Origin: Thermohalobaculum sediminis
GTDB lineage: Bacteria > Pseudomonadota > Alphaproteobacteria > Rhodobacterales > Rhodobacteraceae
Assembly (NCBI RefSeq): GCF_023487995.1
Contig: NZ_JAMFKN010000004.1
Span: forward strand, 186,001 to 250,000
Length of the DNA: 64,000 nucleotides
Direction of reading: 5' to 3'
The first letter of the stretch is position 1. Each line of letters begins with the position of its first letter. The notes under the pieces were generated by a model. That model had not been told where the DNA came from and did no database searches. It saw only the letters and a list, made by a program, of their open reading frames with translations. Position numbers and translations under genes: made by a program. Below, in pieces: positions 1 through 64,000 of this stretch.

Positions 1-727
1 GGGCGCCGGCAAGCTGCGGCGGCAGGTTCCGCTCGGTCACCCAGCCGACATTGCCCCTCGACTGCGCGCTCGGCGCCCGCGAGTAGCGCTGCACCAGCGT
101 CTCGAAATCCGCGCCGGCCCTGACCTCGGCGATGATCCGCTCGGCCAGCTCGCGCGTGGCCTCCTCGCCGCGCTGGTTCTCGGCCGAGGGCAGGCCGATC
201 TCACGGACCTGCCATGAGGTGACGCCGCGGCCCTGCAGGAGTGAGAGTTCGGCCTCGATCTCGGCCTCGCCGGGCTCGAGGCGCCGCGCGAAGCGGGCGC
301 GCACCACCTCGCGCCAGACCGCGTCGGCCGCCAGCATGTCCTCGACCGCTCCCTCGCCGATGCCCTGCGCCGAGAGGAGCGCGCTGAGCGCGTCCGGCGT
401 CGTGCCCAGGCGCTCGGCCATGTCGGCGCGCGCCTGCTCAATCGTTTCAGGGTTGGCGCTCAGCCCGAGCCGCTTGCCCTCCTGAAGCTTCAGCCGGTCC
501 TCGATGAGCTGGTCGAGTGCCGCTGTCCGCAGCGCCTCGGGGCTGGCGGTCGAAACGCCCAGGGTCTGCAGGATCTGCATGCGCTGCTGAAGGTCGTAGC
601 CGGTGATCGCCTGGTCGTTCACCACGGCCACGGGGCGAAAGATCGTCTGTTGCGCCGCCGCCGGCTGGCCCAGCCCCACGAGGAGGGCGAGGCCGAAGAC
701 GAGCGGCAGCATCACGCGATGGGGCAT
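1..727 (-). CDS. surA: SurA-type periplasmic peptidyl-prolyl isomerase/chaperone (C-terminus outside window)
   Basis: Periplasmic chaperone expected to escort unfolded outer-membrane proteins to the BAM complex. About 242 residues are visible, read from the reverse strand: a signal peptide at residues 1-26 ending in QPAAAQQ, a SurA N-terminal domain at about 30-150 (VAVVNDQAITGYDLQQRMQ, then a helical stretch with ALDQLIEDRLKLQEG), and the start of a parvulin-type domain near 170 (SWQVREIGLPS) that is cut by the window edge. The ATG at 725-727 follows GGAGACACGGA. In related genomes surA sits directly downstream of lptD and is followed by pdxA and rsmA; here lptD is 21.9 kb away, so surA must have its own promoter in 728-1421. 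Family assignment is strong; the symbol is inferred from context and N-terminal similarity. Confidence 0.85.
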   Translation of the reverse strand, partial: MPHRVMLPLVFGLALLVGLGQPAAAQQTIFRPVAVVNDQAITGYDLQQRMQILQTLGVSTASPEALRTAALDQLIEDRLKLQEGKRLGLSANPETIEQARADMAERLGTTPDALSALLSAQGIGEGAVEDMLAADAVWREVVRARFARRLEPGEAEIEAELSLLQGRGVTSWQVREIGLPSAENQRGEEATRELAERIIAEVRAGADFETLVQRYSRAPSAQSRGNVGWVTERNLPPQLAGA

Positions 728-1421
728 TCCGTGTCTCCACATGTCAGTCCGCGCCGATCTGGGCGAATTCGGCTTTCCGCTGATCGCGCACTCGGGCCCT
801 GAGGCGCAAGCCTCGATCCGACTTGCGCGCGTGTGTCGGTGTCGCGGCGCGCACGCGTCGGTGTGCGCAGCGCCCGGCCCTCGATCGGCGGTCTTCGGCA
901 GGTTCGATCATCTTGCGCCCTTCGCATGCGCGGTTTGCGGTGAGCCTTCAGCAATCGCGCCGCATCAAGGCGGATCCGTGGCCGCAGGAACAGTCTGCGG
1001 CATCATCGCCAGCCATGTCCCTGCACCGAACAAGAAGGCCGGTGCGAGGATGTCGGCATTCGGCGATCCGAGTCTCATCGGTGCCCTGCTCCCTCTCGCC
1101 GGCTCCTGCGTCCACATCAAGCCATCTCTATATTTCAGTAGTCCCGGAATTTCCGCGGCATGCCGCGGGGATTCGATACCATTCAGCGGTTTTGCAGCCC
1201 ATGCCCCGATCAAGCGGCACGGGGCCGTGGTGTCCGGAACGGACGTGCCCAGCGCTGGAACCCGTGGTCACGCCGTGCATATAGAGATTGAGTTGCTGAT
1301 AAATTCAATGTTAACGGACGTGATAATCTTGCGAGTCCGGCTGCCGACAGTGTGCTTGCGCGTTCTCATTGAGGATACGGGCGCCCGGGCCACTATGCGG
1401 TGAGAGCCGACGAGGTGTCGT
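728..1421. other. 694-bp non-coding region between divergent surA and rfbC
   Basis: No convincing gene is present: open frames here lack ribosome-binding sites and family resemblance. The region must hold the promoters for surA (minus) and the rhamnose operon (plus). From about 1120 onward it is AT-richer than its surroundings, with A/T-rich stretches near 1280-1330, and it contains a perfect palindrome at 1153-1168. It may be the left junction of the polysaccharide island. Confidence 0.6.
1153..1168. promoter_or_regulatory. Perfect 16-bp palindrome CCGCGGCATGCCGCGG
   Basis: The two half-sites CCGCGGCA and TGCCGCGG are exact reverse complements. It lies about 250 bp upstream of rfbC and has no T-run, so it is a better candidate for a protein-binding site than for a terminator. 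In GC-rich DNA such palindromes also occur by chance. Confidence 0.3.
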
Positions 1422-1991
1422 TTGTTAGAAGTCATTCAGACCAAAATTCCAGACGTGAAGCGGATAACGCCGAAGCGTTTCGCCGACTCCCGAGGCTTTT
1501 TCTCTGAGACCTGGAATCGCCGCGGCATGGAAGAAGCGGGGATATTCATTGATTTCGTGCAGGACAACCACTCGTATTCGGCCGCGCCGGGAACGGTGCG
1601 CGGCCTTCACTATCAATCTCCGCCGATGGGACAGACCAAGCTGGTTCGCGTCGCGCGCGGAGCCATTCGGGACGTTGCGGTCGATGTGCGGCGCGGATCG
1701 CCGACCTTCGGGCGCTGGGTTGCCGAGGAGTTGTCGGCGGAAAATGGCATTCAGCTGTTGATCCCGGTTGGTTTCCTGCACGGGTTCATCACGCTCGTTC
1801 CCGACACCCATGTTCTCTACAAGGTCGACAATTTCTACGATCCCGCGTGCGACCGGGCTGTGCGTTTCGACGACCCCCGGCTCGCCATCGATTGGGGGAT
1901 AGATCCGGCAGATGCGATCCTTTCCGGCAAGGATGCGTCTGCGCCGGCTTTCGGCGACTTCGCGACCCCCTTCGCATACGAGGCGGTATGA
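1422..1991 (+). CDS. rfbC: dTDP-4-dehydrorhamnose 3,5-epimerase
   Basis: Cupin-fold epimerase that converts dTDP-4-keto-6-deoxyglucose to dTDP-4-keto-L-rhamnose, the third step of dTDP-L-rhamnose synthesis. The 189 residues match the usual RmlC length. Family hallmarks are [13 protein letters not shown] (about residues 21-33), [18 protein letters not shown] with the catalytic His region (about 49-66), [18 protein letters not shown] (about 73-90) and [11 protein letters not shown]. The TTG start at 1422 follows GAGG at a normal distance and gives the standard N-terminus. Its TGA overlaps the rfbB ATG (ATGA), so the two are probably translationally coupled. First gene of the rfbCBDA unit. Confidence 0.93.
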
Positions 1992-3043
1992 TGCGGCTGA
2001 TGATCACGGGCGGTCTCGGCTTTATCGGTTCGGCGGTCGTGCGACTTGCGGTCGCGAAGGGACACAGCGTCCTGAACCTGGACAAGCAGACTTATGCCGC
2101 GAACCCGGCAAATGTCGCCTCAGTAGCCAGTGAGGGCGGGTATCGCTTCGAGCGTGGGGATATCTGCGACAGGGCGCAGATGGTGGCGCTCCTGGCAGAT
2201 TTCAGGCCCGATGCCGTGATGCACCTCGCGGCCGAGAGCCATGTCGACCGCTCGATCGACGGACCGGCCGAGTTCATCAGGACCAATATCGAAGGGACGT
2301 TCCAGCTTCTGGAAGCCGTGCGCGCATATCTGTCCGGTCTTGAGGATGACGCGCGCGCGTCCTTTCGCTTCCACCACATCTCGACCGACGAGGTCTATGG
2401 AAGTCTCGGCCCCACCGGGGCGTTCACCGAGACGACGCCCTATGCGCCGCGTAGCCCATACGCCGCATCGAAGGCTGCGTCCGATCACATCGTGCGCGCC
2501 TGGGGCGAGACCTATGGTCTTCCCGTGCTGATCACGAACTGCTCGAACAATTATGGACCGTTCCACTTCCCCGAGAAGCTGATTCCGAAGACCATCCTTG
2601 CCGGCCTCGCCGGCCAGCCCATCGACGTTTATGGGCAGGGCGAGAACGTGCGAGACTGGCTGTTCGTCGATGATCACGCCGTGGCGCTTCTTGGCGTCGT
2701 CGCAAAGGGGCGCGTGGGCGAGACCTACAACATCGGCGGCAACGCCGAAGCGCGAAACATCGATATCGTGCGGGCGATCTGCCGCCAGCTCGACAATCGG
2801 CGCCCCCTGCGGGCACCGCACGAGCGGCTGATTCGGTTCGTCGCGGATCGTCCGGGTCACGATTTCCGATATGCGATCGACGCCACGAAGATTCGCCAGG
2901 ACCTGGGCTGGTTGCCGCGCGTCACGCTGGATGAGGGGCTGGCCCGGACGGTGGACTGGTATCTCGAGAACGAGGCCTGGTGGCGCCCCCTGCTTCAGCG
3001 CGACGGCGTCCGACAGCGTCTCGGTCTCGGAGCGCGCGCATGA
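1988..3043 (+). CDS. rfbB: dTDP-glucose 4,6-dehydratase
   Basis: NAD-dependent extended-SDR enzyme making dTDP-4-keto-6-deoxyglucose from dTDP-glucose, the second step toward dTDP-L-rhamnose. The 351-residue product has the Rossmann motif GGLGFIGS near residue 8, the active-site [11 protein letters not shown] (YxxxK) around 160, [12 protein letters not shown] around 132, and the conserved [17 protein letters not shown]. The start at 1988 gives MMRLMITGG; the next ATG at 1991 is an alternative. It overlaps rfbC and rfbD by ATGA at both ends. Order and overlaps place it in one transcript with the other three rhamnose genes. Confidence 0.94.
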
Positions 3044-3921
3044 CGTTGCGGCTGTTGATGTTCGGCCGGAGCGGACAGGTCGCGACCGAGGTGCTGCGCC
3101 ATGCCGGACCCGGGGTTGCCGTGACGGCGCTCGGGCGGGCCGACGCGGACCTGAGCGATCCCGCCGCCTGCGCCGAATGCGTGCGCCGCGCGGACGTGGA
3201 GGTCGTGCTGAACGCCGCCGCCTACACCGCCGTCGACCGGGCGGAAAGCGAGGAAGGCCTCGCGACCGTGATCAACGCCGAAGCCCCGGGTGCGATGGCG
3301 CGCGCGGCCGCCGAGCGGGGCCTGCCTTTCCTGCACATCTCGACCGATTACGTCTTCGACGGCCGCGGCGATCGTCCCTGGGTCGAGGATGACCCGGTCG
3401 GCCCGCTCAGCGCCTACGGCCGCTCGAAGCTCGCAGGCGAGCGGGCGGTGGCCGCAGCCGGTGGGAGGCATGTGATCCTCCGCACCTCGTGGGTCCATGC
3501 CGGGCATGGCGCCAACTTCGTCCGGACGATGCTCCGGCTTGGCGCGGAGCGGCCAAGGCTTTCCGTCGTCGACGACCAGTTCGGAGGTCCGACGCCAGCA
3601 GGCCATGTCGCAAAGGCGCTGTGGCGGATTTCCCGCGCCTTCATGGCCGGTCAGGGGCAGGGTGGCATCTTTCATTTTTCAGGCGCCCCGGCGACGACAT
3701 GGTGCGGTTTCGCGCGGGAGATCTTCCGGCAGGCTCCATTAACGACCCGCCCACAGGTTGTCGCCATTGGCACGCAGGACTGGCCGACGCCCGCGGCCCG
3801 GCCGCGCTACGCGGTGCTCGATTCCAGCAAGATCGAGCGCGTCTATGGAATCGCCCAGCCGGATTGGCGCAGCACGCTCGGGGGCATTCTGTCCGAACTT
3901 GCGGAAGGAAGCAGATCATGA
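3040..3921 (+). CDS. rfbD: dTDP-4-dehydrorhamnose reductase
   Basis: Last enzyme of dTDP-L-rhamnose synthesis, reducing the 4-keto group with NAD(P)H. The 293-residue protein begins [19 protein letters not shown] with the dinucleotide motif GRSGQVA, has [11 protein letters not shown] near residue 100 and the catalytic YGRSKLAGE near 127, followed by [19 protein letters not shown] and DQFGGPT. The ATG at 3040 overlaps the rfbB stop as ATGA; longer frames upstream only read through rfbB. The stop overlaps the rfbA start in the same way. Confidence 0.93.
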
Positions 3922-4850
3922 AGCGCAAGGGAATCATTCTCGCCGGCGGATCGGGCACGCGCCTCTATCCGATCACCCGAGCGGTCTCGAAACAGCTGCT
4001 CCCACTCTACGACAAGCCGATGATCTACTATCCGCTCAGCGTTCTGATGCTGACCGGGATTCGCGAGATCGCCATCATCACGACGCCCCATGATCAGGCG
4101 CAGTTTCGGGCGCTTCTAGGTGACGGGGCCGATTTCGGCCTTTCGCTGGAGTGGATCGTGCAGCCGTCGCCGGATGGGCTCGCGCAAGCCTACCTCCTGG
4201 CCGAGGAGTTCCTTGACGGTGCTCCCTCGGCTCTGATCCTTGGCGACAATATCTTTTTCGGTCACGGCCTCTCGGACCTTCTGCTCGCGGCAAACGCACA
4301 AGCACAGGGCGGCACCGTGTTCGGATATCAAGTCTCGGACCCCGAACGCTACGGCGTCGTCGAGTTCGACGACGCGGACGGCGTGGTCAGCCTGGAGGAG
4401 AAGCCCGCGGTTCCGAAGTCGGACTATGCCGTCACGGGGCTCTACTTTCTCGATGGCCAGGCGCCGGAACGCGCCCGGCAGCTTCGGCCCTCTACCCGAG
4501 GCGAGCTCGAGATCATCGACCTCCTAGACCTTTACCGCGTCGATGGCATGCTGACCGTGGCCCTGATGGGACGCGGCTTTGCATGGTTCGACACGGGCAC
4601 ACATGACAGCCTGATGGAAGCAGGGGAGTTCGTGCGCACGCTCGAGAAGCGACAGGGCCTGAAGGTCGGCTGCCCGGAAGAAGTCGCCTACCACATGGGA
4701 TTTATCGACAATGAAAAGCTGGTCAGCCTCGCGCGCCCCATGATGAAGACCGAATACGGCCAATATCTATTGAAGCTTGCCGATGAGACCATGGGCTCGC
4801 CGCGTAAAACTTCGGAGCAACCAGCACAAGCTGAATCGCCGCGCTCCTGA
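3918..4850 (+). CDS. rfbA: Glucose-1-phosphate thymidylyltransferase
   Basis: Activates glucose-1-phosphate with dTTP to dTDP-glucose, the entry step of the rhamnose pathway. The 310-residue protein opens with the nucleotidyltransferase signature [15 protein letters not shown], followed by [34 protein letters not shown] near residue 110 and [17 protein letters not shown]. Length and motifs are typical of RmlA. The ATG at 3918 forms ATGA with the rfbD stop. It closes the rfbCBDA unit and ends 16 bp from the convergent ABC exporter gene. Confidence 0.94.
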
Positions 4851-4866
4851 GCCAGCCTCGTCCGGA

Positions 4867-6636
4867 TCAGCTCTGGACCGAGAACTGAACCTGATAGAGG
4901 TGCGCGTAGAGCCCGGCCTTGTTTAACAGGTCATCGTGGGCTCCACTCTCGACGCACCGGCCTTGATCGATGACGTGGATCATCGAGGCGTTGCGGATGG
5001 TCGACAGCCGGTGCGCGATCACGACCGTTGTGCGCCCTTCCATCAGTTGCTCGAGAGCTGCCTGGACCTTACTCTCCGACACGCTGTCGAGCGCTGAGGT
5101 CGCTTCGTCGAGCAGCAGGATTGGGGCGTCCGCGAGCATCGCGCGCGCGATCGCGATGCGCTGGCGCTGTCCTCCCGAGAGCCGCGAGCCTCCTTCGCCG
5201 ACCTCGGTATCATAGCCGTTTGGCTGCTCAAGGATGAAACCATGCGCATGTGCAGCCTTCGCCGCCGCAACGATCTGCTCGTCTGTGGCCGCGAGGTTCC
5301 CCATCCTCAGATTCTCGCGAATGCTCCCCTCGAAGAGGAACGAGTCCTGCGTGACCAGCGACACGGACTCCCGCAGCGAGCGCGCCGAGACGTGCCGAAT
5401 GTCGGTCCCGTCGATCAGGATGCGTCCAGATGTCGGGTTCCAAAGACGCGTGATCAAGGCGATAATTGTTGATTTGCCTCCGCCGGACGGTCCGACGAGG
5501 GCTGTCACCTTCTTCGCGGGGAAGGAGATGTTCAGACTATTGAGCGCCGGTGCGCTGCCATACGAAAAGACGACGCTGTCGAAATCGATCCTGCCTTCGG
5601 TGAGCCCCAGCGCAGGTCCGTCTTCCCGCTCGGTCTCGCCCTCGGCGCGGTCGAGGATCTCGTAGACCATCGTGACGCCGATCATGGATTGCTGGAACTG
5701 GACGTTGAAGCGGGCGAGCCGCCGCGCCGGCTCGTACGCAAGGAGCAGGGCGGTAATGAACGAAAACAATGCGCCCGGATCGCTCCGCCCGCTGATCACA
5801 GACGACCCGCCATAGAGGATGACCGTCGCGATTGCCAAACCCCCGAGGGTTTCCATCAGCGGGATGGTGAGCGAATTGATGCGCGCCATCCGGTTCTGCA
5901 GGCGCTCGACGGCTGCGACCGCGCTGTCCATTTCGCCCGTCAGGTAGCCCTCGAGGCGAAAGCTCTTGACGACCTTCACTCCGAGGAAGGTCTCCTTGAC
6001 GAGGCCCATGATCCGCCCGAGCGAGGCGAACTCGCTTTGGGCGACCTTCTTGACCTGCCGCATCAGGTGCATGACCCCAAGGACGGCAGGCGGGCCGATC
6101 ACGAGCGACAGGAGCGACATGAACGGATCCTGCACGACCATGACCGCGACAAGGCCGATCAGCGAGAACACGTCCCGCCCGATCGACAGGACGAGGGTCT
6201 CGATCGCCGCGCGCGCCCCCTGCACGCCGTTCTGGAAGCGGATCAGCACATTGCCGAGCTGGCTTGACTGGTAGTAGGCGAGATCTTGCGAGAGGATCGC
6301 GTCGAAAAGCCTTCGCTGTAGGCGCGCTACGATCGCATTGCCGGCACGTGCAAGGATGATCGAGCTCCCGTATGCCGCGGCGCCCTTCACGCCGAAGATG
6401 ATAGTCACAGCCAGCGCGATGTAGATGACCATGTCCTCGCGCCGGTCGACGAAGATCTCGTTGATCACGTCGCGCATGATGTAGGCGCTCAGCGCGGTCG
6501 CGCCCGAGACGACCATGAGGAGTGCGAACCCGGTCGCGTAGTTCTGCCACTTGTCGGCCGCGTTCTCCTTCATCAGCCGATAGATGAGGGACCACGAATC
6601 CCGCTTCACGAGTACGCCGACGGCTGACTGGGGCAT
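4867..6636 (-). CDS. Fused ABC exporter (MsbA/PglK-like), probably for a lipid-linked glycan
   Basis: Inner-membrane half-transporter of 589 residues that should work as a homodimer. The transmembrane domain (about residues 20-310) has six predicted helices, starting at FALLMVVSGATALSAYIM. The ATPase domain (about 340-589) has Walker A GPSGGGKSTI near 380, signature LSGGQRQRIAIARAML, Walker B ILLLDEATSALD and the H-loop VVIAHRLSTI. Fused exporters of this type include lipid A flippase MsbA and glycan flippases such as PglK. Its position between rhamnose genes and a glycosyltransferase suggests export of the island's glycan or its lipid-linked precursor, which is inference. No Wzm/Wzt pair or Wzx flippase is seen in this window. 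Minus strand, convergent with rfbA. Confidence 0.8.
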   Translation of the reverse strand: MPQSAVGVLVKRDSWSLIYRLMKENAADKWQNYATGFALLMVVSGATALSAYIMRDVINEIFVDRREDMVIYIALAVTIIFGVKGAAAYGSSIILARAGNAIVARLQRRLFDAILSQDLAYYQSSQLGNVLIRFQNGVQGARAAIETLVLSIGRDVFSLIGLVAVMVVQDPFMSLLSLVIGPPAVLGVMHLMRQVKKVAQSEFASLGRIMGLVKETFLGVKVVKSFRLEGYLTGEMDSAVAAVERLQNRMARINSLTIPLMETLGGLAIATVILYGGSSVISGRSDPGALFSFITALLLAYEPARRLARFNVQFQQSMIGVTMVYEILDRAEGETEREDGPALGLTEGRIDFDSVVFSYGSAPALNSLNISFPAKKVTALVGPSGGGKSTIIALITRLWNPTSGRILIDGTDIRHVSARSLRESVSLVTQDSFLFEGSIRENLRMGNLAATDEQIVAAAKAAHAHGFILEQPNGYDTEVGEGGSRLSGGQRQRIAIARAMLADAPILLLDEATSALDSVSESKVQAALEQLMEGRTTVVIAHRLSTIRNASMIHVIDQGRCVESGAHDDLLNKAGLYAHLYQVQFSVQS

Positions 6637-6806
6637 CGTTCAATCCCGCGGTTGGCCTCAGGGGTGCGGCCGCTGCCGGCGCCGCTGCGGACGGGTTTGC
6701 GCACAAGAGCCCCAGCTTGCAAGCATTCTTTCCCCCGCTGCGACACTGACGGCCGGCCAAGCCCGACAGCCTCTGCCGAGCAGCTTCCCAAGCCCCTGCG
6801 CCGCGT

Positions 6807-7661
6807 CTACACGAGTGGCAGTCCCTGCAGCGCCATCAATCGACCGGCGTTCTTGGCGAACCTGACCCGGTCCAGCGTGATCGCTGCCCAGATCAACCGG
6901 CGGAGGGCCTTCAGCCTGAGGCGAGCCAGATTTGTGGCTCGACTGTGTTTCTCGAGGAGATAAAGATAGGAGCGGGTGGCATGGTAGTTCTTCAAACGTA
7001 TCACCCGCGAGGAGGTTTGGGACTGATCCTTCTCGAAATGGAAGACCTGCGCTTTCGGCACGAGCACCGGGGGGCGCCCGATGCGCCGCAGGCGGAGACA
7101 GAGATCATCATCCTCGAGATAGAGAAAGATTTTCTCGTCGAACCCGCCAAGTTCGAGGAAGAGTTCGCGCTCGATCAGCAATGCCGCCCCGGACAGGAAG
7201 TAGATGGCACGCGGTGCCTCGCCGGGGTCGGCGATATAGGTCGATCCGCCGGTATCGAGCATGGTGCCCGCGCGAGGCGGGATGGGGCCCTCCGGCCCGG
7301 TGAGGCACGGCCCGTAGGCACCACCGGACGCTCCCATCTCTTCCGCCGCCCTCAGCAGCTCCTCTAGTGCGCCGTCGGTCAGCCGTGCATCCGGGTTCAT
7401 GAAGAAGATGTAGTCCGACCGCGCCGCCTTGGCCGCGATGTTGCATGCCGCGCCAAAGCCCGCGTTGCTCGGGTTCTCGATGACCCTGACATCAATATCG
7501 GTAAGATAGTCGGCAATCCTGCGATCGCTCGCATTGTCCACGACGATCTTCTCGGCCCAATCGGGCACCGATTGGAGCGCCTCACGGATGAGCAGTTCGC
7601 TGTTGTGCGTGATGATTGCGACGCAGACGCTGTGATGTTCTGGCGAAGTGGTGATGCTCAT
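6807..7661 (-). CDS. Family 2 glycosyltransferase, rhamnosyltransferase-like (WbbL type)
   Basis: Cytoplasmic inverting glycosyltransferase of 284 residues. The GT-A core starts at residue 10 (SVCVAIITHNSELLIREAL), with KIVVDNASD near 40, NAGFGAACN, the DxD-like metal site MNPDARL near 95, and FLYLEDDDLCLRLRRIG near 178 carrying the acidic catalytic pair typical of WbbL-type rhamnosyltransferases. The C-terminus is basic and amphipathic, suggesting membrane association. Neighbouring dTDP-rhamnose genes make L-rhamnose the likely donor, but donor and acceptor cannot be read from sequence. Same strand as the ABC exporter 170 bp downstream, possibly one transcript. Confidence 0.8.
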   Translation of the reverse strand: MSITTSPEHHSVCVAIITHNSELLIREALQSVPDWAEKIVVDNASDRRIADYLTDIDVRVIENPSNAGFGAACNIAAKAARSDYIFFMNPDARLTDGALEELLRAAEEMGASGGAYGPCLTGPEGPIPPRAGTMLDTGGSTYIADPGEAPRAIYFLSGAALLIERELFLELGGFDEKIFLYLEDDDLCLRLRRIGRPPVLVPKAQVFHFEKDQSQTSSRVIRLKNYHATRSYLYLLEKHSRATNLARLRLKALRRLIWAAITLDRVRFAKNAGRLMALQGLPLV

Positions 7662-7983
7662 GCCAACGCTGCCCTACTCAGTCCGAAGCCCAGATGCGCG
7701 CAAATAGCTCGAGGAGTCCACTCTGTGATCGGAGACAAAGAGATTCTAGGACACGTGGGCCTCGCTGTTCGACTAAACGCTCCAACTGGGCCGACGCAAG
7801 GGGGGCTCTAAGGGCGAAGAAGGGGCAGGGTCACTTTAAATCGACGCTCAGGAACGAGCTGACCAACTATGAAATCGTCTAGTCGCAGAACGAAGCCTAG
7901 GCTCCGTGGACAAACCTTGGCCTGCTGCCGGTCTCGTGGACACCGAGCTAGGGTGTTTCAGGGAACCGGAGGATTGGAATGCG
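7662..7983. other. Non-coding stretch ahead of an IS3 remnant
   Basis: About 320 bp without a supportable gene, AT-richer than most of the window. It should contain the promoter of the minus-strand glycosyltransferase. From about 7908 (GTGGACA) the sequence resembles the terminal region of an IS3-type element leading into the orfA remnant. Confidence 0.4.
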
Positions 7984-8268
7984 ATGAAGGAAGTTCAGCC
8001 GCGAGTTCAAGCTTGAGGCGGTGAGGCTGGTAAGGGAACGGGGCGTTGCCGTTGCGCAGGCGGCCCGAGATCTTGATCTGCACGAGAACGTGCTGCGCAA
8101 ATGGATCAGGAGTTCGCTACCGATGCGCAGCACGCCTTTCCCGGCCATGGTCAAATGAAGCCGGAGCAGCTCGAGATTGCTCGGCTCCGGAAGGAAGTCG
8201 CGAAGCTGAAGGCGGAGCGCGACATCCTAAAAAAGGCCGCGGCCTTCTTCGCGAGGGAAGCGACATGA
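7984..8268 (+). pseudogene. IS3-family orfA, frameshifted remnant
   Basis: Encodes the helix-turn-helix protein of an IS3-type element: KFSREFKLEAVRLVRERG and LDLHENVLRKWIR in one frame, then EFATDAQHAFPGHGQ and IARLRKEVAKLKAERDILK in the next. Two lesions are visible: an extra A just after the ATG at 7984, and a missing base at about 8110 where ATCAGG runs into AGTTC. The last part ends in an ATGA overlap with orfB, as in intact IS3 elements. Confidence 0.7.
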
Positions 8269-8621
8269 AGTTCGCCTTCATCGCGAAGCACCGGAACATC
8301 TGGCCGGTGGCATGGCTATTCGACGCGCTGGATGTCTCCCGGTCGGGCTTCCATGCTTGGCTCAACCACAGTCCCAGTGCCCGCTCCTGGCACGATGAGG
8401 GGCTCCTCGGCGTTATCGACCGGAGCTTCAGGAGCAGCGACCGCACCTACGGTGCTCGACGCGTCTGGGACGACGTTCTGGCCGAGGGGCTTTCCTGCGG
8501 CCTGCACCGTGTCGAGCGGCTGATGCGGGAGAATGGGCTGCGTGCCCGACCGCGGCGGCGTGGGCTGCCGAAGGACACAGGCGAGCGAGCGGCAGTGTCG
8601 GACATCATACTTCGGGACTAA
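8265..8621 (+). pseudogene. IS3-family orfB transposase, truncated after about 110 residues
   Basis: N-terminal part of an IS3 integrase: MKFAFIAKHRNIWPVAWLFD, YGARRVWDDVLAEG and RVERLMRENGLRARPRRRG are characteristic of the HTH_21 region. An intact orfB has about 270-290 residues and a DDE catalytic domain; here homology stops at about 8600, before the first catalytic Asp. The following bases can be read in another frame as SGLNI plus stop, which resembles the C-terminus of IS481 transposases such as the one at 20252, so the break may be a junction with another element. Non-functional. Confidence 0.7.
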
Positions 8622-8680
8622 ACATCTAGGTCCCTGCATCGTCCGGTTTCGCGGGCGCAGATCCCGGGCCGCCCGGACAG

Positions 8681-9823
8681 TCAGGGACGCGACGCGACGG
8701 GTCTCCTGCGGACGAACCGGTGCAACTTCATCATCGGCTGTTCAAGCCAGTAGAAGCTCGCCGTGGCCGCGACGCCAGTGACCAAAAGCACGGCCGCGAT
8801 CGTGATGGAGGCCGCGTCCGGTCGGGAGAACCCGGCCTCTCCGAGAGCGGTGAAGAGAGGCTTGCCGATGACGAGGATCACGAAGGGATGAATCAGGTAC
8901 AGACCGTAGCTGATCTCCCCGAGGAAGACGGTGACCCGATTCACGAGCACGGGAAACGGCTTCAGAGCGAGCGCCACCACCATGACCGTCAGAATGAAGC
9001 CGATGAGCGGCCGCAACGCGGGCCAGCCCCCCACCCTGACCTCGAACAGGCCGTGGCGCGTTCCGAAGACGAGCGCCAGCGCGCTGGACGCGAGGAGGAC
9101 GCCGGTGACCAGGGACGTCGCGCTGGCGTCCATCGACCGCACGCCAAGGTAGGAGTGGTAAGCGAGGATTCCGCCCGCGAAGAAGGCGAACTGGGTAGGG
9201 AAGGACAGCCAGTAGAAGTTCGTTTCGGGCAGTATCCGAAAGAAGACGTAGCCCGACGCAGCCTGAACGAGGACAGCCGCCACGAAGAACACCAATGCGC
9301 GCTTCAGGCTGGTCGTGCGGGCGACGATCAGCGGGAACATGGCATAGAAGATCATCTCGAGCCCGAGCGACCATCCCGCCGCGACAAGGCTTTCGTTCTT
9401 CGCGGGATCGAAGGGAAAAAGGAACGTCAGGTTGAGAAGGATGTCCTCGACGGGAGGCAGGCTCCATCCCTTGATGATGCGGCGCGCGATGTAGGCGAAA
9501 AGCATCAGGTAGAAGAGCGGTGCGATGCGGAGATAGCGTCGCCAATAGAAGTTCCCGACCGTATCCGTGACGCCGAGCCGGCCACTGTACCGCAGGCAAA
9601 GCGAGAAGGCGCTCAACGCGAAGAACAACGGCACGGCCATCGAGAAATAGCCCGTCCAGGCCGGCCACATCTCGAGCGCAAGGAGCGCGTGGAAGTGGTA
9701 GAAGATCACTGCCACGGCCGCGAAGCCCCTGAGCGTGTCGAGGCCGGTGATCCGCTCTGGCAGGCGGGGCTGCGGTGCCGAATGTGCGGAGCACTGCGAA
9801 GCGCTCGACGCCGTGTCAGTCAC
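8681..9823 (-). CDS. Acyltransferase 3 family membrane protein (OafA-like)
   Basis: Integral inner-membrane acyltransferase of 380 residues with about ten hydrophobic segments; family members add acetyl or other acyl groups to surface sugars. The catalytic region is at the N-terminus: ITGLDTLRGFAAVAVIFYH (residues 25-43) with the conserved His, then FYWRRYLRIAPLFYLML near 92-108 with the conserved Arg. There is no C-terminal SGNH domain. The GTG start at 9823 overlaps the stop of the upstream methyltransferase (GTGA), so the two are coupled. Probably O-acetylates the island glycan; the substrate is inferred from context only. Confidence 0.82.
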   Translation of the reverse strand: MTDTASSASQCSAHSAPQPRLPERITGLDTLRGFAAVAVIFYHFHALLALEMWPAWTGYFSMAVPLFFALSAFSLCLRYSGRLGVTDTVGNFYWRRYLRIAPLFYLMLFAYIARRIIKGWSLPPVEDILLNLTFLFPFDPAKNESLVAAGWSLGLEMIFYAMFPLIVARTTSLKRALVFFVAAVLVQAASGYVFFRILPETNFYWLSFPTQFAFFAGGILAYHSYLGVRSMDASATSLVTGVLLASSALALVFGTRHGLFEVRVGGWPALRPLIGFILTVMVVALALKPFPVLVNRVTVFLGEISYGLYLIHPFVILVIGKPLFTALGEAGFSRPDAASITIAAVLLVTGVAATASFYWLEQPMMKLHRFVRRRPVASRP

Positions 9824-10674
9824 CGAGCGCCCGGCTTCTGGACGATTACGAACGCCTGCCAGAACTTCGACGGGTCGTCCACGTAGTCGACGAGAGCAAA
9901 GTGTTCAGACCACGCGGTCCGGATGTAGGATTCGGGAATGCAGGCCTCACCGTAGACGTCTTCGCTGCGGTACGCGCCGCCGCCCGTAGGGATGTAGACG
10001 AACCGCCCCTGGTCGAAGATGTCGCGATACTCGGGAACCCGCGCCTTGTGCTTTGCCAGCGTGAAGTGCCAGTTTGATCTCGAGGTGTCCTCTATTCTCT
10101 CGATGAAGTCGAGAAAGCGGCGCGCTTCCGTCGTGAAGCCCATCATGCCGCCGGGCTTCGTCACCCGGGACAGTTCGCTCATCCAGTGGCCCGCGATCTC
10201 TTCGGGCAGGTGGCTGAAGACAGAGTAGGCACTGACGAAATCGAAGTGACCGTCGTCGAAGGGCAGGCGCCCCCTCGGCTCGATGCGGGTATAGGTTCCG
10301 GGACAGCCAAGCGCGCGACACACGGCCAGGATTTCGGGATCCACGTCGACGCCGTGGATGTTCGCGGGGTCGAAGTCATACCAGAAGATTCGCGGGAATC
10401 GGCCCCATCCGCAGCCGAAGTCGAGATATCGTGCATCCGGCGCAAGGCGCAGTCCGTGTCGGTCGAAGTAGGATCTGCACTTGCGATAAAAGGCGAAACC
10501 CTCATTCAGGGCAGCGCCATCGGCCGAGCCGATGAACTGGCGCTGGACCCGCCCGTGCGGGAATCTCGGCATCTCGAACCCATCGATCAGCGGTTCATGC
10601 ACGCTGCGCGACAGCAAGGCGAGCCAGTCATCGTCTTTGGAGAGCTTGAAGCGTTCCCTGGCGTTCTGGGTCAT
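9820..10674 (-). CDS. Class I SAM-dependent methyltransferase
   Basis: A 284-residue protein with a Rossmann-type SAM site: ARYLDFGCGWGRFPRIF (motif I, about residues 68-84), HGVDVDPEILAVCR (acidic loop, about 94-107), FDFVSAYSVFSHLPEE (motif IV, about 130) and ELSRVTKPGGMMGFTT. The ATG at 10674 follows GAGGTGCGAC at good spacing; the frame stays open further upstream only by running into the decayed cytidylyltransferase, which shows no homology to a methyltransferase N-terminus. It sits in a minus-strand run with another methyltransferase and an acyltransferase, so a sugar or glycan methyltransferase is plausible, but the acceptor is unknown. Confidence 0.78.
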   Translation of the reverse strand: MTQNARERFKLSKDDDWLALLSRSVHEPLIDGFEMPRFPHGRVQRQFIGSADGAALNEGFAFYRKCRSYFDRHGLRLAPDARYLDFGCGWGRFPRIFWYDFDPANIHGVDVDPEILAVCRALGCPGTYTRIEPRGRLPFDDGHFDFVSAYSVFSHLPEEIAGHWMSELSRVTKPGGMMGFTTEARRFLDFIERIEDTSRSNWHFTLAKHKARVPEYRDIFDQGRFVYIPTGGGAYRSEDVYGEACIPESYIRTAWSEHFALVDYVDDPSKFWQAFVIVQKPGAR

Positions 10675-10814
10675 GTCGCACCTCGGCATGGAGCGTCGTT
10701 CCCGCAGCCGGGTGGTGTTCCGCGCGACACGGGTAGAACAGGTAGTGAGGTTGTTATCTGGACGGGCGCGGTGCGGCAAGTGCCGATGCACAGGGGGAAC
10801 CGCAGCGTAGCGGC

Positions 10815-11545
10815 TCACACGGGCCGCTCCCCCCTCGCGATCTGGCGGGACATGAGGAACTCCACGATCTCCCAGTCGTGCGGATTGTCGATGTCGACCC
10901 CCCGCTCGTAGGGCAGGACCAGCGGGATGACCCGGCCCTAGTAAAGCGACCCGGCCCTCGTAAAGCGACCCGGACCGCTTCAGGTAGTCGGGCGCCGCGT
11001 CGTAGACGACGCCCACATGCTCGTAGACGACCGGCGCCTGCTGGCGGGCGAGCACGCCGCCCGGGAGCGGCTTCGAGACGTGCAGCGCGCCCGAGGCATC
11101 GGATTCCACGAGGTTGAAGTAGGGGTTCTTCCGCGCCTCGGTGCAGGACTCCACCATGTCCGGCCGCTCCCGCGCGAAGAGGTCGAGCGCGGCGTCGATG
11201 TCGCCCTGGAGCCTAAGCGGTTTCGTGCAGTCGAGGTCGAGGAACGCGGTCTCAGGCCCGACCCGCTTCTCCGTCTCGTCGAGCGCGTGCTGCCAGACGC
11301 CCCACTTGCCCGCCGTGTCGGTGGCGAGATGAGCCGGGCGGAGCCCGGTGTCCAGCGCCCCCCTTTGCCAGCGCATGGTCGCGCAGCACCTCGTCGTCCA
11401 TGGAGACGACCATGACGTCCATGCGCGGGCAGGCGAAGAGCTGGTCGAGCGATCAGTCGACGAGCGGCTTGCCGAGCATGGGGCGCGTGTTCTTGCCCGG
11501 CACCCCCTTCGACCCCTTCCGGGCCCCGATGTGTCCGATGATCAT
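10815..11545 (-). pseudogene. Acylneuraminate-type cytidylyltransferase (NeuA family), inactivated
   Basis: The recognisable protein begins MIIGHIGARKGSKGVPGKN with the CTP-binding motif of CMP-sialate synthetases, continues DQLFACPRMDVMVVSMDDEVL, AFLDLDCTKPLRLQGDIDAAL and NPYFNLVESDASGALH, and ends RGVDIDNPHDWEIVEFLM. It is broken three times: an in-frame TGA at 11453-11455 (probably once TGG), a frameshift in a G-run near 11366-11372, and a 19-bp tandem duplication at 10932-10969 that shifts the frame near the C-terminus. The reading is otherwise clean, so decay looks recent. Its start overlaps the upstream methyltransferase stop (ATGA), showing it was once a working operon member. Loss would stop activation of a nonulosonic acid or similar sugar. 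Assembly error is possible but would require three separate mistakes. Confidence 0.8.
10932..10969. repeat. 19-bp tandem duplication inside the cytidylyltransferase pseudogene
   Basis: Units 10932-10950 and 10951-10969 are identical except for one base (a/c at position 9 of the unit), and CCGG follows at once as the start of a third copy. Removing one unit restores the frame into the expected C-terminus, so the duplication itself is a disabling lesion. Confidence 0.85.
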
Positions 11546-12267
11546 GCGGCTCTCCCGCTCGACGATCCGGCGATCCCCACCCCGCTCTGGCTTGCGGTGA
11601 TCGCGATCGCGTCGGGGAACCGTAGGGTGTGGAACCGCACGCTCCCGAAGCCCGCCTCGAAGGGGTATCGCCAGGCATCCGCGCCGAACTCCGTCACCAC
11701 GAGATAGTCGTCCCGGAGGCCCTCGGCCTTGCCGTGATAGCTCGGCGGCAGACCCGCGCGGCTTCTCGTCAGGCGATCCACGATGATCGGCACCGTGTAG
11801 CAGAGGCTCCCGGTCGGCTTCAGCACCCTGCGGCATTCGCCCAGCGCGTGGACGAAGTTCGGTACATGCTCGAGCGTATCCGAATGCACGACAATATCGA
11901 AGGTGCCGTCCGGATAAGGAAGGCTGTGCATGTCCACATCCGGATACCGTGCGTCGACGTAGTTCGGCAGGCCTCGGAAGGAGGAGGAAATCGACGTTAC
12001 GTTCATGTCGAGGACGCGGAGAGCGGCCACCGCGGGGTCCTTGACCAGTTGCGCGATGGGCGCATCCTTTCCGATCGCGTCCTGCACGGCGAGCGCAAGC
12101 GCCATTCCCCGAAGGTTCGCGCCGCAGGACAGGCAGTGCATCCCCTGCTGGCGGTCGACGTACTCCCGCTCCCGCGGCGAAAGCTGCCACTCGTTCACCA
12201 AGGCGTCCCAGAGCACCTTGCGCTGGCCGAACTGGTCGTGGCCGCAGATCGAGCACCTCGTTTCCAT
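11542..12267 (-). CDS. SAM-dependent methyltransferase with N-terminal Cys-rich segment
   Basis: A 241-residue protein beginning METRCSICGHDQFG, a possible zinc-binding N-terminus with CxxC at residues 5-8 and a second one (CLSCG) near 47. The methyltransferase core follows: LRVLDMNVTSISSSFRGL (motif I is degenerate, lacking the usual GxGxG), FDIVVHSDTLEHVPN with the motif IV region, and ECRRVLKPTGSLCYTVPI. The start at 12267 follows GGGGGAGAGCT; upstream in-frame codons are in the intergenic region. Its stop overlaps the cytidylyltransferase start. First gene of the minus-strand run ending with the acyltransferase. Substrate unknown; the weak motif I leaves activity open. Confidence 0.75.
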   Translation of the reverse strand: METRCSICGHDQFGQRKVLWDALVNEWQLSPREREYVDRQQGMHCLSCGANLRGMALALAVQDAIGKDAPIAQLVKDPAVAALRVLDMNVTSISSSFRGLPNYVDARYPDVDMHSLPYPDGTFDIVVHSDTLEHVPNFVHALGECRRVLKPTGSLCYTVPIIVDRLTRSRAGLPPSYHGKAEGLRDDYLVVTEFGADAWRYPFEAGFGSVRFHTLRFPDAIAITASQSGVGIAGSSSGRAA

Positions 12268-12382
12268 AGCTCTCCCCCGGGAATTCGCGCGGTCACGGGC
12301 GCCTCCGTCCCGGCGGCCACCTAGCACCGGGAGGCCGTCGACACAACGCGGAACCGGTCGCGCGGATTGTCGAGAGCAAGAA

Positions 12383-12398
12383 TTGACAAGTTTGTCAA
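12383..12398. promoter_or_regulatory. Inverted repeat TTGACAA-GT-TTGTCAA in the promoter region
   Basis: Two perfect 7-bp arms are separated by 2 bp in an AT-rich patch 116 bp upstream of the methyltransferase start at 12267. TTGACA also matches a -35 element on the plus strand, and the symmetric arm provides the same hexamer on the minus strand. It may be an operator or promoter element for the minus-strand operon. Confidence 0.35.
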
Positions 12399-12474
12399 AA
12401 AATGGCGTGCGCTCTGGCCCGACCCCCTTGAACGGATCCACCTGCAATGTCGGCTGAGCCGAGAAGGAGGATCC

Positions 12475-12602
12475 ATGCCGAGGAAGAGACACAAGCCCGA
12501 GGAGATCGTCCCCAAGCTGCGGCAGATCGACGTTATGACGGCGCAGGGAACGCCATTGACCGAAGCGATCCGGTCGATCGGCGTGAGCGAGGTGACCTGG
12601 GC
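12475..12602 (+). pseudogene. IS3-family orfA N-terminal fragment
   Basis: Starts with a strong ribosome-binding site (AGGAGG) and MPRKRHKPEEIVPKLRQ, then TPLTEAIRSIGVSEVTW, the helix-turn-helix beginning of an IS3 orfA. After Trp-42 the sequence changes abruptly to an IS110 transposase in another frame, so at least half of orfA and all of orfB are missing. The bases from about 12418 upstream of the ATG resemble an IS left end. Confidence 0.7.
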
Positions 12603-12911
12603 CTGCCGGCTCTCGCTCAGTCGGCGCTTCTGTCGCTGGTCGCGCAACTGGAGAGCCTGGCGGATGAGATCCGCAAGATCGAACGCCAGCTCATGTCGTG
12701 GCACCGGCAGAACCAGACAAGCCAGCGGCTCGAGACGATCCCCGGCGTGGGCATCATCACGGCCACCGCGCTCGCGGCCAGTGTGCCGGATCCGTCCGTC
12801 TTCCGATCCGGTCGTCAGTTTGCAGCCTGGCTGGGCCTCGTGCCGCGGCAGAACTCGTCGGGCGGCAAGGAGCGACTGGGGCGCGTGTCGAAGATGGGGA
12901 ACGGCTATACG
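12603..12911 (+). pseudogene. IS110-family transposase, middle fragment (transposase_20 region)
   Basis: Reads LPALAQSALLSLVAQLESL, then LETIPGVGIITATALAASV with the helix-hairpin-helix-like motif, FRSGRQFAAWLGLVPRQNSS and GRVSKMGNGY. This is the C-terminal transposase_20 region of IS110/IS116/IS902 enzymes, without the N-terminal RuvC-like domain. Homology stops at GNGY; the residues normally following (RRLLVVGAT...) are found at 18610-18411 on the opposite strand. Confidence 0.75.
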
Positions 12912-12973
12912 TCAGCAATCGTGACACCCGACCACAACCAGCCAAACCGTTGCAATGAGGCGGGGTCCATATA

Positions 12974-12989
12974 CGTCCACACATGACAG
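12974..12989 (+). repeat. Left copy of a 16-bp inverted repeat flanking the giant glycosyltransferase
   Basis: CGTCCACACATGACAG is the exact reverse complement of 18136-18151; the match continues for four more bases after one mismatch. The two copies bracket 13297-18069. They may be the 3' ends of two oppositely oriented IS110 elements or the crossover sites of an inversion. Confidence 0.6.
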
Positions 12990-13081
12990 GGCCGTTCGAG
13001 AACGACGGCAGCATCGCCTTGAACTTTATGAAGGCTGTCAAGCGGGTGATGGCCGGCGAGTACATCGCGTGGCGGGCGTAG
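12983..13081 (+). pseudogene. Possible scrap of a serine recombinase
   Basis: A short frame reads PFENDGSIALNFMKAVKRVMAGEY and then diverges to a stop. This resembles the conserved segment of large serine recombinases that reads roughly FENDGS...LKALKR.MAAEYSREL. Only about 28 residues match, with neither catalytic domain nor zinc ribbon, so it is at most a relic of a recombinase or phage-like element. Confidence 0.35.
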
Positions 13082-13296
13082 TCGCGGATCCGCGCACTGG
13101 CCCCGGAACGGCGCGATCCGAGCGGCGCCGGCGCGGCCGCGCGCGCTCTCCAGCGTTGTGCCGAGGGGCGGAAACTGCTAAGCGGAACCGGTGGTCTTGG
13201 GGGCTCTGACTGCTGGTGGTGATATCGACTATTTGTCGCGTTCTCTTGCAGGAAAATAACAGAAAACGAGAGTCTCCGAAGTCGCTGCGGTGCAGA

Positions 13297-16200
13297 ATGA
13301 AAAGAACGCCTGTTGAATTTCCGAACCCCGATGAAAAACTCACGTTCACCGGGGAAAGATATGTGTCCGGGCACGAGGGGCCCACGCAGCACGCGCATTA
13401 CCACCGATATTTGTTCGCTCTACAGTTTTGCTCGGGCAAGGATGTTCTGGACGTTGCCTGCGGCGAGGGATACGGCGCGAGCTTGCTGGCCTCCGCCGCG
13501 TCCTCGGTTGCCGGGCTCGACGTCGATGGAGAGACGATCGCCTTTGCTCGCCGGAACTACGACAGAGACAACCTGACCTTCAGGCAGGGCGACGCGACGC
13601 GCATGCCGTTCGACAATGGCAGCTTCGACGTCGTCGTCAGCTTCGAGACGATCGAGCACTTTGCAGAGCACGAGGCGTTTCTGGCCGAGATCCGCCGTGT
13701 CCTCCGGCCGCGCGGGCTCTTGATCATATCGTCCCCGAACCGGCCGATCTATTCGGACAAGCCCGGATACGATAACCCGTTCCACGTTCGGGAGCTCGAT
13801 TTCGGGCAGTTCGATGAATTGCTGAAGACGCATTTCAAACATGTCCAGATGCTTGGGCAGCGCAAGATCTGCGGCTCGTATCTGGTGCCGCAGGAAGCGG
13901 ATGGTTCGGATCTCGCGCTCTTCGACACCGAGGATGGCCTGCGATACGCCCACGAAGACGGGTTCTGGTCCTCGGAGTATTTCGTCGCGCTGGCCTCCGA
14001 TTCCGCCCTCGAGCAGACCGCGGGTAGCCTCCTCTCGAATGACAGCTATGTCGGCACGCTGCATTCGGCTGCGCGATATTATGAGAGGATGCACAATGAG
14101 GCGTCCTCGCGAGCGAACGAGATCGAAGCGCGTCTGCGGCGGAGCGTCGAGCGCGAAGAGCAGCTCCAGGCGAACATTGTCGCGCGGATGGGCGATCTCG
14201 AGGCGCGGCTGGAAGCGGGCGCCGAACGCGATGAGCGCCTCTACGGGGCCGCGCTCGAGAGGATGGGCGACCTCGAATCCATGCTGCGACAGGCAGCCGA
14301 GCGCGCCGACGGGCTTCAGAGAGATGTGGTTCGCGGCGTTCAGAGCCTCGAAGCTCGTCTCAGGGAAGGTTCCGAGCGGGAGAAGCGGCTCCAGAGCCGG
14401 CTCGAGGAGGTCCAGTCGTCGATTCAGACGCTGAATTCACAGGTGGAGCGATCCCTGATGCTGCAGATTCCGAGGCTTGACGGTGGTTACATGAGGTCGC
14501 TTCGCGTGCGCCTGGAACCGGCGCTGCGACACCCAGTGAACGCCGCCAAGCGGCGCGCCTTCAGGGCCGGCCTGAAGGAGACGCTGGCGAAAGCCCCGAA
14601 GTCTCGCGGAACGTTGCGCCTTGGCGAGCAGCTCGAGCGTCTTGCCTGGCGGAGCGAGGCCGCTGTGCGGCATCCCTTCTCCAGCAAGAAACGGCGGAAA
14701 TGGCGGGCCGCCAACCATCCCGAGGTGCGCCCCGCGGTCGCGCCGGCGCGGGCGTCCCAGCGGGCCGCCGCGGCAACTTCCTCCGAAGTCGTGACCGCAC
14801 CCGCAGGCGGCGAGACGACGCTGCATGCCCGGCTGTTCGACCAGTGGGTGCACAACGCGATGTGCGAGTATCCGAAGTCGGACTTCGTCCCGCTGGCGCG
14901 AACCGCGCCCGCGGTCGCGAAATCCGACGTCTGGCTGATCGCCTATTATCTTCCCCAGTTCCATCCGATCCCGGAGAACGATGCCTGGTGGGGCAAGGGC
15001 TTCACCGAATGGCGCAACGTGACGCGGGCCTATCCGCATTTCGAAGGGCACTACCAGCCGCGGATGCCGGGCGAGCTCGGCTATTACGACCTGCGGGTGG
15101 TGGACGTGATGCGCCGCCAGGTCGAGCTGGCGAAGCTCTATGGCATCAGCGCATTCTGCTTCCACTTCTACTGGTTCGGCGGCAAGACGCTGCTCGAGAC
15201 GCCGCTGAAGAACTACCTTGAGAACAAGGACATGGACCTGCCGTTCTGCCTGTGCTGGGCGAACGAGAACTGGTCGAGGCGCTGGGACGGCAGCGAGCAC
15301 GAGATCCTGATCGCGCAGTCGCATTCGCCGGAGGACGATCTCGCCTTCCTGCGATATGTCGACAGGTACTTCCGCGACGAGCGCTACCTGAAGATCGACG
15401 GCCGCCCCGTCCTCACCGTCTACCGGCCGTCGCTGCTGCCCGACGCGGCCGCGACCGTGGCGCGCTGGCGCGACCTGGCGCGCGAACTCGGCTATCCGGA
15501 CCTCTATCTGATTGCGACCAACTCCTTCGCCTTCACCGACTACGAGAGCTTCGGCTTCGATGCCTTGTCCGAGTTCCCACCGCACCATGTGCGGGCGTCG
15601 AACGTGCAGGACGAGTTCGAGCTGTCCAAGTTCCGGACCGGCTGGCGGATTCGCTCGTACGCCGAGATCGTCGAGACGGAGAAGTCGCGCAAGGTCGTCG
15701 GCGCGACCGTCCATCCGGGGATCATGACCTCGTGGGACAACAGCGCCCGGCGCCCGGCGAACGGCGAGATCATCCACGGCGCCACGCCCGCGCTCTTCAA
15801 GGAGTGGATGAAACAGTGCTTCTCGCGCGCGCAGGCAAATCGCGCTGGCGAGCGGCTCGTCTTCGTCAATGCCTGGAACGAATGGGCCGAGGGCACCTAT
15901 CTCGAGCCGGACCGGAGATATGGCTACGCCTTCCTCGACGCCTGCGCGTCCGTCGTGCGCGAGCATATCCAGAACCTGCCCGTTCCGGTCGAGATCATCC
16001 CCGGCGCCCCGGAGTGGGACGAGGAAGCGAAGACCGTGCTGTTGTGCTCCCACCATGCGGGCAAGCAGATCTTCGGCGGAGAGCGGAGCTTTCTCGATGT
16101 GCTCCGCGCCCTCAGGGGGAACGGGTTCAACGTCGTCGTGACGCTGCAGGAAGCCACCAACGAGGCCTATGTCGACACGATCCGGGGCCTGGCGCAGGAG

Positions 16201-18069
16201 ATCCGCGTCTTCCCCTACAACCAGTGGACCGCCGACATGGCGGCGTCCCTCGCGTCCGAGCCCGTCTTCCGGGCGATCATCGAGGAGGCCCGCCCCGACA
16301 TCGTCTACGTCAACACGCTGGTCGTGGTCGCCCCGCTTCTCGCCGCTCGGATGTGCGGGGTGCCGAGCGTCGTGCATGTGCGCGAGATCATCAGCGAGGA
16401 CAAGGAGCTGCAGCGCCAGATCGGCCTCGATGCGGCGGCGATCGTGGCCCGGGTCGCCCGGTCGGCCACGCGCCTCATCGCCAACTCGAAGGCGACGGCC
16501 GGGTGCCTCGGCAGCTCGGCGGAGACGGATCTGGTGCCTAACGTGGTCGACGTGGCGGCGTTCGAGATGCCGAACGAGGTGGGAGAGAACGTCGTCTTTG
16601 GCCTGATCAGCAGCAACTATGCCAAGAAGGGCATCGAGGACGTGGTCGAGCTGGCGCGCCTTTGCCGCGACCGCGCGCCCGCCGCGCGCTTCCGGATCAT
16701 CGGCCCGCTCTCGCGGCCGCTGGTCCAGGACTACCTTGGCGGGACCGCGCCGGTGCCGGACAACCTGGAATTTGTAGACTACACGGCGTCTCCGCAGGAG
16801 GCGCTGGCCGGCGTCAACGTCGTGCTCAACTTCTCGCACTTCAAGGAGTCCTACGGGCGCACGGTCCTCGAGGGGCTGGCGGCGGGCCGCCCTTGCATCG
16901 TCTATGACTGGGGCGCTCTCCCGGAGCTGGTCGAGCACGGCGTGAGCGGGTTCCTGGTACCCTACAGGAAGACGGGCGATGCGGTCGAGTTCGTCAATGC
17001 GCTCTGCGACCCGAAGACCATCCTGCGGATGGGCAAGGCGGCTCGCGAGCGGGCGCAGTCGATCTCCCGCTGGGAGGCCTTCTCGCAGGGGATCGGCGAT
17101 GCCGTCCGCGCGGCGGTGGCGGCCGGCCAGACCGATGCCCGTCCCTATTCGCAGCTGCGCGAGGAGCGGCTCGCCCCTCTCCGCGACCGGCAGATCGACA
17201 TCGTGATCTGCGTTCACAATGCGCTCGAGGATGTCAGGCGGTGCCTCGACTCCGTCGTCCGCCATCGCGGTCCGCAGCACCGGGTGATCCTGGTCGACGA
17301 CGGCTCGGGCGAGGAGACGAAGGCCTATCTTGCCGACTTCGCGCGGTCGAACGACTTCGCGACGCTCCACCGGAACGAGACCGCCCAGGGCTACACCCGC
17401 GCGGCAAATGCCGGTGTCGGTCTCGCGACGGCGGAGTTCTTCGTCCTCCTGAACAGCGACACGGTGGTGACCGCCGGCTGGGCCGAGAAGCTCCTCGACG
17501 CGGTCTCGTCCGTGCCGGGAGCGGGCGTCGTTGGACCGCTCTCGAACGCCGCCAGCTACCAGTCGATCCCGGGCGTCACCGGCACCTCGACCCAGACGGC
17601 GGTCAACGAGCTCCCGGACGGGTTCTCGGCCGACGACATGAATGCGTGGTGCGAGGCTCGCAGCCCGGCGTCGCCGCCTTGCGTGCCGATGGTGCACGGC
17701 TTCTGCTTCGGCATCACGCGCGAGGCGTGGAACGCCGTCGGCCCGTTCGACGAGGGCGCGTTCCCGCGCGGCTATGGCGAGGAGAACGACTTCTGCTTCC
17801 GGGCCGTCGATGCGGGCTTCGCCCTCGTGGTCGCGACGCACACCTACGTGTTCCACGCGAAGTCCAAGAGCTACTCGGAAAAGAAGCGCCACGAGCTGTC
17901 CGAGATTTCCCAGGAGAAGCTCTACGAGCGCCACGGGAGGGACCGCTTCATGAGCGCGATCGAGGTGCTCGCCGAGCAGCCTGTCCTCGAGCGGCTCCGC
18001 GGCGAGTCGGCCGAGTTGTGGCGGCGGGAGCCGGAGGCGGACCGTTCGGGATCGACCGCGGTCGCTTGA
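13297..18069 (+). CDS. Giant polypeptide: methyltransferase - coiled coil - WbsX-like - GT4 - GT2 glycosyltransferase
   Basis: A 1590-residue cytoplasmic enzyme that probably assembles and modifies a surface glycan. Residues 40-195 are a SAM methyltransferase (DVLDVACGEGYGAS, FDVVVSFETIEHFAEHEAF, RRVLRPRGLLIISSP). Residues 260-390 are a long heptad-rich coiled coil with repeated R-x-GDLE/ER units. After a basic linker, about 540-890 is a WbsX/GT99-like domain (YYLPQFHPIPENDAWWGKG, FCFHFYWFGGK, NAWNEWAEGTYLEPD). About 910-1270 is a GT-B GT4 domain (GGERSFLDVLRAL, FSHFKESYGRTVLEGLAAG). About 1298-1570 is a GT-A GT2 domain (IDIVICVHNALEDVRRCLD, LLNSDT, GYGEENDFCFRA). The ATG at 13297 gives the best N-terminus; a GTG at 13216 in the same frame is possible. 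The architecture recalls Geobacillus WsaE plus the coiled-coil ruler of WbdD. IS110 pieces lie on both sides. Confidence 0.85.
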   Translation: MKRTPVEFPNPDEKLTFTGERYVSGHEGPTQHAHYHRYLFALQFCSGKDVLDVACGEGYGASLLASAASSVAGLDVDGETIAFARRNYDRDNLTFRQGDATRMPFDNGSFDVVVSFETIEHFAEHEAFLAEIRRVLRPRGLLIISSPNRPIYSDKPGYDNPFHVRELDFGQFDELLKTHFKHVQMLGQRKICGSYLVPQEADGSDLALFDTEDGLRYAHEDGFWSSEYFVALASDSALEQTAGSLLSNDSYVGTLHSAARYYERMHNEASSRANEIEARLRRSVEREEQLQANIVARMGDLEARLEAGAERDERLYGAALERMGDLESMLRQAAERADGLQRDVVRGVQSLEARLREGSEREKRLQSRLEEVQSSIQTLNSQVERSLMLQIPRLDGGYMRSLRVRLEPALRHPVNAAKRRAFRAGLKETLAKAPKSRGTLRLGEQLERLAWRSEAAVRHPFSSKKRRKWRAANHPEVRPAVAPARASQRAAAATSSEVVTAPAGGETTLHARLFDQWVHNAMCEYPKSDFVPLARTAPAVAKSDVWLIAYYLPQFHPIPENDAWWGKGFTEWRNVTRAYPHFEGHYQPRMPGELGYYDLRVVDVMRRQVELAKLYGISAFCFHFYWFGGKTLLETPLKNYLENKDMDLPFCLCWANENWSRRWDGSEHEILIAQSHSPEDDLAFLRYVDRYFRDERYLKIDGRPVLTVYRPSLLPDAAATVARWRDLARELGYPDLYLIATNSFAFTDYESFGFDALSEFPPHHVRASNVQDEFELSKFRTGWRIRSYAEIVETEKSRKVVGATVHPGIMTSWDNSARRPANGEIIHGATPALFKEWMKQCFSRAQANRAGERLVFVNAWNEWAEGTYLEPDRRYGYAFLDACASVVREHIQNLPVPVEIIPGAPEWDEEAKTVLLCSHHAGKQIFGGERSFLDVLRALRGNGFNVVVTLQEATNEAYVDTIRGLAQEIRVFPYNQWTADMAASLASEPVFRAIIEEARPDIVYVNTLVVVAPLLAARMCGVPSVVHVREIISEDKELQRQIGLDAAAIVARVARSATRLIANSKATAGCLGSSAETDLVPNVVDVAAFEMPNEVGENVVFGLISSNYAKKGIEDVVELARLCRDRAPAARFRIIGPLSRPLVQDYLGGTAPVPDNLEFVDYTASPQEALAGVNVVLNFSHFKESYGRTVLEGLAAGRPCIVYDWGALPELVEHGVSGFLVPYRKTGDAVEFVNALCDPKTILRMGKAARERAQSISRWEAFSQGIGDAVRAAVAAGQTDARPYSQLREERLAPLRDRQIDIVICVHNALEDVRRCLDSVVRHRGPQHRVILVDDGSGEETKAYLADFARSNDFATLHRNETAQGYTRAANAGVGLATAEFFVLLNSDTVVTAGWAEKLLDAVSSVPGAGVVGPLSNAASYQSIPGVTGTSTQTAVNELPDGFSADDMNAWCEARSPASPPCVPMVHGFCFGITREAWNAVGPFDEGAFPRGYGEENDFCFRAVDAGFALVVATHTYVFHAKSKSYSEKKRHELSEISQEKLYERHGRDRFMSAIEVLAEQPVLERLRGESAELWRREPEADRSGSTAVA

Positions 18070-18410
18070 GGTCGGCGAGGCCGTCACGTCGGCGAGGTCG
18101 ACGAACGGTCCGCGTCGCGGCGCCACTCGCCGGCGCTGTCATGTGTGGACGGCTCCGGTTGTGAAAGGGTTGAGTTGAGCGGGTGGCGATCGGAGCGGGG
18201 AGCGGTCATGTGTCCGGCCTTTGTGCACGGTGCATTTGACCGCTGGCCCTGATGAGGTCCGCGTACCGAGTCCCGATCAGACAACCGAGCTTTGACGCCC
18301 TCACAGCACCTCGGGGTGTCCCGGCAGCGATCCCGGTCGATCATCATCACTCACGTCTGCCCTTGCATCCTTTCGCCGCGGCCTGTGGCGCCGCGGTTCG
18401 TCGCGCCATC
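18070..18410. other. Non-coding region between the giant glycosyltransferase and an IS110 fragment
   Basis: No gene is supportable. It includes the right inverted-repeat copy at 18136-18151 and a related GTCATGTGT at about 18208, and probably represents the 3' untranslated end of the IS110 element whose coding remnant starts at 18411. Confidence 0.5.
18136..18151 (-). repeat. Right copy of the 16-bp inverted repeat
   Basis: CTGTCATGTGTGGACG is the exact reverse complement of 12974-12989, with the near-match extending outward from the methyl/glycosyltransferase side. It lies 67 bp after the stop codon of the giant gene. Confidence 0.6.
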
Positions 18411-18610
18411 TCAGGCCGCGGTCGGGGCCTCGTAACTTTCACCTCGGGTCAGCAGCGCCCATGCCGTCCGAGCGGTCTTGTTGGCGATCGCGACGGTGAA
18501 GAGCCGCGGTGGCTTGCGTTCGAGGAGCGATCGCACCCAGGCGCCGGTTCGGGTGTTGATGGTTGGCGCTCGTCGGGTGACGGAGGTGGCGCCGACGACG
18601 AGCAGGCGGC
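18411..18610 (-). pseudogene. IS110-family transposase, C-terminal fragment
   Basis: On the minus strand the frame reads [57 protein letters not shown] and stops at 18411. This is the extreme C-terminus of an IS110/IS116 transposase, beginning exactly where the plus-strand fragment at 12603-12911 ends (after GNGY). At 18609-18611 it abuts an IS3 orfB fragment. Confidence 0.7.
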
Positions 18611-18906
18611 GCGTCGCCTGGCACTACATCGCGCCCGGCAAGCCTACTCAGAACGCGTTCATCGAGAGCTTCAATGGAAGGCTCAGGGACGAGCTGCTCA
18701 ACGAGGAGATCTTCGAGACGCTCGCCGACGCAATGCGCCGGCTGCAGCTCCGGCGGCACGACTACAACCACGTCCGCCCGCATTCCTCCCTGGGCGGGCT
18801 GACGCCCGCCGCGCGCGGTGCGCTCGAGCTGGATGAAGGCTTCAAGCCCGGCGCGCTCGCAAAGACCAACAGTCTGGACTATCAACCCGCAGGACTCTCC
18901 ATTTGA
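18609..18906 (+). pseudogene. IS3-family orfB C-terminal fragment
   Basis: Encodes the last third of an IS3 DDE transposase: [20 protein letters not shown] (with the catalytic Glu), [20 protein letters not shown] and [15 protein letters not shown], then a natural-looking C-terminus and TGA. The first two catalytic Asp residues are missing. The IAPGKP form is closer to IS407-group elements than to the element whose remnants lie at 7984-8621. Confidence 0.75.
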
Positions 18907-18924
18907 TCGAGAGACCCTGAGGGC

Positions 18925-19995
18925 TCAGGTCAGTCGAAGGAGCCTGTCGTAGCGCGGGAGGACCGCGGACTTCGAGAAATGCTCGTGCGCGACACGGTGT
19001 CCCGAAACGGCGTACCAGTCGCGCGCGGACGCATCATGCATCAGCCCGTGGATCGCTTCGGAGAAGGCCCGAACGTCGGTCGGATCGACATACACCGCGA
19101 AATCGCCGCTGACTTCGCGCAGGCCGCCCCGGCCGGAACTGATGACCGCCGCCCCGCCCGCATGTGCTTCGAGCGCCGTCCGTCCAAAAGGCTCGTTCCA
19201 GAGAGACGGCACGAGCGCGATGGCGGCGTGCTCCATAGTGCGTTTCACGACGTGAAAGGGCTGCTCGGTCAGAACGTCGATTTTATCGTTGTGGGCGATC
19301 AGCCGACGGGCGGTTTCGGCGTAGTCGGGTTGCTCGGCGCATCTCGACAGGATGAATTTCGCGCGCCATTCCGTTTGTTCCTTCAGAATCTCGAGGGCGC
19401 GAACGGCTTCGAGCACGCCCTTCTCTGGCACACACCGGCCGGCAAAGACGATTTCCTTCCTGCGCTCGGGGTTAGGGTTCCACTCGGAAAAATCAAGAAA
19501 GTTGTGAATCGTGATCGACTTGGGCCCGAGTTTGCCGAAGTGCTCGGTGAAATTATCTCTTACTGAGTCACTCACAAAGACAAAATGATCCAGGCAATTG
19601 AGCAGGTAGCTTTTGTAGATGCGCTTGAAGAAGCTCAACCGCTTATGCCGGATGTAGTTGTGACGGTGCAGTATGATGGCCCTGTCCCGGACCGCCCGGC
19701 AAAGGCGCACGGCAGTCGGAATATGCTGATGGACGACGATGACCCGGGGATCGAAACGCCGCACGAGGTCCACGCAGAATTTCACGCCGTCTCTGGACGA
19801 CATCCCCGCCGGCATCTCGACAAAATCTATGCCGGGCAGGCGCGTCCCGCTAGTCATGCCGCAAACAACAGTTTCGGCTGAGAAAACACTGTGACGCGCG
19901 AAATCATACGCCACCAAGTCGATCGACGATGCGTGCTCAATACTGAAGTCCATATTGCGTGGAAGAATGATAAGGACTTTATATTTTTGGTTCAT
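18925..19995 (-). CDS. Family 4 (GT-B) glycosyltransferase
   Basis: A 356-residue retaining glycosyltransferase acting at the cytoplasmic side of the membrane. The C-terminal donor-binding domain is clear: FAGRCVPEKGVLEAVRALE (about residues 185-203) and ALVPSLWNEPFGRTALEAHA near 263-282 with the EPFGRTALEA active-site motif, then GGAAVISSGRGGLREV. The N-terminal acceptor domain has the basic, aromatic segment HRHNYIRHKRLSFFKRIYKS. It is visibly less GC-rich than its neighbours, as expected for transferred polysaccharide genes. Donor and acceptor unknown. Flanked by an IS3 fragment downstream and an IS481 relic upstream. Confidence 0.8.
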   Translation of the reverse strand: MNQKYKVLIILPRNMDFSIEHASSIDLVAYDFARHSVFSAETVVCGMTSGTRLPGIDFVEMPAGMSSRDGVKFCVDLVRRFDPRVIVVHQHIPTAVRLCRAVRDRAIILHRHNYIRHKRLSFFKRIYKSYLLNCLDHFVFVSDSVRDNFTEHFGKLGPKSITIHNFLDFSEWNPNPERRKEIVFAGRCVPEKGVLEAVRALEILKEQTEWRAKFILSRCAEQPDYAETARRLIAHNDKIDVLTEQPFHVVKRTMEHAAIALVPSLWNEPFGRTALEAHAGGAAVISSGRGGLREVSGDFAVYVDPTDVRAFSEAIHGLMHDASARDWYAVSGHRVAHEHFSKSAVLPRYDRLLRLT

Positions 19996-20251
19996 GCCGG
20001 CCTCTGTACAGCATTCTATGGCGTTGGGTCCGATGCTGCGATGTGGGGTTCCACCAACGTGTCGGCGGCGAGGCGCCGCTTCCGCCGCAGCGCGTTGATG
20101 GTGACCGAGTTTGCGTCACGCGTTTCGGGGATTGCAGGACGCCCACTCGCGACTGGGATCATCACCTTCTTCCACCGTTTGGTTGCGGGTTCAATCCTAA
20201 GCTGTGCCGCTGCGGCGGGTTTTCCGATGGGCCGAACATCATGGACGCGAA

Positions 20252-21241
20252 CTAGATGTTCGGTCCCGGGATGAGATGGTCTGGATGACGTCTGAAGCGG
20301 TGCGGCTCTGATGTCCATTTCTGGGAGACGAACTCGAACGGCGTGAGGCCTCGAAGCGTCTTCAGGCGCCTGGCGAAGTTGTAGGCGTCAAGGAAGGTGC
20401 TGAGATGCGGACGCAGCGCGTCGTGCGTCTCGTAATCGTATCTGCGCACGGTCGCCTCCTTGAGCGTTCGGTTCATCCGTTCGACCTGGCCGTTGGTCCA
20501 CGGGTGGTTCGGCTTGGTGAGCCGGTGCTCGATCTCGCGGTCGGCGCAGGCGAGCTCAAAGGAGTGGCAGCGGAACAGCTCGCCGGCGGCTCTCATGCGC
20601 CTGATCTCCGCGGGTCGCCAGCCGTCGCCCGTCGGCTCGGTGAAGTGCGTGCCGTTGTCCGTGAGAACGGTATGGATCCGAAAGGGAACTGCCCCTGCCA
20701 GGCGGCGCAGAAAGGCGGCGGCGGCGCGACGCGTCACCCTCTCATGCAACTCGGCGAAGGCGAACTTGCTGGTCCGGTCGATGGCGACGAGCAGATAGAG
20801 CTTGCCCTCCTCGGTCCGGACCTCGTCAATGTCGATATGGAACAAGCCAATGGGATAGGCCTTGAACGCCGCCTTCGGCTTCGTCCCCTCCAGCTCCGGC
20901 AATCGGCTGATCTCGTGACGCTGGAAACAGCGATGAAGCGAGGAGCGGGTCAGATGCCGGATGGTCGCCTGGAGCGCGTAGAGGCAGTCATCGATCGGCA
21001 TAAGCGTATGGCGGCGGAAGGCAACGACCAGCGCCTCTTACTCCTTGCTGAGAACCGACGAGCGGCCTTCCTTCGGCCCCATCGGCGCATCGTCGACGAT
21101 CTCGCGCTTGCGCCACTTCCCCACCGTCTTCGGGTTGATCCCGTGCCGCCGGCTCAGCTCCGAGATCGAAGACGACGGTCGCTGTTTCGCAGTTCGGACG
21201 GCGTGCGTGGTCGCGGCGCTTCCGTGGAGTGTCTCGCCCAT
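20252..21241 (-). pseudogene. IS481-family transposase interrupted by a stop codon
   Basis: Two segments in one frame: a helix-turn-helix N-terminus (ISELSRRHGINPKTVGKWRK) up to an in-frame TAA at 21038-21040, then the rve-type catalytic domain (YPIGLFHIDIDEVRT with the first Asp, HTVLTDNGTHFTE with the second, TKPNHPWTNGQVERMNRTLK with the Glu) to the stop at 20252. Joined length is about 330 codons, normal for IS481. The TAA replaces what is probably a Glu codon, so the product is truncated unless translation restarts at the ATG at 21001. Confidence 0.75.
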
Positions 21242-21296
21242 AGCCCCTCGCTGGAGTGACGGCAGAACGATACCCCATTATACTCCGGGACTAATA

Positions 21297-22454
21297 CCAG
21301 CGCTCATTGATCAGAACTCATGCGCCCAAGTCCGTCGCCCGATCGACGAGATGCGCCACGGCTGCTCCATGAGCTTGTTCCAGCTGTCGCAGCAGTGGGC
21401 AATGATGTCGTCGTCGTTCCTGAAGACGCGGTTCGAGAGCCAATTGTCCCGGAGGAACTGCCAGACGTTCTCGACGGGGTTCAACTCCGGCGACCTCGGC
21501 GGGATCGGGACGAGGGTGATGGTGTCGGGGACGGCGAGTTTCGATGACGTATGCCAGCCAGCCTGATCGAGAAGCAGAATGGCGTAGGCGCCTGGCGCGA
21601 CCTCGGCATTGATGAGCTTCAGATGCTCTGCCATGGCGTGGGTGTCGCACCAGGGCATGACGAGGCCTGCGCCCTTTCCCTGCGCCGGGCAGATGGCGCC
21701 GGAGACGTAGGCCCATTTCGTGCGCTGATCGTGAGGCGCACGAGGGCGGGTCCCGCGTCGCGCCAACCGTCTCGTCAGCTTGTTCTTCTGGCCGACCCTT
21801 GCCTCGTCCTGGAACCAGATCTCTATCGGCGGCCAGCCATGCTCGATACGGATGGCGGTGACGACGCTGCGGAAGTTTTTTTGAACTCCGCGAGGGCGTC
21901 CTCGTCCTGGGCGTAGTGCTGCGGGCGGGCCGAGAGCTTCCGGAATCCCATGGCGCGCAGCCCCCGCCCCAGAGTCTGGCGGCTCACTGAGACGCCCATC
22001 TCATCATGCGCCCATTGGGCCAGATCGACCAACCGCCAACGCACGACGCCGTCCAGATAGGGTTTCGGCCCTGCCTCTATCGCCGCGGCCAGCTTCGTGC
22101 GCTGTTCGTCCGTCAGGATCGGCCGCTTGCCCCGCGCCTTCCGCGTCCTTAGCGCCTCCGGGCCGCCGACGTTGAAGCGCAGCACCCAGTCCCGGACGAC
22201 CTGGAGCCCGACCCCGCCCGTCCGGGCCGCCTCGCCGCGCGACCCGCCGTCGAGGATCACCGCCAGCGCCAGCAGCCGCCGCGTCTGATCCGCGTCGTCA
22301 CTGTCGCGCGCAATGCGCCGCAGATCATCTGCAGAATGATCCGATCGCAAGGGAAGCGCTGCCGCCATGGAAAACCTCCTCCGTTTTCCATGGTGAATCA
22401 CCCTCGCGACCGGCGGAGAACCCCTTCCGGAGAGTCTGAGTCAATGAGCCGCGG
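21297..22454. mobile_element. Complete IS630-family element with TA target duplication
   Basis: Terminal inverted repeats CCAGCGCTCATTGA (21297-21310) and TCAATGAGCCGCGG (22441-22454) match at 11 of 14 positions when inverted, and each is flanked by TA (21295-21296 and 22455-22456), the IS630 target duplication. Length is 1158 bp with one transposase gene in two frames. It lies about 140 bp downstream of the lptD stop and looks like the youngest insertion at the right edge of the island. Confidence 0.8.
21311..22368 (-). CDS. IS630-family transposase, two frames joined at an A7 tract
   Basis: The first frame starts at the ATG 22368 after GGAGG and covers the helix-turn-helix half (LLALAVILDGGSRGEAART, LSRQTLGRGLRAMGF-like region) to about 21877, stopping at 21823. 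The second covers the DDE domain (WFQDEARVGQKNKL, AILLLDQAGWH, PRSPELNPVENVWQFLRDN) to 21311. They meet at seven A residues (T at 21876-21882 on the plus strand), and a -1 shift there yields EFKKNFRSV and restores the conserved protein. A -1 shift at an A-tract is a known expression mode in IS630 elements, so this may be functional rather than broken. Confidence 0.75.
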
Positions 22455-22595
22455 TATAAACATCTGAGCGGGCGCGCCACAACATTGCGGGCACGACGCC
22501 TTGGCCGGTGAGGCGAAGGCGGAGCCGACCGCGCGCGCGTGCGGAATGTTCGCGGCCTTTCTCGTCCGCGGCTCGGGGACGCCCGCCGCGGCGGT

Positions 22596-24848
22596 TCATT
22601 CGCCCCTGATCTTGGCGAATTCCGTGGTCGTGCTGCGCGGCCCTGAGAAGCGAGGCGACGGATCGCGCGGCTGGAGCGAGCGGCCGCTGCCCAGCGTGAG
22701 CAGCTCGATCTCGATGCCAAACGTTGTCGACGCGAGCGCGTTCTCGGAGTTCGTGAAGCGGCGATTGACGAAAAGCCCCACCGCGCAGCATTCGTTCTGG
22801 TACAGGAGGCTGCCACCGACCTGCACGAATTCCTTCACTTCCAGATCGCGCTGCACATAGCCGCGCGCGCGCCACTCGGGGGTAAGCTGGACACCGACGA
22901 ACCCCGCGACTTCCTCGCGATCGTCCGGCGTTCCGGAGGCGGGGTCCGCCCTCAGGAACGCATAGCGCGCCGACACCGAGTGCCCCAAGTAGGACAAGTT
23001 CGCCGAGAGCTCGTTGCGGTTGACGTCCAGGTCGTCATCGACGCGCAGCCTCTGCCGCAAGGTGAAGGCGCTGCCGAACGACATCGACCACGCCCCGACC
23101 CAGTCCGACCGCAGGCCGTCGAGGCCAGTCCCGGCGTCGAACTCGTCGGCCTCTTCGAACCGGAGGATGCGTCCGAGGGTGGCATCGACGCGCACGCCGT
23201 CGTCGACGATCCGCTCGTATCGCAGCCCCAGCGTCGCGCGCGAGCCCTCCTCGAAGCCGTCGATGCCCGAGAAGCGGCTGGTGTCGAACAGGTTGGTCTC
23301 GTCGAATTCGGTCTGCTGGCTGTCCTCGTTCACGTATTTGGCGTCGTTGAGACCGGTCGGGGCGACGACGATCTGGGCGATCGGCTCGACGATATGGGCG
23401 CTGCCGCCGTCGGCTTCTTCCCAGATCAGCGGGTAGCGCGCCTCGGCGCCGATCAGCGGCGCGAGGCGGACCGAAGTCTCGTCGCCCACGGTGGGATCGT
23501 CGTTGACCACGAACAGGTCGCCCCGGACCTCGGCAAACCCTCGCAGCGCCAGGCCCACGGGCAGGATCTCCTCGCGTGCCCAGTCGGCGCCGACCGATAG
23601 GCGCGTGACGTCCCGTCCGTTGTTGCGGAACAGGGTCTGGGTGTCGGCGAAGAAGCCGACCTCGCCGCCCAGATAGGGGTCGGGGTATTCCTTTCGCGCC
23701 TCGACCCGCGGCAGGACGCGCGGGATCTGGCCTGCCGGGTCGTTGTCGCGCAGTGACTGGAAATAGATGCCCGAGAGGTCGTAGAAGCCCGAATTCCAGT
23801 AGTTCCGCACGAACGCCTCGCTGGTCAGCGTGTCGTCGTCGCTGAAGTCGAATCGGCGCAGATAGGCGTCGTCGGAGGTCGTCCGCACGTCCCAACCCCA
23901 GCGCGCGCCTTGGTCGAGCCAGTCCGCCCGGAAGATCCCGCGGGTGTCGACGTGACCCTGAAAGCCGGCATCTCCCGTGTAGTCGGTATGTGTCAGGCTG
24001 CCCGAGAAGAGCATCGAGCCCTGCTCGAACGCCCGGCGATACTCGAACTCACCGATGGCGCCGTCTTTCGTGGTGAGGAAGGGGGTGAGGGTCATGTCCG
24101 ACTGTTCGTCGATCACGACGTAATACGGCAGCTTCGCGCCGAAGCCGTAGTTCCCCGATTGCCTGAACGAAGGCATGAGGAAGCCCGACGCGCGCTCGAC
24201 GGTCGGATCGGGGTGCTGAAAGTATGGAAGCCAGGCGACCGGCACGCCGAACAGGTCGAAGGTTGCGTTCTCGTAGTGGATGGTCTTCTCGACCTCGTCG
24301 TGGATGATCCTGCGCGCCCGGATCCGCCACAGCGGCGTCGGGTCCTCCTCGCAGACGTCGCAGGGGCTGTAGACCGCCTTCGAGAGGGTGTTGTAGCGCT
24401 CCTCGATCCGGCGTGCCTCGACCGCCGAGAGGCGCACCCGCTCGCCCAGCACCGCGCGGGCGCCGCGCACCAGGCCGTCGCGCAGGTTGGCATCGAGATC
24501 GGCGAGATCGGCATAGACCGTTGCGCCCGTGGGGTCGCGCAGGATGATGTTGCCGGTCGCCTCGATCCGCTCGGCCCGGCTGTCGTAAATGAGCTCGTCG
24601 GCGGTCAGCGTGCGCTCCCCATAGAACACCTCGACATTGCCGCGCGCGATCACGCGGCCAGTGTTGGCGTCGTATTCCACCGCGTCGGCGATCAGCGCGA
24701 CCGGCAGGTCGCGCTCGATCGCCACATCTCCGAGCGCAGCGATCGGGGATTGCGCCAGCGCCGGAACATGGCCGGCACCCGTCGCCGTGCAGATGGCAAT
24801 GCCTGCCGCGGCGAGGCTGCTCATTCGGCGCGTCATCGGCATACCCAT
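22596..24848 (-). CDS. lptD: LPS-assembly protein LptD
   Basis: Outer-membrane beta-barrel that, with lipoprotein LptE, inserts LPS into the outer leaflet. The 750-residue product has a signal peptide (about 1-30, ending PALAQS), an OstA/LptA-like N-terminal jellyroll (about 45-150: VALIADAVEYDANTGRVIAR, GNVEVFYGERTLTADELIYD), and a barrel domain with FGVPVAWLPYFQHPDPTVER. Two Cys near 160-163 (CDVC) and two near 686 (NECCAVG) fit the conserved inter-domain disulfides. The gene follows lptG on the same strand after 42 bp. The usual downstream partner surA is displaced by the polysaccharide island. Confidence 0.93.
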   Translation of the reverse strand: MGMPMTRRMSSLAAAGIAICTATGAGHVPALAQSPIAALGDVAIERDLPVALIADAVEYDANTGRVIARGNVEVFYGERTLTADELIYDSRAERIEATGNIILRDPTGATVYADLADLDANLRDGLVRGARAVLGERVRLSAVEARRIEERYNTLSKAVYSPCDVCEEDPTPLWRIRARRIIHDEVEKTIHYENATFDLFGVPVAWLPYFQHPDPTVERASGFLMPSFRQSGNYGFGAKLPYYVVIDEQSDMTLTPFLTTKDGAIGEFEYRRAFEQGSMLFSGSLTHTDYTGDAGFQGHVDTRGIFRADWLDQGARWGWDVRTTSDDAYLRRFDFSDDDTLTSEAFVRNYWNSGFYDLSGIYFQSLRDNDPAGQIPRVLPRVEARKEYPDPYLGGEVGFFADTQTLFRNNGRDVTRLSVGADWAREEILPVGLALRGFAEVRGDLFVVNDDPTVGDETSVRLAPLIGAEARYPLIWEEADGGSAHIVEPIAQIVVAPTGLNDAKYVNEDSQQTEFDETNLFDTSRFSGIDGFEEGSRATLGLRYERIVDDGVRVDATLGRILRFEEADEFDAGTGLDGLRSDWVGAWSMSFGSAFTLRQRLRVDDDLDVNRNELSANLSYLGHSVSARYAFLRADPASGTPDDREEVAGFVGVQLTPEWRARGYVQRDLEVKEFVQVGGSLLYQNECCAVGLFVNRRFTNSENALASTTFGIEIELLTLGSGRSLQPRDPSPRFSGPRSTTTEFAKIRGE

Positions 24849-24890
24849 CCCCCCGGATTCTGCGGCGGCCGCGCCGGGCCGCGCCCCCTT

Positions 24891-26018
24891 TTAGCCATCC
24901 TCGAAATGCAACAGCAAGCTGAGAGCGAGCAGCATCGCGGATGCCGGCGGGGCCCAGGCTGCGAGCGTGACCGGCACCACGCCCGATGCGCCCAACGCGC
25001 GGGCGATGTCGGACAGGAAGAAGTAGCCGAACCCCGCGATGACGCAGCCCAGTGCCATCATCCCGAGGCCGCCGAAGCGCACATGCCGCATCGAGAACGC
25101 GGCGCCCACCAGCACCATCGCGACGAAGGCCACCGGCACCGCGAGCAGCACGTGCCAGTGCAGCCGGTGCCGTGCCGAGGAGAAGCCCGAATCCTCGAGC
25201 ACGGCAATGAACTCGGGCAGCTTCCAGAAGCTGATCGTCTCGGGCGGCGCGAAGCTTTCCTGGATGCGCTCGGTCGTGAGGTCGGTGGGGATTGTCATCT
25301 CGTCGGTCACGACGGCCACGGTCTCGCGCTGCATTGTCTGGGTGTCGTCGATCGCGCCATCGGTCCCGAAATCCCAGCGATGCACGCCCGAGAGGCGCCA
25401 GACACGGTCCCCCAGCGCCGCCGAACGCGCGTCGATCCGCCGGATCAGCCGGTCGGAGGTGTCGAACTGGAAGATCGAGACGTCCCACAGCCGGTCGACC
25501 GGGCCCGAGGCGCGGGCGGCATTGATCACCGTCTGCCCAACCTGGTCGCCCTGCCGCAGCCAGAGCCCGTCGGCCGAGACCGACAGCGACGAGGACGAAC
25601 GGCCGAAGAACCGCTCCTCGAGCTGCATGAAGCGCCCCGCCAGCGCCGAGGCAACCGGGTTGTAGACCGCGAACGACAGGACCCCCAGCATCACGCCCGC
25701 CGTAACCACCGGCGCGAGGATCACCCACACCGACACGCCCGCGCCGCGCATCACGACGAGCTCGGAGCTGCGCGCGAGCCAGGCGAAGCAGGCCATCGAC
25801 GCCAGAAGCACCGTGAAGGGCGCGGCGGTGATGGTGATCGCGGGCGCCCGCATCGCCGCCATCATCACCAGGTCGGCGAAGCTCGCGCTGCCCGCCCGGT
25901 TCGCCCGCATCAGCTCGACCAGATCGACGATCGCCACGAGCGCGAAGACCGCGAGGAACGCCGCGAGCGCGATGCCGAGGAAGCGCCGCAGGATATAGAG
26001 CGAGAGGGTCTGGCTCAT
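24891..26018 (-). CDS. lptG: LPS export ABC transporter permease LptG
   Basis: Inner-membrane permease of the LptB2FG complex that pulls LPS out of the inner membrane. The 375 residues have the YjgP/YjgQ layout: two or three N-terminal helices (LYILRRFLGIALAAFLAVFA), a periplasmic jellyroll at about 130-270, and three C-terminal helices. Conserved elements include ELVVMRGAGVSVW and VFVAMVLVGAAFS-like membrane segments. The call LptG rather than LptF rests on position next to lptD and on the preceding paralogue. Its ATG overlaps the lptF stop (ATGA). Confidence 0.88.
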   Translation of the reverse strand: MSQTLSLYILRRFLGIALAAFLAVFALVAIVDLVELMRANRAGSASFADLVMMAAMRAPAITITAAPFTVLLASMACFAWLARSSELVVMRGAGVSVWVILAPVVTAGVMLGVLSFAVYNPVASALAGRFMQLEERFFGRSSSSLSVSADGLWLRQGDQVGQTVINAARASGPVDRLWDVSIFQFDTSDRLIRRIDARSAALGDRVWRLSGVHRWDFGTDGAIDDTQTMQRETVAVVTDEMTIPTDLTTERIQESFAPPETISFWKLPEFIAVLEDSGFSSARHRLHWHVLLAVPVAFVAMVLVGAAFSMRHVRFGGLGMMALGCVIAGFGYFFLSDIARALGASGVVPVTLAAWAPPASAMLLALSLLLHFEDG

Positions 26019-27163
26019 CGGCGGCTCCTTGCCGCGAGGCCGGTTGACTGGGCGGCCTGCAATTCGGCCCCAGGCATCCGCGCGCCGTGCCGCGACATCA
26101 ACCAGATCGCAGCCGCGATGCCGGCGAGCGGCGGCAGGTAGAGCAGGGGCCAGAACGCCGCCTGGGCCGCGACCATGCTCTTGATCGCGAGGCCGCTGAC
26201 CCGCAGCAGCAGCGCGAGCCCCACCGCCACGACGACGCGGCGGCTGAAGCCGCGCCGGCGGAAGCCCGCGACCACGACGACCGCGACCGCGAGCAGCATC
26301 AGCGCCGGCACGTAGAGGGGCGAGGATAGCGCCTCGTGCCCCTCGGCCCGGAACTCGCCGAGCGTGCGTCCCCCGGTCTCGTCGGCGCCGATGGTCAGCA
26401 GGCGGCCGACATAGAGCTCGCTCGGCTTGCGGTCGCGTTCGGGGCCAGTGTCGGTGAATTGCGACAGGTCATAGCCGAACTGGCTGAAGCGCAGGACCGA
26501 GAGGGCCTCCTCGGTCCCCTCGCGCGCGATCTGTGCGACGCCGTCGAACATCACCAGCCGCAGCCCCGACCCGTGGTCCAGCAGCACCGCCCGCTCGGCC
26601 GTGTAGGTCGCGATCTGCGAGGGGTCGCGTTTGTCGTGGACGAACACGCCCAGAAGCTCGCCGCGCCGGCCGATCTGGCGGATGTAGACGGTGACGCCGC
26701 GCGAGGGTGTCAGGAACGCGCCCTCGCGGATGAAGGCGGCGGCAACGTCGCCCCGCACCTGGCTGATGCGGTCGCGCAGCTCACCTTGGGTCGCGGGGAC
26801 CAGCCACAGCGTGATCGCCGCGGCCACCACCATCAGCGCGCCCGACGCGATCGCCACGGGACGCAGCAAGCGCAGCCGCGAGACGCCGGCGGCGCACATC
26901 ACGACAAGCTCGCTCTCGGCGTCGAGCCGGTTGATCGCGTAGAGCGTCGCGGCGAACGCCGCCACCGGTAGCACGATGGTCATCACCCGGGGCAGCAGCA
27001 GCGCGGTGAACTCGAGGAACACCAAGCCCGACTGGCCGTTGTTCACCACCGTGTCGATCACCCTGAGCGACTGGCTCAGCCAGATCACGCCGGTGAAGAC
27101 CAGCACGAAGAACAGGAACGGGCCGATCATCTGGCGGATGATGTAGGTGTCGAGGCGCGCCAC
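26015..27163 (-). CDS. lptF: LPS export ABC transporter permease LptF
   Basis: Second permease of LptB2FG, 382 residues with the same topology as LptG: N-terminal helices starting IIRQMIGPFLFFVLVFTGV, ESELVVMCAAGVSRLRLLRP coupling-helix region, a periplasmic domain at about 130-270 and C-terminal helices. First gene of the lptF-lptG-lptD run; the promoter must lie in the 186 bp shared with divergent pepA. Confidence 0.88.
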   Translation of the reverse strand: MARLDTYIIRQMIGPFLFFVLVFTGVIWLSQSLRVIDTVVNNGQSGLVFLEFTALLLPRVMTIVLPVAAFAATLYAINRLDAESELVVMCAAGVSRLRLLRPVAIASGALMVVAAAITLWLVPATQGELRDRISQVRGDVAAAFIREGAFLTPSRGVTVYIRQIGRRGELLGVFVHDKRDPSQIATYTAERAVLLDHGSGLRLVMFDGVAQIAREGTEEALSVLRFSQFGYDLSQFTDTGPERDRKPSELYVGRLLTIGADETGGRTLGEFRAEGHEALSSPLYVPALMLLAVAVVVVAGFRRRGFSRRVVVAVGLALLLRVSGLAIKSMVAAQAAFWPLLYLPPLAGIAAAIWLMSRHGARMPGAELQAAQSTGLAARSRR

Positions 27164-27349
27164 GCGGTCGGGCTCCGGTCAGGTCTGTTCGGGTCGCGCG
27201 GATCATGGTGCGCGGACCCCCGCAGGGCAAGGACGAATGGCGTCCGCGCCGCTCATGCGAAGCGCCGCGCGGCGGTGCCGCACCCTCTGGTCAGAGCCGG
27301 CGCGACAGGCTAGGTCTGGTCGCGAGGCAGACCCCGAGGAGTTCCCATC

Positions 27350-28840
27350 ATGACCACGACGCCCCCCGCCATCCGCTTCGCGCCCGAGGCCGATGCCGAT
27401 CTCGCCGCAGCCGAGGGCACGGTCGTCGTTTTCGTCGATGGCGAGGGCGCGCTCGCGCCGGGCGCGGTGCGGCTCGACAAGGCGATGGGCGGGGCCCTCG
27501 CGCGCGCCATCGAAGACGAGGACTTCAAGGCCAAGGCCGGCATGGCGGTAACCTTCGCCTATCCCGGCGGCGTGGCCGCGCGTGCGGTGATCCTGGCCTC
27601 GCTGGGGGGCGAGCCGGGCGGACAGTCCGCCCGCAAGACCGGTGGCGCCATCGCCAAGGCGCTGTCAAAGGGGGCGGTGACGATCGCCACGGGCGGCATC
27701 GCGGACGACGCCGTGGTCGCGGACCTGGTGCTAGCGGTGGCGCTGCGCCTCTACGACTTCCGCGAATACAAGACCGCGAGCGACGACGACGCCCCCAAGG
27801 CGCCGCGCGAGATCACCGTGCTGGCCGACCGGCCCGAGACTCTTGCGCGCCTGTCAGCGCCCCACGCGGCGCTGGCGGAGGGGATCTATTTCACCCGCGA
27901 CCTGGTGAACGAGCCCGCGAACCGGCTGACCACCGACGAGTTCGCGGCGCGGCTCGCGGCGATGCAGGGGCTGGGGCTCGAGGTCGAAATCCTCGGCGAG
28001 GACGAGCTCGAGAAGATCGGCGCGCGGGCGCTGCTCGCCGTGGGGCAGGGCTCGGCGTCCGAGTCGAAGATCGTCGTGATGAAATGGCAGGGCGGTGCGG
28101 CCGACGAGGCGCCGCTCGCTCTGGTCGGCAAGGGTGTCGTGTTCGACACCGGTGGCATCTCGCTCAAGCCCGCCGCGGGCATGGAGGAAATGACGATGGA
28201 CATGGGCGGCGCAGGCGTCGTTGCAGGCGTCATGCGCACGCTGGCACTGCGCAAGGCCAAGGCCAATGTCGTCGGCGTCGTCGGTCTCGTCGAGAACATG
28301 CCCGACGGCCTCGCCCAGCGGCCCGGCGACATCGTCAAGTCGATGAAGGGCGACACCATCGAGGTGATCAACACCGACGCCGAGGGCCGCCTCGTGCTGG
28401 CCGACGCGCTCTGGTACACGCAGGAGACCTTCCAGCCCAAGGGCGTGATCGACCTCGCGACGCTGACGGGGGCCATCATCATCGCGCTTGGCCACCATCG
28501 GGCGGGCTGGTATTCGAACGACGACGGCTTCGCCTCGGCCTTCGCCGCTGCCTGCGAGGCCACCGGCGACGACGCCTGGCGGATGCCGCTGGGCAAGCCC
28601 TATGCCGAGCAGATCAAGTCGCGCAAGGCGGACGTCAAGAACACCGGCGGGCGCCCCGCAGGGTCGGTGACGGCGGCCGAGTTCCTCGCGCGATTCATCA
28701 AGGACGGCATGCCCTGGATCCATATCGACATCGCCGGCGTGGCCGAGACGTCGAGCGGGACCCACCTCGCGCCCAAGGGCGCGACCGGCTGGGGGGTGGC
28801 AGCGCTCGACGCCCTGATCCGCGCCGAGCACGAGGGCTGA
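27350..28840 (+). CDS. pepA: Leucyl aminopeptidase (M17 family)
   Basis: Cytosolic two-metal aminopeptidase releasing N-terminal residues. The 496-residue protein has the N-terminal macro-like domain (1-170) and the catalytic domain with KGVVFDTGGISLKPAAGME (metal-binding Lys and Asp, about residues 262-280), MDMGGAGVV and the M17 signature NTDAEGRLVLADAL near 340. Length and motifs are standard. The ATG follows GAGGAGTT. It diverges from the lpt operon and is followed closely by holC, an order common in this group. Confidence 0.92.
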   Translation: MTTTPPAIRFAPEADADLAAAEGTVVVFVDGEGALAPGAVRLDKAMGGALARAIEDEDFKAKAGMAVTFAYPGGVAARAVILASLGGEPGGQSARKTGGAIAKALSKGAVTIATGGIADDAVVADLVLAVALRLYDFREYKTASDDDAPKAPREITVLADRPETLARLSAPHAALAEGIYFTRDLVNEPANRLTTDEFAARLAAMQGLGLEVEILGEDELEKIGARALLAVGQGSASESKIVVMKWQGGAADEAPLALVGKGVVFDTGGISLKPAAGMEEMTMDMGGAGVVAGVMRTLALRKAKANVVGVVGLVENMPDGLAQRPGDIVKSMKGDTIEVINTDAEGRLVLADALWYTQETFQPKGVIDLATLTGAIIIALGHHRAGWYSNDDGFASAFAAACEATGDDAWRMPLGKPYAEQIKSRKADVKNTGGRPAGSVTAAEFLARFIKDGMPWIHIDIAGVAETSSGTHLAPKGATGWGVAALDALIRAEHEG

Positions 28841-28848
28841 GGGGCCGC

Positions 28849-29316
28849 GTGGCTGAGGTCCGCTTCTACCACCTGACCGAGCAGCCGCTCGACGCGGCGC
28901 TGCCGGTGATGCTGGAACGTTGTCTCGAGCGCGGCTGGCGGGCGGTGGTGCGCGGCACGCTGCCCGAGCGGATCGAATCGCTCGACACCCGGCTCTGGAC
29001 CTGGCGCGACGACGGCTTCCTGCCGCATGGCCGGGACGGCGACCCGATGGCGGAGCGCCAGCCGGTCTGGCTCACCTGCGGCCCGGCCATCCCGAATGGC
29101 GCCGTGGCGTTGTTCCTGATCGACGGGGCCGAGGCGCCCGCCGACGAGATGGCCGCGCTGGAAAGCGTCGCCGTGCTGTTCGACGGCCACGACCCCGGGG
29201 CCGTGGACCGCGCCCGGGCGCAGTGGAAGGCAGTCACCGGCGCGGGCCTCGCCGCAGTCTACTGGGCGCAGGAGAGCGGCGGGCGCTGGGTGCGCAAGGC
29301 CGCCTCGGGCGGTTGA
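28849..29316 (+). CDS. holC: DNA polymerase III chi subunit
   Basis: Clamp-loader accessory protein that links the loader to SSB. The 155-residue product begins VRFYHLTEQPLDAALPVML and contains WRAVVRGTLPERIESLD, LWTWRDDGFLPHG and PVWLTCGPAIPNGA, all typical HolC segments. The GTG start at 28849 lies 8 bp after the pepA stop with GAGGGG ahead of it. pepA-holC linkage is widespread in proteobacteria. Confidence 0.9.
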   Translation: MAEVRFYHLTEQPLDAALPVMLERCLERGWRAVVRGTLPERIESLDTRLWTWRDDGFLPHGRDGDPMAERQPVWLTCGPAIPNGAVALFLIDGAEAPADEMAALESVAVLFDGHDPGAVDRARAQWKAVTGAGLAAVYWAQESGGRWVRKAASGG

Positions 29317-29326
29317 ACCTTGCCCG

Positions 29327-29650
29327 TCAGCAGCCGATCTCGCAGGCGCCGAGGCTTCGGATATAGGCCGAGATCTCGTCCACCGCCCGCGCCGAGATGT
29401 CCATCTGCGGCATCGGCGGATGCGGCTCGGCGATCCATGCCCTCAGCCCCTCGTCCGAGCGCTGGCGGGCAAGCGTCGCGAAGGCGGGGCCCGCGTCGCC
29501 GCCCGGGGCGTCGGCGCCGACCAGATGGCAGTCGGAGCACCAGCGGACCGCAAGCTCGCGTCCGCGACCGATGTCGGGCTCCTGCGCCATCGCGGGCGCT
29601 CCGGCAGCAAGGGCGAGCAGGCAGGCGATGTGGTGCGTGACGAGTCTCAT
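29327..29650 (-). CDS. Small periplasmic cytochrome c (single haem)
   Basis: A 107-residue secreted electron carrier: signal peptide 1-22 ending APAMAQ, haem attachment CSDCH near residue 38, and a candidate axial Met in PHPPMPQMD near 79. The C-terminus carries two more Cys (GACEIGC), unusual for this size class. Its ATG overlaps the stop of the upstream cytochrome gene, so both are co-translated. Physiological partner unknown. Confidence 0.82.
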   Translation of the reverse strand: MRLVTHHIACLLALAAGAPAMAQEPDIGRGRELAVRWCSDCHLVGADAPGGDAGPAFATLARQRSDEGLRAWIAEPHPPMPQMDISARAVDEISAYIRSLGACEIGC

Positions 29651-30105
29651 TCCGCCTTCTCCAGCAATTCGTAGCCCTCGAGCGTCCAGCCGCGCATGAT
29701 CTCGGGGATCTCGGCCTCGGTGAACCTGCGCTGAATCTCATGGTTCTCGGCGAAGGCCGCGAGATCGGCGATGTCGTTCGCCGTGAGGTCGATCTGGTAG
29801 CCGAACTCGAGCGCCTGCAACTCGATCATCATGGGCGCGCCCCGCCACATCCGGGCGGCGAAGTCGAGCGGGTCGAACACCCCCGCGGGCTCGCTGGCAT
29901 CGAGCGCAGGCCCCGCCTTGCCGCCGACGCCGTTGACGGCGTGGCAGACCACGCAGCCCTTGGCGACGAAGATGATCCGGCCGCGCTCGGCATCGGGCAC
30001 GGGAATGCTCATGGCGCGGGCTGGCTGGACGCCCTCGGCGGCGGCTTGGAGGGCGGGCAGCAACGTCGCGGCGAGAGCAAGGAAAAGGGCGGGCCTCAGG
30101 CGCAT
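29647..30105 (-). CDS. Periplasmic cytochrome c (single haem)
   Basis: A 152-residue secreted cytochrome with a signal peptide (1-23, ending QAAAEG), a class I haem site CVVCH near residue 54 followed by NGVGGKAGPALD, and a candidate axial Met in RMWRGAPMMIE near 90. The helix ITANDIADLAAFAE-type region follows. It is coupled to the smaller cytochrome by ATGA. The pair could pass electrons to an oxidase or a periplasmic dehydrogenase, but no redox enzyme gene is adjacent. Confidence 0.82.
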   Translation of the reverse strand: MRLRPALFLALAATLLPALQAAAEGVQPARAMSIPVPDAERGRIIFVAKGCVVCHAVNGVGGKAGPALDASEPAGVFDPLDFAARMWRGAPMMIELQALEFGYQIDLTANDIADLAAFAENHEIQRRFTEAEIPEIMRGWTLEGYELLEKAE

Positions 30106-30276
30106 GGCGGTCTCCGTCTGGGGTGGCTTCAGAGCAGGATTGCCGCGATCCGCGGGGCCGGGCCATGATTCACGTCAAGGCCCGCCGCGAGAATTTCGCG
30201 CCCGGAGATACGCCCGACCCGCGGGCTGCCGCACCGGGGCTTTGCGGCGGCGGGCGGGCGCGCTATCCCTGAGGCA

Positions 30277-31047
30277 ATGACCCATCTCGCGCATCTCGCC
30301 CGTTTCGACCTGACCGGCCGCACCGCGCTCGTGACCGGCGCGGGGCGCGGGCTCGGCTTCGAGATCGCCCGCGCGCTGGCCGAGGCGGGCGCCCATGTCT
30401 GGCTGAACGGCCGCGATGCGGGGCGGCTGGAGGGGCGCGTCGAGGTGCTGGCGGGCGAGGGGCTGTCGGCAGCCGCGGCACCGTTCGACGTGACCGACCA
30501 TGCCGCGGCCGCGCGCTGGTTCGAGATGGCGCATTCGGCGCCGGACATTCTCGTCAACAACGCGACCCTGCGCGACCGCCGGCCGACGCCCGAGCTTTCG
30601 CCCGAGGATGTCGACCGGCTGGTCGCCGTGAACGCCACCGCCGCCTATGCGCTGACCCGCCTCGCCGTGCCCGGCATGATCCGGTCGGGTGGCGGTGTGG
30701 TGCTCAACATCGCCTCGATCGCGGGGCCGCTCGCGGGGGGCGGCGATCCCGGCTACACGCTGGCCAAGGGCGCGCTGACCGCGCTCACCCGCAGCCATGC
30801 GGTCGAGTTCGCGGCCCAGGGCATCCGGGTCAACGCCATCGCGCCCGGCTTCTTCGCGACCGAGGCGAACGAGGCATGGGTCGGCAATGCCACGGTCGGC
30901 GACTATCTCGCCACCCGCTCGCCGATGCGCCGCTGGGGCCGGTCCGAGGAGATCGCGGCGGCCGCGGTGTTCCTGTGCGCGCCGGGGGCGAGCTATGTCA
31001 CGGGCCATGTGCTCACGGTCGATGGCGGCATGTCGGTGAAGATGTGA
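30277..31047 (+). CDS. SDR-family oxidoreductase
   Basis: A 256-residue classical short-chain dehydrogenase with the cofactor motif TALVTGAGRGLGFEIA (about residues 15-30), NNA near 90, catalytic Ser in NIASIAGPLAGGG and YTLAK near 160, then VNAIAPGFFATEAN and the C-terminal GHVLTVDGGMSVKM. Resembles 3-oxoacyl-ACP reductase and gluconate 5-dehydrogenase relatives. Its stop overlaps the start of a MaoC-type dehydratase gene, so a two-step conversion of an acyl thioester is plausible; the substrate is unknown. Confidence 0.82.
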   Translation: MTHLAHLARFDLTGRTALVTGAGRGLGFEIARALAEAGAHVWLNGRDAGRLEGRVEVLAGEGLSAAAAPFDVTDHAAAARWFEMAHSAPDILVNNATLRDRRPTPELSPEDVDRLVAVNATAAYALTRLAVPGMIRSGGGVVLNIASIAGPLAGGGDPGYTLAKGALTALTRSHAVEFAAQGIRVNAIAPGFFATEANEAWVGNATVGDYLATRSPMRRWGRSEEIAAAAVFLCAPGASYVTGHVLTVDGGMSVKM

Positions 31048-31493
31048 GACTTATCGGGTTCGACGAGATCGCGGGGCTGGTCGGGCAGGAAATCTGCCTC
31101 TCGGGCTGGCTGACCGTCGATCAGGCGATGATCGACGCCTTCGCGGCGGCGACGGGCGACCACCAGTGGATCCATGTCGACGTCGCGCGCGCGACCGCCG
31201 AGATCGGCGGCACCATCGCGCATGGCTACCTCACCCTCTCGCTGATCCCGCGGCTGGCCGAATCGCGCTGGCGGCTGCGGGGCGAGGGGCGGCGGATCAA
31301 CTACGGGCTCGACCGGCTGCGCTTCGTCACGCCCGTCCCCGCGGGCGCGCGGGTGCGGCTGCGCCAGACGCTCGCGTCGGTCGAGCCGGCGGGCGAGGGG
31401 CTGCGCCTCGGCATCGACAGCGTGATGGAGCTGGAAGGCGCCTCGCGCCCCGCCTTCGTCGCGCGCAACGTGCTGCTGGTCTATCCCGCCTGA
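31044..31493 (+). CDS. MaoC-like (R)-specific enoyl hydratase/dehydratase
   Basis: A 149-residue hot-dog-fold enzyme. The hydratase motif AAATGDHQWIHVDVARA (about residues 33-49) with the catalytic Asp and His, and GTIAHGYLTLSL, match MaoC/PhaJ proteins acting on enoyl-CoA. The GTG at 31044 overlaps the SDR stop (GTGA). The last 13 bases overlap the 3' end of convergent modC. Confidence 0.85.
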   Translation: MRLIGFDEIAGLVGQEICLSGWLTVDQAMIDAFAAATGDHQWIHVDVARATAEIGGTIAHGYLTLSLIPRLAESRWRLRGEGRRINYGLDRLRFVTPVPAGARVRLRQTLASVEPAGEGLRLGIDSVMELEGASRPAFVARNVLLVYPA

Positions 31494-32599
31494 CCGGGTC
31501 CGCGCGGCAGCACGCGGCGGTCGAAGGCCACCGACTTGATCAGCGCGAAGGCGGGTTGGCCGACCCCGAGGCCCAGTTCCTCGACCGAGAGGCGCGTGAG
31601 CCGGGCGCGCAACGGCCCGCCCGGCGTCTCGAGGACGACTTCGGCAAAGGCCGTGTCCGGTTCGAGCGCAATAGCGGCGACCCGACCCTCGATCACGTTG
31701 CGGATCGAGAGGCCGCGCGGCCGCTCGGTCGCCACCGACACGTCGCGCGCCCGCGCCCTCAGGCGGATCTCGGCGCCGAGCGGCAGGTCCAGCATCGGCA
31801 TGACCAGCGGCTGCCCGCCGAAATCGACATGGGTCAGCCGGTGCGCGAGGTCCTGCGCCGTGACCCGGACCTCCAGCACCACGCCCGCCTCGAAATGCCC
31901 CGTCAGGGGCTGGAGGTCGAGCCGCTCCAGCGCCTCGGGCAGATCGCCGGTCGCCGCGACGCGCCCCTCGGCCAGCACGACGATGCGGTCGGCCAGGTGC
32001 GCCACCTCGTCGATCGCGTGGGTGACATAGATCGCGGGCACGCCGAATTCATGCACCACGCGCTCGATGTAGGGCAGGATCGCGGCCTTTCGGCGGTTGT
32101 CGAGCGCGGCCAGCGGCTCGTCGAGCAGCATGAGGCGCGGCGATGACAGGAGCGCGCGCCCCATCGCCACCCGCTGCCGCTCGCCGCCCGAGAGAGCGCC
32201 CGTCCGGCGCGCCAGCAGCGGCCCGAGGTCGAGCGCCGCCGCCACGGCCTCGAGACCGGGCGCCGGGCCGTTGCGGCGTGCGCGCCGCAACGCGTAGCGC
32301 AGGTTCCCTGCCACATCGAGATGCGCGAACAGCCGCGCGTCCTGGAACACCACGCCGACGCCGCGCCGGTGGGCGGGCACGCGGATGCCGCGCGCGGTGG
32401 CAAGCCAGATCTCGTCCGCGAAGGAGACCTCGCCGTCGGCCGCGTCCTCGAGCCCCGCGATGATGCGCAATAGCGTGGTCTTGCCTGACCCGCTTGCCCC
32501 GAAGAGGGCGGTCACGCCCGACAGCGCAAACGCGTGCGCAACGTCGAGCCCGAACCCCCCGAGGCGCGCCCGCACGTCGATGCGCAACCCCGCCGCCAT
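31481..32599 (-). CDS. modC: Molybdate ABC transporter ATPase
   Basis: ATPase of the high-affinity molybdate importer, 372 residues. ATPase domain: Walker A FGASGSGKTTLL near 32, signature LSGGERQRVAMGRAL near 130, Walker B LMLLDEPLAALD near 150, H-loop YVTHAIDEV. The C-terminal 130 residues form the TOBE/Mop regulatory domain (LRARARDVSVATERPRGLS). The ATG at 32599 shares its A with the modB stop (TGATG). Confidence 0.92.
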   Translation of the reverse strand: MAAGLRIDVRARLGGFGLDVAHAFALSGVTALFGASGSGKTTLLRIIAGLEDAADGEVSFADEIWLATARGIRVPAHRRGVGVVFQDARLFAHLDVAGNLRYALRRARRNGPAPGLEAVAAALDLGPLLARRTGALSGGERQRVAMGRALLSSPRLMLLDEPLAALDNRRKAAILPYIERVVHEFGVPAIYVTHAIDEVAHLADRIVVLAEGRVAATGDLPEALERLDLQPLTGHFEAGVVLEVRVTAQDLAHRLTHVDFGGQPLVMPMLDLPLGAEIRLRARARDVSVATERPRGLSIRNVIEGRVAAIALEPDTAFAEVVLETPGGPLRARLTRLSVEELGLGVGQPAFALIKSVAFDRRVLPRGPGQAG

Positions 32600-33276
32600 C
32601 AGCGCGCCCGCGCCAGCCGCCCGCCGTTCATCGCGTAGACCGCGAGCAGCACGACGAAGGAAAAGCCCAGCAGGATGGCCGAAAGCCCGTGCGCGGCGGC
32701 GTAGTCGAGCGTCTCGACATGCTCGTAGACCGCTATCGAGATCACCCGCGTCTGGCCGGGAATGTTGCCGCCCACCATCAGCACGACGCCGAATTCGCCG
32801 ATCGTATGCGCGAAGGTCAGCACCATGGCGGTGAGATAGCCGCGGAAGGCGAGCGGCGAGGCCACCGTCAGGAACCAGTCGAGCGGCCCCGCGCCCAGTG
32901 TCGCCGCGGCCTCGACCGGCGCGCGCCCGACCGCCTCGAAGGCCGATTGCAGGGGCTGGACCATGAAGGGCAGGGAGTAGACCACCGAGGCGACCACGAG
33001 GCCGGTGAAGCTGAAGCTGAGCGTGTCGCCGGTGAGCCGCACCCACGCGCCGCCCAGCGCCGTGTCGGGGCTCATCAGCACCAGCAGGTAGAAGCCCATC
33101 ACCGTCGGCGGCAGGACCAGGGGCAGCGCAGTGACCGCCTCGACCGCCGGGCGGATGCGCGCCCGGGTGAAGGCGAGCCACCACGCAAGCGGCGTGCCGA
33201 TCACGAGGAGCGCGAGCGTCGTGACAGCCGCGAGCCGCAGGGTCAGCCACAATGGCCCGAGGTCGCTCAGCTCCAT
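32599..33276 (-). CDS. modB: Molybdate ABC transporter permease
   Basis: Inner-membrane permease of 225 residues with five or six helices, starting LWLTLRLAAVTTLALLVIG and including the EAA coupling loop EAAATLGAGPLDWFLTV near residue 140. The segment PLVLPPTVMGFYLLVLMSP is typical of ModB. Sits between modA and modC on the same strand, overlapping modC by one base. Confidence 0.92.
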   Translation of the reverse strand: MELSDLGPLWLTLRLAAVTTLALLVIGTPLAWWLAFTRARIRPAVEAVTALPLVLPPTVMGFYLLVLMSPDTALGGAWVRLTGDTLSFSFTGLVVASVVYSLPFMVQPLQSAFEAVGRAPVEAAATLGAGPLDWFLTVASPLAFRGYLTAMVLTFAHTIGEFGVVLMVGGNIPGQTRVISIAVYEHVETLDYAAAHGLSAILLGFSFVVLLAVYAMNGGRLARAR

Positions 33277-33292
33277 GCCGCGCCCCGTCCGT

Positions 33293-34075
33293 TCAACCGC
33301 CGTAGCCGAAGCGGGCGATCACGGCGCGCGCCTCGGGGCCCTGCAGGTGGTCGAGGAACGCCCGCGCCGCGGGGTTCTCCGCACCCCGGGCCAGCAGGAC
33401 CGCGTCCTGGCGGATCGGCGCGTGCAGGTCCGCCGGCACTTCCCACGCACTGCCGCCAAGCGTCGAGCCCGGCGCCCGAAGGGCTGCGAGCGCGACGAGG
33501 CCAAGCTCGGCATTTCCCGTCGCGACCAGCGCCAGCGTCTGTCCGATGTTTTGCCCCATCACCACCCGGGGGCCGAGCCTGTCCCAGAGCCCCAGTGACT
33601 GCAACGTCTCGCGGGCCGCGATCCCGTAGGGCGCAAGGTCGGGATTGGCGATGGCGAGCACCCGGAAGTCGCCCGCCTCCAGTACCGCTGCGCCGTCCGG
33701 GCCGACCCGCGCGGGATCGGCGCTCCACAGCGCAAGCCGTCCGGTCGCGTAGGTGAAGCGCGAGCCGGCCACTGCCCGGCCCTCGGCCTCGAGCAGCGCC
33801 GGCCGCGCCTGATCCGCCGCGAGGAGGACGTCGAACGGCGCCCCCGCCGCGATCTGCGCGTAGAGCTTGCCGGTCGCGCCCGCCGTGAAGGTCACGCGAT
33901 GCCCGGTCCGCGCCTCGAACCCCTCGGCCACGGCCCGGGCGGTGTCGAGGAAGTTGGTCGCGACCGCGATCAGCGCGTCGGCAGCCCCGGCCCGCTGCGG
34001 CACCATCGCGAGCGCCGCCGCCAAGATCAGGGCGCCCGCGAGGTGCAGAAACGGATTGCCGCCGTTGCGGCCCAT
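33293..34075 (-). CDS. modA: Molybdate-binding periplasmic protein
   Basis: Substrate-binding protein for molybdate (and tungstate). The 260-residue product has a signal peptide (about 1-27, ending RAGAADA), then IAVATNFLDTARAVAEGFEA and TFTAGATGKLYAQIAAGAPF, which hold the oxyanion-binding Ser/Thr residues of ModA, and FDVLLAADQARPALLEAEG. The ATG at 34075 follows GGGAGC and yields the shortest good signal peptide; an upstream in-frame start would add an unrelated 21-residue tail. A candidate Mo-box lies 63-90 bp upstream. Confidence 0.9.
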   Translation of the reverse strand: MGRNGGNPFLHLAGALILAAALAMVPQRAGAADALIAVATNFLDTARAVAEGFEARTGHRVTFTAGATGKLYAQIAAGAPFDVLLAADQARPALLEAEGRAVAGSRFTYATGRLALWSADPARVGPDGAAVLEAGDFRVLAIANPDLAPYGIAARETLQSLGLWDRLGPRVVMGQNIGQTLALVATGNAELGLVALAALRAPGSTLGGSAWEVPADLHAPIRQDAVLLARGAENPAARAFLDHLQGPEARAVIARFGYGG

Positions 34076-34137
34076 TGAGCAAGCTCCCTCGCCCTCGATT
34101 CCGGGGCCGAGCGTGCCGCGAACCGCAGTCGGGGGCA

Positions 34138-34165
34138 ATCGCTATTTCCATTCGGACATATCGGG
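34138..34165. promoter_or_regulatory. Candidate Mo-box (ModE binding site) overlapping the modE 3' end
   Basis: The plus strand reads ATCGCTAT at 34138-34145 and ATATCGGG at 34158-34165, a dyad with 24 bp between the outer CG pairs (34140-34163). This matches the first half of the alphaproteobacterial Mo-box (ATCGCTATATA) and its spacing; the second half is weaker. It covers the modE stop codon and lies upstream of modA, where ModE would repress the transporter when molybdate is plentiful. Confidence 0.45.
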
Positions 34166-34513
34166 AAGCAGCACGCCCAGCGCCCCGATCTCGGCCGCGC
34201 CGCTTGCGGCGGCGCTGGCCTCGATCCGGCGGAAGCGCGCCAGCACCTCGGCGCCCATTGGCGTAAGCGCCGCGCCCCCGCCATGGCTGCCCCCCTTCGA
34301 GGCTTCGACCAGCGGCTCGCGGAAATAGCCGTTCAGCGTCTCGACGAGCTGCCAGGCGCGCTTGTAGCTCATCCCCAGCCGGCGCCCCGCCGCGGCGATC
34401 GAGCCAGTGTCGCGGATGCCCTCGAGCAGGTCTGCCTTGCCGGGGCCGAGCGCGATGCCGGGCGCGAGCACGACGCGCAGCCTGATGCCCGTCCTGCGAT
34501 TGCCCCGCCTCAT
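34142..34513 (-). CDS. ModE-type winged-helix regulator lacking the molybdate-binding domain
   Basis: A 123-residue DNA-binding protein with the LysR-like winged helix of ModE: LGPGKADLLEGIRDTGSIAA, RRLGMSYKRAWQLVETLN and a glycine-rich wing (SKGGSHGGGAALTPMGAEVL). Full ModE proteins have about 260 residues with two C-terminal Mop domains; here the protein ends after the dimerisation helix, so Mo sensing must differ or need a partner. The ATG overlaps the stop of the upstream dehydrogenase (ATGA), and modA follows downstream. Confidence 0.85.
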   Translation of the reverse strand: MRRGNRRTGIRLRVVLAPGIALGPGKADLLEGIRDTGSIAAAGRRLGMSYKRAWQLVETLNGYFREPLVEASKGGSHGGGAALTPMGAEVLARFRRIEASAAASGAAEIGALGVLLPDMSEWK

Positions 34514-35526
34514 TCCCCGCCCGCAAGCGCGCGGATCTCGGCGAGCAGCGCCGAAGGCACGTCGATGCCCGTGCGTCCGGTCTCGCGCCGGTTGCGGTGT
34601 CGCCGGGCACCGGGCAGGCGCACCCCCGGCTGGGCCAGCATCTCGGCCAGCAGGTTCTCGACCCGGTCGCGCCAGGCTCCCGCGCCGAAGCGGTCGGGGT
34701 CGAGCGCAAGGATCAACTCGCCCCCGACCGGCGGGCCGCCATCCTTGGGGCCGCGCTGCCCGGCCTCGTAGCTGAACACCTCGCCGATCAGCGCGCCAGC
34801 CAGCAGCTCGATCATCAGCGCGATGTTCGAGCCCTTGTAGCCGCCAAAGGGAAGCTGCGCGCCCTTCAGCACCTCGGCCGGGTCGATGGTGGGCTGGCCG
34901 TCGGGGCCGAGGCCCGTTCCGGGGGGCACCGGCTTGCCCTCGCGGGCATGGATCGACACGTCGCCCCGCGCCATTGCGGCGGATGCCTGGTCGAACACCA
35001 CGGGTGGCGCGTCGCGCCGCGGGAAGGCGAAGGCGAGCGGGTTGGTGCCGAAGAAGGGCTTCGTGCCCCCCGCCGGTGCCACCATCGGCGTCGCGCAGGT
35101 GCAGGCAAGCGCCACGAGCCCTGCCTCGGCCAGCGCCTCGACCTCGGGCCAGAGCGCCGCGAAATGGTGGATGTCGACGAGCGCGAGGGCCGCGATGCCC
35201 TGCTCGCGCGTGGCCTCGATCAGCGGCGCGCGGCCCATCTCGATCGCGAGCGGCGCGAAGCCGCCGCGCCCGTCGACCCGCACGACCCCCGGCGCGAGGC
35301 GGGTGACGGACGGCCGGGCCCCGCCATCGACCTTGCCCGATTTCAGCGAGGCGACATAGCCGGGCAGGCGGAACAGGCCATGGCTCTCGGCCCGGTCTGC
35401 CTCGGCCGCCAGCATGACGCCTGCAACCGCCTCGGCATTCGGAGCGTCGCAGCCGTGCCGGGTCAGCGCTGACAGCGCCAGCTCCCGCGCCTCGTCCAGC
35501 GTGATCGTCTCGCGCGCGCTCGCCAT
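34510..35526 (-). CDS. LDH2/malate dehydrogenase-family NAD(P)H-dependent oxidoreductase
   Basis: A 338-residue cytosolic oxidoreductase of the LDH2 superfamily, which includes sulfolactate, ureidoglycolate and delta-1-piperideine-2-carboxylate reductases. Seen: ADRAESHGLFRLPGYV (conserved His near residue 55), ALVDIHHFAALWPEVEALAE, GTKPFFGTNPLAFAFPR, ATMARG-like MARGDVSIHAREGKPVPPG and PFGGYKGSNIALMIELLAG. The exact substrate cannot be assigned. Translational overlap with modE suggests one operon with the molybdate genes, although the family needs no molybdenum. Confidence 0.82.
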   Translation of the reverse strand: MASARETITLDEARELALSALTRHGCDAPNAEAVAGVMLAAEADRAESHGLFRLPGYVASLKSGKVDGGARPSVTRLAPGVVRVDGRGGFAPLAIEMGRAPLIEATREQGIAALALVDIHHFAALWPEVEALAEAGLVALACTCATPMVAPAGGTKPFFGTNPLAFAFPRRDAPPVVFDQASAAMARGDVSIHAREGKPVPPGTGLGPDGQPTIDPAEVLKGAQLPFGGYKGSNIALMIELLAGALIGEVFSYEAGQRGPKDGGPPVGGELILALDPDRFGAGAWRDRVENLLAEMLAQPGVRLPGARRHRNRRETGRTGIDVPSALLAEIRALAGGE

Positions 35527-35663
35527 CGCCCGACCTCCCTCATCCTGCGCGACCGACTAGACCATTGCCTGCCCGGCCCCGCAAGGATGTGCGCGGGGCC
35601 CGGCTTCCATGCGCCGCGCTTCGGCATTACATTGCCCCGAATGGATGCAGGAGCCCCAGCGCG

Positions 35664-36062
35664 ATGCATGGTCAGGCCGAGCCCGCCGAGACCCTGCCCC
35701 CCGGCACCCCGGGAGGCGAAGAGGCGCGCCGCGTGCGAGGCCCCGGCTGGGTGAGCCGCAACCGCGAGGCGCTGGCGACGGCGCGTCGGCTTGGCGCCGC
35801 GGTGGTGATGGTCGCGCCACCCCCGGCACGCATCCCGCTCGCGCTTGCCTGCCTCGCGATCGACGGGGCGCTCTGGGCCGAGGAAGCCCGGCGCGGTGCG
35901 CGCGAGGGGGCGGGGCTCGCGATCGGCGGCGCGGGACTCGCGCTCGATGCGGCCGCGATGGCGGCGGCGATGGCCTCGGCCCCCGCGGCGCTGGCGCGGC
36001 AGGCCCCCCGGCTGATCGCCGCACGCCGCATCCTCGCGCAGCTCGAGTCCCGCCGGCGCTGA
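35664..36062 (+). CDS. Hypothetical small protein with two hydrophobic segments
   Basis: Not recognised. 132 residues from the ATG at 35664, which follows GGAG at 9 bp. The N-terminal 35 residues are polar and Pro/Glu-rich; residues 40-65 (RLGAAVVMVAPPPARIPLAL) and 85-110 (a Gly/Ala-rich stretch) are hydrophobic enough to be membrane helices; the C-terminus is basic (RLIAARRILAQLESRRR). It stands alone between divergent ldh2-type and downstream transaminase genes, and in-frame reading is clean, so it is probably real. Confidence 0.6.
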   Translation: MHGQAEPAETLPPGTPGGEEARRVRGPGWVSRNREALATARRLGAAVVMVAPPPARIPLALACLAIDGALWAEEARRGAREGAGLAIGGAGLALDAAAMAAAMASAPAALARQAPRLIAARRILAQLESRRR

Positions 36063-36143
36063 GCCCACCCGCGACGAAACCCTTGCCAGCGACCGGCGAT
36101 GCCGCTCACCCTCCCGCAGACGCAGCGGCAGGGAGAGCGGGGG

Positions 36144-37046
36144 ATGCAGGACTGGTCGAAGGGCGCCGCCATCATCCGCGGCGAGATCGTGCCCATTGCC
36201 GAGGCCCGGATCGGCGTGACCGACTGGGGGCTGACCCGCTCGGACATCACCTATGACGTCGTGCCGGTGCTGGACGGCGCCTTCTTCCGGCTGCCCGATT
36301 ATCTGAAGCGCTTTGCCGCTTCGCGCGCGGCGCTGCGGCTCGCGATCCCCGAGGACGACGCGGCGATCCGCGCGGCGCTTCACGCCATCGTGGCGCGGGC
36401 CGGGCTGCGCGACGCCTATGTCGCGATGGTTGCCAGCCGGGGCACGCCCGCGATCCCCGGCGCGCGCGACCCGCGCGCCTGCGCGAACCATTTCTACGCC
36501 TGGTGCGTGCCTTATCTGCGGGTGATTCCGGCCGAGGTCGAGGCCCGCGGCGCCCGCCTCTGGGTCTCGAAGTCCGTCCACCGCATCCCCGAGGACAGCG
36601 TGAACCCGCGGGTGAAGAACTACCACTGGGGCGACTTCACGCAGGCGCTGTTCGAGGCCTATGACCACGGCGCGGACAGTGCCGTGCTGACCGACCACGC
36701 GGGCAACCTCTCTGAGGGGCCGGGCTTCAACGTGTTCTGCATCGCGGGCGGGCGGCTGATCACGCCCCGCGGGCACTGTCTCGAGGGCATCACGCGGCAG
36801 ACCGTGCTCGAGGCCGCCGCCGAGCTCGGCATCCCGGCGGAGGTGCGCGATCTGCCATTGGCCGAGTTCATCGAGGCCGACGAGGTGTTCACCGCCACCA
36901 CCGCCGGCGGCCCGGTGCCTGTGGTGCAGGTTGATGGCCGCGTCTACGGCAACGGCGCGCCCGGCCCGGCGAGCGAGGCGCTGCGCGCACGCTATTGGGA
37001 GATGACGCGCCGCCCCGCCCTGCGCGACCAGGTGGCCTACGCCTGA
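36144..37046 (+). CDS. Fold-type IV PLP transaminase (branched-chain or (R)-amine transaminase group)
   Basis: A 300-residue class IV aminotransferase. Motifs: [20 protein letters not shown] then [17 protein letters not shown] (about residues 13-50), the PLP-binding Lys in [12 protein letters not shown] near 158, [17 protein letters not shown] near 188 and [16 protein letters not shown] near 250. These align well with both BcaT-like proteins and fungal (R)-selective amine transaminases, whose N-terminus reads similarly (EARI...SDLTYDV..VWDGRFFRLDD). It is a monocistronic gene ahead of pyrH; the substrate is not fixed by sequence. Confidence 0.82.
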
Positions 37047-37129
37047 GACGCCGGCGCGTCAGCCGCCTTGCATCGGGGACCGCTTTCGGACATGGTCCGC
37101 GCGACCGCACGCGAGGGGGGGAGAGCCGC

Positions 37130-37870
37130 ATGACCGAGAGCGCCGCAGCCGCCGACACAGCCCCCCTCTACGCCCGCGTCCTGCTCAAGCTCTCGGGCGA
37201 GGCGCTGATGGGCGACCAGGGCTTCGGCCTGCACCCGCCCACCGTCAAGCGCATCGCGCTCGAGGTGAAGCGGGCCCATGAGCGGGGTATCGAGCTCTGC
37301 CTCGTGATCGGCGGTGGGAACATCTTCCGGGGCCTGTCGGGCGCGGCGCAGGGCATGGACCGGGCGCAGGCCGACTACATGGGGATGCTGGCGACGGTGA
37401 TGAACGCGCTGGGCATGCAGTCGGCGCTCGAGGGGATCGGCATCCACACCCGCGTCCAGTCGGCGATCCCGATGGACACGGTCTGCGAGCCCTATATCCG
37501 CCGCCGGGCGATCCGGCATCTCGAGAAGGGCCGCGTCGTGATCTTTGCCGCCGGCACCGGCAATCCCTATTTCACCACCGACACGGCGGCAACGCTGCGG
37601 GCGATGGAGATGAACTGCAACGCGATCTTCAAGGGCACCAGCGTCGATGGCATCTATAACAGTGACCCCAAGCTGAACCCGAAGGCCGAGCGCTACGACA
37701 GCATCAGCTATGACGAGGTGCTGGCGAAGAACCTGAAGGTGATGGACGCCTCGGCCATCGCGCTCGCGCGTGACAACACCCTGCCGATCGTGGTGTTCTC
37801 GTTGCGCGAGGAGGGGGCGATGAGCGATGTGCTCTATGGCCGCGGACGCTTCACGGTGGTAGGCCCCTGA
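37130..37870 (+). CDS. pyrH: UMP kinase
   Basis: Hexameric amino-acid-kinase-fold enzyme making UDP from UMP for pyrimidine and cell-envelope precursors. The 246-residue protein has [50 protein letters not shown] and the UMP-binding [14 protein letters not shown]. The ATG at 37130 follows GAGGGGGGGAG. First gene of the conserved pyrH-frr-uppS-cdsA-dxr-rseP-bamA cluster. Confidence 0.94.
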
Positions 37871-37906
37871 CCGGGCGCGAGGGACGACAGAAGGGGACAG
37901 ACGGGC

Positions 37907-38470
37907 ATGTCCGAAGACATCGAGATCGACACCGACGACCTCGAGCGCCGCATGGACGGGGCGCTCGCGGCGCTCCGCACCGAGTTCGCGAGCCTGCGCA
38001 CCGGCCGTGCCTCGGCTAGCATGCTCGATCCGGTCACCGTCGACGCCTATGGCGCGACCACGCCGATCAACCAGGTGGCGACCATCAACGTGCCCGAGCC
38101 GCGCATGATCACCATCGCGGTCTGGGACAAGTCTCTGGTCGGCAAGGTCGAGAAGGCTATTCGCGCCTCGGGCCTCGGGATCAACCCGGTGGTCGATGGC
38201 ACGCTGCTGCGCCTGCCGATCCCCGAGCTGAACGAGGAGCGCCGCCGCGAATTGACCAAAGTTGCCGGCCAGTATGCCGAACAGGCGCGTGTCGCGATTC
38301 GGAACATTCGCCGCGATGGCATGGACCAGATCAAGAAGGCCAAGGCGCAGGGCATGTCCGAGGACGACCAGAAGCTGTGGCACGACGAGATCCAGTCCAT
38401 GACCGATGCGGCGATTAAGAAGGTCGACCACGCGCTCGAGACGAAGCAGGCCGAGATCATGCAGGTCTGA
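37907..38470 (+). CDS. frr: Ribosome recycling factor
   Basis: Splits post-termination ribosomes together with EF-G. 187 residues, the usual length, with [20 protein letters not shown] near 25, the loop [10 protein letters not shown] and [39 protein letters not shown] in the long helical arm. Lies 36 bp after pyrH. Confidence 0.95.
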
Positions 38471-38542
38471 CGCCTCGCGCATCGCCCGGCCCTCGCGGTC
38501 GGCGTCGGTGCAGGCGGCCGGGCCGGGACCAGGGTGGGCAGG

Positions 38543-39286
38543 ATGCAGCTTGACGAGACCGCGGCGCCGGGCAAGGTCGGCATGCCGGCAAATGTCGCGA
38601 TCATCATGGACGGCAACGGGCGCTGGGCGCAGCGGCGCGGCCTGCCGCGCTCGGCAGGGCATCTCGCCGGCGTGAACCGCCTGCGCGAGATCGTGCGCAC
38701 GGCCTCGAACCTCGGGCTTCGCTCGCTCACGGTGTTCGCCTTCTCGACCGAGAACTGGCGGCGGCCCGACTACGAGGTGCAGGTGCTCATGCGCCTCTTC
38801 CGGCGCTTCGTCGTGCGCGAGGTGGACGAACTCGACCAAATGCGCGCCCGCGTGCGCTTCATCGGTCAGCGCGACCGCTTGCCCGCGGATCTGCGGCGCA
38901 CCATGGCGCAGTTGGAGATGCGGACCGCACGGAACCCGGGGCTCGTGCTCCAGATCGCGGTTTCGTACGGCTCGCGGGCCGAGTTGCTCGACGCCATGCG
39001 CGCCATCGCCGCCGAGACGGCAGAGGGCCGGCTCGATCCGGAGGCGATCACCGAGGAGACGATCGCGCGCCATCTCTGGACCGCGGGGGTCGGCGACCCC
39101 GACCTCGTGATCCGCACCAGCGGCGAGATGCGGATCTCGAACTTCCTGCTGTGGCAGTCGGCCTATGCCGAATACGCCTTCGTCGAGGAATGCTGGCCCG
39201 ACTTCACGCCCGAGCGGTTCCGCGAGGTGCTCGAGGACTTCGCGGCCCGCGAGCGCCGCTTCGGCGCGGTCAGCGCCGCGGTCTGA
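38543..39286 (+). CDS. uppS: (2Z,6E)-undecaprenyl diphosphate synthase
   Basis: Cis-prenyltransferase producing C55-PP, the lipid carrier of peptidoglycan and surface polysaccharides. The 247-residue protein has VAIIMDGNGRWAQRRGLPR (catalytic Asp, about residues 19-37), LTVFAFSTENWRRP, and RTSGEMRISNFLLWQSAYAE near 195. The ATG at 38543 has GGTGGGCAGG before it; a GTG three codons upstream is an alternative start. Confidence 0.93.
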   Translation: MQLDETAAPGKVGMPANVAIIMDGNGRWAQRRGLPRSAGHLAGVNRLREIVRTASNLGLRSLTVFAFSTENWRRPDYEVQVLMRLFRRFVVREVDELDQMRARVRFIGQRDRLPADLRRTMAQLEMRTARNPGLVLQIAVSYGSRAELLDAMRAIAAETAEGRLDPEAITEETIARHLWTAGVGDPDLVIRTSGEMRISNFLLWQSAYAEYAFVEECWPDFTPERFREVLEDFAARERRFGAVSAAV

Positions 39287-39301
39287 CGGGGCGCGCGGCC
39301 G

Positions 39302-40147
39302 ATGTCCGCCGCCGCGACCGGCCCCGGACCGCGCTTTGCGGACCTCCGGGCAAGGGTTCTCTCGGCCGCCGTGGCGGGCGGGGGGGCTTTCGCGCTGCTC
39401 GCGCTCGGCGGCATCTGGTCGGCGGCGCTGGCCTCCGGGCTCGCGGCGCTGATGCTCTGGGAATGGGACGCGATCACGCGACATCGCGGGGCGCCGCCGG
39501 GCCTCGGCGCGGCCCTGCCGGCTCTCGGCGCCGCAGGCGCGGTCGCGGCGGGCTATGTCGGGGGGTGGGGCGCGGGACTCGGGGTCCTCGGCCTCGTGGC
39601 CGCCGCGTCGGCCGGGCAAGAGATCGTCGCCGGCCGGGGGACGGCCGCGGTCTGGGCGGCGCTTGGCCCGGCCTGTCTCGGGGCTGCCTGCCTAGCCTTC
39701 CTGTGGCTGCGGCTGACCGACCCCTTCGGCGTGCTGGCCTGCCTCTGGATCGTGCTGGTCGTTGCCTCGTCAGACATCGGCGGGTATTTCGCGGGCCGGA
39801 TGTTCGGCGGGCCGAAGCTGTGGCGGCGGGTGAGCCCGGGCAAGACATGGTCGGGCGCGGCGGGCGCGGTGGCGCTCGCGGTTCTCTCGGGCGGCGTCTT
39901 TTCCTGGGCGACCACCGGCACCTATTATGGCGAGGTCTGCGCCGTCTCGGCCGCGTGCTCAGTGCTCGCGCAGGCGGGCGATCTGGCCGAGTCGGCGGTC
40001 AAGCGCCATTTCGGCGTCAAGGATTCGGGCCGCATCCTGCCCGGCCATGGCGGGGTGCTCGACCGGCTCGACGGGCTGACGGCGGCGACGCTGGTGGTTG
40101 CGGCGGTCACGCTGTGGCGCGGGCAGACGGTTTTCATCTGGTCCTGA
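39302..40147 (+). CDS. cdsA: Phosphatidate cytidylyltransferase
   Basis: Integral membrane enzyme that makes CDP-diacylglycerol. 281 residues with about seven hydrophobic segments and the family signature near the C-terminus: SAVKRHFGVKDSGRILPGHG then GVLDRLDGL (about 230-258), which binds Mg2+ and CTP. Starts 16 bp after uppS. Confidence 0.93.
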   Translation: MSAAATGPGPRFADLRARVLSAAVAGGGAFALLALGGIWSAALASGLAALMLWEWDAITRHRGAPPGLGAALPALGAAGAVAAGYVGGWGAGLGVLGLVAAASAGQEIVAGRGTAAVWAALGPACLGAACLAFLWLRLTDPFGVLACLWIVLVVASSDIGGYFAGRMFGGPKLWRRVSPGKTWSGAAGAVALAVLSGGVFSWATTGTYYGEVCAVSAACSVLAQAGDLAESAVKRHFGVKDSGRILPGHGGVLDRLDGLTAATLVVAAVTLWRGQTVFIWS

Positions 40148-40204
40148 GCCGGCCCGGATGCGATGAAGATGCATGCCGCTTCGGCGGCGCGGACGGGAAC
40201 GACG

Positions 40205-41377
40205 ATGGCAGAGCGAAAACGGGTCAGCATCCTCGGCGTCACCGGCTCGATCGGGCGCAACACGGTCGCGGTGATCGAAAGCCTCGGGGTCGAGCGCTTC
40301 GCCACCGTCGCAGTCACCGGCAATGGCAACATCGCGGGGCTCGCAGCATCGGCCCGGACGCTGGGCGCCGAGGTCGCCGTCACCGCCGACCCGACCCGCC
40401 TCGACGATCTGCGCGCCGCGCTCGCGGGGTCGGGCATCGAGGCGGCGGCGGGGCCCGAGGCCCTTGCCGAGGCCGCGGCGCGCCCGGCCGACTGGGTGAT
40501 GTCGGCGATCGTCGGGGCGGCCGGCCTTGCGCCGACCCTTGCCGCCGCCCGCACCGGCGCGACCATCGCGCTCGCGAACAAGGAATGCCTCGTCGCCGCC
40601 GGCGCCGTCTTCCTCGCCGAGATCGCCCGCTCCGGCGCGCGCCTGCTGCCGGTCGACAGCGAGCACAATGCGATCTTCCAGTGCCTCGCCGCCGATCGCG
40701 ACTGCCCCATCGAGCGGCTGATCCTCACCGCCTCGGGCGGCCCGTTCCGCAACCACAGCCGCGCGCAGATGGCCGCCGTGACCGTTGCCGAGGCGGTGGC
40801 GCATCCCAACTGGTCGATGGGCGCGCGCATCTCGATCGACTCGGCGTCGATGTTCAACAAGGCGCTCGAGATGATCGAGGCCTCGCATCTCTTCGACGTG
40901 GCGCCGGACCAGATCGAGGTGATCGTGCATCCGCAGTCGATCATCCATTCGATGGTGGGCTTCCGCGACGGCTCGATCCTCGCGCATCTGGGGCCGCCCG
41001 ACATGCGCGTCGCCATCGGCCACGCGCTGACCTGGCCCGAGCGCGCGGCCCTGCCGGTCGAGCGGCTCGACTTCGCCCGCCTCGGGCGGCTCGACTTTCA
41101 GGCCCCGGACGAGGAGCGCTTCCCCTCGCTCGGCCTCGCGCGGCGGGCGATGGCCCGGGGCGCGGCAGCGGGCTGCGTGCTCAACGGCGCGCACGAGGTC
41201 GCGCTCGACGCCTTCATCGGCGGCCAGGTCGGGTTCCTCGACATGGCGGGGCTGGTGGCCGATACGATGGACCGGCTTGACGATCTGCCGGCACCGCACG
41301 ATCTCGATGATGTCTTTGCCGCGGATGCGGCGGCGCGCCGGGTGGGGCGCGAGCTTGTCGGGCGCTTCGCCGCCTGA
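40205..41377 (+). CDS. dxr: 1-deoxy-D-xylulose 5-phosphate reductoisomerase
   Basis: Second step of the MEP isoprenoid pathway, supplying precursors for UppS. The 390-residue protein begins MAERKRVSILGVTGSIGRNT (NADPH site), with ALANKECLVAAG, LLPVDSEHNAIFQCL (metal-binding Asp and Glu), LTASGGPFRNHSR and HPNWSMGARISIDSASMFNK. An ATG at 40163 in the same frame would add 14 residues without homology; the start at 40205 gives the family N-terminus. Confidence 0.93.
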   Translation: MAERKRVSILGVTGSIGRNTVAVIESLGVERFATVAVTGNGNIAGLAASARTLGAEVAVTADPTRLDDLRAALAGSGIEAAAGPEALAEAAARPADWVMSAIVGAAGLAPTLAAARTGATIALANKECLVAAGAVFLAEIARSGARLLPVDSEHNAIFQCLAADRDCPIERLILTASGGPFRNHSRAQMAAVTVAEAVAHPNWSMGARISIDSASMFNKALEMIEASHLFDVAPDQIEVIVHPQSIIHSMVGFRDGSILAHLGPPDMRVAIGHALTWPERAALPVERLDFARLGRLDFQAPDEERFPSLGLARRAMARGAAAGCVLNGAHEVALDAFIGGQVGFLDMAGLVADTMDRLDDLPAPHDLDDVFAADAAARRVGRELVGRFAA

Positions 41378-41398
41378 TGCAGCCTGGGGAGTGATCGC

Positions 41399-42742
41399 AT
41401 GGAGCTGCTGTCCGCCGTCCCGTTCGTCGGGGGTGCGCTCGGCGCGATCGTCCCCTTCCTGGTCGTGCTGGGCATCGTCGTCTTCGTCCACGAATACGGC
41501 CACTACATCGTCGGCCGCTGGTGCGGCATCGACGCCGAGGTGTTCTCGGTCGGCTTCGGGCCGAAGCTGGTCGGCTGGACCGACCGGCGCGGCACGCACT
41601 GGCAGATCGCGGCGCTGCCGCTGGGCGGGTATGTCCGTTTCGTGGGCGACATGGACCCCGCCAGCGCCGGCAAGGCCGACGACGGCGACCTGACGCCCGA
41701 GCAGCGCAAGCATGCGTTCCACAACGCGCGACTGTGGCGCAGGGCGGCAACGGTCGCAGCGGGGCCGATGTTCAACTTCATCCTGTCCTTCGTCATCTTC
41801 GCTGCGCTCGCGCTGGCGGTTGGCAGGGCCAGCAACGCTCCGGTGATCGGGGAGCTGCGCCCCGAACTCGCGGGCCAGGTCGATCTCCGGCCGGGCGACC
41901 GGATTCTGGCTGTCGCAGGCCAGCCGGTCGAGACCTTCGGCGAGATCATCGCAGCCTTCGTCCGCGCGAACGGCGCCGAGGTCGAGGTCGAGGTCGAGCG
42001 CGACGGCGAGAAGCTCGCCGTGCCCGTGAGCTACCGGCTCGCGTCGCGCATCGACTACGTCAATCCCGGCATGCCTGCCTCGCGCGCGGGGCTGGTCGCG
42101 GGCGACGTGATCGTCGCCATCGACGGCCAGCCGGTGGCGAGCTTCTACGACCTGCAACTCGTGACCGCCGCCAAGCCCGCGGGCCAGGAGATCGTGATCG
42201 ACGTCACCCGGGACGGCGAGCTGATGACGTTTCGCTTCATGCCCGACATGGTCGAGCGCCCGCACCCCGTGACGGGCGAGACCCAGCCACTTCCCACCAT
42301 CGGCATCCGCGCGATCGGCCTTGGCGGCATCGACCCGACGCTCGAGCCGCGCGGCCTGGGCGAGGCGCTCGAGTCGGGCTTCGCCCAGACGACCCGCATC
42401 GTCACGGGCACGATCAATTATGTCGGCGACCTGATCTTCGCGAACGCCGACCCGGGCCAGCTTGGCGGCCCGATCCGCATCGCGCAGATCTCGGGCGAAA
42501 AGGCCGAGGAGGGGCTGATGTCCTTCGTCTATCTCATCGCGATCATCTCGACCTCGATCGGCCTTCTGAACCTCTTCCCGATCCCTGTGCTCGACGGCGG
42601 CCACCTGATGTTCTACGCGGCCGAGGCCCTGCGCGGCCGGCCGGTCGGGAACGCGGCGATCCGCGTGGGGACGATGATCGGGTTGTCGCTCGTGCTGTTG
42701 CTCATGGTGTTTGCAACGTATAATGACTTGGCGAGGCTCTAG
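41399..42742 (+). CDS. rseP: Site-2 protease RseP
   Basis: Intramembrane zinc protease that trims anti-sigma factors and signal peptide remnants. The 447-residue protein has the active-site VFVHEYGHYIVGRW near residue 28, two central PDZ domains (about 130-320; GLVAGDVIVAIDGQPVASF and HPVTG-containing loop), and the third catalytic residue in LNLFPIPVLDGGHL near 395. Sits between dxr and bamA as in most proteobacteria. Confidence 0.92.
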   Translation: MELLSAVPFVGGALGAIVPFLVVLGIVVFVHEYGHYIVGRWCGIDAEVFSVGFGPKLVGWTDRRGTHWQIAALPLGGYVRFVGDMDPASAGKADDGDLTPEQRKHAFHNARLWRRAATVAAGPMFNFILSFVIFAALALAVGRASNAPVIGELRPELAGQVDLRPGDRILAVAGQPVETFGEIIAAFVRANGAEVEVEVERDGEKLAVPVSYRLASRIDYVNPGMPASRAGLVAGDVIVAIDGQPVASFYDLQLVTAAKPAGQEIVIDVTRDGELMTFRFMPDMVERPHPVTGETQPLPTIGIRAIGLGGIDPTLEPRGLGEALESGFAQTTRIVTGTINYVGDLIFANADPGQLGGPIRIAQISGEKAEEGLMSFVYLIAIISTSIGLLNLFPIPVLDGGHLMFYAAEALRGRPVGNAAIRVGTMIGLSLVLLLMVFATYNDLARL

Positions 42743-42821
42743 GGCCGCAACGGACCATCGGGACAGGCGCTGACAGCAGGCTCCCCGCACGCATGGGGTG
42801 CCGCTGGCAGGGAGGGTGAGA

Positions 42822-45161
42822 ATGCCGCGAGCAAGACTGGGCCTGCGCGCCCGCGCCGTGTTGCGGGCCGTCTTGGGTGCCGCGCTGCCCCTTGTGGTTC
42901 TGACGGCCGCGCCCCTGCCCGGCGGCGTCGGCGCGCCGCCGGCCCACGCGCAGGCGCAGGCGCAGTCCAGGTCGCTGATCGTGCGCGGCAACCGGCGGAT
43001 CGAGGTCGAGACGATCCTCGCCTACATGCAGATCGCGCCGGACTCGGAACTTACCGCCGAATCCCTCAACCGCGGCGTCCGCCGGCTGTTCGAGACCGGC
43101 TTGTTCCGCGATGTGCGGGTGTTGCAGGAGGACGGGGCGCTCGTGGTCGAGGTGGTCGAGAACCCCTCGATCAACCAGATCGCCTTCGAGGGCAACGACG
43201 CGCTCTCGGACGAGGATCTCCAGCAGATCATCGCCCTGCGCCCGCGCCTGCCATTCACGCCCTCGACCGCCGAGGCCGACGCGCAGGCGATCATCGAGGT
43301 CTACCGCCGCACCGGCCGCTATGGCGCCGAGGTCGAGCCCGTGATCATCGAGCGGCCCGAGAACCGCGTCGACCTCGTCTTCGAGATCGACGAGGGCGAT
43401 CTCACCGGCGTCAACTCGATCGACTTCGTCGGCAACGAGATCTTCTCGGACCGCCGGCTTCGCGGCGTGATCGAGACCGCCGAATCGGGCTTCCTGTCGG
43501 CCTTCCTCTCGGACGATGTCTACGATCCGGACAAGCTCGAGCTCGACAAGGAACTGCTGCGCCAGTTCTACCTCGAGCGCGGGCACGCCGACTTCACGGT
43601 GCTTTCTGCGACCGCCGAGCTCGCGCCGGACGGCGACGGCTTCTTCATTACCTTCACGGTGAGCGAGGGGCCGGTCTACAACTTCGGCAACCTTGACGTG
43701 AGCGTCTCGGCCCGCGGCCTCGATCCCGAGGATTTCCGCGCGCTCATTCCGGCGGATCTCTCGGGCGACACCTACAACGCCACGCGCGTCGAGAAGATCG
43801 CCAACGAGATGACCGATCTCGCGGGCCAGAAGGGCTTCGCCTTCGTGCAGGTCCGCCCCCGACCCAGCCGCAATGCCGAGGCGCTGACGGTCGACGTGAC
43901 CTTCGAGATTATCGAGGGCTCGCGCATCTTCATCGAGCGGATCGACATCGAGGGCAACACCGCCACGCTCGACCGCGTCATCCGGCGCGAGATCGACCTC
44001 GTGGAAGGCGATGCCTTCGACGCCCGCCGCGTGCGCGACGCGCAGCGCGAGATCCGCGCGCTGAACTTCTTCAGCGACGTGCAGATCGAGGCCGTGCAGG
44101 GCTCGGCGGAAGATCGCGCGGTCCTCAAGGTCAAGGTGACCGAGCGTTCGACCGGCTCGATCAGCTTCGGCATCGGCTTCTCGACCTCGGTGGGGCCGAT
44201 CGGCAACGTCGCGGTCACCGAACGCAACTTCCTCGGTCGCGGCCAGACGGTGCAGGCGGCGGTGACGGCGGCAGGCGATACCCAGCTCTATGACCTCCTG
44301 TTCGTCGAGCCGCGGGTCCTCGACCGCGACCTGTCGGCGAGCATGCGCGTCTTCTACCTCGACGACGACGTCTCGGATGAGTCGTCCTTCGAGCAGGCGC
44401 GCGCCGGCTTCACGCCCGGCGTCGGCTTCCCGCTCGGCGAGCGGACAAATATCGGGCTGCGCTACAGCTTCCTCTGGGACGACATCACGGTGGGAATCGA
44501 CGCCTCGCCGGCAATCAAGGCGGACGAAGGCGACCGGACGACCTCGCTTGTCGGCTATCGCCTGACCTATGACCAGCGCAACGACGTGCTGGAGCCGAGC
44601 GACGGGTATCTGCTGACGCTCGACCAGGAGGTCGCGGGCCTCGGCGGCGACTCGCGCTTCCTGCGGACGCGGGCGACCGCAAAGGGTTGGCAGGGCTTCT
44701 TCGACAACGCGGTGGTCGCGAGCCTCGAGCTCGAGGGCGCCGCGATCTACAGCTTCGGGCCGGATACCCGCGTGACCGAGCGCTATTTCCTTGGCTCCGA
44801 CAGCCTCCGCGGCTTCGCGCAGCGCGGCATCGGGCCCCGCGATCTCAACACCGACGATGCGCTTGGCGGTAACTTCCTGCTTGCGGCGCGGTTCCAGGTG
44901 TCATTCCCGCTCGGCCTGCCGGAGGAACTGGGAATCTTTGGCGGTGCCTTCGTCGATGCCGGCACGGTCTGGGGACTCGATCGCACGACCTACGGCACCA
45001 CGGTGATCGACGACGGGCTCGACCTCAGGGTCGCGGCCGGTGGGCTCCTGTTCATCGACACGCCGTTTGGTCCGCTGGAACTGAGCCTGGGCGTGCCGGT
45101 GATCGACGAAAGCTTCGACGAAGACGAGTTGTTCCGGCTCTCGGTCGGAACCCGGTTCTGA
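42822..45161 (+). CDS. bamA: Outer membrane protein assembly factor BamA
   Basis: Central BAM component that inserts beta-barrels, including LptD. The 779-residue product has a long signal sequence (about 1-45, ending PAHAQAQAQ), five POTRA domains (about 50-400, starting SLIVRGNRRIEVETILAYMQ), and a 16-stranded barrel with the conserved lid motif SLRGFAQRGIGPRD near 665 and an aromatic C-terminus (SVGTRF). The ATG at 42822 follows GGGAGGGTGAGA. Confidence 0.94.
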   Translation: MPRARLGLRARAVLRAVLGAALPLVVLTAAPLPGGVGAPPAHAQAQAQSRSLIVRGNRRIEVETILAYMQIAPDSELTAESLNRGVRRLFETGLFRDVRVLQEDGALVVEVVENPSINQIAFEGNDALSDEDLQQIIALRPRLPFTPSTAEADAQAIIEVYRRTGRYGAEVEPVIIERPENRVDLVFEIDEGDLTGVNSIDFVGNEIFSDRRLRGVIETAESGFLSAFLSDDVYDPDKLELDKELLRQFYLERGHADFTVLSATAELAPDGDGFFITFTVSEGPVYNFGNLDVSVSARGLDPEDFRALIPADLSGDTYNATRVEKIANEMTDLAGQKGFAFVQVRPRPSRNAEALTVDVTFEIIEGSRIFIERIDIEGNTATLDRVIRREIDLVEGDAFDARRVRDAQREIRALNFFSDVQIEAVQGSAEDRAVLKVKVTERSTGSISFGIGFSTSVGPIGNVAVTERNFLGRGQTVQAAVTAAGDTQLYDLLFVEPRVLDRDLSASMRVFYLDDDVSDESSFEQARAGFTPGVGFPLGERTNIGLRYSFLWDDITVGIDASPAIKADEGDRTTSLVGYRLTYDQRNDVLEPSDGYLLTLDQEVAGLGGDSRFLRTRATAKGWQGFFDNAVVASLELEGAAIYSFGPDTRVTERYFLGSDSLRGFAQRGIGPRDLNTDDALGGNFLLAARFQVSFPLGLPEELGIFGGAFVDAGTVWGLDRTTYGTTVIDDGLDLRVAAGGLLFIDTPFGPLELSLGVPVIDESFDEDELFRLSVGTRF

Positions 45162-45162
45162 C

Positions 45163-45900
45163 GTGGCGGGCGGGCCGACGATCGGCTCCACGGCGTCGAT
45201 CGGCCAGAGGCGCGGCCTTCGGCGCGTCGCGCTCGCGGGCCTGTCGGCGCTGATTCTGCAACTCTCTCCGCCGGCCGGCCTGCCGCTCGCGCCAGCCGCG
45301 CGGGCGCAGGAGCCGAGGATTCTCGTGGTGTCGCGCGGGCGCGTGCTCGAGGAAGCCGCTGCCGCGCGGCGGCTCGCCGAGTCCGAAGTCGCCGCGACCG
45401 AGGCGCTCCAGCGCGACATCGACGCGGTCAAGGCCGAGCTCGCCGCCGAGGAGGAGGAGCTCACCCGGCTGCGCGCCGCCCTTCCGCGCGAGGAGTTCGA
45501 GCGGAGGGTCGCCGCCTTCGACCAGCGCGTGCGCGAGGAGCGCCGCCGCGCCCAGAGCCTCGCGGCCTCGCTGCAGAGGGCCTACCGCGACGCCCGGCGC
45601 CAGCTTGTCGATGCGCTCGCGCCAATCCTCGACGAGGTGCGGACCGAGCGCGGCGCGATCGCCATCCTCGACGCGGCGAGCGTGCTCGTCGCAGATCCCG
45701 CGATCGACGTCACGGGGCGCGTGATCGAACTCTACGACCAGCGCGTGAGCGTCCCCGTCGTGGTCATGCCGGACGAGCCGGGCACGCGCGGGGGCGCCGA
45801 TCCGTCGCAGCCCGACGCCGTCGAAGGGACGAGCGGGGCCGGCGCCGGTGACATCCCCGCGGCGCCCGGTCCGGGGCCGCAGGGCTCCGTCGCCGACTGA
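45163..45900 (+). CDS. OmpH/Skp-family periplasmic chaperone
   Basis: Holds unfolded outer-membrane proteins during periplasmic transit. 245 residues with a signal sequence (about 1-50, AARAQEP) and a helical, charged core (about 75-160: TEALQRDIDAVKAELAAEEE) forming the Skp tentacles, then GAIAILDAASVLVADPAIDV with the conserved strand region. The C-terminal 45 residues are Pro/Gly/Ala-rich and probably disordered. The GTG start lies one base after the bamA stop. Confidence 0.85.
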   Translation: MAGGPTIGSTASIGQRRGLRRVALAGLSALILQLSPPAGLPLAPAARAQEPRILVVSRGRVLEEAAAARRLAESEVAATEALQRDIDAVKAELAAEEEELTRLRAALPREEFERRVAAFDQRVREERRRAQSLAASLQRAYRDARRQLVDALAPILDEVRTERGAIAILDAASVLVADPAIDVTGRVIELYDQRVSVPVVVMPDEPGTRGGADPSQPDAVEGTSGAGAGDIPAAPGPGPQGSVAD

Positions 45901-46023
45901 GGCGCCGTTGCGCCGCGCCCGACACCGCGCCGTGCCACAGGGCGCGCGGCATTGACCCTTGACCTTGTCAGCCCGCCTTGCCATCACCAGAGGCCGGAGC
46001 GGGGGTTCGTGCCGAGGAGCGCC

Positions 46024-46521
46024 ATGGAGAAGGATATCAGTTCGCAGGCGGATGGCGTGGCGGATCTGGCGCGGATCAAGCGCATGATCCCGCACAGATA
46101 TCCGTTTCTCCTCATCGAAAAGGTGGTGGGCATCCGGCTCGGCGAGCGGGCCACCGGCATCAAGAACGTCTCGGCCAACGAGCCCCATTTCGAGGGGCAT
46201 TTCCCGGTCGAGCCGATCATGCCCGGCGTGCTGATCGTCGAGGCGATGGCCCAGACCGCGGGCGTCCTGGTCGTCGAGACGTTGGGCAAGATCGACCAGA
46301 ACCTGCTGGTCTATTTCATGACCCTCGACAAGACCCGTTTCCGCCGCAAGGTTGTGCCGGGCGACGTGCTCGAGCTGCATGTCTCGATCCTGCGCGGGCG
46401 CGGCAAGATCTGGAAGTTCTGGGGCGAGGCCAAGGTCGATGGAGAGATCTGCGCCGAGGCCGAGTTCTCGGCCATGATCATTGACGAGAACGACGCCCGC
46501 CGCGGCGGCGGTGGCGCGTGA
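46024..46521 (+). CDS. fabZ: 3-hydroxyacyl-ACP dehydratase FabZ
   Basis: Hot-dog-fold dehydratase of fatty-acid elongation that also balances the hydroxyacyl pool used by lipid A synthesis. 165 residues with [16 protein letters not shown], the active-site [20 protein letters not shown] (His and Glu), and [14 protein letters not shown]. The ATG at 46024 follows AGGAG; the frame is open further upstream but without family similarity. Its stop overlaps the lpxA GTG. Confidence 0.94.
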
Positions 46522-47306
46522 GGATCCATCCGACCGCGATCGTCGAGGACGGCGCGCGCCTCGGTGAAAACGTGCGCATCGGCCCCTACTGCGTGGTCGG
46601 CGCCGAGGTCGAGCTCGGGCCGGACGTCGAACTGATCTCGCATGTCGCGGTGGCGGGGCGCACCAGGATCGGGGCGGGCACGCGGGTCTGGCCCTTCGCC
46701 TCGGTCGGCCACCAGCCGCAGGACCTGAAATACGCGGGCGAGCCGAGCCGGCTCGAGATCGGCCGCGACTGCATGATCCGCGAGCATGCAACCCTCAATC
46801 CCGGCACCAGCGGGGGCGGCATGCTCACGCAGGTGGGCGACCGCTGCCTCTTCATGATGGGCAGCCATGTCGGGCATGATTGCCGCATCGGCAACAACGT
46901 GATCCTCGCGAACAACGCGACGCTGGCGGGCCATGTCGAGGTCGGCGATTTCGCGTTCCTGGGCGGGCTCTGCGCCGTGCACCAGTTCGTGCGGATCGGC
47001 ACGCAGGCGATGGTCGGCGGCATGTCGGGGGTCGAGAAGGACGTGATCCCCTTCGGTTCGGTCATTGGCAACCGGGCGGAACTCGGCGGCCTCAACCTCG
47101 TGGGCCTCAAGCGCCGCGGCTTCGACCGCGAGACCATCCACGCGATCCGCGCGGGCTATCGGGTGATCTTCTCGGGCGAAGGCTCGCTCACCGAGCGTGC
47201 AACCCGCGCGGCCGAGGAATTCGCCGATATCGCGCCGGTGCGGCTGATCACGGATTTCATCCTCGCCGACAGTGCCCGCAGCTTCTGCACCCCGCGCGAG
47301 GTCTGA
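46518..47306 (+). CDS. lpxA: UDP-N-acetylglucosamine acyltransferase LpxA
   Basis: First enzyme of lipid A synthesis, a left-handed beta-helix trimer. The 262-residue protein shows hexapeptide repeats from [20 protein letters not shown] onward, the catalytic His region [20 protein letters not shown] near 120, and [20 protein letters not shown] near 195. GTG start in a GTGA overlap with fabZ. Confidence 0.95.
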
Positions 47307-47307
47307 G

Positions 47308-48201
47308 GTGACGGGCGCGGCCGGGGCAGGGGCGCGCGGCGGCCCGCCCGGTTGCCTCGCCATCGTTGCGGGCAGCGGCGAACTGCCGCGCCGGCTGGCC
47401 GAGGCGCGCGCCGAGGCGGGCTTGCCCTACTTCCTCGTCGTCTTTCCGGGTTGCGACGAGCCGTGGATGCGCGACCACCCCCACCAGTGCCATGAATTCG
47501 AGCGCGCGGGGCGGCTGTTTGCTGCGCTGCGGCGCGCGGGGGTCGAGGCGGTGGTCTTCGCCGGCGCGATGAACCGGCCGCGGCTCAGGCCGTGGCGGGC
47601 GGATTGGACGGCGCTCGGACTCCTCGGCCGGGCGCTGCGGCTGATGGCGCAGGGCGACGACGCCATGCTGCGCGGCTTCGGGGCGGTGTTCGAGGCGCGC
47701 GGCCTCAGGCTGATCTCGCCCGCCGAGGTACTGGGCGAGGCGCTGACGCTTCCCCCGGGCCCGCTCGGCCGGAATGCGCCTTCACCCGACGATCTTGCCG
47801 ACGCCGCGCGCGCCGCCGCCATCGTCCGCGCGCTGGGCCCGCTCGACGTGGGGCAGGGGGCGGTGGTCGCGCGGGGCCTGTGCCTCGCGGTGGAAGCGAT
47901 CGAGGGCACGGACCTCATGCTCGCCCGCGTCGCCGCCCTGCCACCCGAGCGCCGCAATGCCGCGCCGCCGCCGTCGGGCGTGCTCTACAAGGGGCCGAAG
48001 CCGGGGCAGGACCGCCGGTTCGACCTGCCCGCCATCGGCCCCGCGACGGTCGAGGCCGCGGCGCGCGCGGGTCTGCGCGGCATCGTCGCGGCGGCGGGCG
48101 AGACGCAGCTCATCGACGCCGCCACCACCCGCGAAGCCGCGGACCGGCTGGGCCTGTTCGTCCACGGCGCGCGGGCGGACGAGCTGGAGCGCGGGCAATG
48201 A
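47308..48201 (+). CDS. lpxI: UDP-2,3-diacylglucosamine pyrophosphatase LpxI
   Basis: Produces lipid X from UDP-diacylglucosamine; alphaproteobacteria use LpxI in place of LpxH. 297 residues (DUF1009 family): CLAIVAGSGELPRRLAEARA, FAGAMNRPRLRPWR, GLRLISPAEVLGEALTLPPG, GQGAVVARGLCLAVEAIEGT and VLYKGPKPGQDRRFDLPAIG. GTG start one base after the lpxA stop; its stop overlaps lpxB (ATGA). Confidence 0.93.
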   Translation: MTGAAGAGARGGPPGCLAIVAGSGELPRRLAEARAEAGLPYFLVVFPGCDEPWMRDHPHQCHEFERAGRLFAALRRAGVEAVVFAGAMNRPRLRPWRADWTALGLLGRALRLMAQGDDAMLRGFGAVFEARGLRLISPAEVLGEALTLPPGPLGRNAPSPDDLADAARAAAIVRALGPLDVGQGAVVARGLCLAVEAIEGTDLMLARVAALPPERRNAAPPPSGVLYKGPKPGQDRRFDLPAIGPATVEAAARAGLRGIVAAAGETQLIDAATTREAADRLGLFVHGARADELERGQ

Positions 48202-49376
48202 GCGGCCCGCTGATCTACCTCGTCGCCGGTGAGCCCTCGGGCGACCGGCTGGGGGCCGCGCTGATGCGGGCGCTGATGGCCGAGCGGCCCGGCATCCGCT
48301 TCGCGGGCCTGGGCGGGCGCGAGATGCAGGCCGCGGGGCTCGTGCCGCTCTTCGACATCGCCGAACTCTCGGTCATGGGCCTGACCGAGGTCCTGCCGCG
48401 CCTGCCCGCCATCCTGCGCCGCCTGGGCCAGGTGACGGGCGATGTGCTGGCGACGCGCCCCGATGCGCTGGTCACCATCGACAGCCCAAGCTTCGGGCTG
48501 CGGGTGGCCCGGCGCGTGCGCGCTGCCGCCCCCGCGATCCCGACCATCCACTACGTCGCCCCCTCGGTCTGGGCGTGGCGGCCGGGGCGGGCGGCGAAGA
48601 TGGCGCGATATGTCGACCATGTCCTTGCGCTCTTGCCCTTCGAGCCGCCCTACATGGAGGCCGTGGGCATGACCTGCGACTTCGTGGGGCACCCGATCGC
48701 CGAGCGCCCGCCGGTCACCGAAGCCGAACGCGCCGCCTTCCGCGCGCGTCACGGCATCGCGGCCGAGGCGCCTCTGCTGCTGATCGCCCCCGGCTCGCGG
48801 CGCGGCGAGGTCTCGCGCATCCTGCCGGTGTTCGCCGAGACCGCCCGGCGCCTGACGCCGCTGCATGCCGGCCTGCGCCTCGTCGTCCCGGTGGCCGAGA
48901 CGGTGGCGGACGCGGTAACGCGGGGCCTCGCGGCCCTCGCGCCCGTGTTCGTGATGCCCGAGATGGGCGAGGCCGAGAAACGCCTCGCCTTCGCCGCGGC
49001 GGACGCGGGGCTCGTGGCCTCGGGGACGGTGACACTCGAGATGGCGGCGGGCGGGACGCCCCATGTCGCGGCCTACAGGGCTGCCCCCGTGACCGCGATG
49101 ATCGTGCGCCGGCTGCTGCGGGTCCAGACCGCGAACCTCGTCAACCTTGCCTCGGGCACCCGCGCGGTGCCCGAGTTCTACCAGGAGGCGGCGACGCCCG
49201 ATGCCCTCGCCCGCGCCGTCTCGCGGCTCCTGACGGACACGTCTGAGCGCGCGGCCCAGATTGCCGCGGCCGACGCGGCGCTCGGGGCGCTCGGCCGGGG
49301 CGGCGAGGCGCCCTCGCGGCGCGCCGCGCGCTCGGTGCTCCGCGTGCTCGACCGTCGCGCGGCGCAGCCCGCCTGA
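48198..49376 (+). CDS. lpxB: Lipid-A-disaccharide synthase LpxB
   Basis: GT19 glycosyltransferase joining UDP-diacylglucosamine and lipid X. The 392-residue protein begins with LIYLVAGEPSGDRLGAALM and has VTIDSPSFGLRVARRVR, HYVAPSVWAWRPGRAAKMAR, LPFEPPYMEAVGMTCDFVGH and ASGTVTLEMAAGGTPHVAAY. Last gene of the cluster; a strong hairpin follows 8 bp after its stop. Confidence 0.95.
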   Translation: MSGPLIYLVAGEPSGDRLGAALMRALMAERPGIRFAGLGGREMQAAGLVPLFDIAELSVMGLTEVLPRLPAILRRLGQVTGDVLATRPDALVTIDSPSFGLRVARRVRAAAPAIPTIHYVAPSVWAWRPGRAAKMARYVDHVLALLPFEPPYMEAVGMTCDFVGHPIAERPPVTEAERAAFRARHGIAAEAPLLLIAPGSRRGEVSRILPVFAETARRLTPLHAGLRLVVPVAETVADAVTRGLAALAPVFVMPEMGEAEKRLAFAAADAGLVASGTVTLEMAAGGTPHVAAYRAAPVTAMIVRRLLRVQTANLVNLASGTRAVPEFYQEAATPDALARAVSRLLTDTSERAAQIAAADAALGALGRGGEAPSRRAARSVLRVLDRRAAQPA

Positions 49377-49383
49377 GAACGCC

Positions 49384-49423
49384 AAAAGGGCGCGGGCAGC
49401 CCTTGCTGTCCGCGCCCCTGTTT
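49384..49423. terminator. Bidirectional hairpin terminator between lpxB and gltA
   Basis: Arms 49388-49400 and 49405-49417 pair over 13 bp (one G-U) with a 4-base loop. On the minus strand the stem is followed by TTTT (49387-49384), ending gltA transcripts; on the plus strand it is followed by a short TTT, ending lpxB transcripts. Confidence 0.8.
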
Positions 49424-49438
49424 CACCGCGCCGGTCGC

Positions 49439-50737
49439 TCAGCGCTTCTCGATGTCGATATAGTCGCGCATCGCGGCGCCGGTGTAGAGCTGACGCGGCC
49501 GGCCGATCTTCTGCACCGGGTCCTCGATCATCTCCTTCCACTGCGCGATCCAGCCCACGGTGCGCGAGAGCGCGAAGATCGGCGTGAACATCGCGGTCGG
49601 GAAGCCCATCGCCTCGAGGATGATGCCCGAGTAGAAATCGACGTTCGGATAGAGCTTCTTCGAGATGAAGTAGTCGTCCTCGAGCGCCCGCTTCTCCAGC
49701 GCCTGCGCGGTCTGCAGGATCGGGTTGTCCTTGACGCCGAGCAGGTCGAGAACCTCCTTCGCCGTCTCCTGCATCACCTTGGCGCGCGGATCGTAGTTCT
49801 TGTAGACGCGGTGGCCGAAGCCCATCAGGCGGAAGCTGTCGTTCTTGTCCTGCGCCTTCTCGACATACTCGTCCACGCGGTCGGGCGAGCCGATCTCGCG
49901 CAGCATCTCGAGGCAGGCCTGGTTCGCGCCGCCATGCGCCGGCCCCCACAGGCTGGCGACGCCCGCTGCGATGCAGGCGAAGGGGTTCGCATGGCTCGAC
50001 CCCGCCAGCCGCACCGTCGATGTCGAGGCGTTCTGCTCGTGGTCGGCATGCAGCGTCATGATCCGGTCCATCGCGCGCGCGAGGATCGGGTCGACCACGT
50101 ATTCCTCGCAGGGCGTGGCGAAGCACATGTGCAGGAAGTTCGAGGCGTAATCGAGGTCGTTGCGCGGGTAGATGAAGGGCTGACCGACCGAGTACTTGTA
50201 GGCCCAGGCCGCGATCGTCGGCATCTTGGCGACCAGCCGGATCTGCGCAACCTCGCGCTGCCAGGCGTCGGTGATGTCGGTCGAGTCGTGGTAGAAGGCC
50301 GACATCGCGCCGACGACGCCGCACATCACGGCCATCGGGTGCGCGTCACGCCGGAAGCCGCGGAAGAAGTTCACCATCTGCTCGTGCAGCATGGTGTGCT
50401 TGGTCACCCGCCCCTCGAAGTCCTCGAGCTGCGCGGCATTCGGCAGCTCGCCGAACATCAGCAGGTAGCAGACCTCGAGGAAGTGGCTCTTCTCGGCCAG
50501 CTGGTCGATCGGGTAGCCGCGGTAGAGCAGCTCGCCCTTGTCGCCGTCGATGAAGGTGATGGTCGACTCGCAGCTCGCCGTCGAGGTGAAGCCGGGGTCG
50601 TAGGTGAAGACATCCATGTCCGAGTAGAGCTTTCGGATGTCGATCACCGAGGGCCCGTGCACCGCGTCGTAGACCGGCAGCTCGATCGACTTGCCATCGA
50701 GCGTGAGCGTTGCGGTGCGGCTGGATGCGACTGCCAT
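49439..50737 (-). CDS. gltA: Citrate synthase (type II)
   Basis: Condenses acetyl-CoA and oxaloacetate at the entry of the TCA cycle. The 432-residue hexameric-type enzyme has [40 protein letters not shown] (catalytic His), [18 protein letters not shown] and [15 protein letters not shown] with the second His. Downstream of gltX on the same strand and convergent with lpxB. Confidence 0.95.
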
Positions 50738-50823
50738 GGTATCGACCCTCTTTTTCTGGGGGCCGGGGCCGCTTGCGTGTCGACCCCGTGCCGCGTTTTC
50801 TCGTGCAGGCGGGCAGACGGCCG

Positions 50824-52251
50824 TCAGGCCGGAGCAGGCGCTGCATCTCCCAGGCGCGCCAGACTTTCGGCCTTGCCCAGCGTCTCCATCACGTCGAAGA
50901 CCCCGGGACTGACCGCGCGTCCAGTGAGAGCGGCTCTCAGCGGTTGCGCGACCTTGCCGAGCTTGAGACCTTCGCCCTCGGCAAACGAGCGGACGATTTC
51001 TTCCAGTTTTCCTGCGGTCCAGTCGCTAGCATTTTGCAGGTGCGGCGTCAAACGAGCGAGTGTCGCACAGGCATCCGCGTCCATCAGCGCGGCCGCCTTC
51101 GGGTCCGGCGCAAGGGGGCGGTCGGCGAGGATGTAGTATGCGAGGTCAAGGAGTTGCGGCAGCATCCGCGCTCGCTCCTTCAAACCGGGCAGGGCTTGGC
51201 GCAGCGCCGCGCGCCGCTGCGCGTCGATCACGATGTTTTGCGCCGCACAATAATTGATCAGCTCGGCCATCAGCGCGTCGTCCTCCATCGCGCGGATGTG
51301 CTGGCCGTTGAGGTTCTCGAGCTTTACGAAGTCGAACCGCGCCGGGCTGCGGCCGATCGATTCGAGGTTGAACCACTCGATCGCCTGCTCGGTGCTGAAG
51401 AACTCATCATCGCCATGGCTCCAGCCGAGCCGGGCGAGGTAGTTGCGCATCGCCTCGGGCAGGTAGCCCATGTCGCGATAGGCCTCGACCCCCAACGCGC
51501 CGTGCCGCTTCGACAACTTCGCCCCGTCCGGCCCGTGGATCAGCGGGATGTGGGCGAAGACCGGAATCTCCCAGCCCATGGCGCGGTAGATCAGGCTCTG
51601 GCGCGCGGCGTTCGTCAGGTGGTCGTCGCCACGGATGATGTGGGTGACGCCCATGTCGTGGTCGTCGACCACGACGGCCAGCATGTAGACAGGCGTGCCG
51701 TCCGAGCGCAGCAGGATCAGGTCGTCCATCTGGTCGGCGGCCCAGGTCACCGTGCCCTGAACCTTGTCCTCGACGGTTACCTGCCCTTCGCGCGGCGCCT
51801 TCAGCCGGATCACGTAAGGGGCGTCGGGGTGGGTCGCGGGGTCGGCGTCGCGCCAGGGCGAAAGGAACAGCGGCGGTCGCCCGGCCCCCTTCGCCGCCTC
51901 GCGGAAGGCGTCGATCTCCTCCTTCGTGGCGAAGCACTTGTAGGCGGCGCCCCGGGCCAGCATTTCGTGCGCGACCTCGGCGTGGCGCGCGACGCGGCTG
52001 AACTGGCTCAGTGCCTCGCCGTCCCAGTCGAGGCCCAGCCAGCGCAGCCCTTCGAAGATCGCCTCGGTCGCCTCGGGCGTCGAGCGGGCGCGGTCGGTGT
52101 CCTCGATCCTCAGCAGGAAGCGCCCGCCATGGTGGCGCGCGAACAGCCAGTTGAACAGCGCCGTGCGCGCGCCGCCGATGTGCAGGAACCCCGTCGGCGA
52201 GGGCGCGAAGCGGGTGACGACTGGGGCGGCGGATGCGGTCTCGGCGGGCAT
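50824..52251 (-). CDS. gltX: Glutamyl-tRNA synthetase
   Basis: Class I synthetase, 475 residues, with the HIGH-type motif [18 protein letters not shown] near residue 14 and [16 protein letters not shown] (KMSKS equivalent) near 245; [15 protein letters not shown] and [17 protein letters not shown] are also typical. Alphaproteobacteria often have a second copy that charges tRNA-Gln, so the cognate tRNA set cannot be decided here. Divergent from comEC across 95 bp. Confidence 0.93.
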
Positions 52252-52346
52252 GGGGCTCTCGGATCTCAGGGCGTGCTTAAGGTTCGGTTAACGCGGCCGG
52301 TGCGAGATGGACGCTGGGCGCGGCCGCCTCGGCTGGCGCGGGTGTT

Positions 52347-54944
52347 ATGGGGCAGGCGGGTCGCGTGGGCAAGGTCGCTCTCTGGCGCCGCATCGGCGGG
52401 CGCATCGATTGGGGCGCGGCGCTGGCGGTCGAGATGCGCCGCGCCGGGCTGTGGTTCCCGGTCCTTATGGGTGGCGGCATCTGGGTCTATTTCGCCTTGC
52501 CCTCCGAGCCGCCCGCGTGGACGGCGGCGCTGGCGCTCCTCCCCGCGGCAGCGGCGGCGCTGCCGGCGATCCGCGGCCGCCTTCTGCCCCGAGCGGTGGT
52601 GCTGGCCGCGCTCGCGTTCGCCGCGGGCTACGCGCTGGCGCTGGGCGCCGCCCACCGGATCGCCGCGCCGGTCGTCGAGCGCCCCGCCGGGCTCACCATC
52701 GAGGGCAGGGTGCTCGCGCTCGACCGCTCGGCCTCCGAGGCGCCGAGGCTCCTCGTCGACCGCGTGACGCTGTTCGGCGTCGAGCCCGAGGCGACGCCGC
52801 GCCGGGTGCGCGTGGCACTGCTGGGCACCGATTTCGCGACCGCCCCGCGGCCGGGCGAGACCGTGCGCCTCCACGCGACGCTGCTGCCCCCGGGCGATCC
52901 GGTCGAGCCCGGTGCCTTCGACTTCGGCGAGCGGGCCTTCTTCGAGGGGATCGGCGCGGTCGGCTACACCCGCAACCCCGTCCTGTGCGTGCCGCCGGAC
53001 GAGGCGGTGCGCGGCGACGCTGGCGGCGTGGCCGATCGGCTCCGCCTCTGGCTCGCCGCGGTTCGTTTCGACCTCTCGGAACATCTGCGCGCCGCGTTGC
53101 CGGGTCCCCCCGGGGCCTTCGCCGCGGCGATCATGCTGGGTGATCGCGTCGGCATCGCCGAGGCCGATGCCGAGGCACTGAGGATATCGAGCCTCGCGCA
53201 TCTTCTGGCGATCTCGGGCCTCCACATGGGGCTGCTGACCGGGCTGGTGTTTGCCGCCGCGCGCCTCGCGCTCGCGATTCCGCCGTGCGTCGCGCTGCGA
53301 TGGCCCACCAAGAAGCTCGCCGCCGTGGCGGCGCTGGCTGCGGGGGCGGGGTATCTGATGCTCTCGGGCGCGACCGTGGCGACGCAGCGTGCCTTCGTCA
53401 TGGTGGCGGTGGCCTTCCTCGCCATCCTGTTCGACCGCCCGGCGATCTCGCTGCGGGGGCTCGCGCTCGCCGCGGCGGTGGTGCTGGCGGTCCGGCCGGT
53501 CAGCCTGTTCGACGTGGGCTTCCAGATGAGCTTCGCCGCGACGCTGGGGCTGGTCGCGGGCTACGAGGAGCTGTCGCGCCTTGTCCGCGCGCGCCGCGAG
53601 CGCCTCGCCGTGGCGGCCGAGGCGTGGGGGCAGGCGGCCTCGGCGCCGTCCGCCGAGGTCGGCGAGTCGGGGGAGGCGCGTTTGGCGGCGGCCGGGGACG
53701 ACGGGGTGCCGGGCCCGACGGCGGAGGATGACGGCGGCCCACGGTTGCACTTTGCCCGCGCGCTGGAATCGGCCCTCGGCCGCGTCGCGGCGGTCCCCCG
53801 CGCCCGGCGCCTCGCGCGGGCCGCGCTGGTCTGGGCTGCGGGGCTGGTCTTCACCAGCCTTGTCGCGGGCCTCGCGACGGCGCCGTTCTCGACCTATCAT
53901 TTCAACCGGCTCGCGCCCTACGGGCTGGTCGCCAATCTGGGGGCGGTGCCGGCGATGGGGCTCGTGATCGCGCCCGCGGCGGTGCTGACCGCGCTGCTCG
54001 CGCCGCTCGGCCTCGCGGCGCTGCCGCTCGCGGTTCTGGGCGCGGGCATCGAGTGGGTTCTGCGCGTGGCGCACTGGACCGCAGGGCAACCGGGGGCCGA
54101 CCGCGTCGTTCAGGCCGGCGCGGCGGGACATCTTGCGCTGATCGCTCTGGGTGGGCTCTGGCTTGCGCTGTGGCGCGGCGGCTGGCGGCTTGCCGGCCTC
54201 GCGCCGCTCGTGGCCGGGACCACGCTCTGGGCCACCGACCCGCCGCCGCGTCCGCCGCTGCTGGTGGCGCCGGGGGGGGCGCTGGTCGGGCTCCTCGGTC
54301 CCGAGAGCCGGGCGCTCGACCATCCAAAGCGGCAGTCCTATGCCGCCGAAACCTGGCTGCGGCGCGACGGCGACGCCGCCGAACAGGCCACCGCCGCCGC
54401 GCGTCCCGGCCTCGGGCGCACGCGCCGGACGGCGTCGGGCCGTCTGACCAATGGCTGGCGGCTCGAGGTCCTGCACGCCACGCGGCCCGAGCCAGCCGAG
54501 ATCGCCCGGCTTTGCGCGCCCCGCACCGTGCTGATTGCCCGCGGGGCGCGCGACCGTCCGGTGGGGGGATGCATGTTCTATGGCAGGAACGAACTTGCGC
54601 GCGCGGGGGCTCTTGCCGTCTGGCCGGACGGGGAGGGGATCCGCGTCGAGGAAAGCGCGGCCCGCGCCTCGCGTCTGTGGCACCGCCGACGGGCGTCCTC
54701 CGGACAGGAGGGAGGCGCGGATGCTCCCTCGGATGCCGAGGCGGAAGGGGATACGGCGGCTGGCCAGTCCTTACCGGCCGCTGGGCACAATGAATCGAAG
54801 ATATCAGCCTGCCCGGCGCGTGCCCGATGCCGCGGGCCGGCGACGGCAGATCGTCCCCGGCCCGCCCGAAACCCGAGCAGGCCCCGGCGTTCGCTGGTCA
54901 GGAATAGGTGCGGATCAGTCCGACCATGCGGCCCTGGATCTTGA
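52347..54944 (+). CDS. ComEC/Rec2-family membrane protein
   Basis: Polytopic protein related to the DNA-uptake channel ComEC. The 865 residues comprise N-terminal helices and a DUF4131 OB-like domain (about 30-200), the Competence domain with [20 protein letters not shown] near 285-305, and further helices to about 650. Two oddities: a 60-residue polar insertion (about 430-490, rich in Ala, Glu, Gly) between two helices, and a long Pro/Arg-rich tail after about residue 775. No metallo-beta-lactamase HxHxDH motif is present in the C-terminal part. The last 47 bp overlap the 3' end of lexA on the opposite strand, suggesting the tail may come from loss of an earlier stop. Confidence 0.82.
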
Positions 54945-55632
54945 CCTGGTCGGTGCGGTAGACGCGCGTCCCGTAGGCCGGGTTCGCGGCCTCGAGGGCG
55001 ATGGCTCCGCCCTTGCGCCGCAGGCGCTTCAGCGTCGCCTCGTGGTCCTCGATCAGTGCCACCACGATGTCGCCGTTCTCGGCGGTGGACTGGCGGCGGA
55101 CCACCACGATGTCGCCGTCATGGATGCCCGCCTCGATCATCGAGTCGCCCTTGACCTCGAGCGCGTAGTGCTCGCCTTCCCGGCTCAGCATCATCGAGGG
55201 CACGCCGACGCGGGTGCCGCCCTGTTCCAGCGCCTCGATCGGCACACCCGCCGCGATCCGCCCGATCAGGGGCACGGTCGATGTGTCGGGGTCGATCTCG
55301 TGCGTCTCGCCGATCCGCGAGAGGCTGTGCTCGAAGCGCGCCGCCTCGTCGCGCAGCCCGCGGTCGCCCTCGATCACGGCGGGGCGGAAGTTCCCGCGCA
55401 CCGGCCGGCCCTCGACGTTCTCGGGCAGGCGCACGACCTCGATGGCGCGGGCGCGGTGGGCTAGGCGGCGGATGAATCCGCGCTCCTCCAGCGCCGTGAT
55501 CAGCCGGTGGATGCCGGACTTGGATCGAAGGTCCAGCGATTCCTTCATCTCGTCGAACGAGGGCGAGACGCCGTCGCGCTGGATCCGGTTGTGGATGAAC
55601 ATCAGAAGGTCGTACTGCTTTCGTGTCAGCAT
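54898..55632 (-). CDS. lexA: SOS-response repressor LexA
   Basis: Represses DNA-damage genes until RecA filaments trigger self-cleavage. The 244-residue protein begins [20 protein letters not shown] with the winged helix ([20 protein letters not shown]), the Ala-Gly cleavage site in [15 protein letters not shown] near 138, catalytic Ser in [20 protein letters not shown] and Lys in [11 protein letters not shown]. The ATG at 55632 after GGGGTAAGG gives the family N-terminus. An SOS box lies 70-84 bp upstream, implying autoregulation. Confidence 0.95.
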
Positions 55633-55701
55633 CAGCCTTACCCCCGGAATTTCCCCCGCCATCTGGCGCCGCGCCTGCCTGCACAAGCGCCCGCCGGTTA
55701 T

Positions 55702-55716
55702 GTTCTACAAAAGTTC
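55702..55716. promoter_or_regulatory. LexA-binding SOS box GTTC-N7-GTTC
   Basis: Plus strand GTTC at 55702-55705 and GTTC at 55713-55716 with exactly seven bases between them, the direct-repeat operator known for alphaproteobacterial LexA. It lies between the moeA stop and the lexA start, consistent with negative autoregulation. Confidence 0.85.
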
Positions 55717-55774
55717 ATGTTTTGTGTCAATGCTGCCGGCTCTGTGGATAATATGTGGATAACTTCCCGCGCGG

Positions 55775-56965
55775 TCAGTCGAGCGCGACGAACTCCACCG
55801 CCTCGCCCGATTGCGCGGCCGGCACATGCGGCGGGCGCACGATCAGCGCGTTGGCCTCCGAGAGCGTGGCGAGCAGGTTCGAATCCTGCCTCGAGAGCGT
55901 CGAGAGCCGCGCGACCCCGTCCGCGCCTTCGGCCATCACCGCGCGCATGTAGTGCTCGCGCGGCCCGTTCGCTTCGATCGGCGCGTCCAGCACGCCCAGC
56001 CTGCGCGGGCGGGCGCCGCCTGGCAGCCCCATCGCCTTCTCGAGCGCCGGACGCAGGAAGATCTCGCCGCAGATCATCGCCGAGACGGGGTTGCCCGGCA
56101 GCCCCACCATCACCGAGCCGCCGATCCGGCCCGCCATCAGGGGCTTGCCCGGCCGCATGGCGACCTTGAGAAAGTCGAGCGACAGCCCCTCGGCACCATA
56201 GACCTCTGCCACGAGATCGTGCTCGCCAACCGATGCCCCGCCGAGCGTCACGATGAAATCCGCCCCGCGCGCGGCTTCCAGCGCCGCCACGAGGCTCGCG
56301 CGGTTGTCGCACGCGATCGGGCAGAGCCGGGGCACCGCGCTCAAGCCAGTCAGCATCGCCGCCAGCCCGTGATTGTTCGAGCTCACGATCTGGTCGGGCC
56401 CCGGGACCTCTCCCGGCTCGACCAGCTCGTCACCCGTCGGGATCAGAGCGACCACCGGTCGGCGGGCGACGGTCACGCGGGGCACGTTCATCGCGGCGAT
56501 CAGCGCGATGTCGCGGGGCGCCAGCCTGCGCGGCGCTGGCAGGCGGAATCCCGCCGGGAAGTCCATGCCGCGCGGGCGGACATATTCGCCGGGGCCGGGC
56601 GCGGTTGCCACGCGAACAAGATCGCCCTCGCGCACCGCGTCCTCCTGGATCAGGATTGCGTCGGCCCCCGCCGGCACCGGGGCGCCGGTGAAGATGCGCA
56701 CCGCACCGCCCCCGGGCAGGACGCCCGCCCAGCCGCGCCCCGCGGCAGCCTCGCCCACCACCCGCAGCGTCGCGCCCGCCCGCGCCTCGGCCGCGCGCAC
56801 GGCGTAGCCATCCATCGCCGAGGCGTCGAAGGGTGGCTGGTCGCGCGTCGCAACCGCGTCGGCCAGCATCACCCGGCCGGCGGCGTCCGCCAACGCCACC
56901 TCTTCGGCCGGCAGCGGCGCGACCAGCGCCAGCAGACGCGCCAGCGCCTCGGCCACCGGGATCAT
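55775..56965 (-). CDS. moeA: Molybdopterin molybdotransferase MoeA
   Basis: Inserts molybdate into adenylylated molybdopterin. 396 residues: LADAVATRDQPPFDASAMDG near 40, FTGAPVPAGADAILIQEDAV, RPVVALIPTGDELVEPGEVP and TLGGASVGEHDLVAEVYGAE, VGLPGNPVSAMICGE with the GxxGNP signature. The ATG at 56965 has GCGGGGGCGGC ahead; a GTG at 56980 overlaps the moaC stop (GTGA) and would add five residues. Part of the trpGDC-moaC-moeA run. Confidence 0.92.
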   Translation of the reverse strand: MIPVAEALARLLALVAPLPAEEVALADAAGRVMLADAVATRDQPPFDASAMDGYAVRAAEARAGATLRVVGEAAAGRGWAGVLPGGGAVRIFTGAPVPAGADAILIQEDAVREGDLVRVATAPGPGEYVRPRGMDFPAGFRLPAPRRLAPRDIALIAAMNVPRVTVARRPVVALIPTGDELVEPGEVPGPDQIVSSNNHGLAAMLTGLSAVPRLCPIACDNRASLVAALEAARGADFIVTLGGASVGEHDLVAEVYGAEGLSLDFLKVAMRPGKPLMAGRIGGSVMVGLPGNPVSAMICGEIFLRPALEKAMGLPGGARPRRLGVLDAPIEANGPREHYMRAVMAEGADGVARLSTLSRQDSNLLATLSEANALIVRPPHVPAAQSGEAVEFVALD

Positions 56966-56976
56966 GCCGCCCCCGC

Positions 56977-57450
56977 TCACGATGCGTCGAAGGAGCCGGA
57001 CTTGCCGCCCGACTTGTGGGTGAGGCGGATGTCCTCGATCCGCATGCCGCGGTCGACCGCCTTCACCATGTCGTAGACCGTCAGCGCCGCGACCGAGACG
57101 GCGGTCAGCGCCTCCATCTCGACCCCGGTCTGGCCGGTGAGCTTGACGGTCGCCTCGATCTCGACCCGGTCGGGGGCGTGGGGCACGAGGTCCACCGTGA
57201 CCTTCGACAGCATCAGCGGGTGGCAGAGCGGGATCAGGTCAGCCGTGCGCTTGGCCGCCATGATGCCGGCAAGCCGCGCCACCGCGAGCACGTCGCCCTT
57301 CTTGGCCCGTCCCTCGACGATCATGGCGAGCGTCTCGGGCGCCATCACGACGCGGCCCTTCGCGGTCGCCACACGCTCGGTCGCGGGCTTCTCGCTCACG
57401 TCCACCATCTGCGCGCGGCCCTCGGCGTCGAAATGGGTGAAGCCGCTCAT
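56977..57450 (-). CDS. moaC: Cyclic pyranopterin monophosphate synthase MoaC
   Basis: Second half of the first molybdenum-cofactor step, forming cPMP. 157 residues with [35 protein letters not shown] (active-site His) and [20 protein letters not shown] followed by KAVDRGM. ATG at 57450 overlaps the trpC stop by four bases. Confidence 0.95.
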
Positions 57451-58262
57451 GCCGCGCCCGCCCGGGGCAGGGGGTTGGCGAGGATCGCCCGCGTCGCCGT
57501 CGTTACATCGGCCTGTCGCATCAGGCTCTCGCCGATCAGGAAGCTCCGCGCCCCCGCGCGCGCCAGCCGCGCGAGGTCGGCGGGGGTGAACAGCCCGCTC
57601 TCGGCCACCAGATGCCGGCCGGCGGGCACATGCGGCGCCAGTTCCTCGGTCGTCTCGAGCCGCGTCTCGAAGGTCTTGAGGTTGCGGTTGTTGACGCCCA
57701 CGAGCCCCGATTTCAGCCCCAGCGCGCGGTCGAGTTCCGACCGGTCGTGTACCTCGATCAGCGCGTCCATGCCCCAGGCGAAGGCCGCGTCCTCGAGTTC
57801 GGCGGCCTGCGCGTCCGACACGCTTGCCATGATGATCAGGATGCAGTCGGCGCCCAGCGCGCGGGCCTCGGCGACCTGCCACGGGTCGTAGAGGAAATCC
57901 TTGCGCAGCGCGGGCAGGTTCGTCGCAGCGCGTGCGGCGCTCAGATACGCATCCGCCCCCTGGAAGCTTGGCCCGTCGGTCAGCACGCTGAGGCAGGTGG
58001 CGCCCCCCGCCTCGTAGGCTCGGGCAAGCGCGGGAGGGTCGAAATCGGCGCGGATCAGGCCCTTGGACGGGCTCGCCTTCTTGATCTCGGCAATCAGGCC
58101 GTAACGCCCCGAAGCCTCGGCCGCCGCCAGCGCAGCGCGGAAGGGGCGCACCGCGGGGGCTGCGCGGGCGGCGTCCTCGACCGCGGCCAGCGGGCGGGCG
58201 CGCTTGCGCGCGGCGACCTCCTCCAGCTTGTAGGCCTTGATCCTGTCGAGAATGTCAGCCAT
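57447..58262 (-). CDS. trpC: Indole-3-glycerol phosphate synthase
   Basis: TIM-barrel enzyme closing the indole ring. 271 residues beginning [20 protein letters not shown], with [20 protein letters not shown] (catalytic Lys), [32 protein letters not shown] and [20 protein letters not shown]. The ATG at 58262 lies 8 bp inside the trpD 3' end, so translation is coupled. Confidence 0.95.
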
Positions 58263-59280
58263 CCGTGGCCTCCCGCGTGAAGCGGGCCAGCGCGTCGAGC
58301 CGCGCCATCGCCGCGCCCGAATCGATGCTCTCGCGGGCGAGCCCCGCGCCCTCGCGCAGGTTGGCGGCGCGGCCCGCAACCACCAGTCCGGCAGCGGCAT
58401 TCAGCAGCACCGCGTCGCGGTAGGCGCCGTGGACGCCGCCAAGCACGGCGCGGAAGGCCTCGGCATTCGCCTCGGGCGTGCCTCCCAGGATCGCCTCGAA
58501 CGGGTGGGGGGCGAGCCCCGCATCCTCCGGGTGCACCTCGAACGCGGTGATCTCTCCCGCCGCCAGCGCCACCACCTGCGTGGCCCCGGCAATCGAGATC
58601 TCATCCGTCCCGTCGGTGCCATGCACCAGCCACGCTGCCTCGGACCCCAGCGCCTTCAGCGTCTCGGCCATCGGCCGCAGCCAGTCGGGCGAGAAGGCGC
58701 CCGTCAACTGGCGCCTAACCCCCGCAGGGTTCGTGAGCGGCCCGAGGATGTTGAAGATCGTGCGCACGCCCATTTCGACCCGCACCGGCTGGACGTGGCG
58801 CATCGCCGCGTGGTGCATCGGCGCCATCATGAAGCAGATGCCGCATGCCGCCAGCGCCCGCTCGGCCACCGCCGCCGGCACCATAACGTTGACGCCCATC
58901 TGCGTGAGCGCGTCCGCGGCGCCCGAGCGCGACGACAGCGCCTTGTTGCCGTGCTTGGCCACCGGCACGCCCGCGCCCGCCACCACGAAGGCAGCGGCCG
59001 TCGAGATGTTGAGCGTCCCCTTGCCGTCGCCCCCGGTGCCGACGATATCGACCGCGCCGTCGGGCGCCTTCACCTTCGCGGCCCGGGCGCGCATCGCGCT
59101 GGCGGCGCCCGCGATTTCGTCCACCGCCTCGCCGCGCATCCTCAAGGCCATCAGGAAGCCCGCGATCTGCGCGGGCGTGGCCTCGCCCGCCATGATGATG
59201 CCGAACGCCTCCTCGGCCTCGGCGCGGGTCAGCGCGCGGCCCGTCGCCGCGGCGATGTAGGGCTTGAGATCGCCGCTCAT
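58255..59280 (-). CDS. trpD: Anthranilate phosphoribosyltransferase
   Basis: Joins anthranilate to PRPP. 341 residues with [20 protein letters not shown] (PRPP loop, about 79-98), [19 protein letters not shown] and [20 protein letters not shown]. Overlaps trpG (ATGA) and trpC. Confidence 0.95.
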
Positions 59281-59873
59281 GCCGCCCGGCGCTCCCGCAC
59301 CGGCAAGCCCGCGAGGCGCAGGAAATTCGCAATCATCGCGTGGCCATGCTGTGAGGCGATGGATTCGGGGTGGAATTGCACGCCATGCACCGGCCGCTCG
59401 CGATGGGCGAGGCCCATGATGACGCCCGATTGCGAGCGCGCGGTGACGCCCAGGCAGGCGGGCAGCGTCTCCGGCCGCACGGTGAGCGAGTGGTAGCGCG
59501 TGACCTCGAAGCCCTGCGGCAGCCCCTCGAACAGGCCCGTGCCGTCGTGGGTGATGGTCGAGAGCTTGCCATGCATGATCTCGTGACAGCGCACCACCTC
59601 GCCGCCGAACGCCTCGCCGATCGCCTGGTGGCCCAGGCAGACGCCCAGGATCGGCAGGTTGGCCGGGGCGTGGCGGATCAGCTCGACGCAGATCCCCGCC
59701 TCGCGCGGCGTGCAGGGGCCCGGCGAGAGCACGATCGCCTGCGGCTTCAGCGCCAGCGCCTCGGGAACGCTCAGTGCGTCGTTGCGTTCGACCCGCATGT
59801 CGGCGCCAAGCTCGCCGAAATAGTGCACGAGGTTCCAGGTGAAACTGTCGTAGTTGTCGATCAGCAGGAGCAT
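59277..59873 (-). CDS. trpG: Anthranilate synthase component II (glutamine amidotransferase)
   Basis: Supplies ammonia from glutamine to TrpE. 198 residues starting [20 protein letters not shown], with the nucleophile in [20 protein letters not shown] near 80 and the His-Glu pair in [16 protein letters not shown] near 170. ATG at 59873 after GGAAGGATC. First gene of a five-gene overlapping run to moeA; divergent from the deacetylase gene. Confidence 0.95.
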
Positions 59874-60029
59874 CGGGGAGATCCTTCCCGCCCGGGCCAC
59901 GCCGGGTTCACTGTTGGCCGCCGGGCCGGGTTGCGCGTATAGATGCCGTGACAGGCAAGCCGGCGTCAAGGGAAGCGGGCGGCGGCCATGGCGGCAGGAC
60001 CGCCGGAGACAGGTGGAGCGGGGGCAGCG

Positions 60030-61565
60030 ATGGGTTCGAGACGCGGGGGCGGCATGGGGATCGCCATCGTCAGGTTCCTTGGCGGTGTCGCGGTGGCGGT
60101 GATGCTGGCCGCCGTCGCCTTCATCGTGTTCTCGGGCCTCACGGACGTTCCCGAGCGCACGCCCTATGCGGCCCGCGAGGGCGCGCCCGCGCGCGAGGTG
60201 CCGGCGACGCTCGGTGCCGCGCTGCCGGGGTCGCTCGACCAGCCCGCAGCCTCCCAGCCCGCGCCGGCGCCCGGCGCGGCGGGAGGCGTCGCCGTGCCGC
60301 GGCCCTCGGCGGGTGGCGCCGCCCCGGGCGCGAGCCAGCCGAGCCTTGCCGGCACCGATTCCTCGGGCCTTGGCGCGAGCATCGGCGGCGCGGGTTCGGG
60401 CCTCTCGCCCGCCCAGCCGCCATCGCTCAGCCCTGCCCAGCCGCCGGCGCTCGGCGGCGGGGCCGCCGCCGGAGGCTTCGGCGCGCCGCTCTCGGTCGCC
60501 GGCGGTGCTCTTCCATCCGCGCCGCCCGCGGCAGCGCCCGCCGATGCCGCGCCGTCCGACGCGGCGCCGGCGGCTTCGGTCGATGACGCGCGCAACCAGC
60601 TCGCGGCCCTGCTGGGCGAGGCCCCTGCCACGCCGCCTGCCGGGGCCCCGGCCCCGCCCGCCGAGGTTCCGCCCGCGCCGGCCGCCACGGCCGAGCCCGC
60701 GCCCGCGACGAGTGCCGACCCCGCGCCGGCCGCCACGGTCGAACCCGCCGCCACGGTCGAGCCCGCCGCCACGGTCGAGCCCGCCGCCACGGAACCCGCG
60801 CCTGCGCCGACGCAGGCGGCGGCCGAGGCGGTGGACCTCCCGATCCTTGCCCTCGCCGGACCGGCGCTCGACGTGAACGCGGAAGCGGCGGTCGTCCCCG
60901 CCGGCACGCCCGCCATCGCCTTCGTCGTGAGCGATGCGGCCGAGCCCGGCGCGCTGACGCCCGAGATGCTGGCGAGCCTGCCCTTCAAGGTGACGATCGG
61001 CATCGTGCCGGGCGGCGAGGCCGCCACCGCGCTTGCCGAGGCCGCGCGCGCCGCCGGCCACGAGGTGCTGGTCCAGCTTCCGACCGAGACGCTCGGCGGG
61101 CGCGTCCCGGCGTCGTCCACTCTCGAGGCGGACCTCACGCCCGAGGCCGCGACGGCCCGCGCGCTGACGCTCATCGCCGCGCTGCCGCAGGGCGTGGCGG
61201 TATCGACCTACCCAGCATCGGGCTCGGCCGGGGCCGGCACCGAAGCGCTGATGGCGCTGCTCGCGCAGCACGGCTTCGGCTATCTCGAGAACCGCACCGC
61301 GGCGGGCGGGGTGGCCGAGCTTGGCGCCAAGCGCGCGGGAGTGCCCTTCGCCGCCGCCGATCGCACCATCGCGCGCCGCGCGACGCGCACGCAGTTCGCC
61401 CAGCAGATCGACGCCGCGGCCGAGGACGCCGCCCGCGCCGGCCCGCAGGTGGTGTTGATCCCCGCGAGCGCCGAGGCATTGCGCGCGCTGGTGGGATGGA
61501 GCCTCGCCCGCGGCGGCGCGGTGCGTGCCGTGCCGCTCTCGGCGGTTCTTCGGGCGCGGGGGTGA
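60030..61565 (+). CDS. Divergent polysaccharide deacetylase family protein with Pro/Ala-rich linker
   Basis: A 511-residue envelope protein: an N-terminal membrane anchor (about 8-37, [20 protein letters not shown]), a very low-complexity linker of about 250 residues rich in Ala, Pro, Gly and Ser, and a C-terminal NodB-like barrel (about 285-511: [55 protein letters not shown]). This is the YibQ/divergent deacetylase family, in which the usual metal-binding residues are altered. The ATG at 60030 follows GGAGCGGGGGC; an ATG at 59988 is possible. The linker contains an in-frame 18-bp repeat. Activity unproven for the family. Confidence 0.78.
60729..60792. repeat. 18-bp tandem repeat encoding PAATVE units
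   Basis: Three consecutive 18-bp units (60729-60746, 60747-60764, 60765-60782) and a 10-bp partial fourth differ only by one synonymous base. They encode repeated A-A-T-V-E-P in the deacetylase linker, and copy number is likely to vary by slippage. Confidence 0.85.
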
Positions 61566-61574
61566 CGCGGCGGC

Positions 61575-61604
61575 GGGGGCGGCGGCGATCACCGCCTCGC
61601 CCCC
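61575..61604. terminator. GC-rich hairpin between convergent deacetylase and trpE genes
   Basis: GGGGGCG at 61575-61581 pairs with CGCCCCC at 61598-61604, with an inner GCGG/CCGC stem around ATCA. No T-run follows, so it is only a candidate terminator for the two converging transcripts. Confidence 0.35.
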
Positions 61605-61614
61605 TCCACAGCGT

Positions 61615-63129
61615 TCAGTTGAAGCTGCGGGCGACGCTGGCCGCGTGCATCAGGGCCATCGACTTCGAGACGGTCTCCTGGAACTCGGCCTCGGGGTCGC
61701 TGTCGAAGACGACGCCGCCGCCCGCCTGGACGTAGAGCGTGCCGTCCTTGATGACGCCGGTCCTCAGCGCGATGCAGGTGTCCATCTCGCCCGCCGCCGA
61801 GAAGTAGCCGACGCCCCCGGCATAGACGCCGCGCTTTTCCTTCTCGAGCTCGTCGATGATCTCCATCGCCCGGATCTTGGGCGCGCCCGACACCGTCCCC
61901 GCCGGCAGCCCCGCCAGCAACGCGTCGATCGCGTCCACCCCCTCGCGCAGGTCGCCGTCGACGTTCGAGACGATGTGCATGACGTGGGAATAGCGCTCGA
62001 CCGTGAACTGCTCGTTGGGGTCCACCGTGCCGATCTTCGCCACCCGGCCCACGTCGTTGCGGCCGAGGTCCAGCAGCATCAGGTGCTCGGCCCGCTCCTT
62101 GGGGTCGGCCAGCAGCTCCGCCTCCAGTGCCGCGTCCTCCTCGGGCGTGCGGCCGCGCTTGCGGGTGCCGGCGATCGGGCGGATCGTGACCTTGCCGCCG
62201 CGCACGCGCACGAGGATCTCGGGCGATGCGCCGGCGATATGGAAGCCGCCCATGTTGAAGAAGAACATGTAGGGGCTGGGATTGGTCCGCCGCAGCGCGC
62301 GATAGAGCGAGAACGGCTCGACCTCGAGCGGCAGCGCCCAACGCTGGCTCGGCACCACCTGGAAAATGTCGCCCGCGCGGATGTAGTCCTTCGCGCGCTC
62401 GACCATCTCGAGATACTCGGCGTGGGTGGTGTTCGAAACCGGCGCCACCGCCCGCGCCGCCGTGGCCTCGAGCGGCGTGACCGGCGTGTGGCCCAGATCG
62501 CGCCGGTCCAGCGACTCGCGCCCCGCCTGGAGCCGCGCCGCGGCCTCGTCATAGGCGGCATCGGCATCGCGCTCGTCATGCCAGGCCGGGGCGCACAGCG
62601 TCACGATGTCCTTGACGTTGTCCACGATCGCGATCAGCCGGGGCCGCAGCATCATCGCGTCGGGCAGGCCCAGCGGGTCGGGGTTCGGCTCGGGCAGCCG
62701 CTCGACGAGGCGGATCATGTCGTAGCCGAGATAGCCGAACAGCCCCGCCGCCATCGGCGGCAGTTCGCGCGGCAGGTCGATCCGGCTTTCGGCGATCAGC
62801 GCGCGCAGGCTGGCGAGCGTCGGCCGCGGCTCGGGGACGAAGCCGTCCGGGCGCCGCGCCGCATCGCGGTTGATCTCGGCGCCCGCCCCCCGGCAGCGCC
62901 AGATCAGGTCGGGCTCGCAGCCAATCACCGAATAGCGCCCGCGCACCTCGCCGCCGGTGACCGATTCCAGCATGAAACTCATGGGCCGGGCCGCCGTGAG
63001 CTTGAGCATCAGCGAGACCGGCGTGTCCTGGTCGGCCACCAGCTCGGCCCAGAGGATCTGGTTCTCGCCCCTCGCCCAGCCCGCGGCAAACGTGGCCCGG
63101 TCGGGCCGGATGCGCATGTCGGCGGTCAT
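61615..63129 (-). CDS. trpE: Anthranilate synthase component I
   Basis: Chorismate-to-anthranilate subunit partnering TrpG. 504 residues with the N-terminal Trp-binding region ([20 protein letters not shown]), and the chorismate-binding domain: [79 protein letters not shown] and [19 protein letters not shown] at 63129 lies 4 bp after the upstream ppiD-like stop, so the two are probably cotranscribed; trpE is thus separated from trpG by the deacetylase gene. Confidence 0.95.
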
Positions 63130-63133
63130 CGGC

Positions 63134-64000
63134 TCACATGCCCCCGCCGCTGCCCGCGCCGCCCGAGATCGCGGAGAAGGTGCTCTCGATCGCTTGCGGG
63201 TAGTAGGCGACCGCGTGGCGCGTCTCGAGAGCGCGGGCGAAGAACTCGACCCGGTCGGCCTGCAGCGACTGCGCGAGCGCCCGCTCGACATGCGCCGACA
63301 TCTGGCCCATCGCTTCGGGCGCCATCGGCTCGATGGCGATCAGCTCGGCCAGCACCACCCCCTCGCCATCGGGCAGGCGGGCGGTCAGGACCGTGCCCGG
63401 CTTCGCCTCGAAGACCGGCACGATCAGCGCATCGGGCAGGCTTTCGGGCGGCGTGTCGCGCAGGAAGAAGCCGGTCTCCGTCGCGCTGAGGCCCATCCCC
63501 GCGGCTGTGGTTGCGAGCGTCGCCCCCGTGCCGCGCGCGATCGCCGCGGCGATCCCCGCCGCGCGCGCCTCGAGCGCCGCGAGGACCTGTTCGCTGCGCC
63601 ATGCCGCCTCGACCCGGCCGCGGATCTCGGCCAGCGGCGGCACGTGGCTCGGCTCGACACGGTCGATCATGGCGACGAAATAGCCGCCGTCGCCCAGCTC
63701 GATGATGTCGCGCTCCTCGGCGTCCAGCGCGTCCAGCACCTCGGCGCGCACCTCGGGCAGGGCGAGCACGCCCGACGCCGCCGTGCCGCCCGCCAGCGTG
63801 CCGTCGGCCGCGAGCCCCGCGATCTCGCCCGCGGTCACGGCGCCGCCCAGCTCGGTCGCGATCTCGGGCAGGGCCTTGCCGGCGGCGCGCAGCTCCTCGA
63901 CCTCGTTGGCGATCTCGGGCGCGCGCGCCTCGGCGCGCTCGGCGGCGAGCCGCGCGGCGATCTCGTCACGCAGGTCCTCGAAGGGCACGGCACCGCCGTC
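63134..64000 (-). CDS. PpiD/SurA-type peptidyl-prolyl isomerase, C-terminal part
   Basis: About 288 residues are visible, open at the window end (5' part missing). The parvulin-like segment is followed by a helical region: FEDLRDEIAARLAAERAEAR, ERDIIELGDGGYFVAMIDRV, HVPPLAEIRGRVEAAWRSEQ and LPDALIVPVFEAKPGTVLTA, ending HAVAYYPQAIESTFSAISG. This matches the C-terminal half of alphaproteobacterial PpiD, an inner-membrane-anchored periplasmic chaperone. Position upstream of trpE is conserved in Rhodobacterales. Confidence 0.82.
   Translation of the reverse strand, partial: DGGAVPFEDLRDEIAARLAAERAEARAPEIANEVEELRAAGKALPEIATELGGAVTAGEIAGLAADGTLAGGTAASGVLALPEVRAEVLDALDAEERDIIELGDGGYFVAMIDRVEPSHVPPLAEIRGRVEAAWRSEQVLAALEARAAGIAAAIARGTGATLATTAAGMGLSATETGFFLRDTPPESLPDALIVPVFEAKPGTVLTARLPDGEGVVLAELIAIEPMAPEAMGQMSAHVERALAQSLQADRVEFFARALETRHAVAYYPQAIESTFSAISGGAGSGGGM

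Follow-up and report, generated by a model that had tools for sequence, protein, structure and literature searches.

Can a single polypeptide extend, measure, and cap a surface glycan? This question is raised by one gene of the window, that is, the whole stretch of 64,000 nucleotides of Thermohalobaculum sediminis DNA that was analyzed, for which a preliminary description had suggested such a combination of functions.

Domain architecture of the gene product

The gene (positions 13297-18069, forward strand) comprises 1590 codons and a stop, and its translation displayed zero internal stops. By itself an open frame is weak evidence here, because the DNA is GC-rich and the antisense strand over 14437-18126 also holds an open frame of 1229 aa. 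A chance open frame was ruled out by homology to a gene of Agrobacterium pusense across the full length. Hence, the 1590-residue fusion in one lesion-free frame that had been claimed is confirmed by translation, Pfam, and homology. An alternative GTG start at 13216 would give a product 27 aa longer; the ATG at 13297 is favored because the first start codon of the Kaistia ORF L026 sits at the aligned place.

The encoded protein is made of a SAM methyltransferase, a coiled coil of about 125 residues, WbsX, GT4, and GT2, in this order. A Pfam domain search recovered a class I methyltransferase (Methyltransf_11, residues 51-144, E 5.3e-29), WbsX (PF14307, residues 547-882, E 2.7e-134), the GT4 halves inside residues 927-1252, and GT2 inside residues 1302-1525. 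The WbsX match reached 448.5 bits against a curated cut-off of 25.1 and covered positions 1-349 of the 350 of the model. The motifs were intact in all four domains, namely the SAM loop DVACGEGYG, the E-x-x-E of WbsX, the E-x7-E of GT4, and the NSDT and EEND of GT2; the meanings that we assign to the SAM loop, E-x7-E, NSDT, and EEND are presumed. The four catalytic domains of the preliminary description were therefore all found, but WbsX turned out to be related to GH99/GH71, and its transferase activity is putative. No kinase family was detected next to the head methyltransferase in the Pfam scan of the protein at E 0.01, and residues 165-260 are too short for a 223-residue kinase domain such as that of O7, which annotation also misses.

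No sigma-70-type promoter match was obtained, terminator matches numbered 2 against 2.5 expected, and nothing in Rfam matched window positions 1-25000. Meanwhile, a scan of viral_contigs gave two pattern matches and no relative. The coordinates of all features are given in Table 1.

Table 1 Features of the polysaccharide island and of its multi-domain gene, in window positions
Feature	Position	Strand	Basis
surA (island border)	start codon at 742	-	
Polysaccharide island, 21.9 kb, between lptD and surA	743..22595	.	Gene map, comparison of lptD loci
rmlC, rmlB, rmlD, rmlA (dTDP-L-rhamnose synthesis)	1422..4850	+	Each above one NCBIfam equivalog cut-off
MsbA-like fused ABC exporter, proposed flippase/exporter	4867..6636	-	Homologue at 47% identity close to the related fused gene of L024
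ORF with C-terminal methyltransferase, homologous to the C-terminally fused one of L024 and L025	9820..11376	-	Alignment
Whole gene, 1590-aa multi-domain polysaccharide assembly protein	13297..18069	+	Frame, Pfam, homology
SAM-dependent methyltransferase forming the N-terminal head (residues 1-255; SAM loop at 52-60)	13297..14061	+	Pfam, alignment with four relatives, motif
Coiled coil at residues 262-386 with a hydrophobic period of about 3.57 residues	14080..14454	+	Periodicity and shuffles
Four tandem 75-nt (25-residue) units forming the coil; relative to the first copy, the 47-nt cores show 64-70% identity	14123..14422	+	DNA repeat comparison
Basic RHP box 1 (residues 403-427), proposed to lie close to the membrane	14503..14577	+	Similar boxes in five relatives; putative role
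Basic RHP box 2 (residues 450-474)	14644..14718	+	Sequence; putative role
WbsX (PF14307), GH99/GH71-related by profile; its E862 and E865 (nt 15880-15891) fall on the E-x-x-E dyad of GH99	14935..15942	+	Pfam, profile search, motif
GT4 (GT-B) glycosyltransferase module with E-x7-E	16075..17052	+	Pfam, motif
GT2 (GT-A) glycosyltransferase module	17200..17871	+	Pfam, motifs
lptD (island border)	22596-24848	-	

Known systems and a proposed mechanism

Comparisons with WbdD and WsaE, made before, are apt as analogies, given the layout of methyltransferase, coil, and polymerase modules. E. coli O9a WbdD also combines a methyltransferase with a coiled-coil ruler (a role predicted for our protein), whereas it is separate from the polymerase WbdA and has a kinase, according to the available text of PMC5082667 and PMC3482155. 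In our protein, too, a methyltransferase is followed by a coil, but neither a kinase nor Wzt_C was found in our scans; the outcome for Wzt_C, the MsbA-like exporter, and the further methyltransferase ORFs of the island argue against a strict WbdD/Wzt reading. Among the 49 PDB matches of the N-terminal profile (E 1e-6), no molecule is named WbdD. Geobacillus WsaE likewise begins with a methyltransferase, joins it to two GT domains, and is linked to rhamnose, but the accessible part of its description (PMC2943079) mentions no coil and no WbsX.

Klebsiella pneumoniae provides two further systems, described in the available text of PMC11231755. O7 ORF6, whose layout was shown biochemically, reads methyltransferase-kinase-CBM-coiled coil-GT2-GT2. 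It shares with our protein the N-terminal methyltransferase, the central coil, two C-terminal GT modules, and rml genes in the cluster; it differs in its kinase and CBM-like domain before the coil and in its GT2-GT2 pair, and that text does not mention WbsX. The O7 cluster also has wzm/wzt, whereas no Wzt_C was detected in the genome of the window. In O12 WbbB, extension, measuring, and capping fall to a single polypeptide, as is predicted for our protein, but its terminator is a beta-Kdo transferase and not a methyltransferase, and again WbsX goes unmentioned there. The same source reports that the N-terminal part of ORF6 has alphaproteobacterial orthologues, some joined to GT modules, and that methyl-only capping occurs in O5. 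The principle of extending, measuring, and capping in one polypeptide is thus already known from O7 ORF6 and O12 WbbB (PMC11231755), which also rules out a protein without any known parallel. The preliminary description knew of no described enzyme with exactly this order; the kind of enzyme is known (PMC11231755), and the exact order recurs in A. pusense.

The combination with a hydrolase-like WbsX inside looks like a new variation on this principle. The open-access literature searched, which leaves most subscription journals outside, yielded no description of a putative WbsX barrel between a coil and GTs, of a kinase-free head in such a setting, or of a coil assembled from repeats in which relatives differ by entire tandem units.

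We propose, as the reading that we consider on balance to be probable, that the gene encodes a single-polypeptide polymerase-terminator with a methyl cap, a coil ruler, and MsbA-like export, and that its product is a surface glycan that probably contains rhamnose. Near the membrane, where the basic RHP boxes between the coil and WbsX would anchor the protein, WbsX, GT4, and GT2 would assemble the repeat unit on a lipid carrier. The coil of 25-residue repeats would hold the N-terminal methyltransferase away from these membrane-side modules, and only sufficiently long chains would be O-methylated at the non-reducing end, whereupon growth would stop. Export of the glycan would probably fall to the island's MsbA-like transporter and not to a Wzm/Wzt pair that carries a cap-binding domain. 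The donor, the capping, the ruler, the membrane contact, and the pairing with the exporter are what we infer in this proposal. In its favor are the intact domains and motifs, the periodic coil, and the biochemically shown layout of O7 ORF6 (PMC11231755).

A coiled coil built from tandem repeats

The periodicity of the coil, like the domain content and order, the intact motifs, the same-order homologue, and the rml genes, was seen directly. Residues 262-386 are charge-rich and contain 0 prolines and 7 glycines. Their hydrophobic power was 14.9 at a period of 3.45-3.65, which was reached in 0 of 5000 shuffles, and the highest power among 239 other 125-aa segments was 7.2. The coiled coil, which had been put at 130 residues, is hence borne out at about 125. 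In the coil protein, the self-match at 25 residues scored 126, with the 95% mark of the shuffles at 42, and 25 residues over 7 turns would presumably correspond to a heptad-heptad-hendecad pattern. By Pfam and periodicity, a terminator-type enzyme domain (the methyltransferase) is present at the distal end of the coil, and by Pfam, GT4 and GT2 are present on the other, C-terminal side; termination and polymerising activity are predicted. In the known cases in the available text of PMC11231755, the coil separates a terminator, at its far end, from the polymerase on the opposite side, and our protein has this geometry.

Fourteen distinct proteins with a head-related methyltransferase were surveyed for repeats, including that of the window and L125, whose methyltransferase is not N-terminal. 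Self-similarity behind the methyltransferase was at least twice the shuffle 95% mark in eight of them, marginal in two (L124 and L125), and absent in four. The eight include L119, whose repeat lies outside its coil as judged from sequence, and L122 and L123, with a repeat offset of 14 that heptad composition alone might yield. At the DNA level, the A. pusense coil carries a fresh duplication (two tandem copies of 75 nt, 99% identical), the coil of Kaistia L117 two tandem copies of 63 nt (94%), and L121 of genome G823 tandem copies at 54-nt spacing, while none were detected in L027 and L123 at the settings used. Tandem segments like DPFLHYLxxGxxEGRxP follow the head and coil in L119 and L117, as a further repeated module.

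No similarity was detectable by alignment between the coils of our protein and A. pusense, and the distance from the SAM loop to WbsX is 498 residues in the former and 499 in the latter (n = 2). This near-equality despite unrelated coils would fit a spacer of kept length and free sequence (n = 2; available text of PMC5082667). In four other relatives, whose polymerase parts differ or whose ends are not known, the distance is 353, 606, 400, and 369 residues. The shared order and distance in A. pusense and the tandem duplications in the coil DNA of relatives argue for the proposed mechanism; the equal spacing in a sample of two, the varying spacings elsewhere, and the relatives without repeats behind the head argue against it.

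These data bear on another reading, possible albeit less probable than the ruler, in which the protein is a synthase whose methyltransferase decorates repeat-internal residues, whose coil only oligomerises or recruits, and whose chain length is set elsewhere. The wide variation of spacing behind the heads would agree with it, as would the outcome for Wzt_C, which was found neither in the genome of the window nor in those of five relatives. L024 and L025 carry a C-terminal methyltransferase without a coil head, although this is of a different type, nearer to that of the ORF at 9820-11376, and methylation may accordingly not be tied to measuring. WsaE, with a methyltransferase and two GTs, showed no chain-length dependence in vitro (available text of PMC2943079). 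Against this reading, the methyltransferase and the polymerase modules have the coil exactly between them, a placement shared with O7 ORF6 and WbbB (PMC11231755), and the two full-length homologues differ by one residue in spacing with unrelated coils.

WbsX is kin to glycosidases

The WbsX alignment (A1) has 72 rows from 76 segments found; the copy of the window took the place of L001, and L031, L043, L063, and L078:2-991 were omitted. Its profile matched PDB sequences of four GH99 endo-alpha-mannanases, namely 5ngw (OpGH99A, 8.6e-08), 5lyr (2.3e-05), 4ad1 (2.4e-05), and 4acy (0.0074), the best match (5ngw) spanning only profile positions 139-331 of 344. The WbsX motif N-E-W-A-E-G aligns with F-N-E-W-H-E-G of 4ad1 and 5lyr, so that the dyad and its surroundings align in these two, while the aligned stretch of 5ngw is N-N-W-N-I-G and leaves the dyad unmatched there. 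The dyad residues, which we take to be E333/E336 in GH99 numbering, agree with the profile alignment to WbsX. Among the WbsX rows, the first E is kept in 70/72 and the second in 71/72. The exceptions are L036:8001-9023 and L077:1507-2514, with D for the first E in both and Q for the second in L077; the form with D resembles the dyad of GH71. The E-x-x-E pair comprises the catalytic residues of GH99 (available text of PMC11025385 and PMC12394665).

By profile and motif, then, WbsX is kin to the glycosidases of GH99/GH71 and retains the active-site pair. The label glycosyltransferase of PF14307 is unproven, because WbsX matches GH99 endo-mannanases and keeps their E-x-x-E. WbsX may perform hydrolysis, block transfer, or sugar-nucleotide transfer, and we also considered it as an ordinary GT. 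PF14307 was matched in many genomes in these searches, and no assay of a PF14307 WbsX was found in the open-access literature searched.

A retaining glycosidase or transglycosidase, trimming wrong or uncapped chains or moving blocks, would account for the GH99 matches of the 72-domain profile and for the conserved dyad. We regard this role as unlikely, although it is compatible with the main mechanism. The GH99 enzymes are hydrolases, whereas WbsX sits inside a predicted synthase; the relatives seen occur in GT-containing proteins or near rml genes, and the GH99 match is partial. That the L024 chain has two WbsX domains suggests that each makes a single linkage, as GT modules do. In addition, Burkholderia gladioli with a broken wbsX is phage resistant, from which its authors infer an altered O-antigen (available text of PMC13391952). 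Still less probable, in our view, is a self-correcting synthase in which a GH99-type barrel with its intact dyad would cut or transfer chains between the coil and the GTs, gain or loss of whole 75-nt repeats would tune length over evolution, and the MsbA-like exporter, in place of a Wzt domain, would recognise the cap.

Homologues and modular history

The order of domains, for which the preliminary description knew of no described enzyme, recurred in a search for same-order proteins. The A. pusense gene (L023:7998-12743, NZ_FNBB01000006.1) matches residues 2-1568, with 50% identity in the best segment, displays the Pfam order methyltransferase-WbsX-GT4-GT2, and has rml genes nearby; it differs in its unrelated coil. 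We know of no characterisation of this gene. L119, on a plasmid of Aminobacter SR38, has an equal order by class; its GT modules are not close to those of our protein, because the tblastn match (1e-30) is confined to residues 8-883.

Other relatives displayed different arrangements by Pfam. Kaistia L026 and Aminobacter HY435 L027 read methyltransferase-WbsX-GT2-GT4. Aminobacter ciceronei L025 reads WbsX-GT4-GT2-methyltransferase, and L024 has two WbsX followed by GT4-GT2-methyltransferase. Four Nitrospirae encoded GT2-WbsX-GT4-GT2, followed by a methyltransferase in L032 and L044, and Mesorhizobium L036 encoded WbsX-GT4-GT2. In many other relatives, also within the family of the window, WbsX stands alone or next to untyped parts. 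These genome searches are samples in which two to four candidates per genome were scored under E limits, and misses are not proof of absence.

In the WbsX tree, our protein pairs with A. pusense (98/95), whereas in the three-domain tree it groups with L024/L025 (93/97, not starred). The two trees give conflicting histories for methyltransferase-head and methyltransferase-tail proteins, which counts against the mechanism. The closest WbsX relatives come from Aminobacter (77%), a Bradyrhizobiaceae MAG (74%), and Agrobacterium (73%), while the best match in 292 order-level genomes (own genome excluded) was 52%; this contrast favors lateral gain.

A polysaccharide island with an MsbA-like exporter

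The gene lies in an island between lptD and surA, which are direct neighbors in 17 of the 19 lptD loci of other genomes; the remaining two have no surA match, one of them ending inside lptD. In the same-genus genome G241, the lptD and surA coding matches are 4 bases apart. Taken in 1-kb steps, GC content ranges from 0.58 to 0.69 within the island and from 0.68 to 0.72 over 23001-30000.

Upstream of the fused gene are rmlCBDA and the exporter, besides two methyltransferase ORFs, an acyltransferase, and a GT2; downstream there is a GT4. Among 34 genome_contigs loci with WbsX, at least one rml gene was nearby in 10 and at least three in 9, although these loci are mostly from Aminobacter and the rows are not independent. 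The exporter, of the MsbA kind, scores below the MsbA cut-off, and its homologue in the L024 locus lies one small ORF from the fused gene. The methyltransferase of the ORF at 9820-11376 is 40% (L024) and 37% (L025) identical to the fused C-terminal one. These associations suggest that the exporter and this methyltransferase may act with the WbsX-GT4-GT2 block. The upstream rml genes, their recurrence in relatives, and the exporter homologue beside the L024 gene argue for the proposed mechanism.

By profile search, Wzt_C (PF14524) was found neither in the own genome nor in any of five genomes of relatives (genome completeness not stated), while the same profile gave matches in 3 of 14 control genomes. 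ABC2_membrane had four matches, on other contigs of the own genome, which may hold another Wzm/Wzt type. G241, in which lptD adjoins surA, has a Wzt_C protein (G241:C30:304133-304486, L130); the genus may differ in export systems. The known cap-recognition step is thus left without a counterpart, which counts against the mechanism. Our protein is not filed as a member of the WbdD/WbbB/O7 ORF6 system because the cap-binding Wzt domain was not found; by analogy, it probably works like a coiled-coil terminator/polymerase system.

Transposase pieces (HTH_21, Transposase_20, rve_3, rve, and DDE_3 with winged helix) occur at 8046-8621, 12447-12986, 18478-18906, 20252-21001, and 21311-22401. At 11453-12256 (reverse strand), the end of an ORF matches only positions 4-27 of 217 of the CTP_transf_3 profile, weakly (E 0.0031), and this cytidylyltransferase gene looks damaged. 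Such relics and damage, and the lack of a promoter match, weigh against the mechanism and would, with the splitting of lptD from surA, suit a recently arrived and now idle passenger in a decaying island, which we find very unlikely, as the 1590-aa frame and the checked catalytic motifs are intact and rmlABCD score above NCBIfam cut-offs.

Significance

The joining of WbsX to a coil and intact GTs makes the proposed polymerase-terminator a compact system in which the chemistry of WbsX can be probed directly. The same protein offers a direct comparison of the number of coil repeats with chain length.
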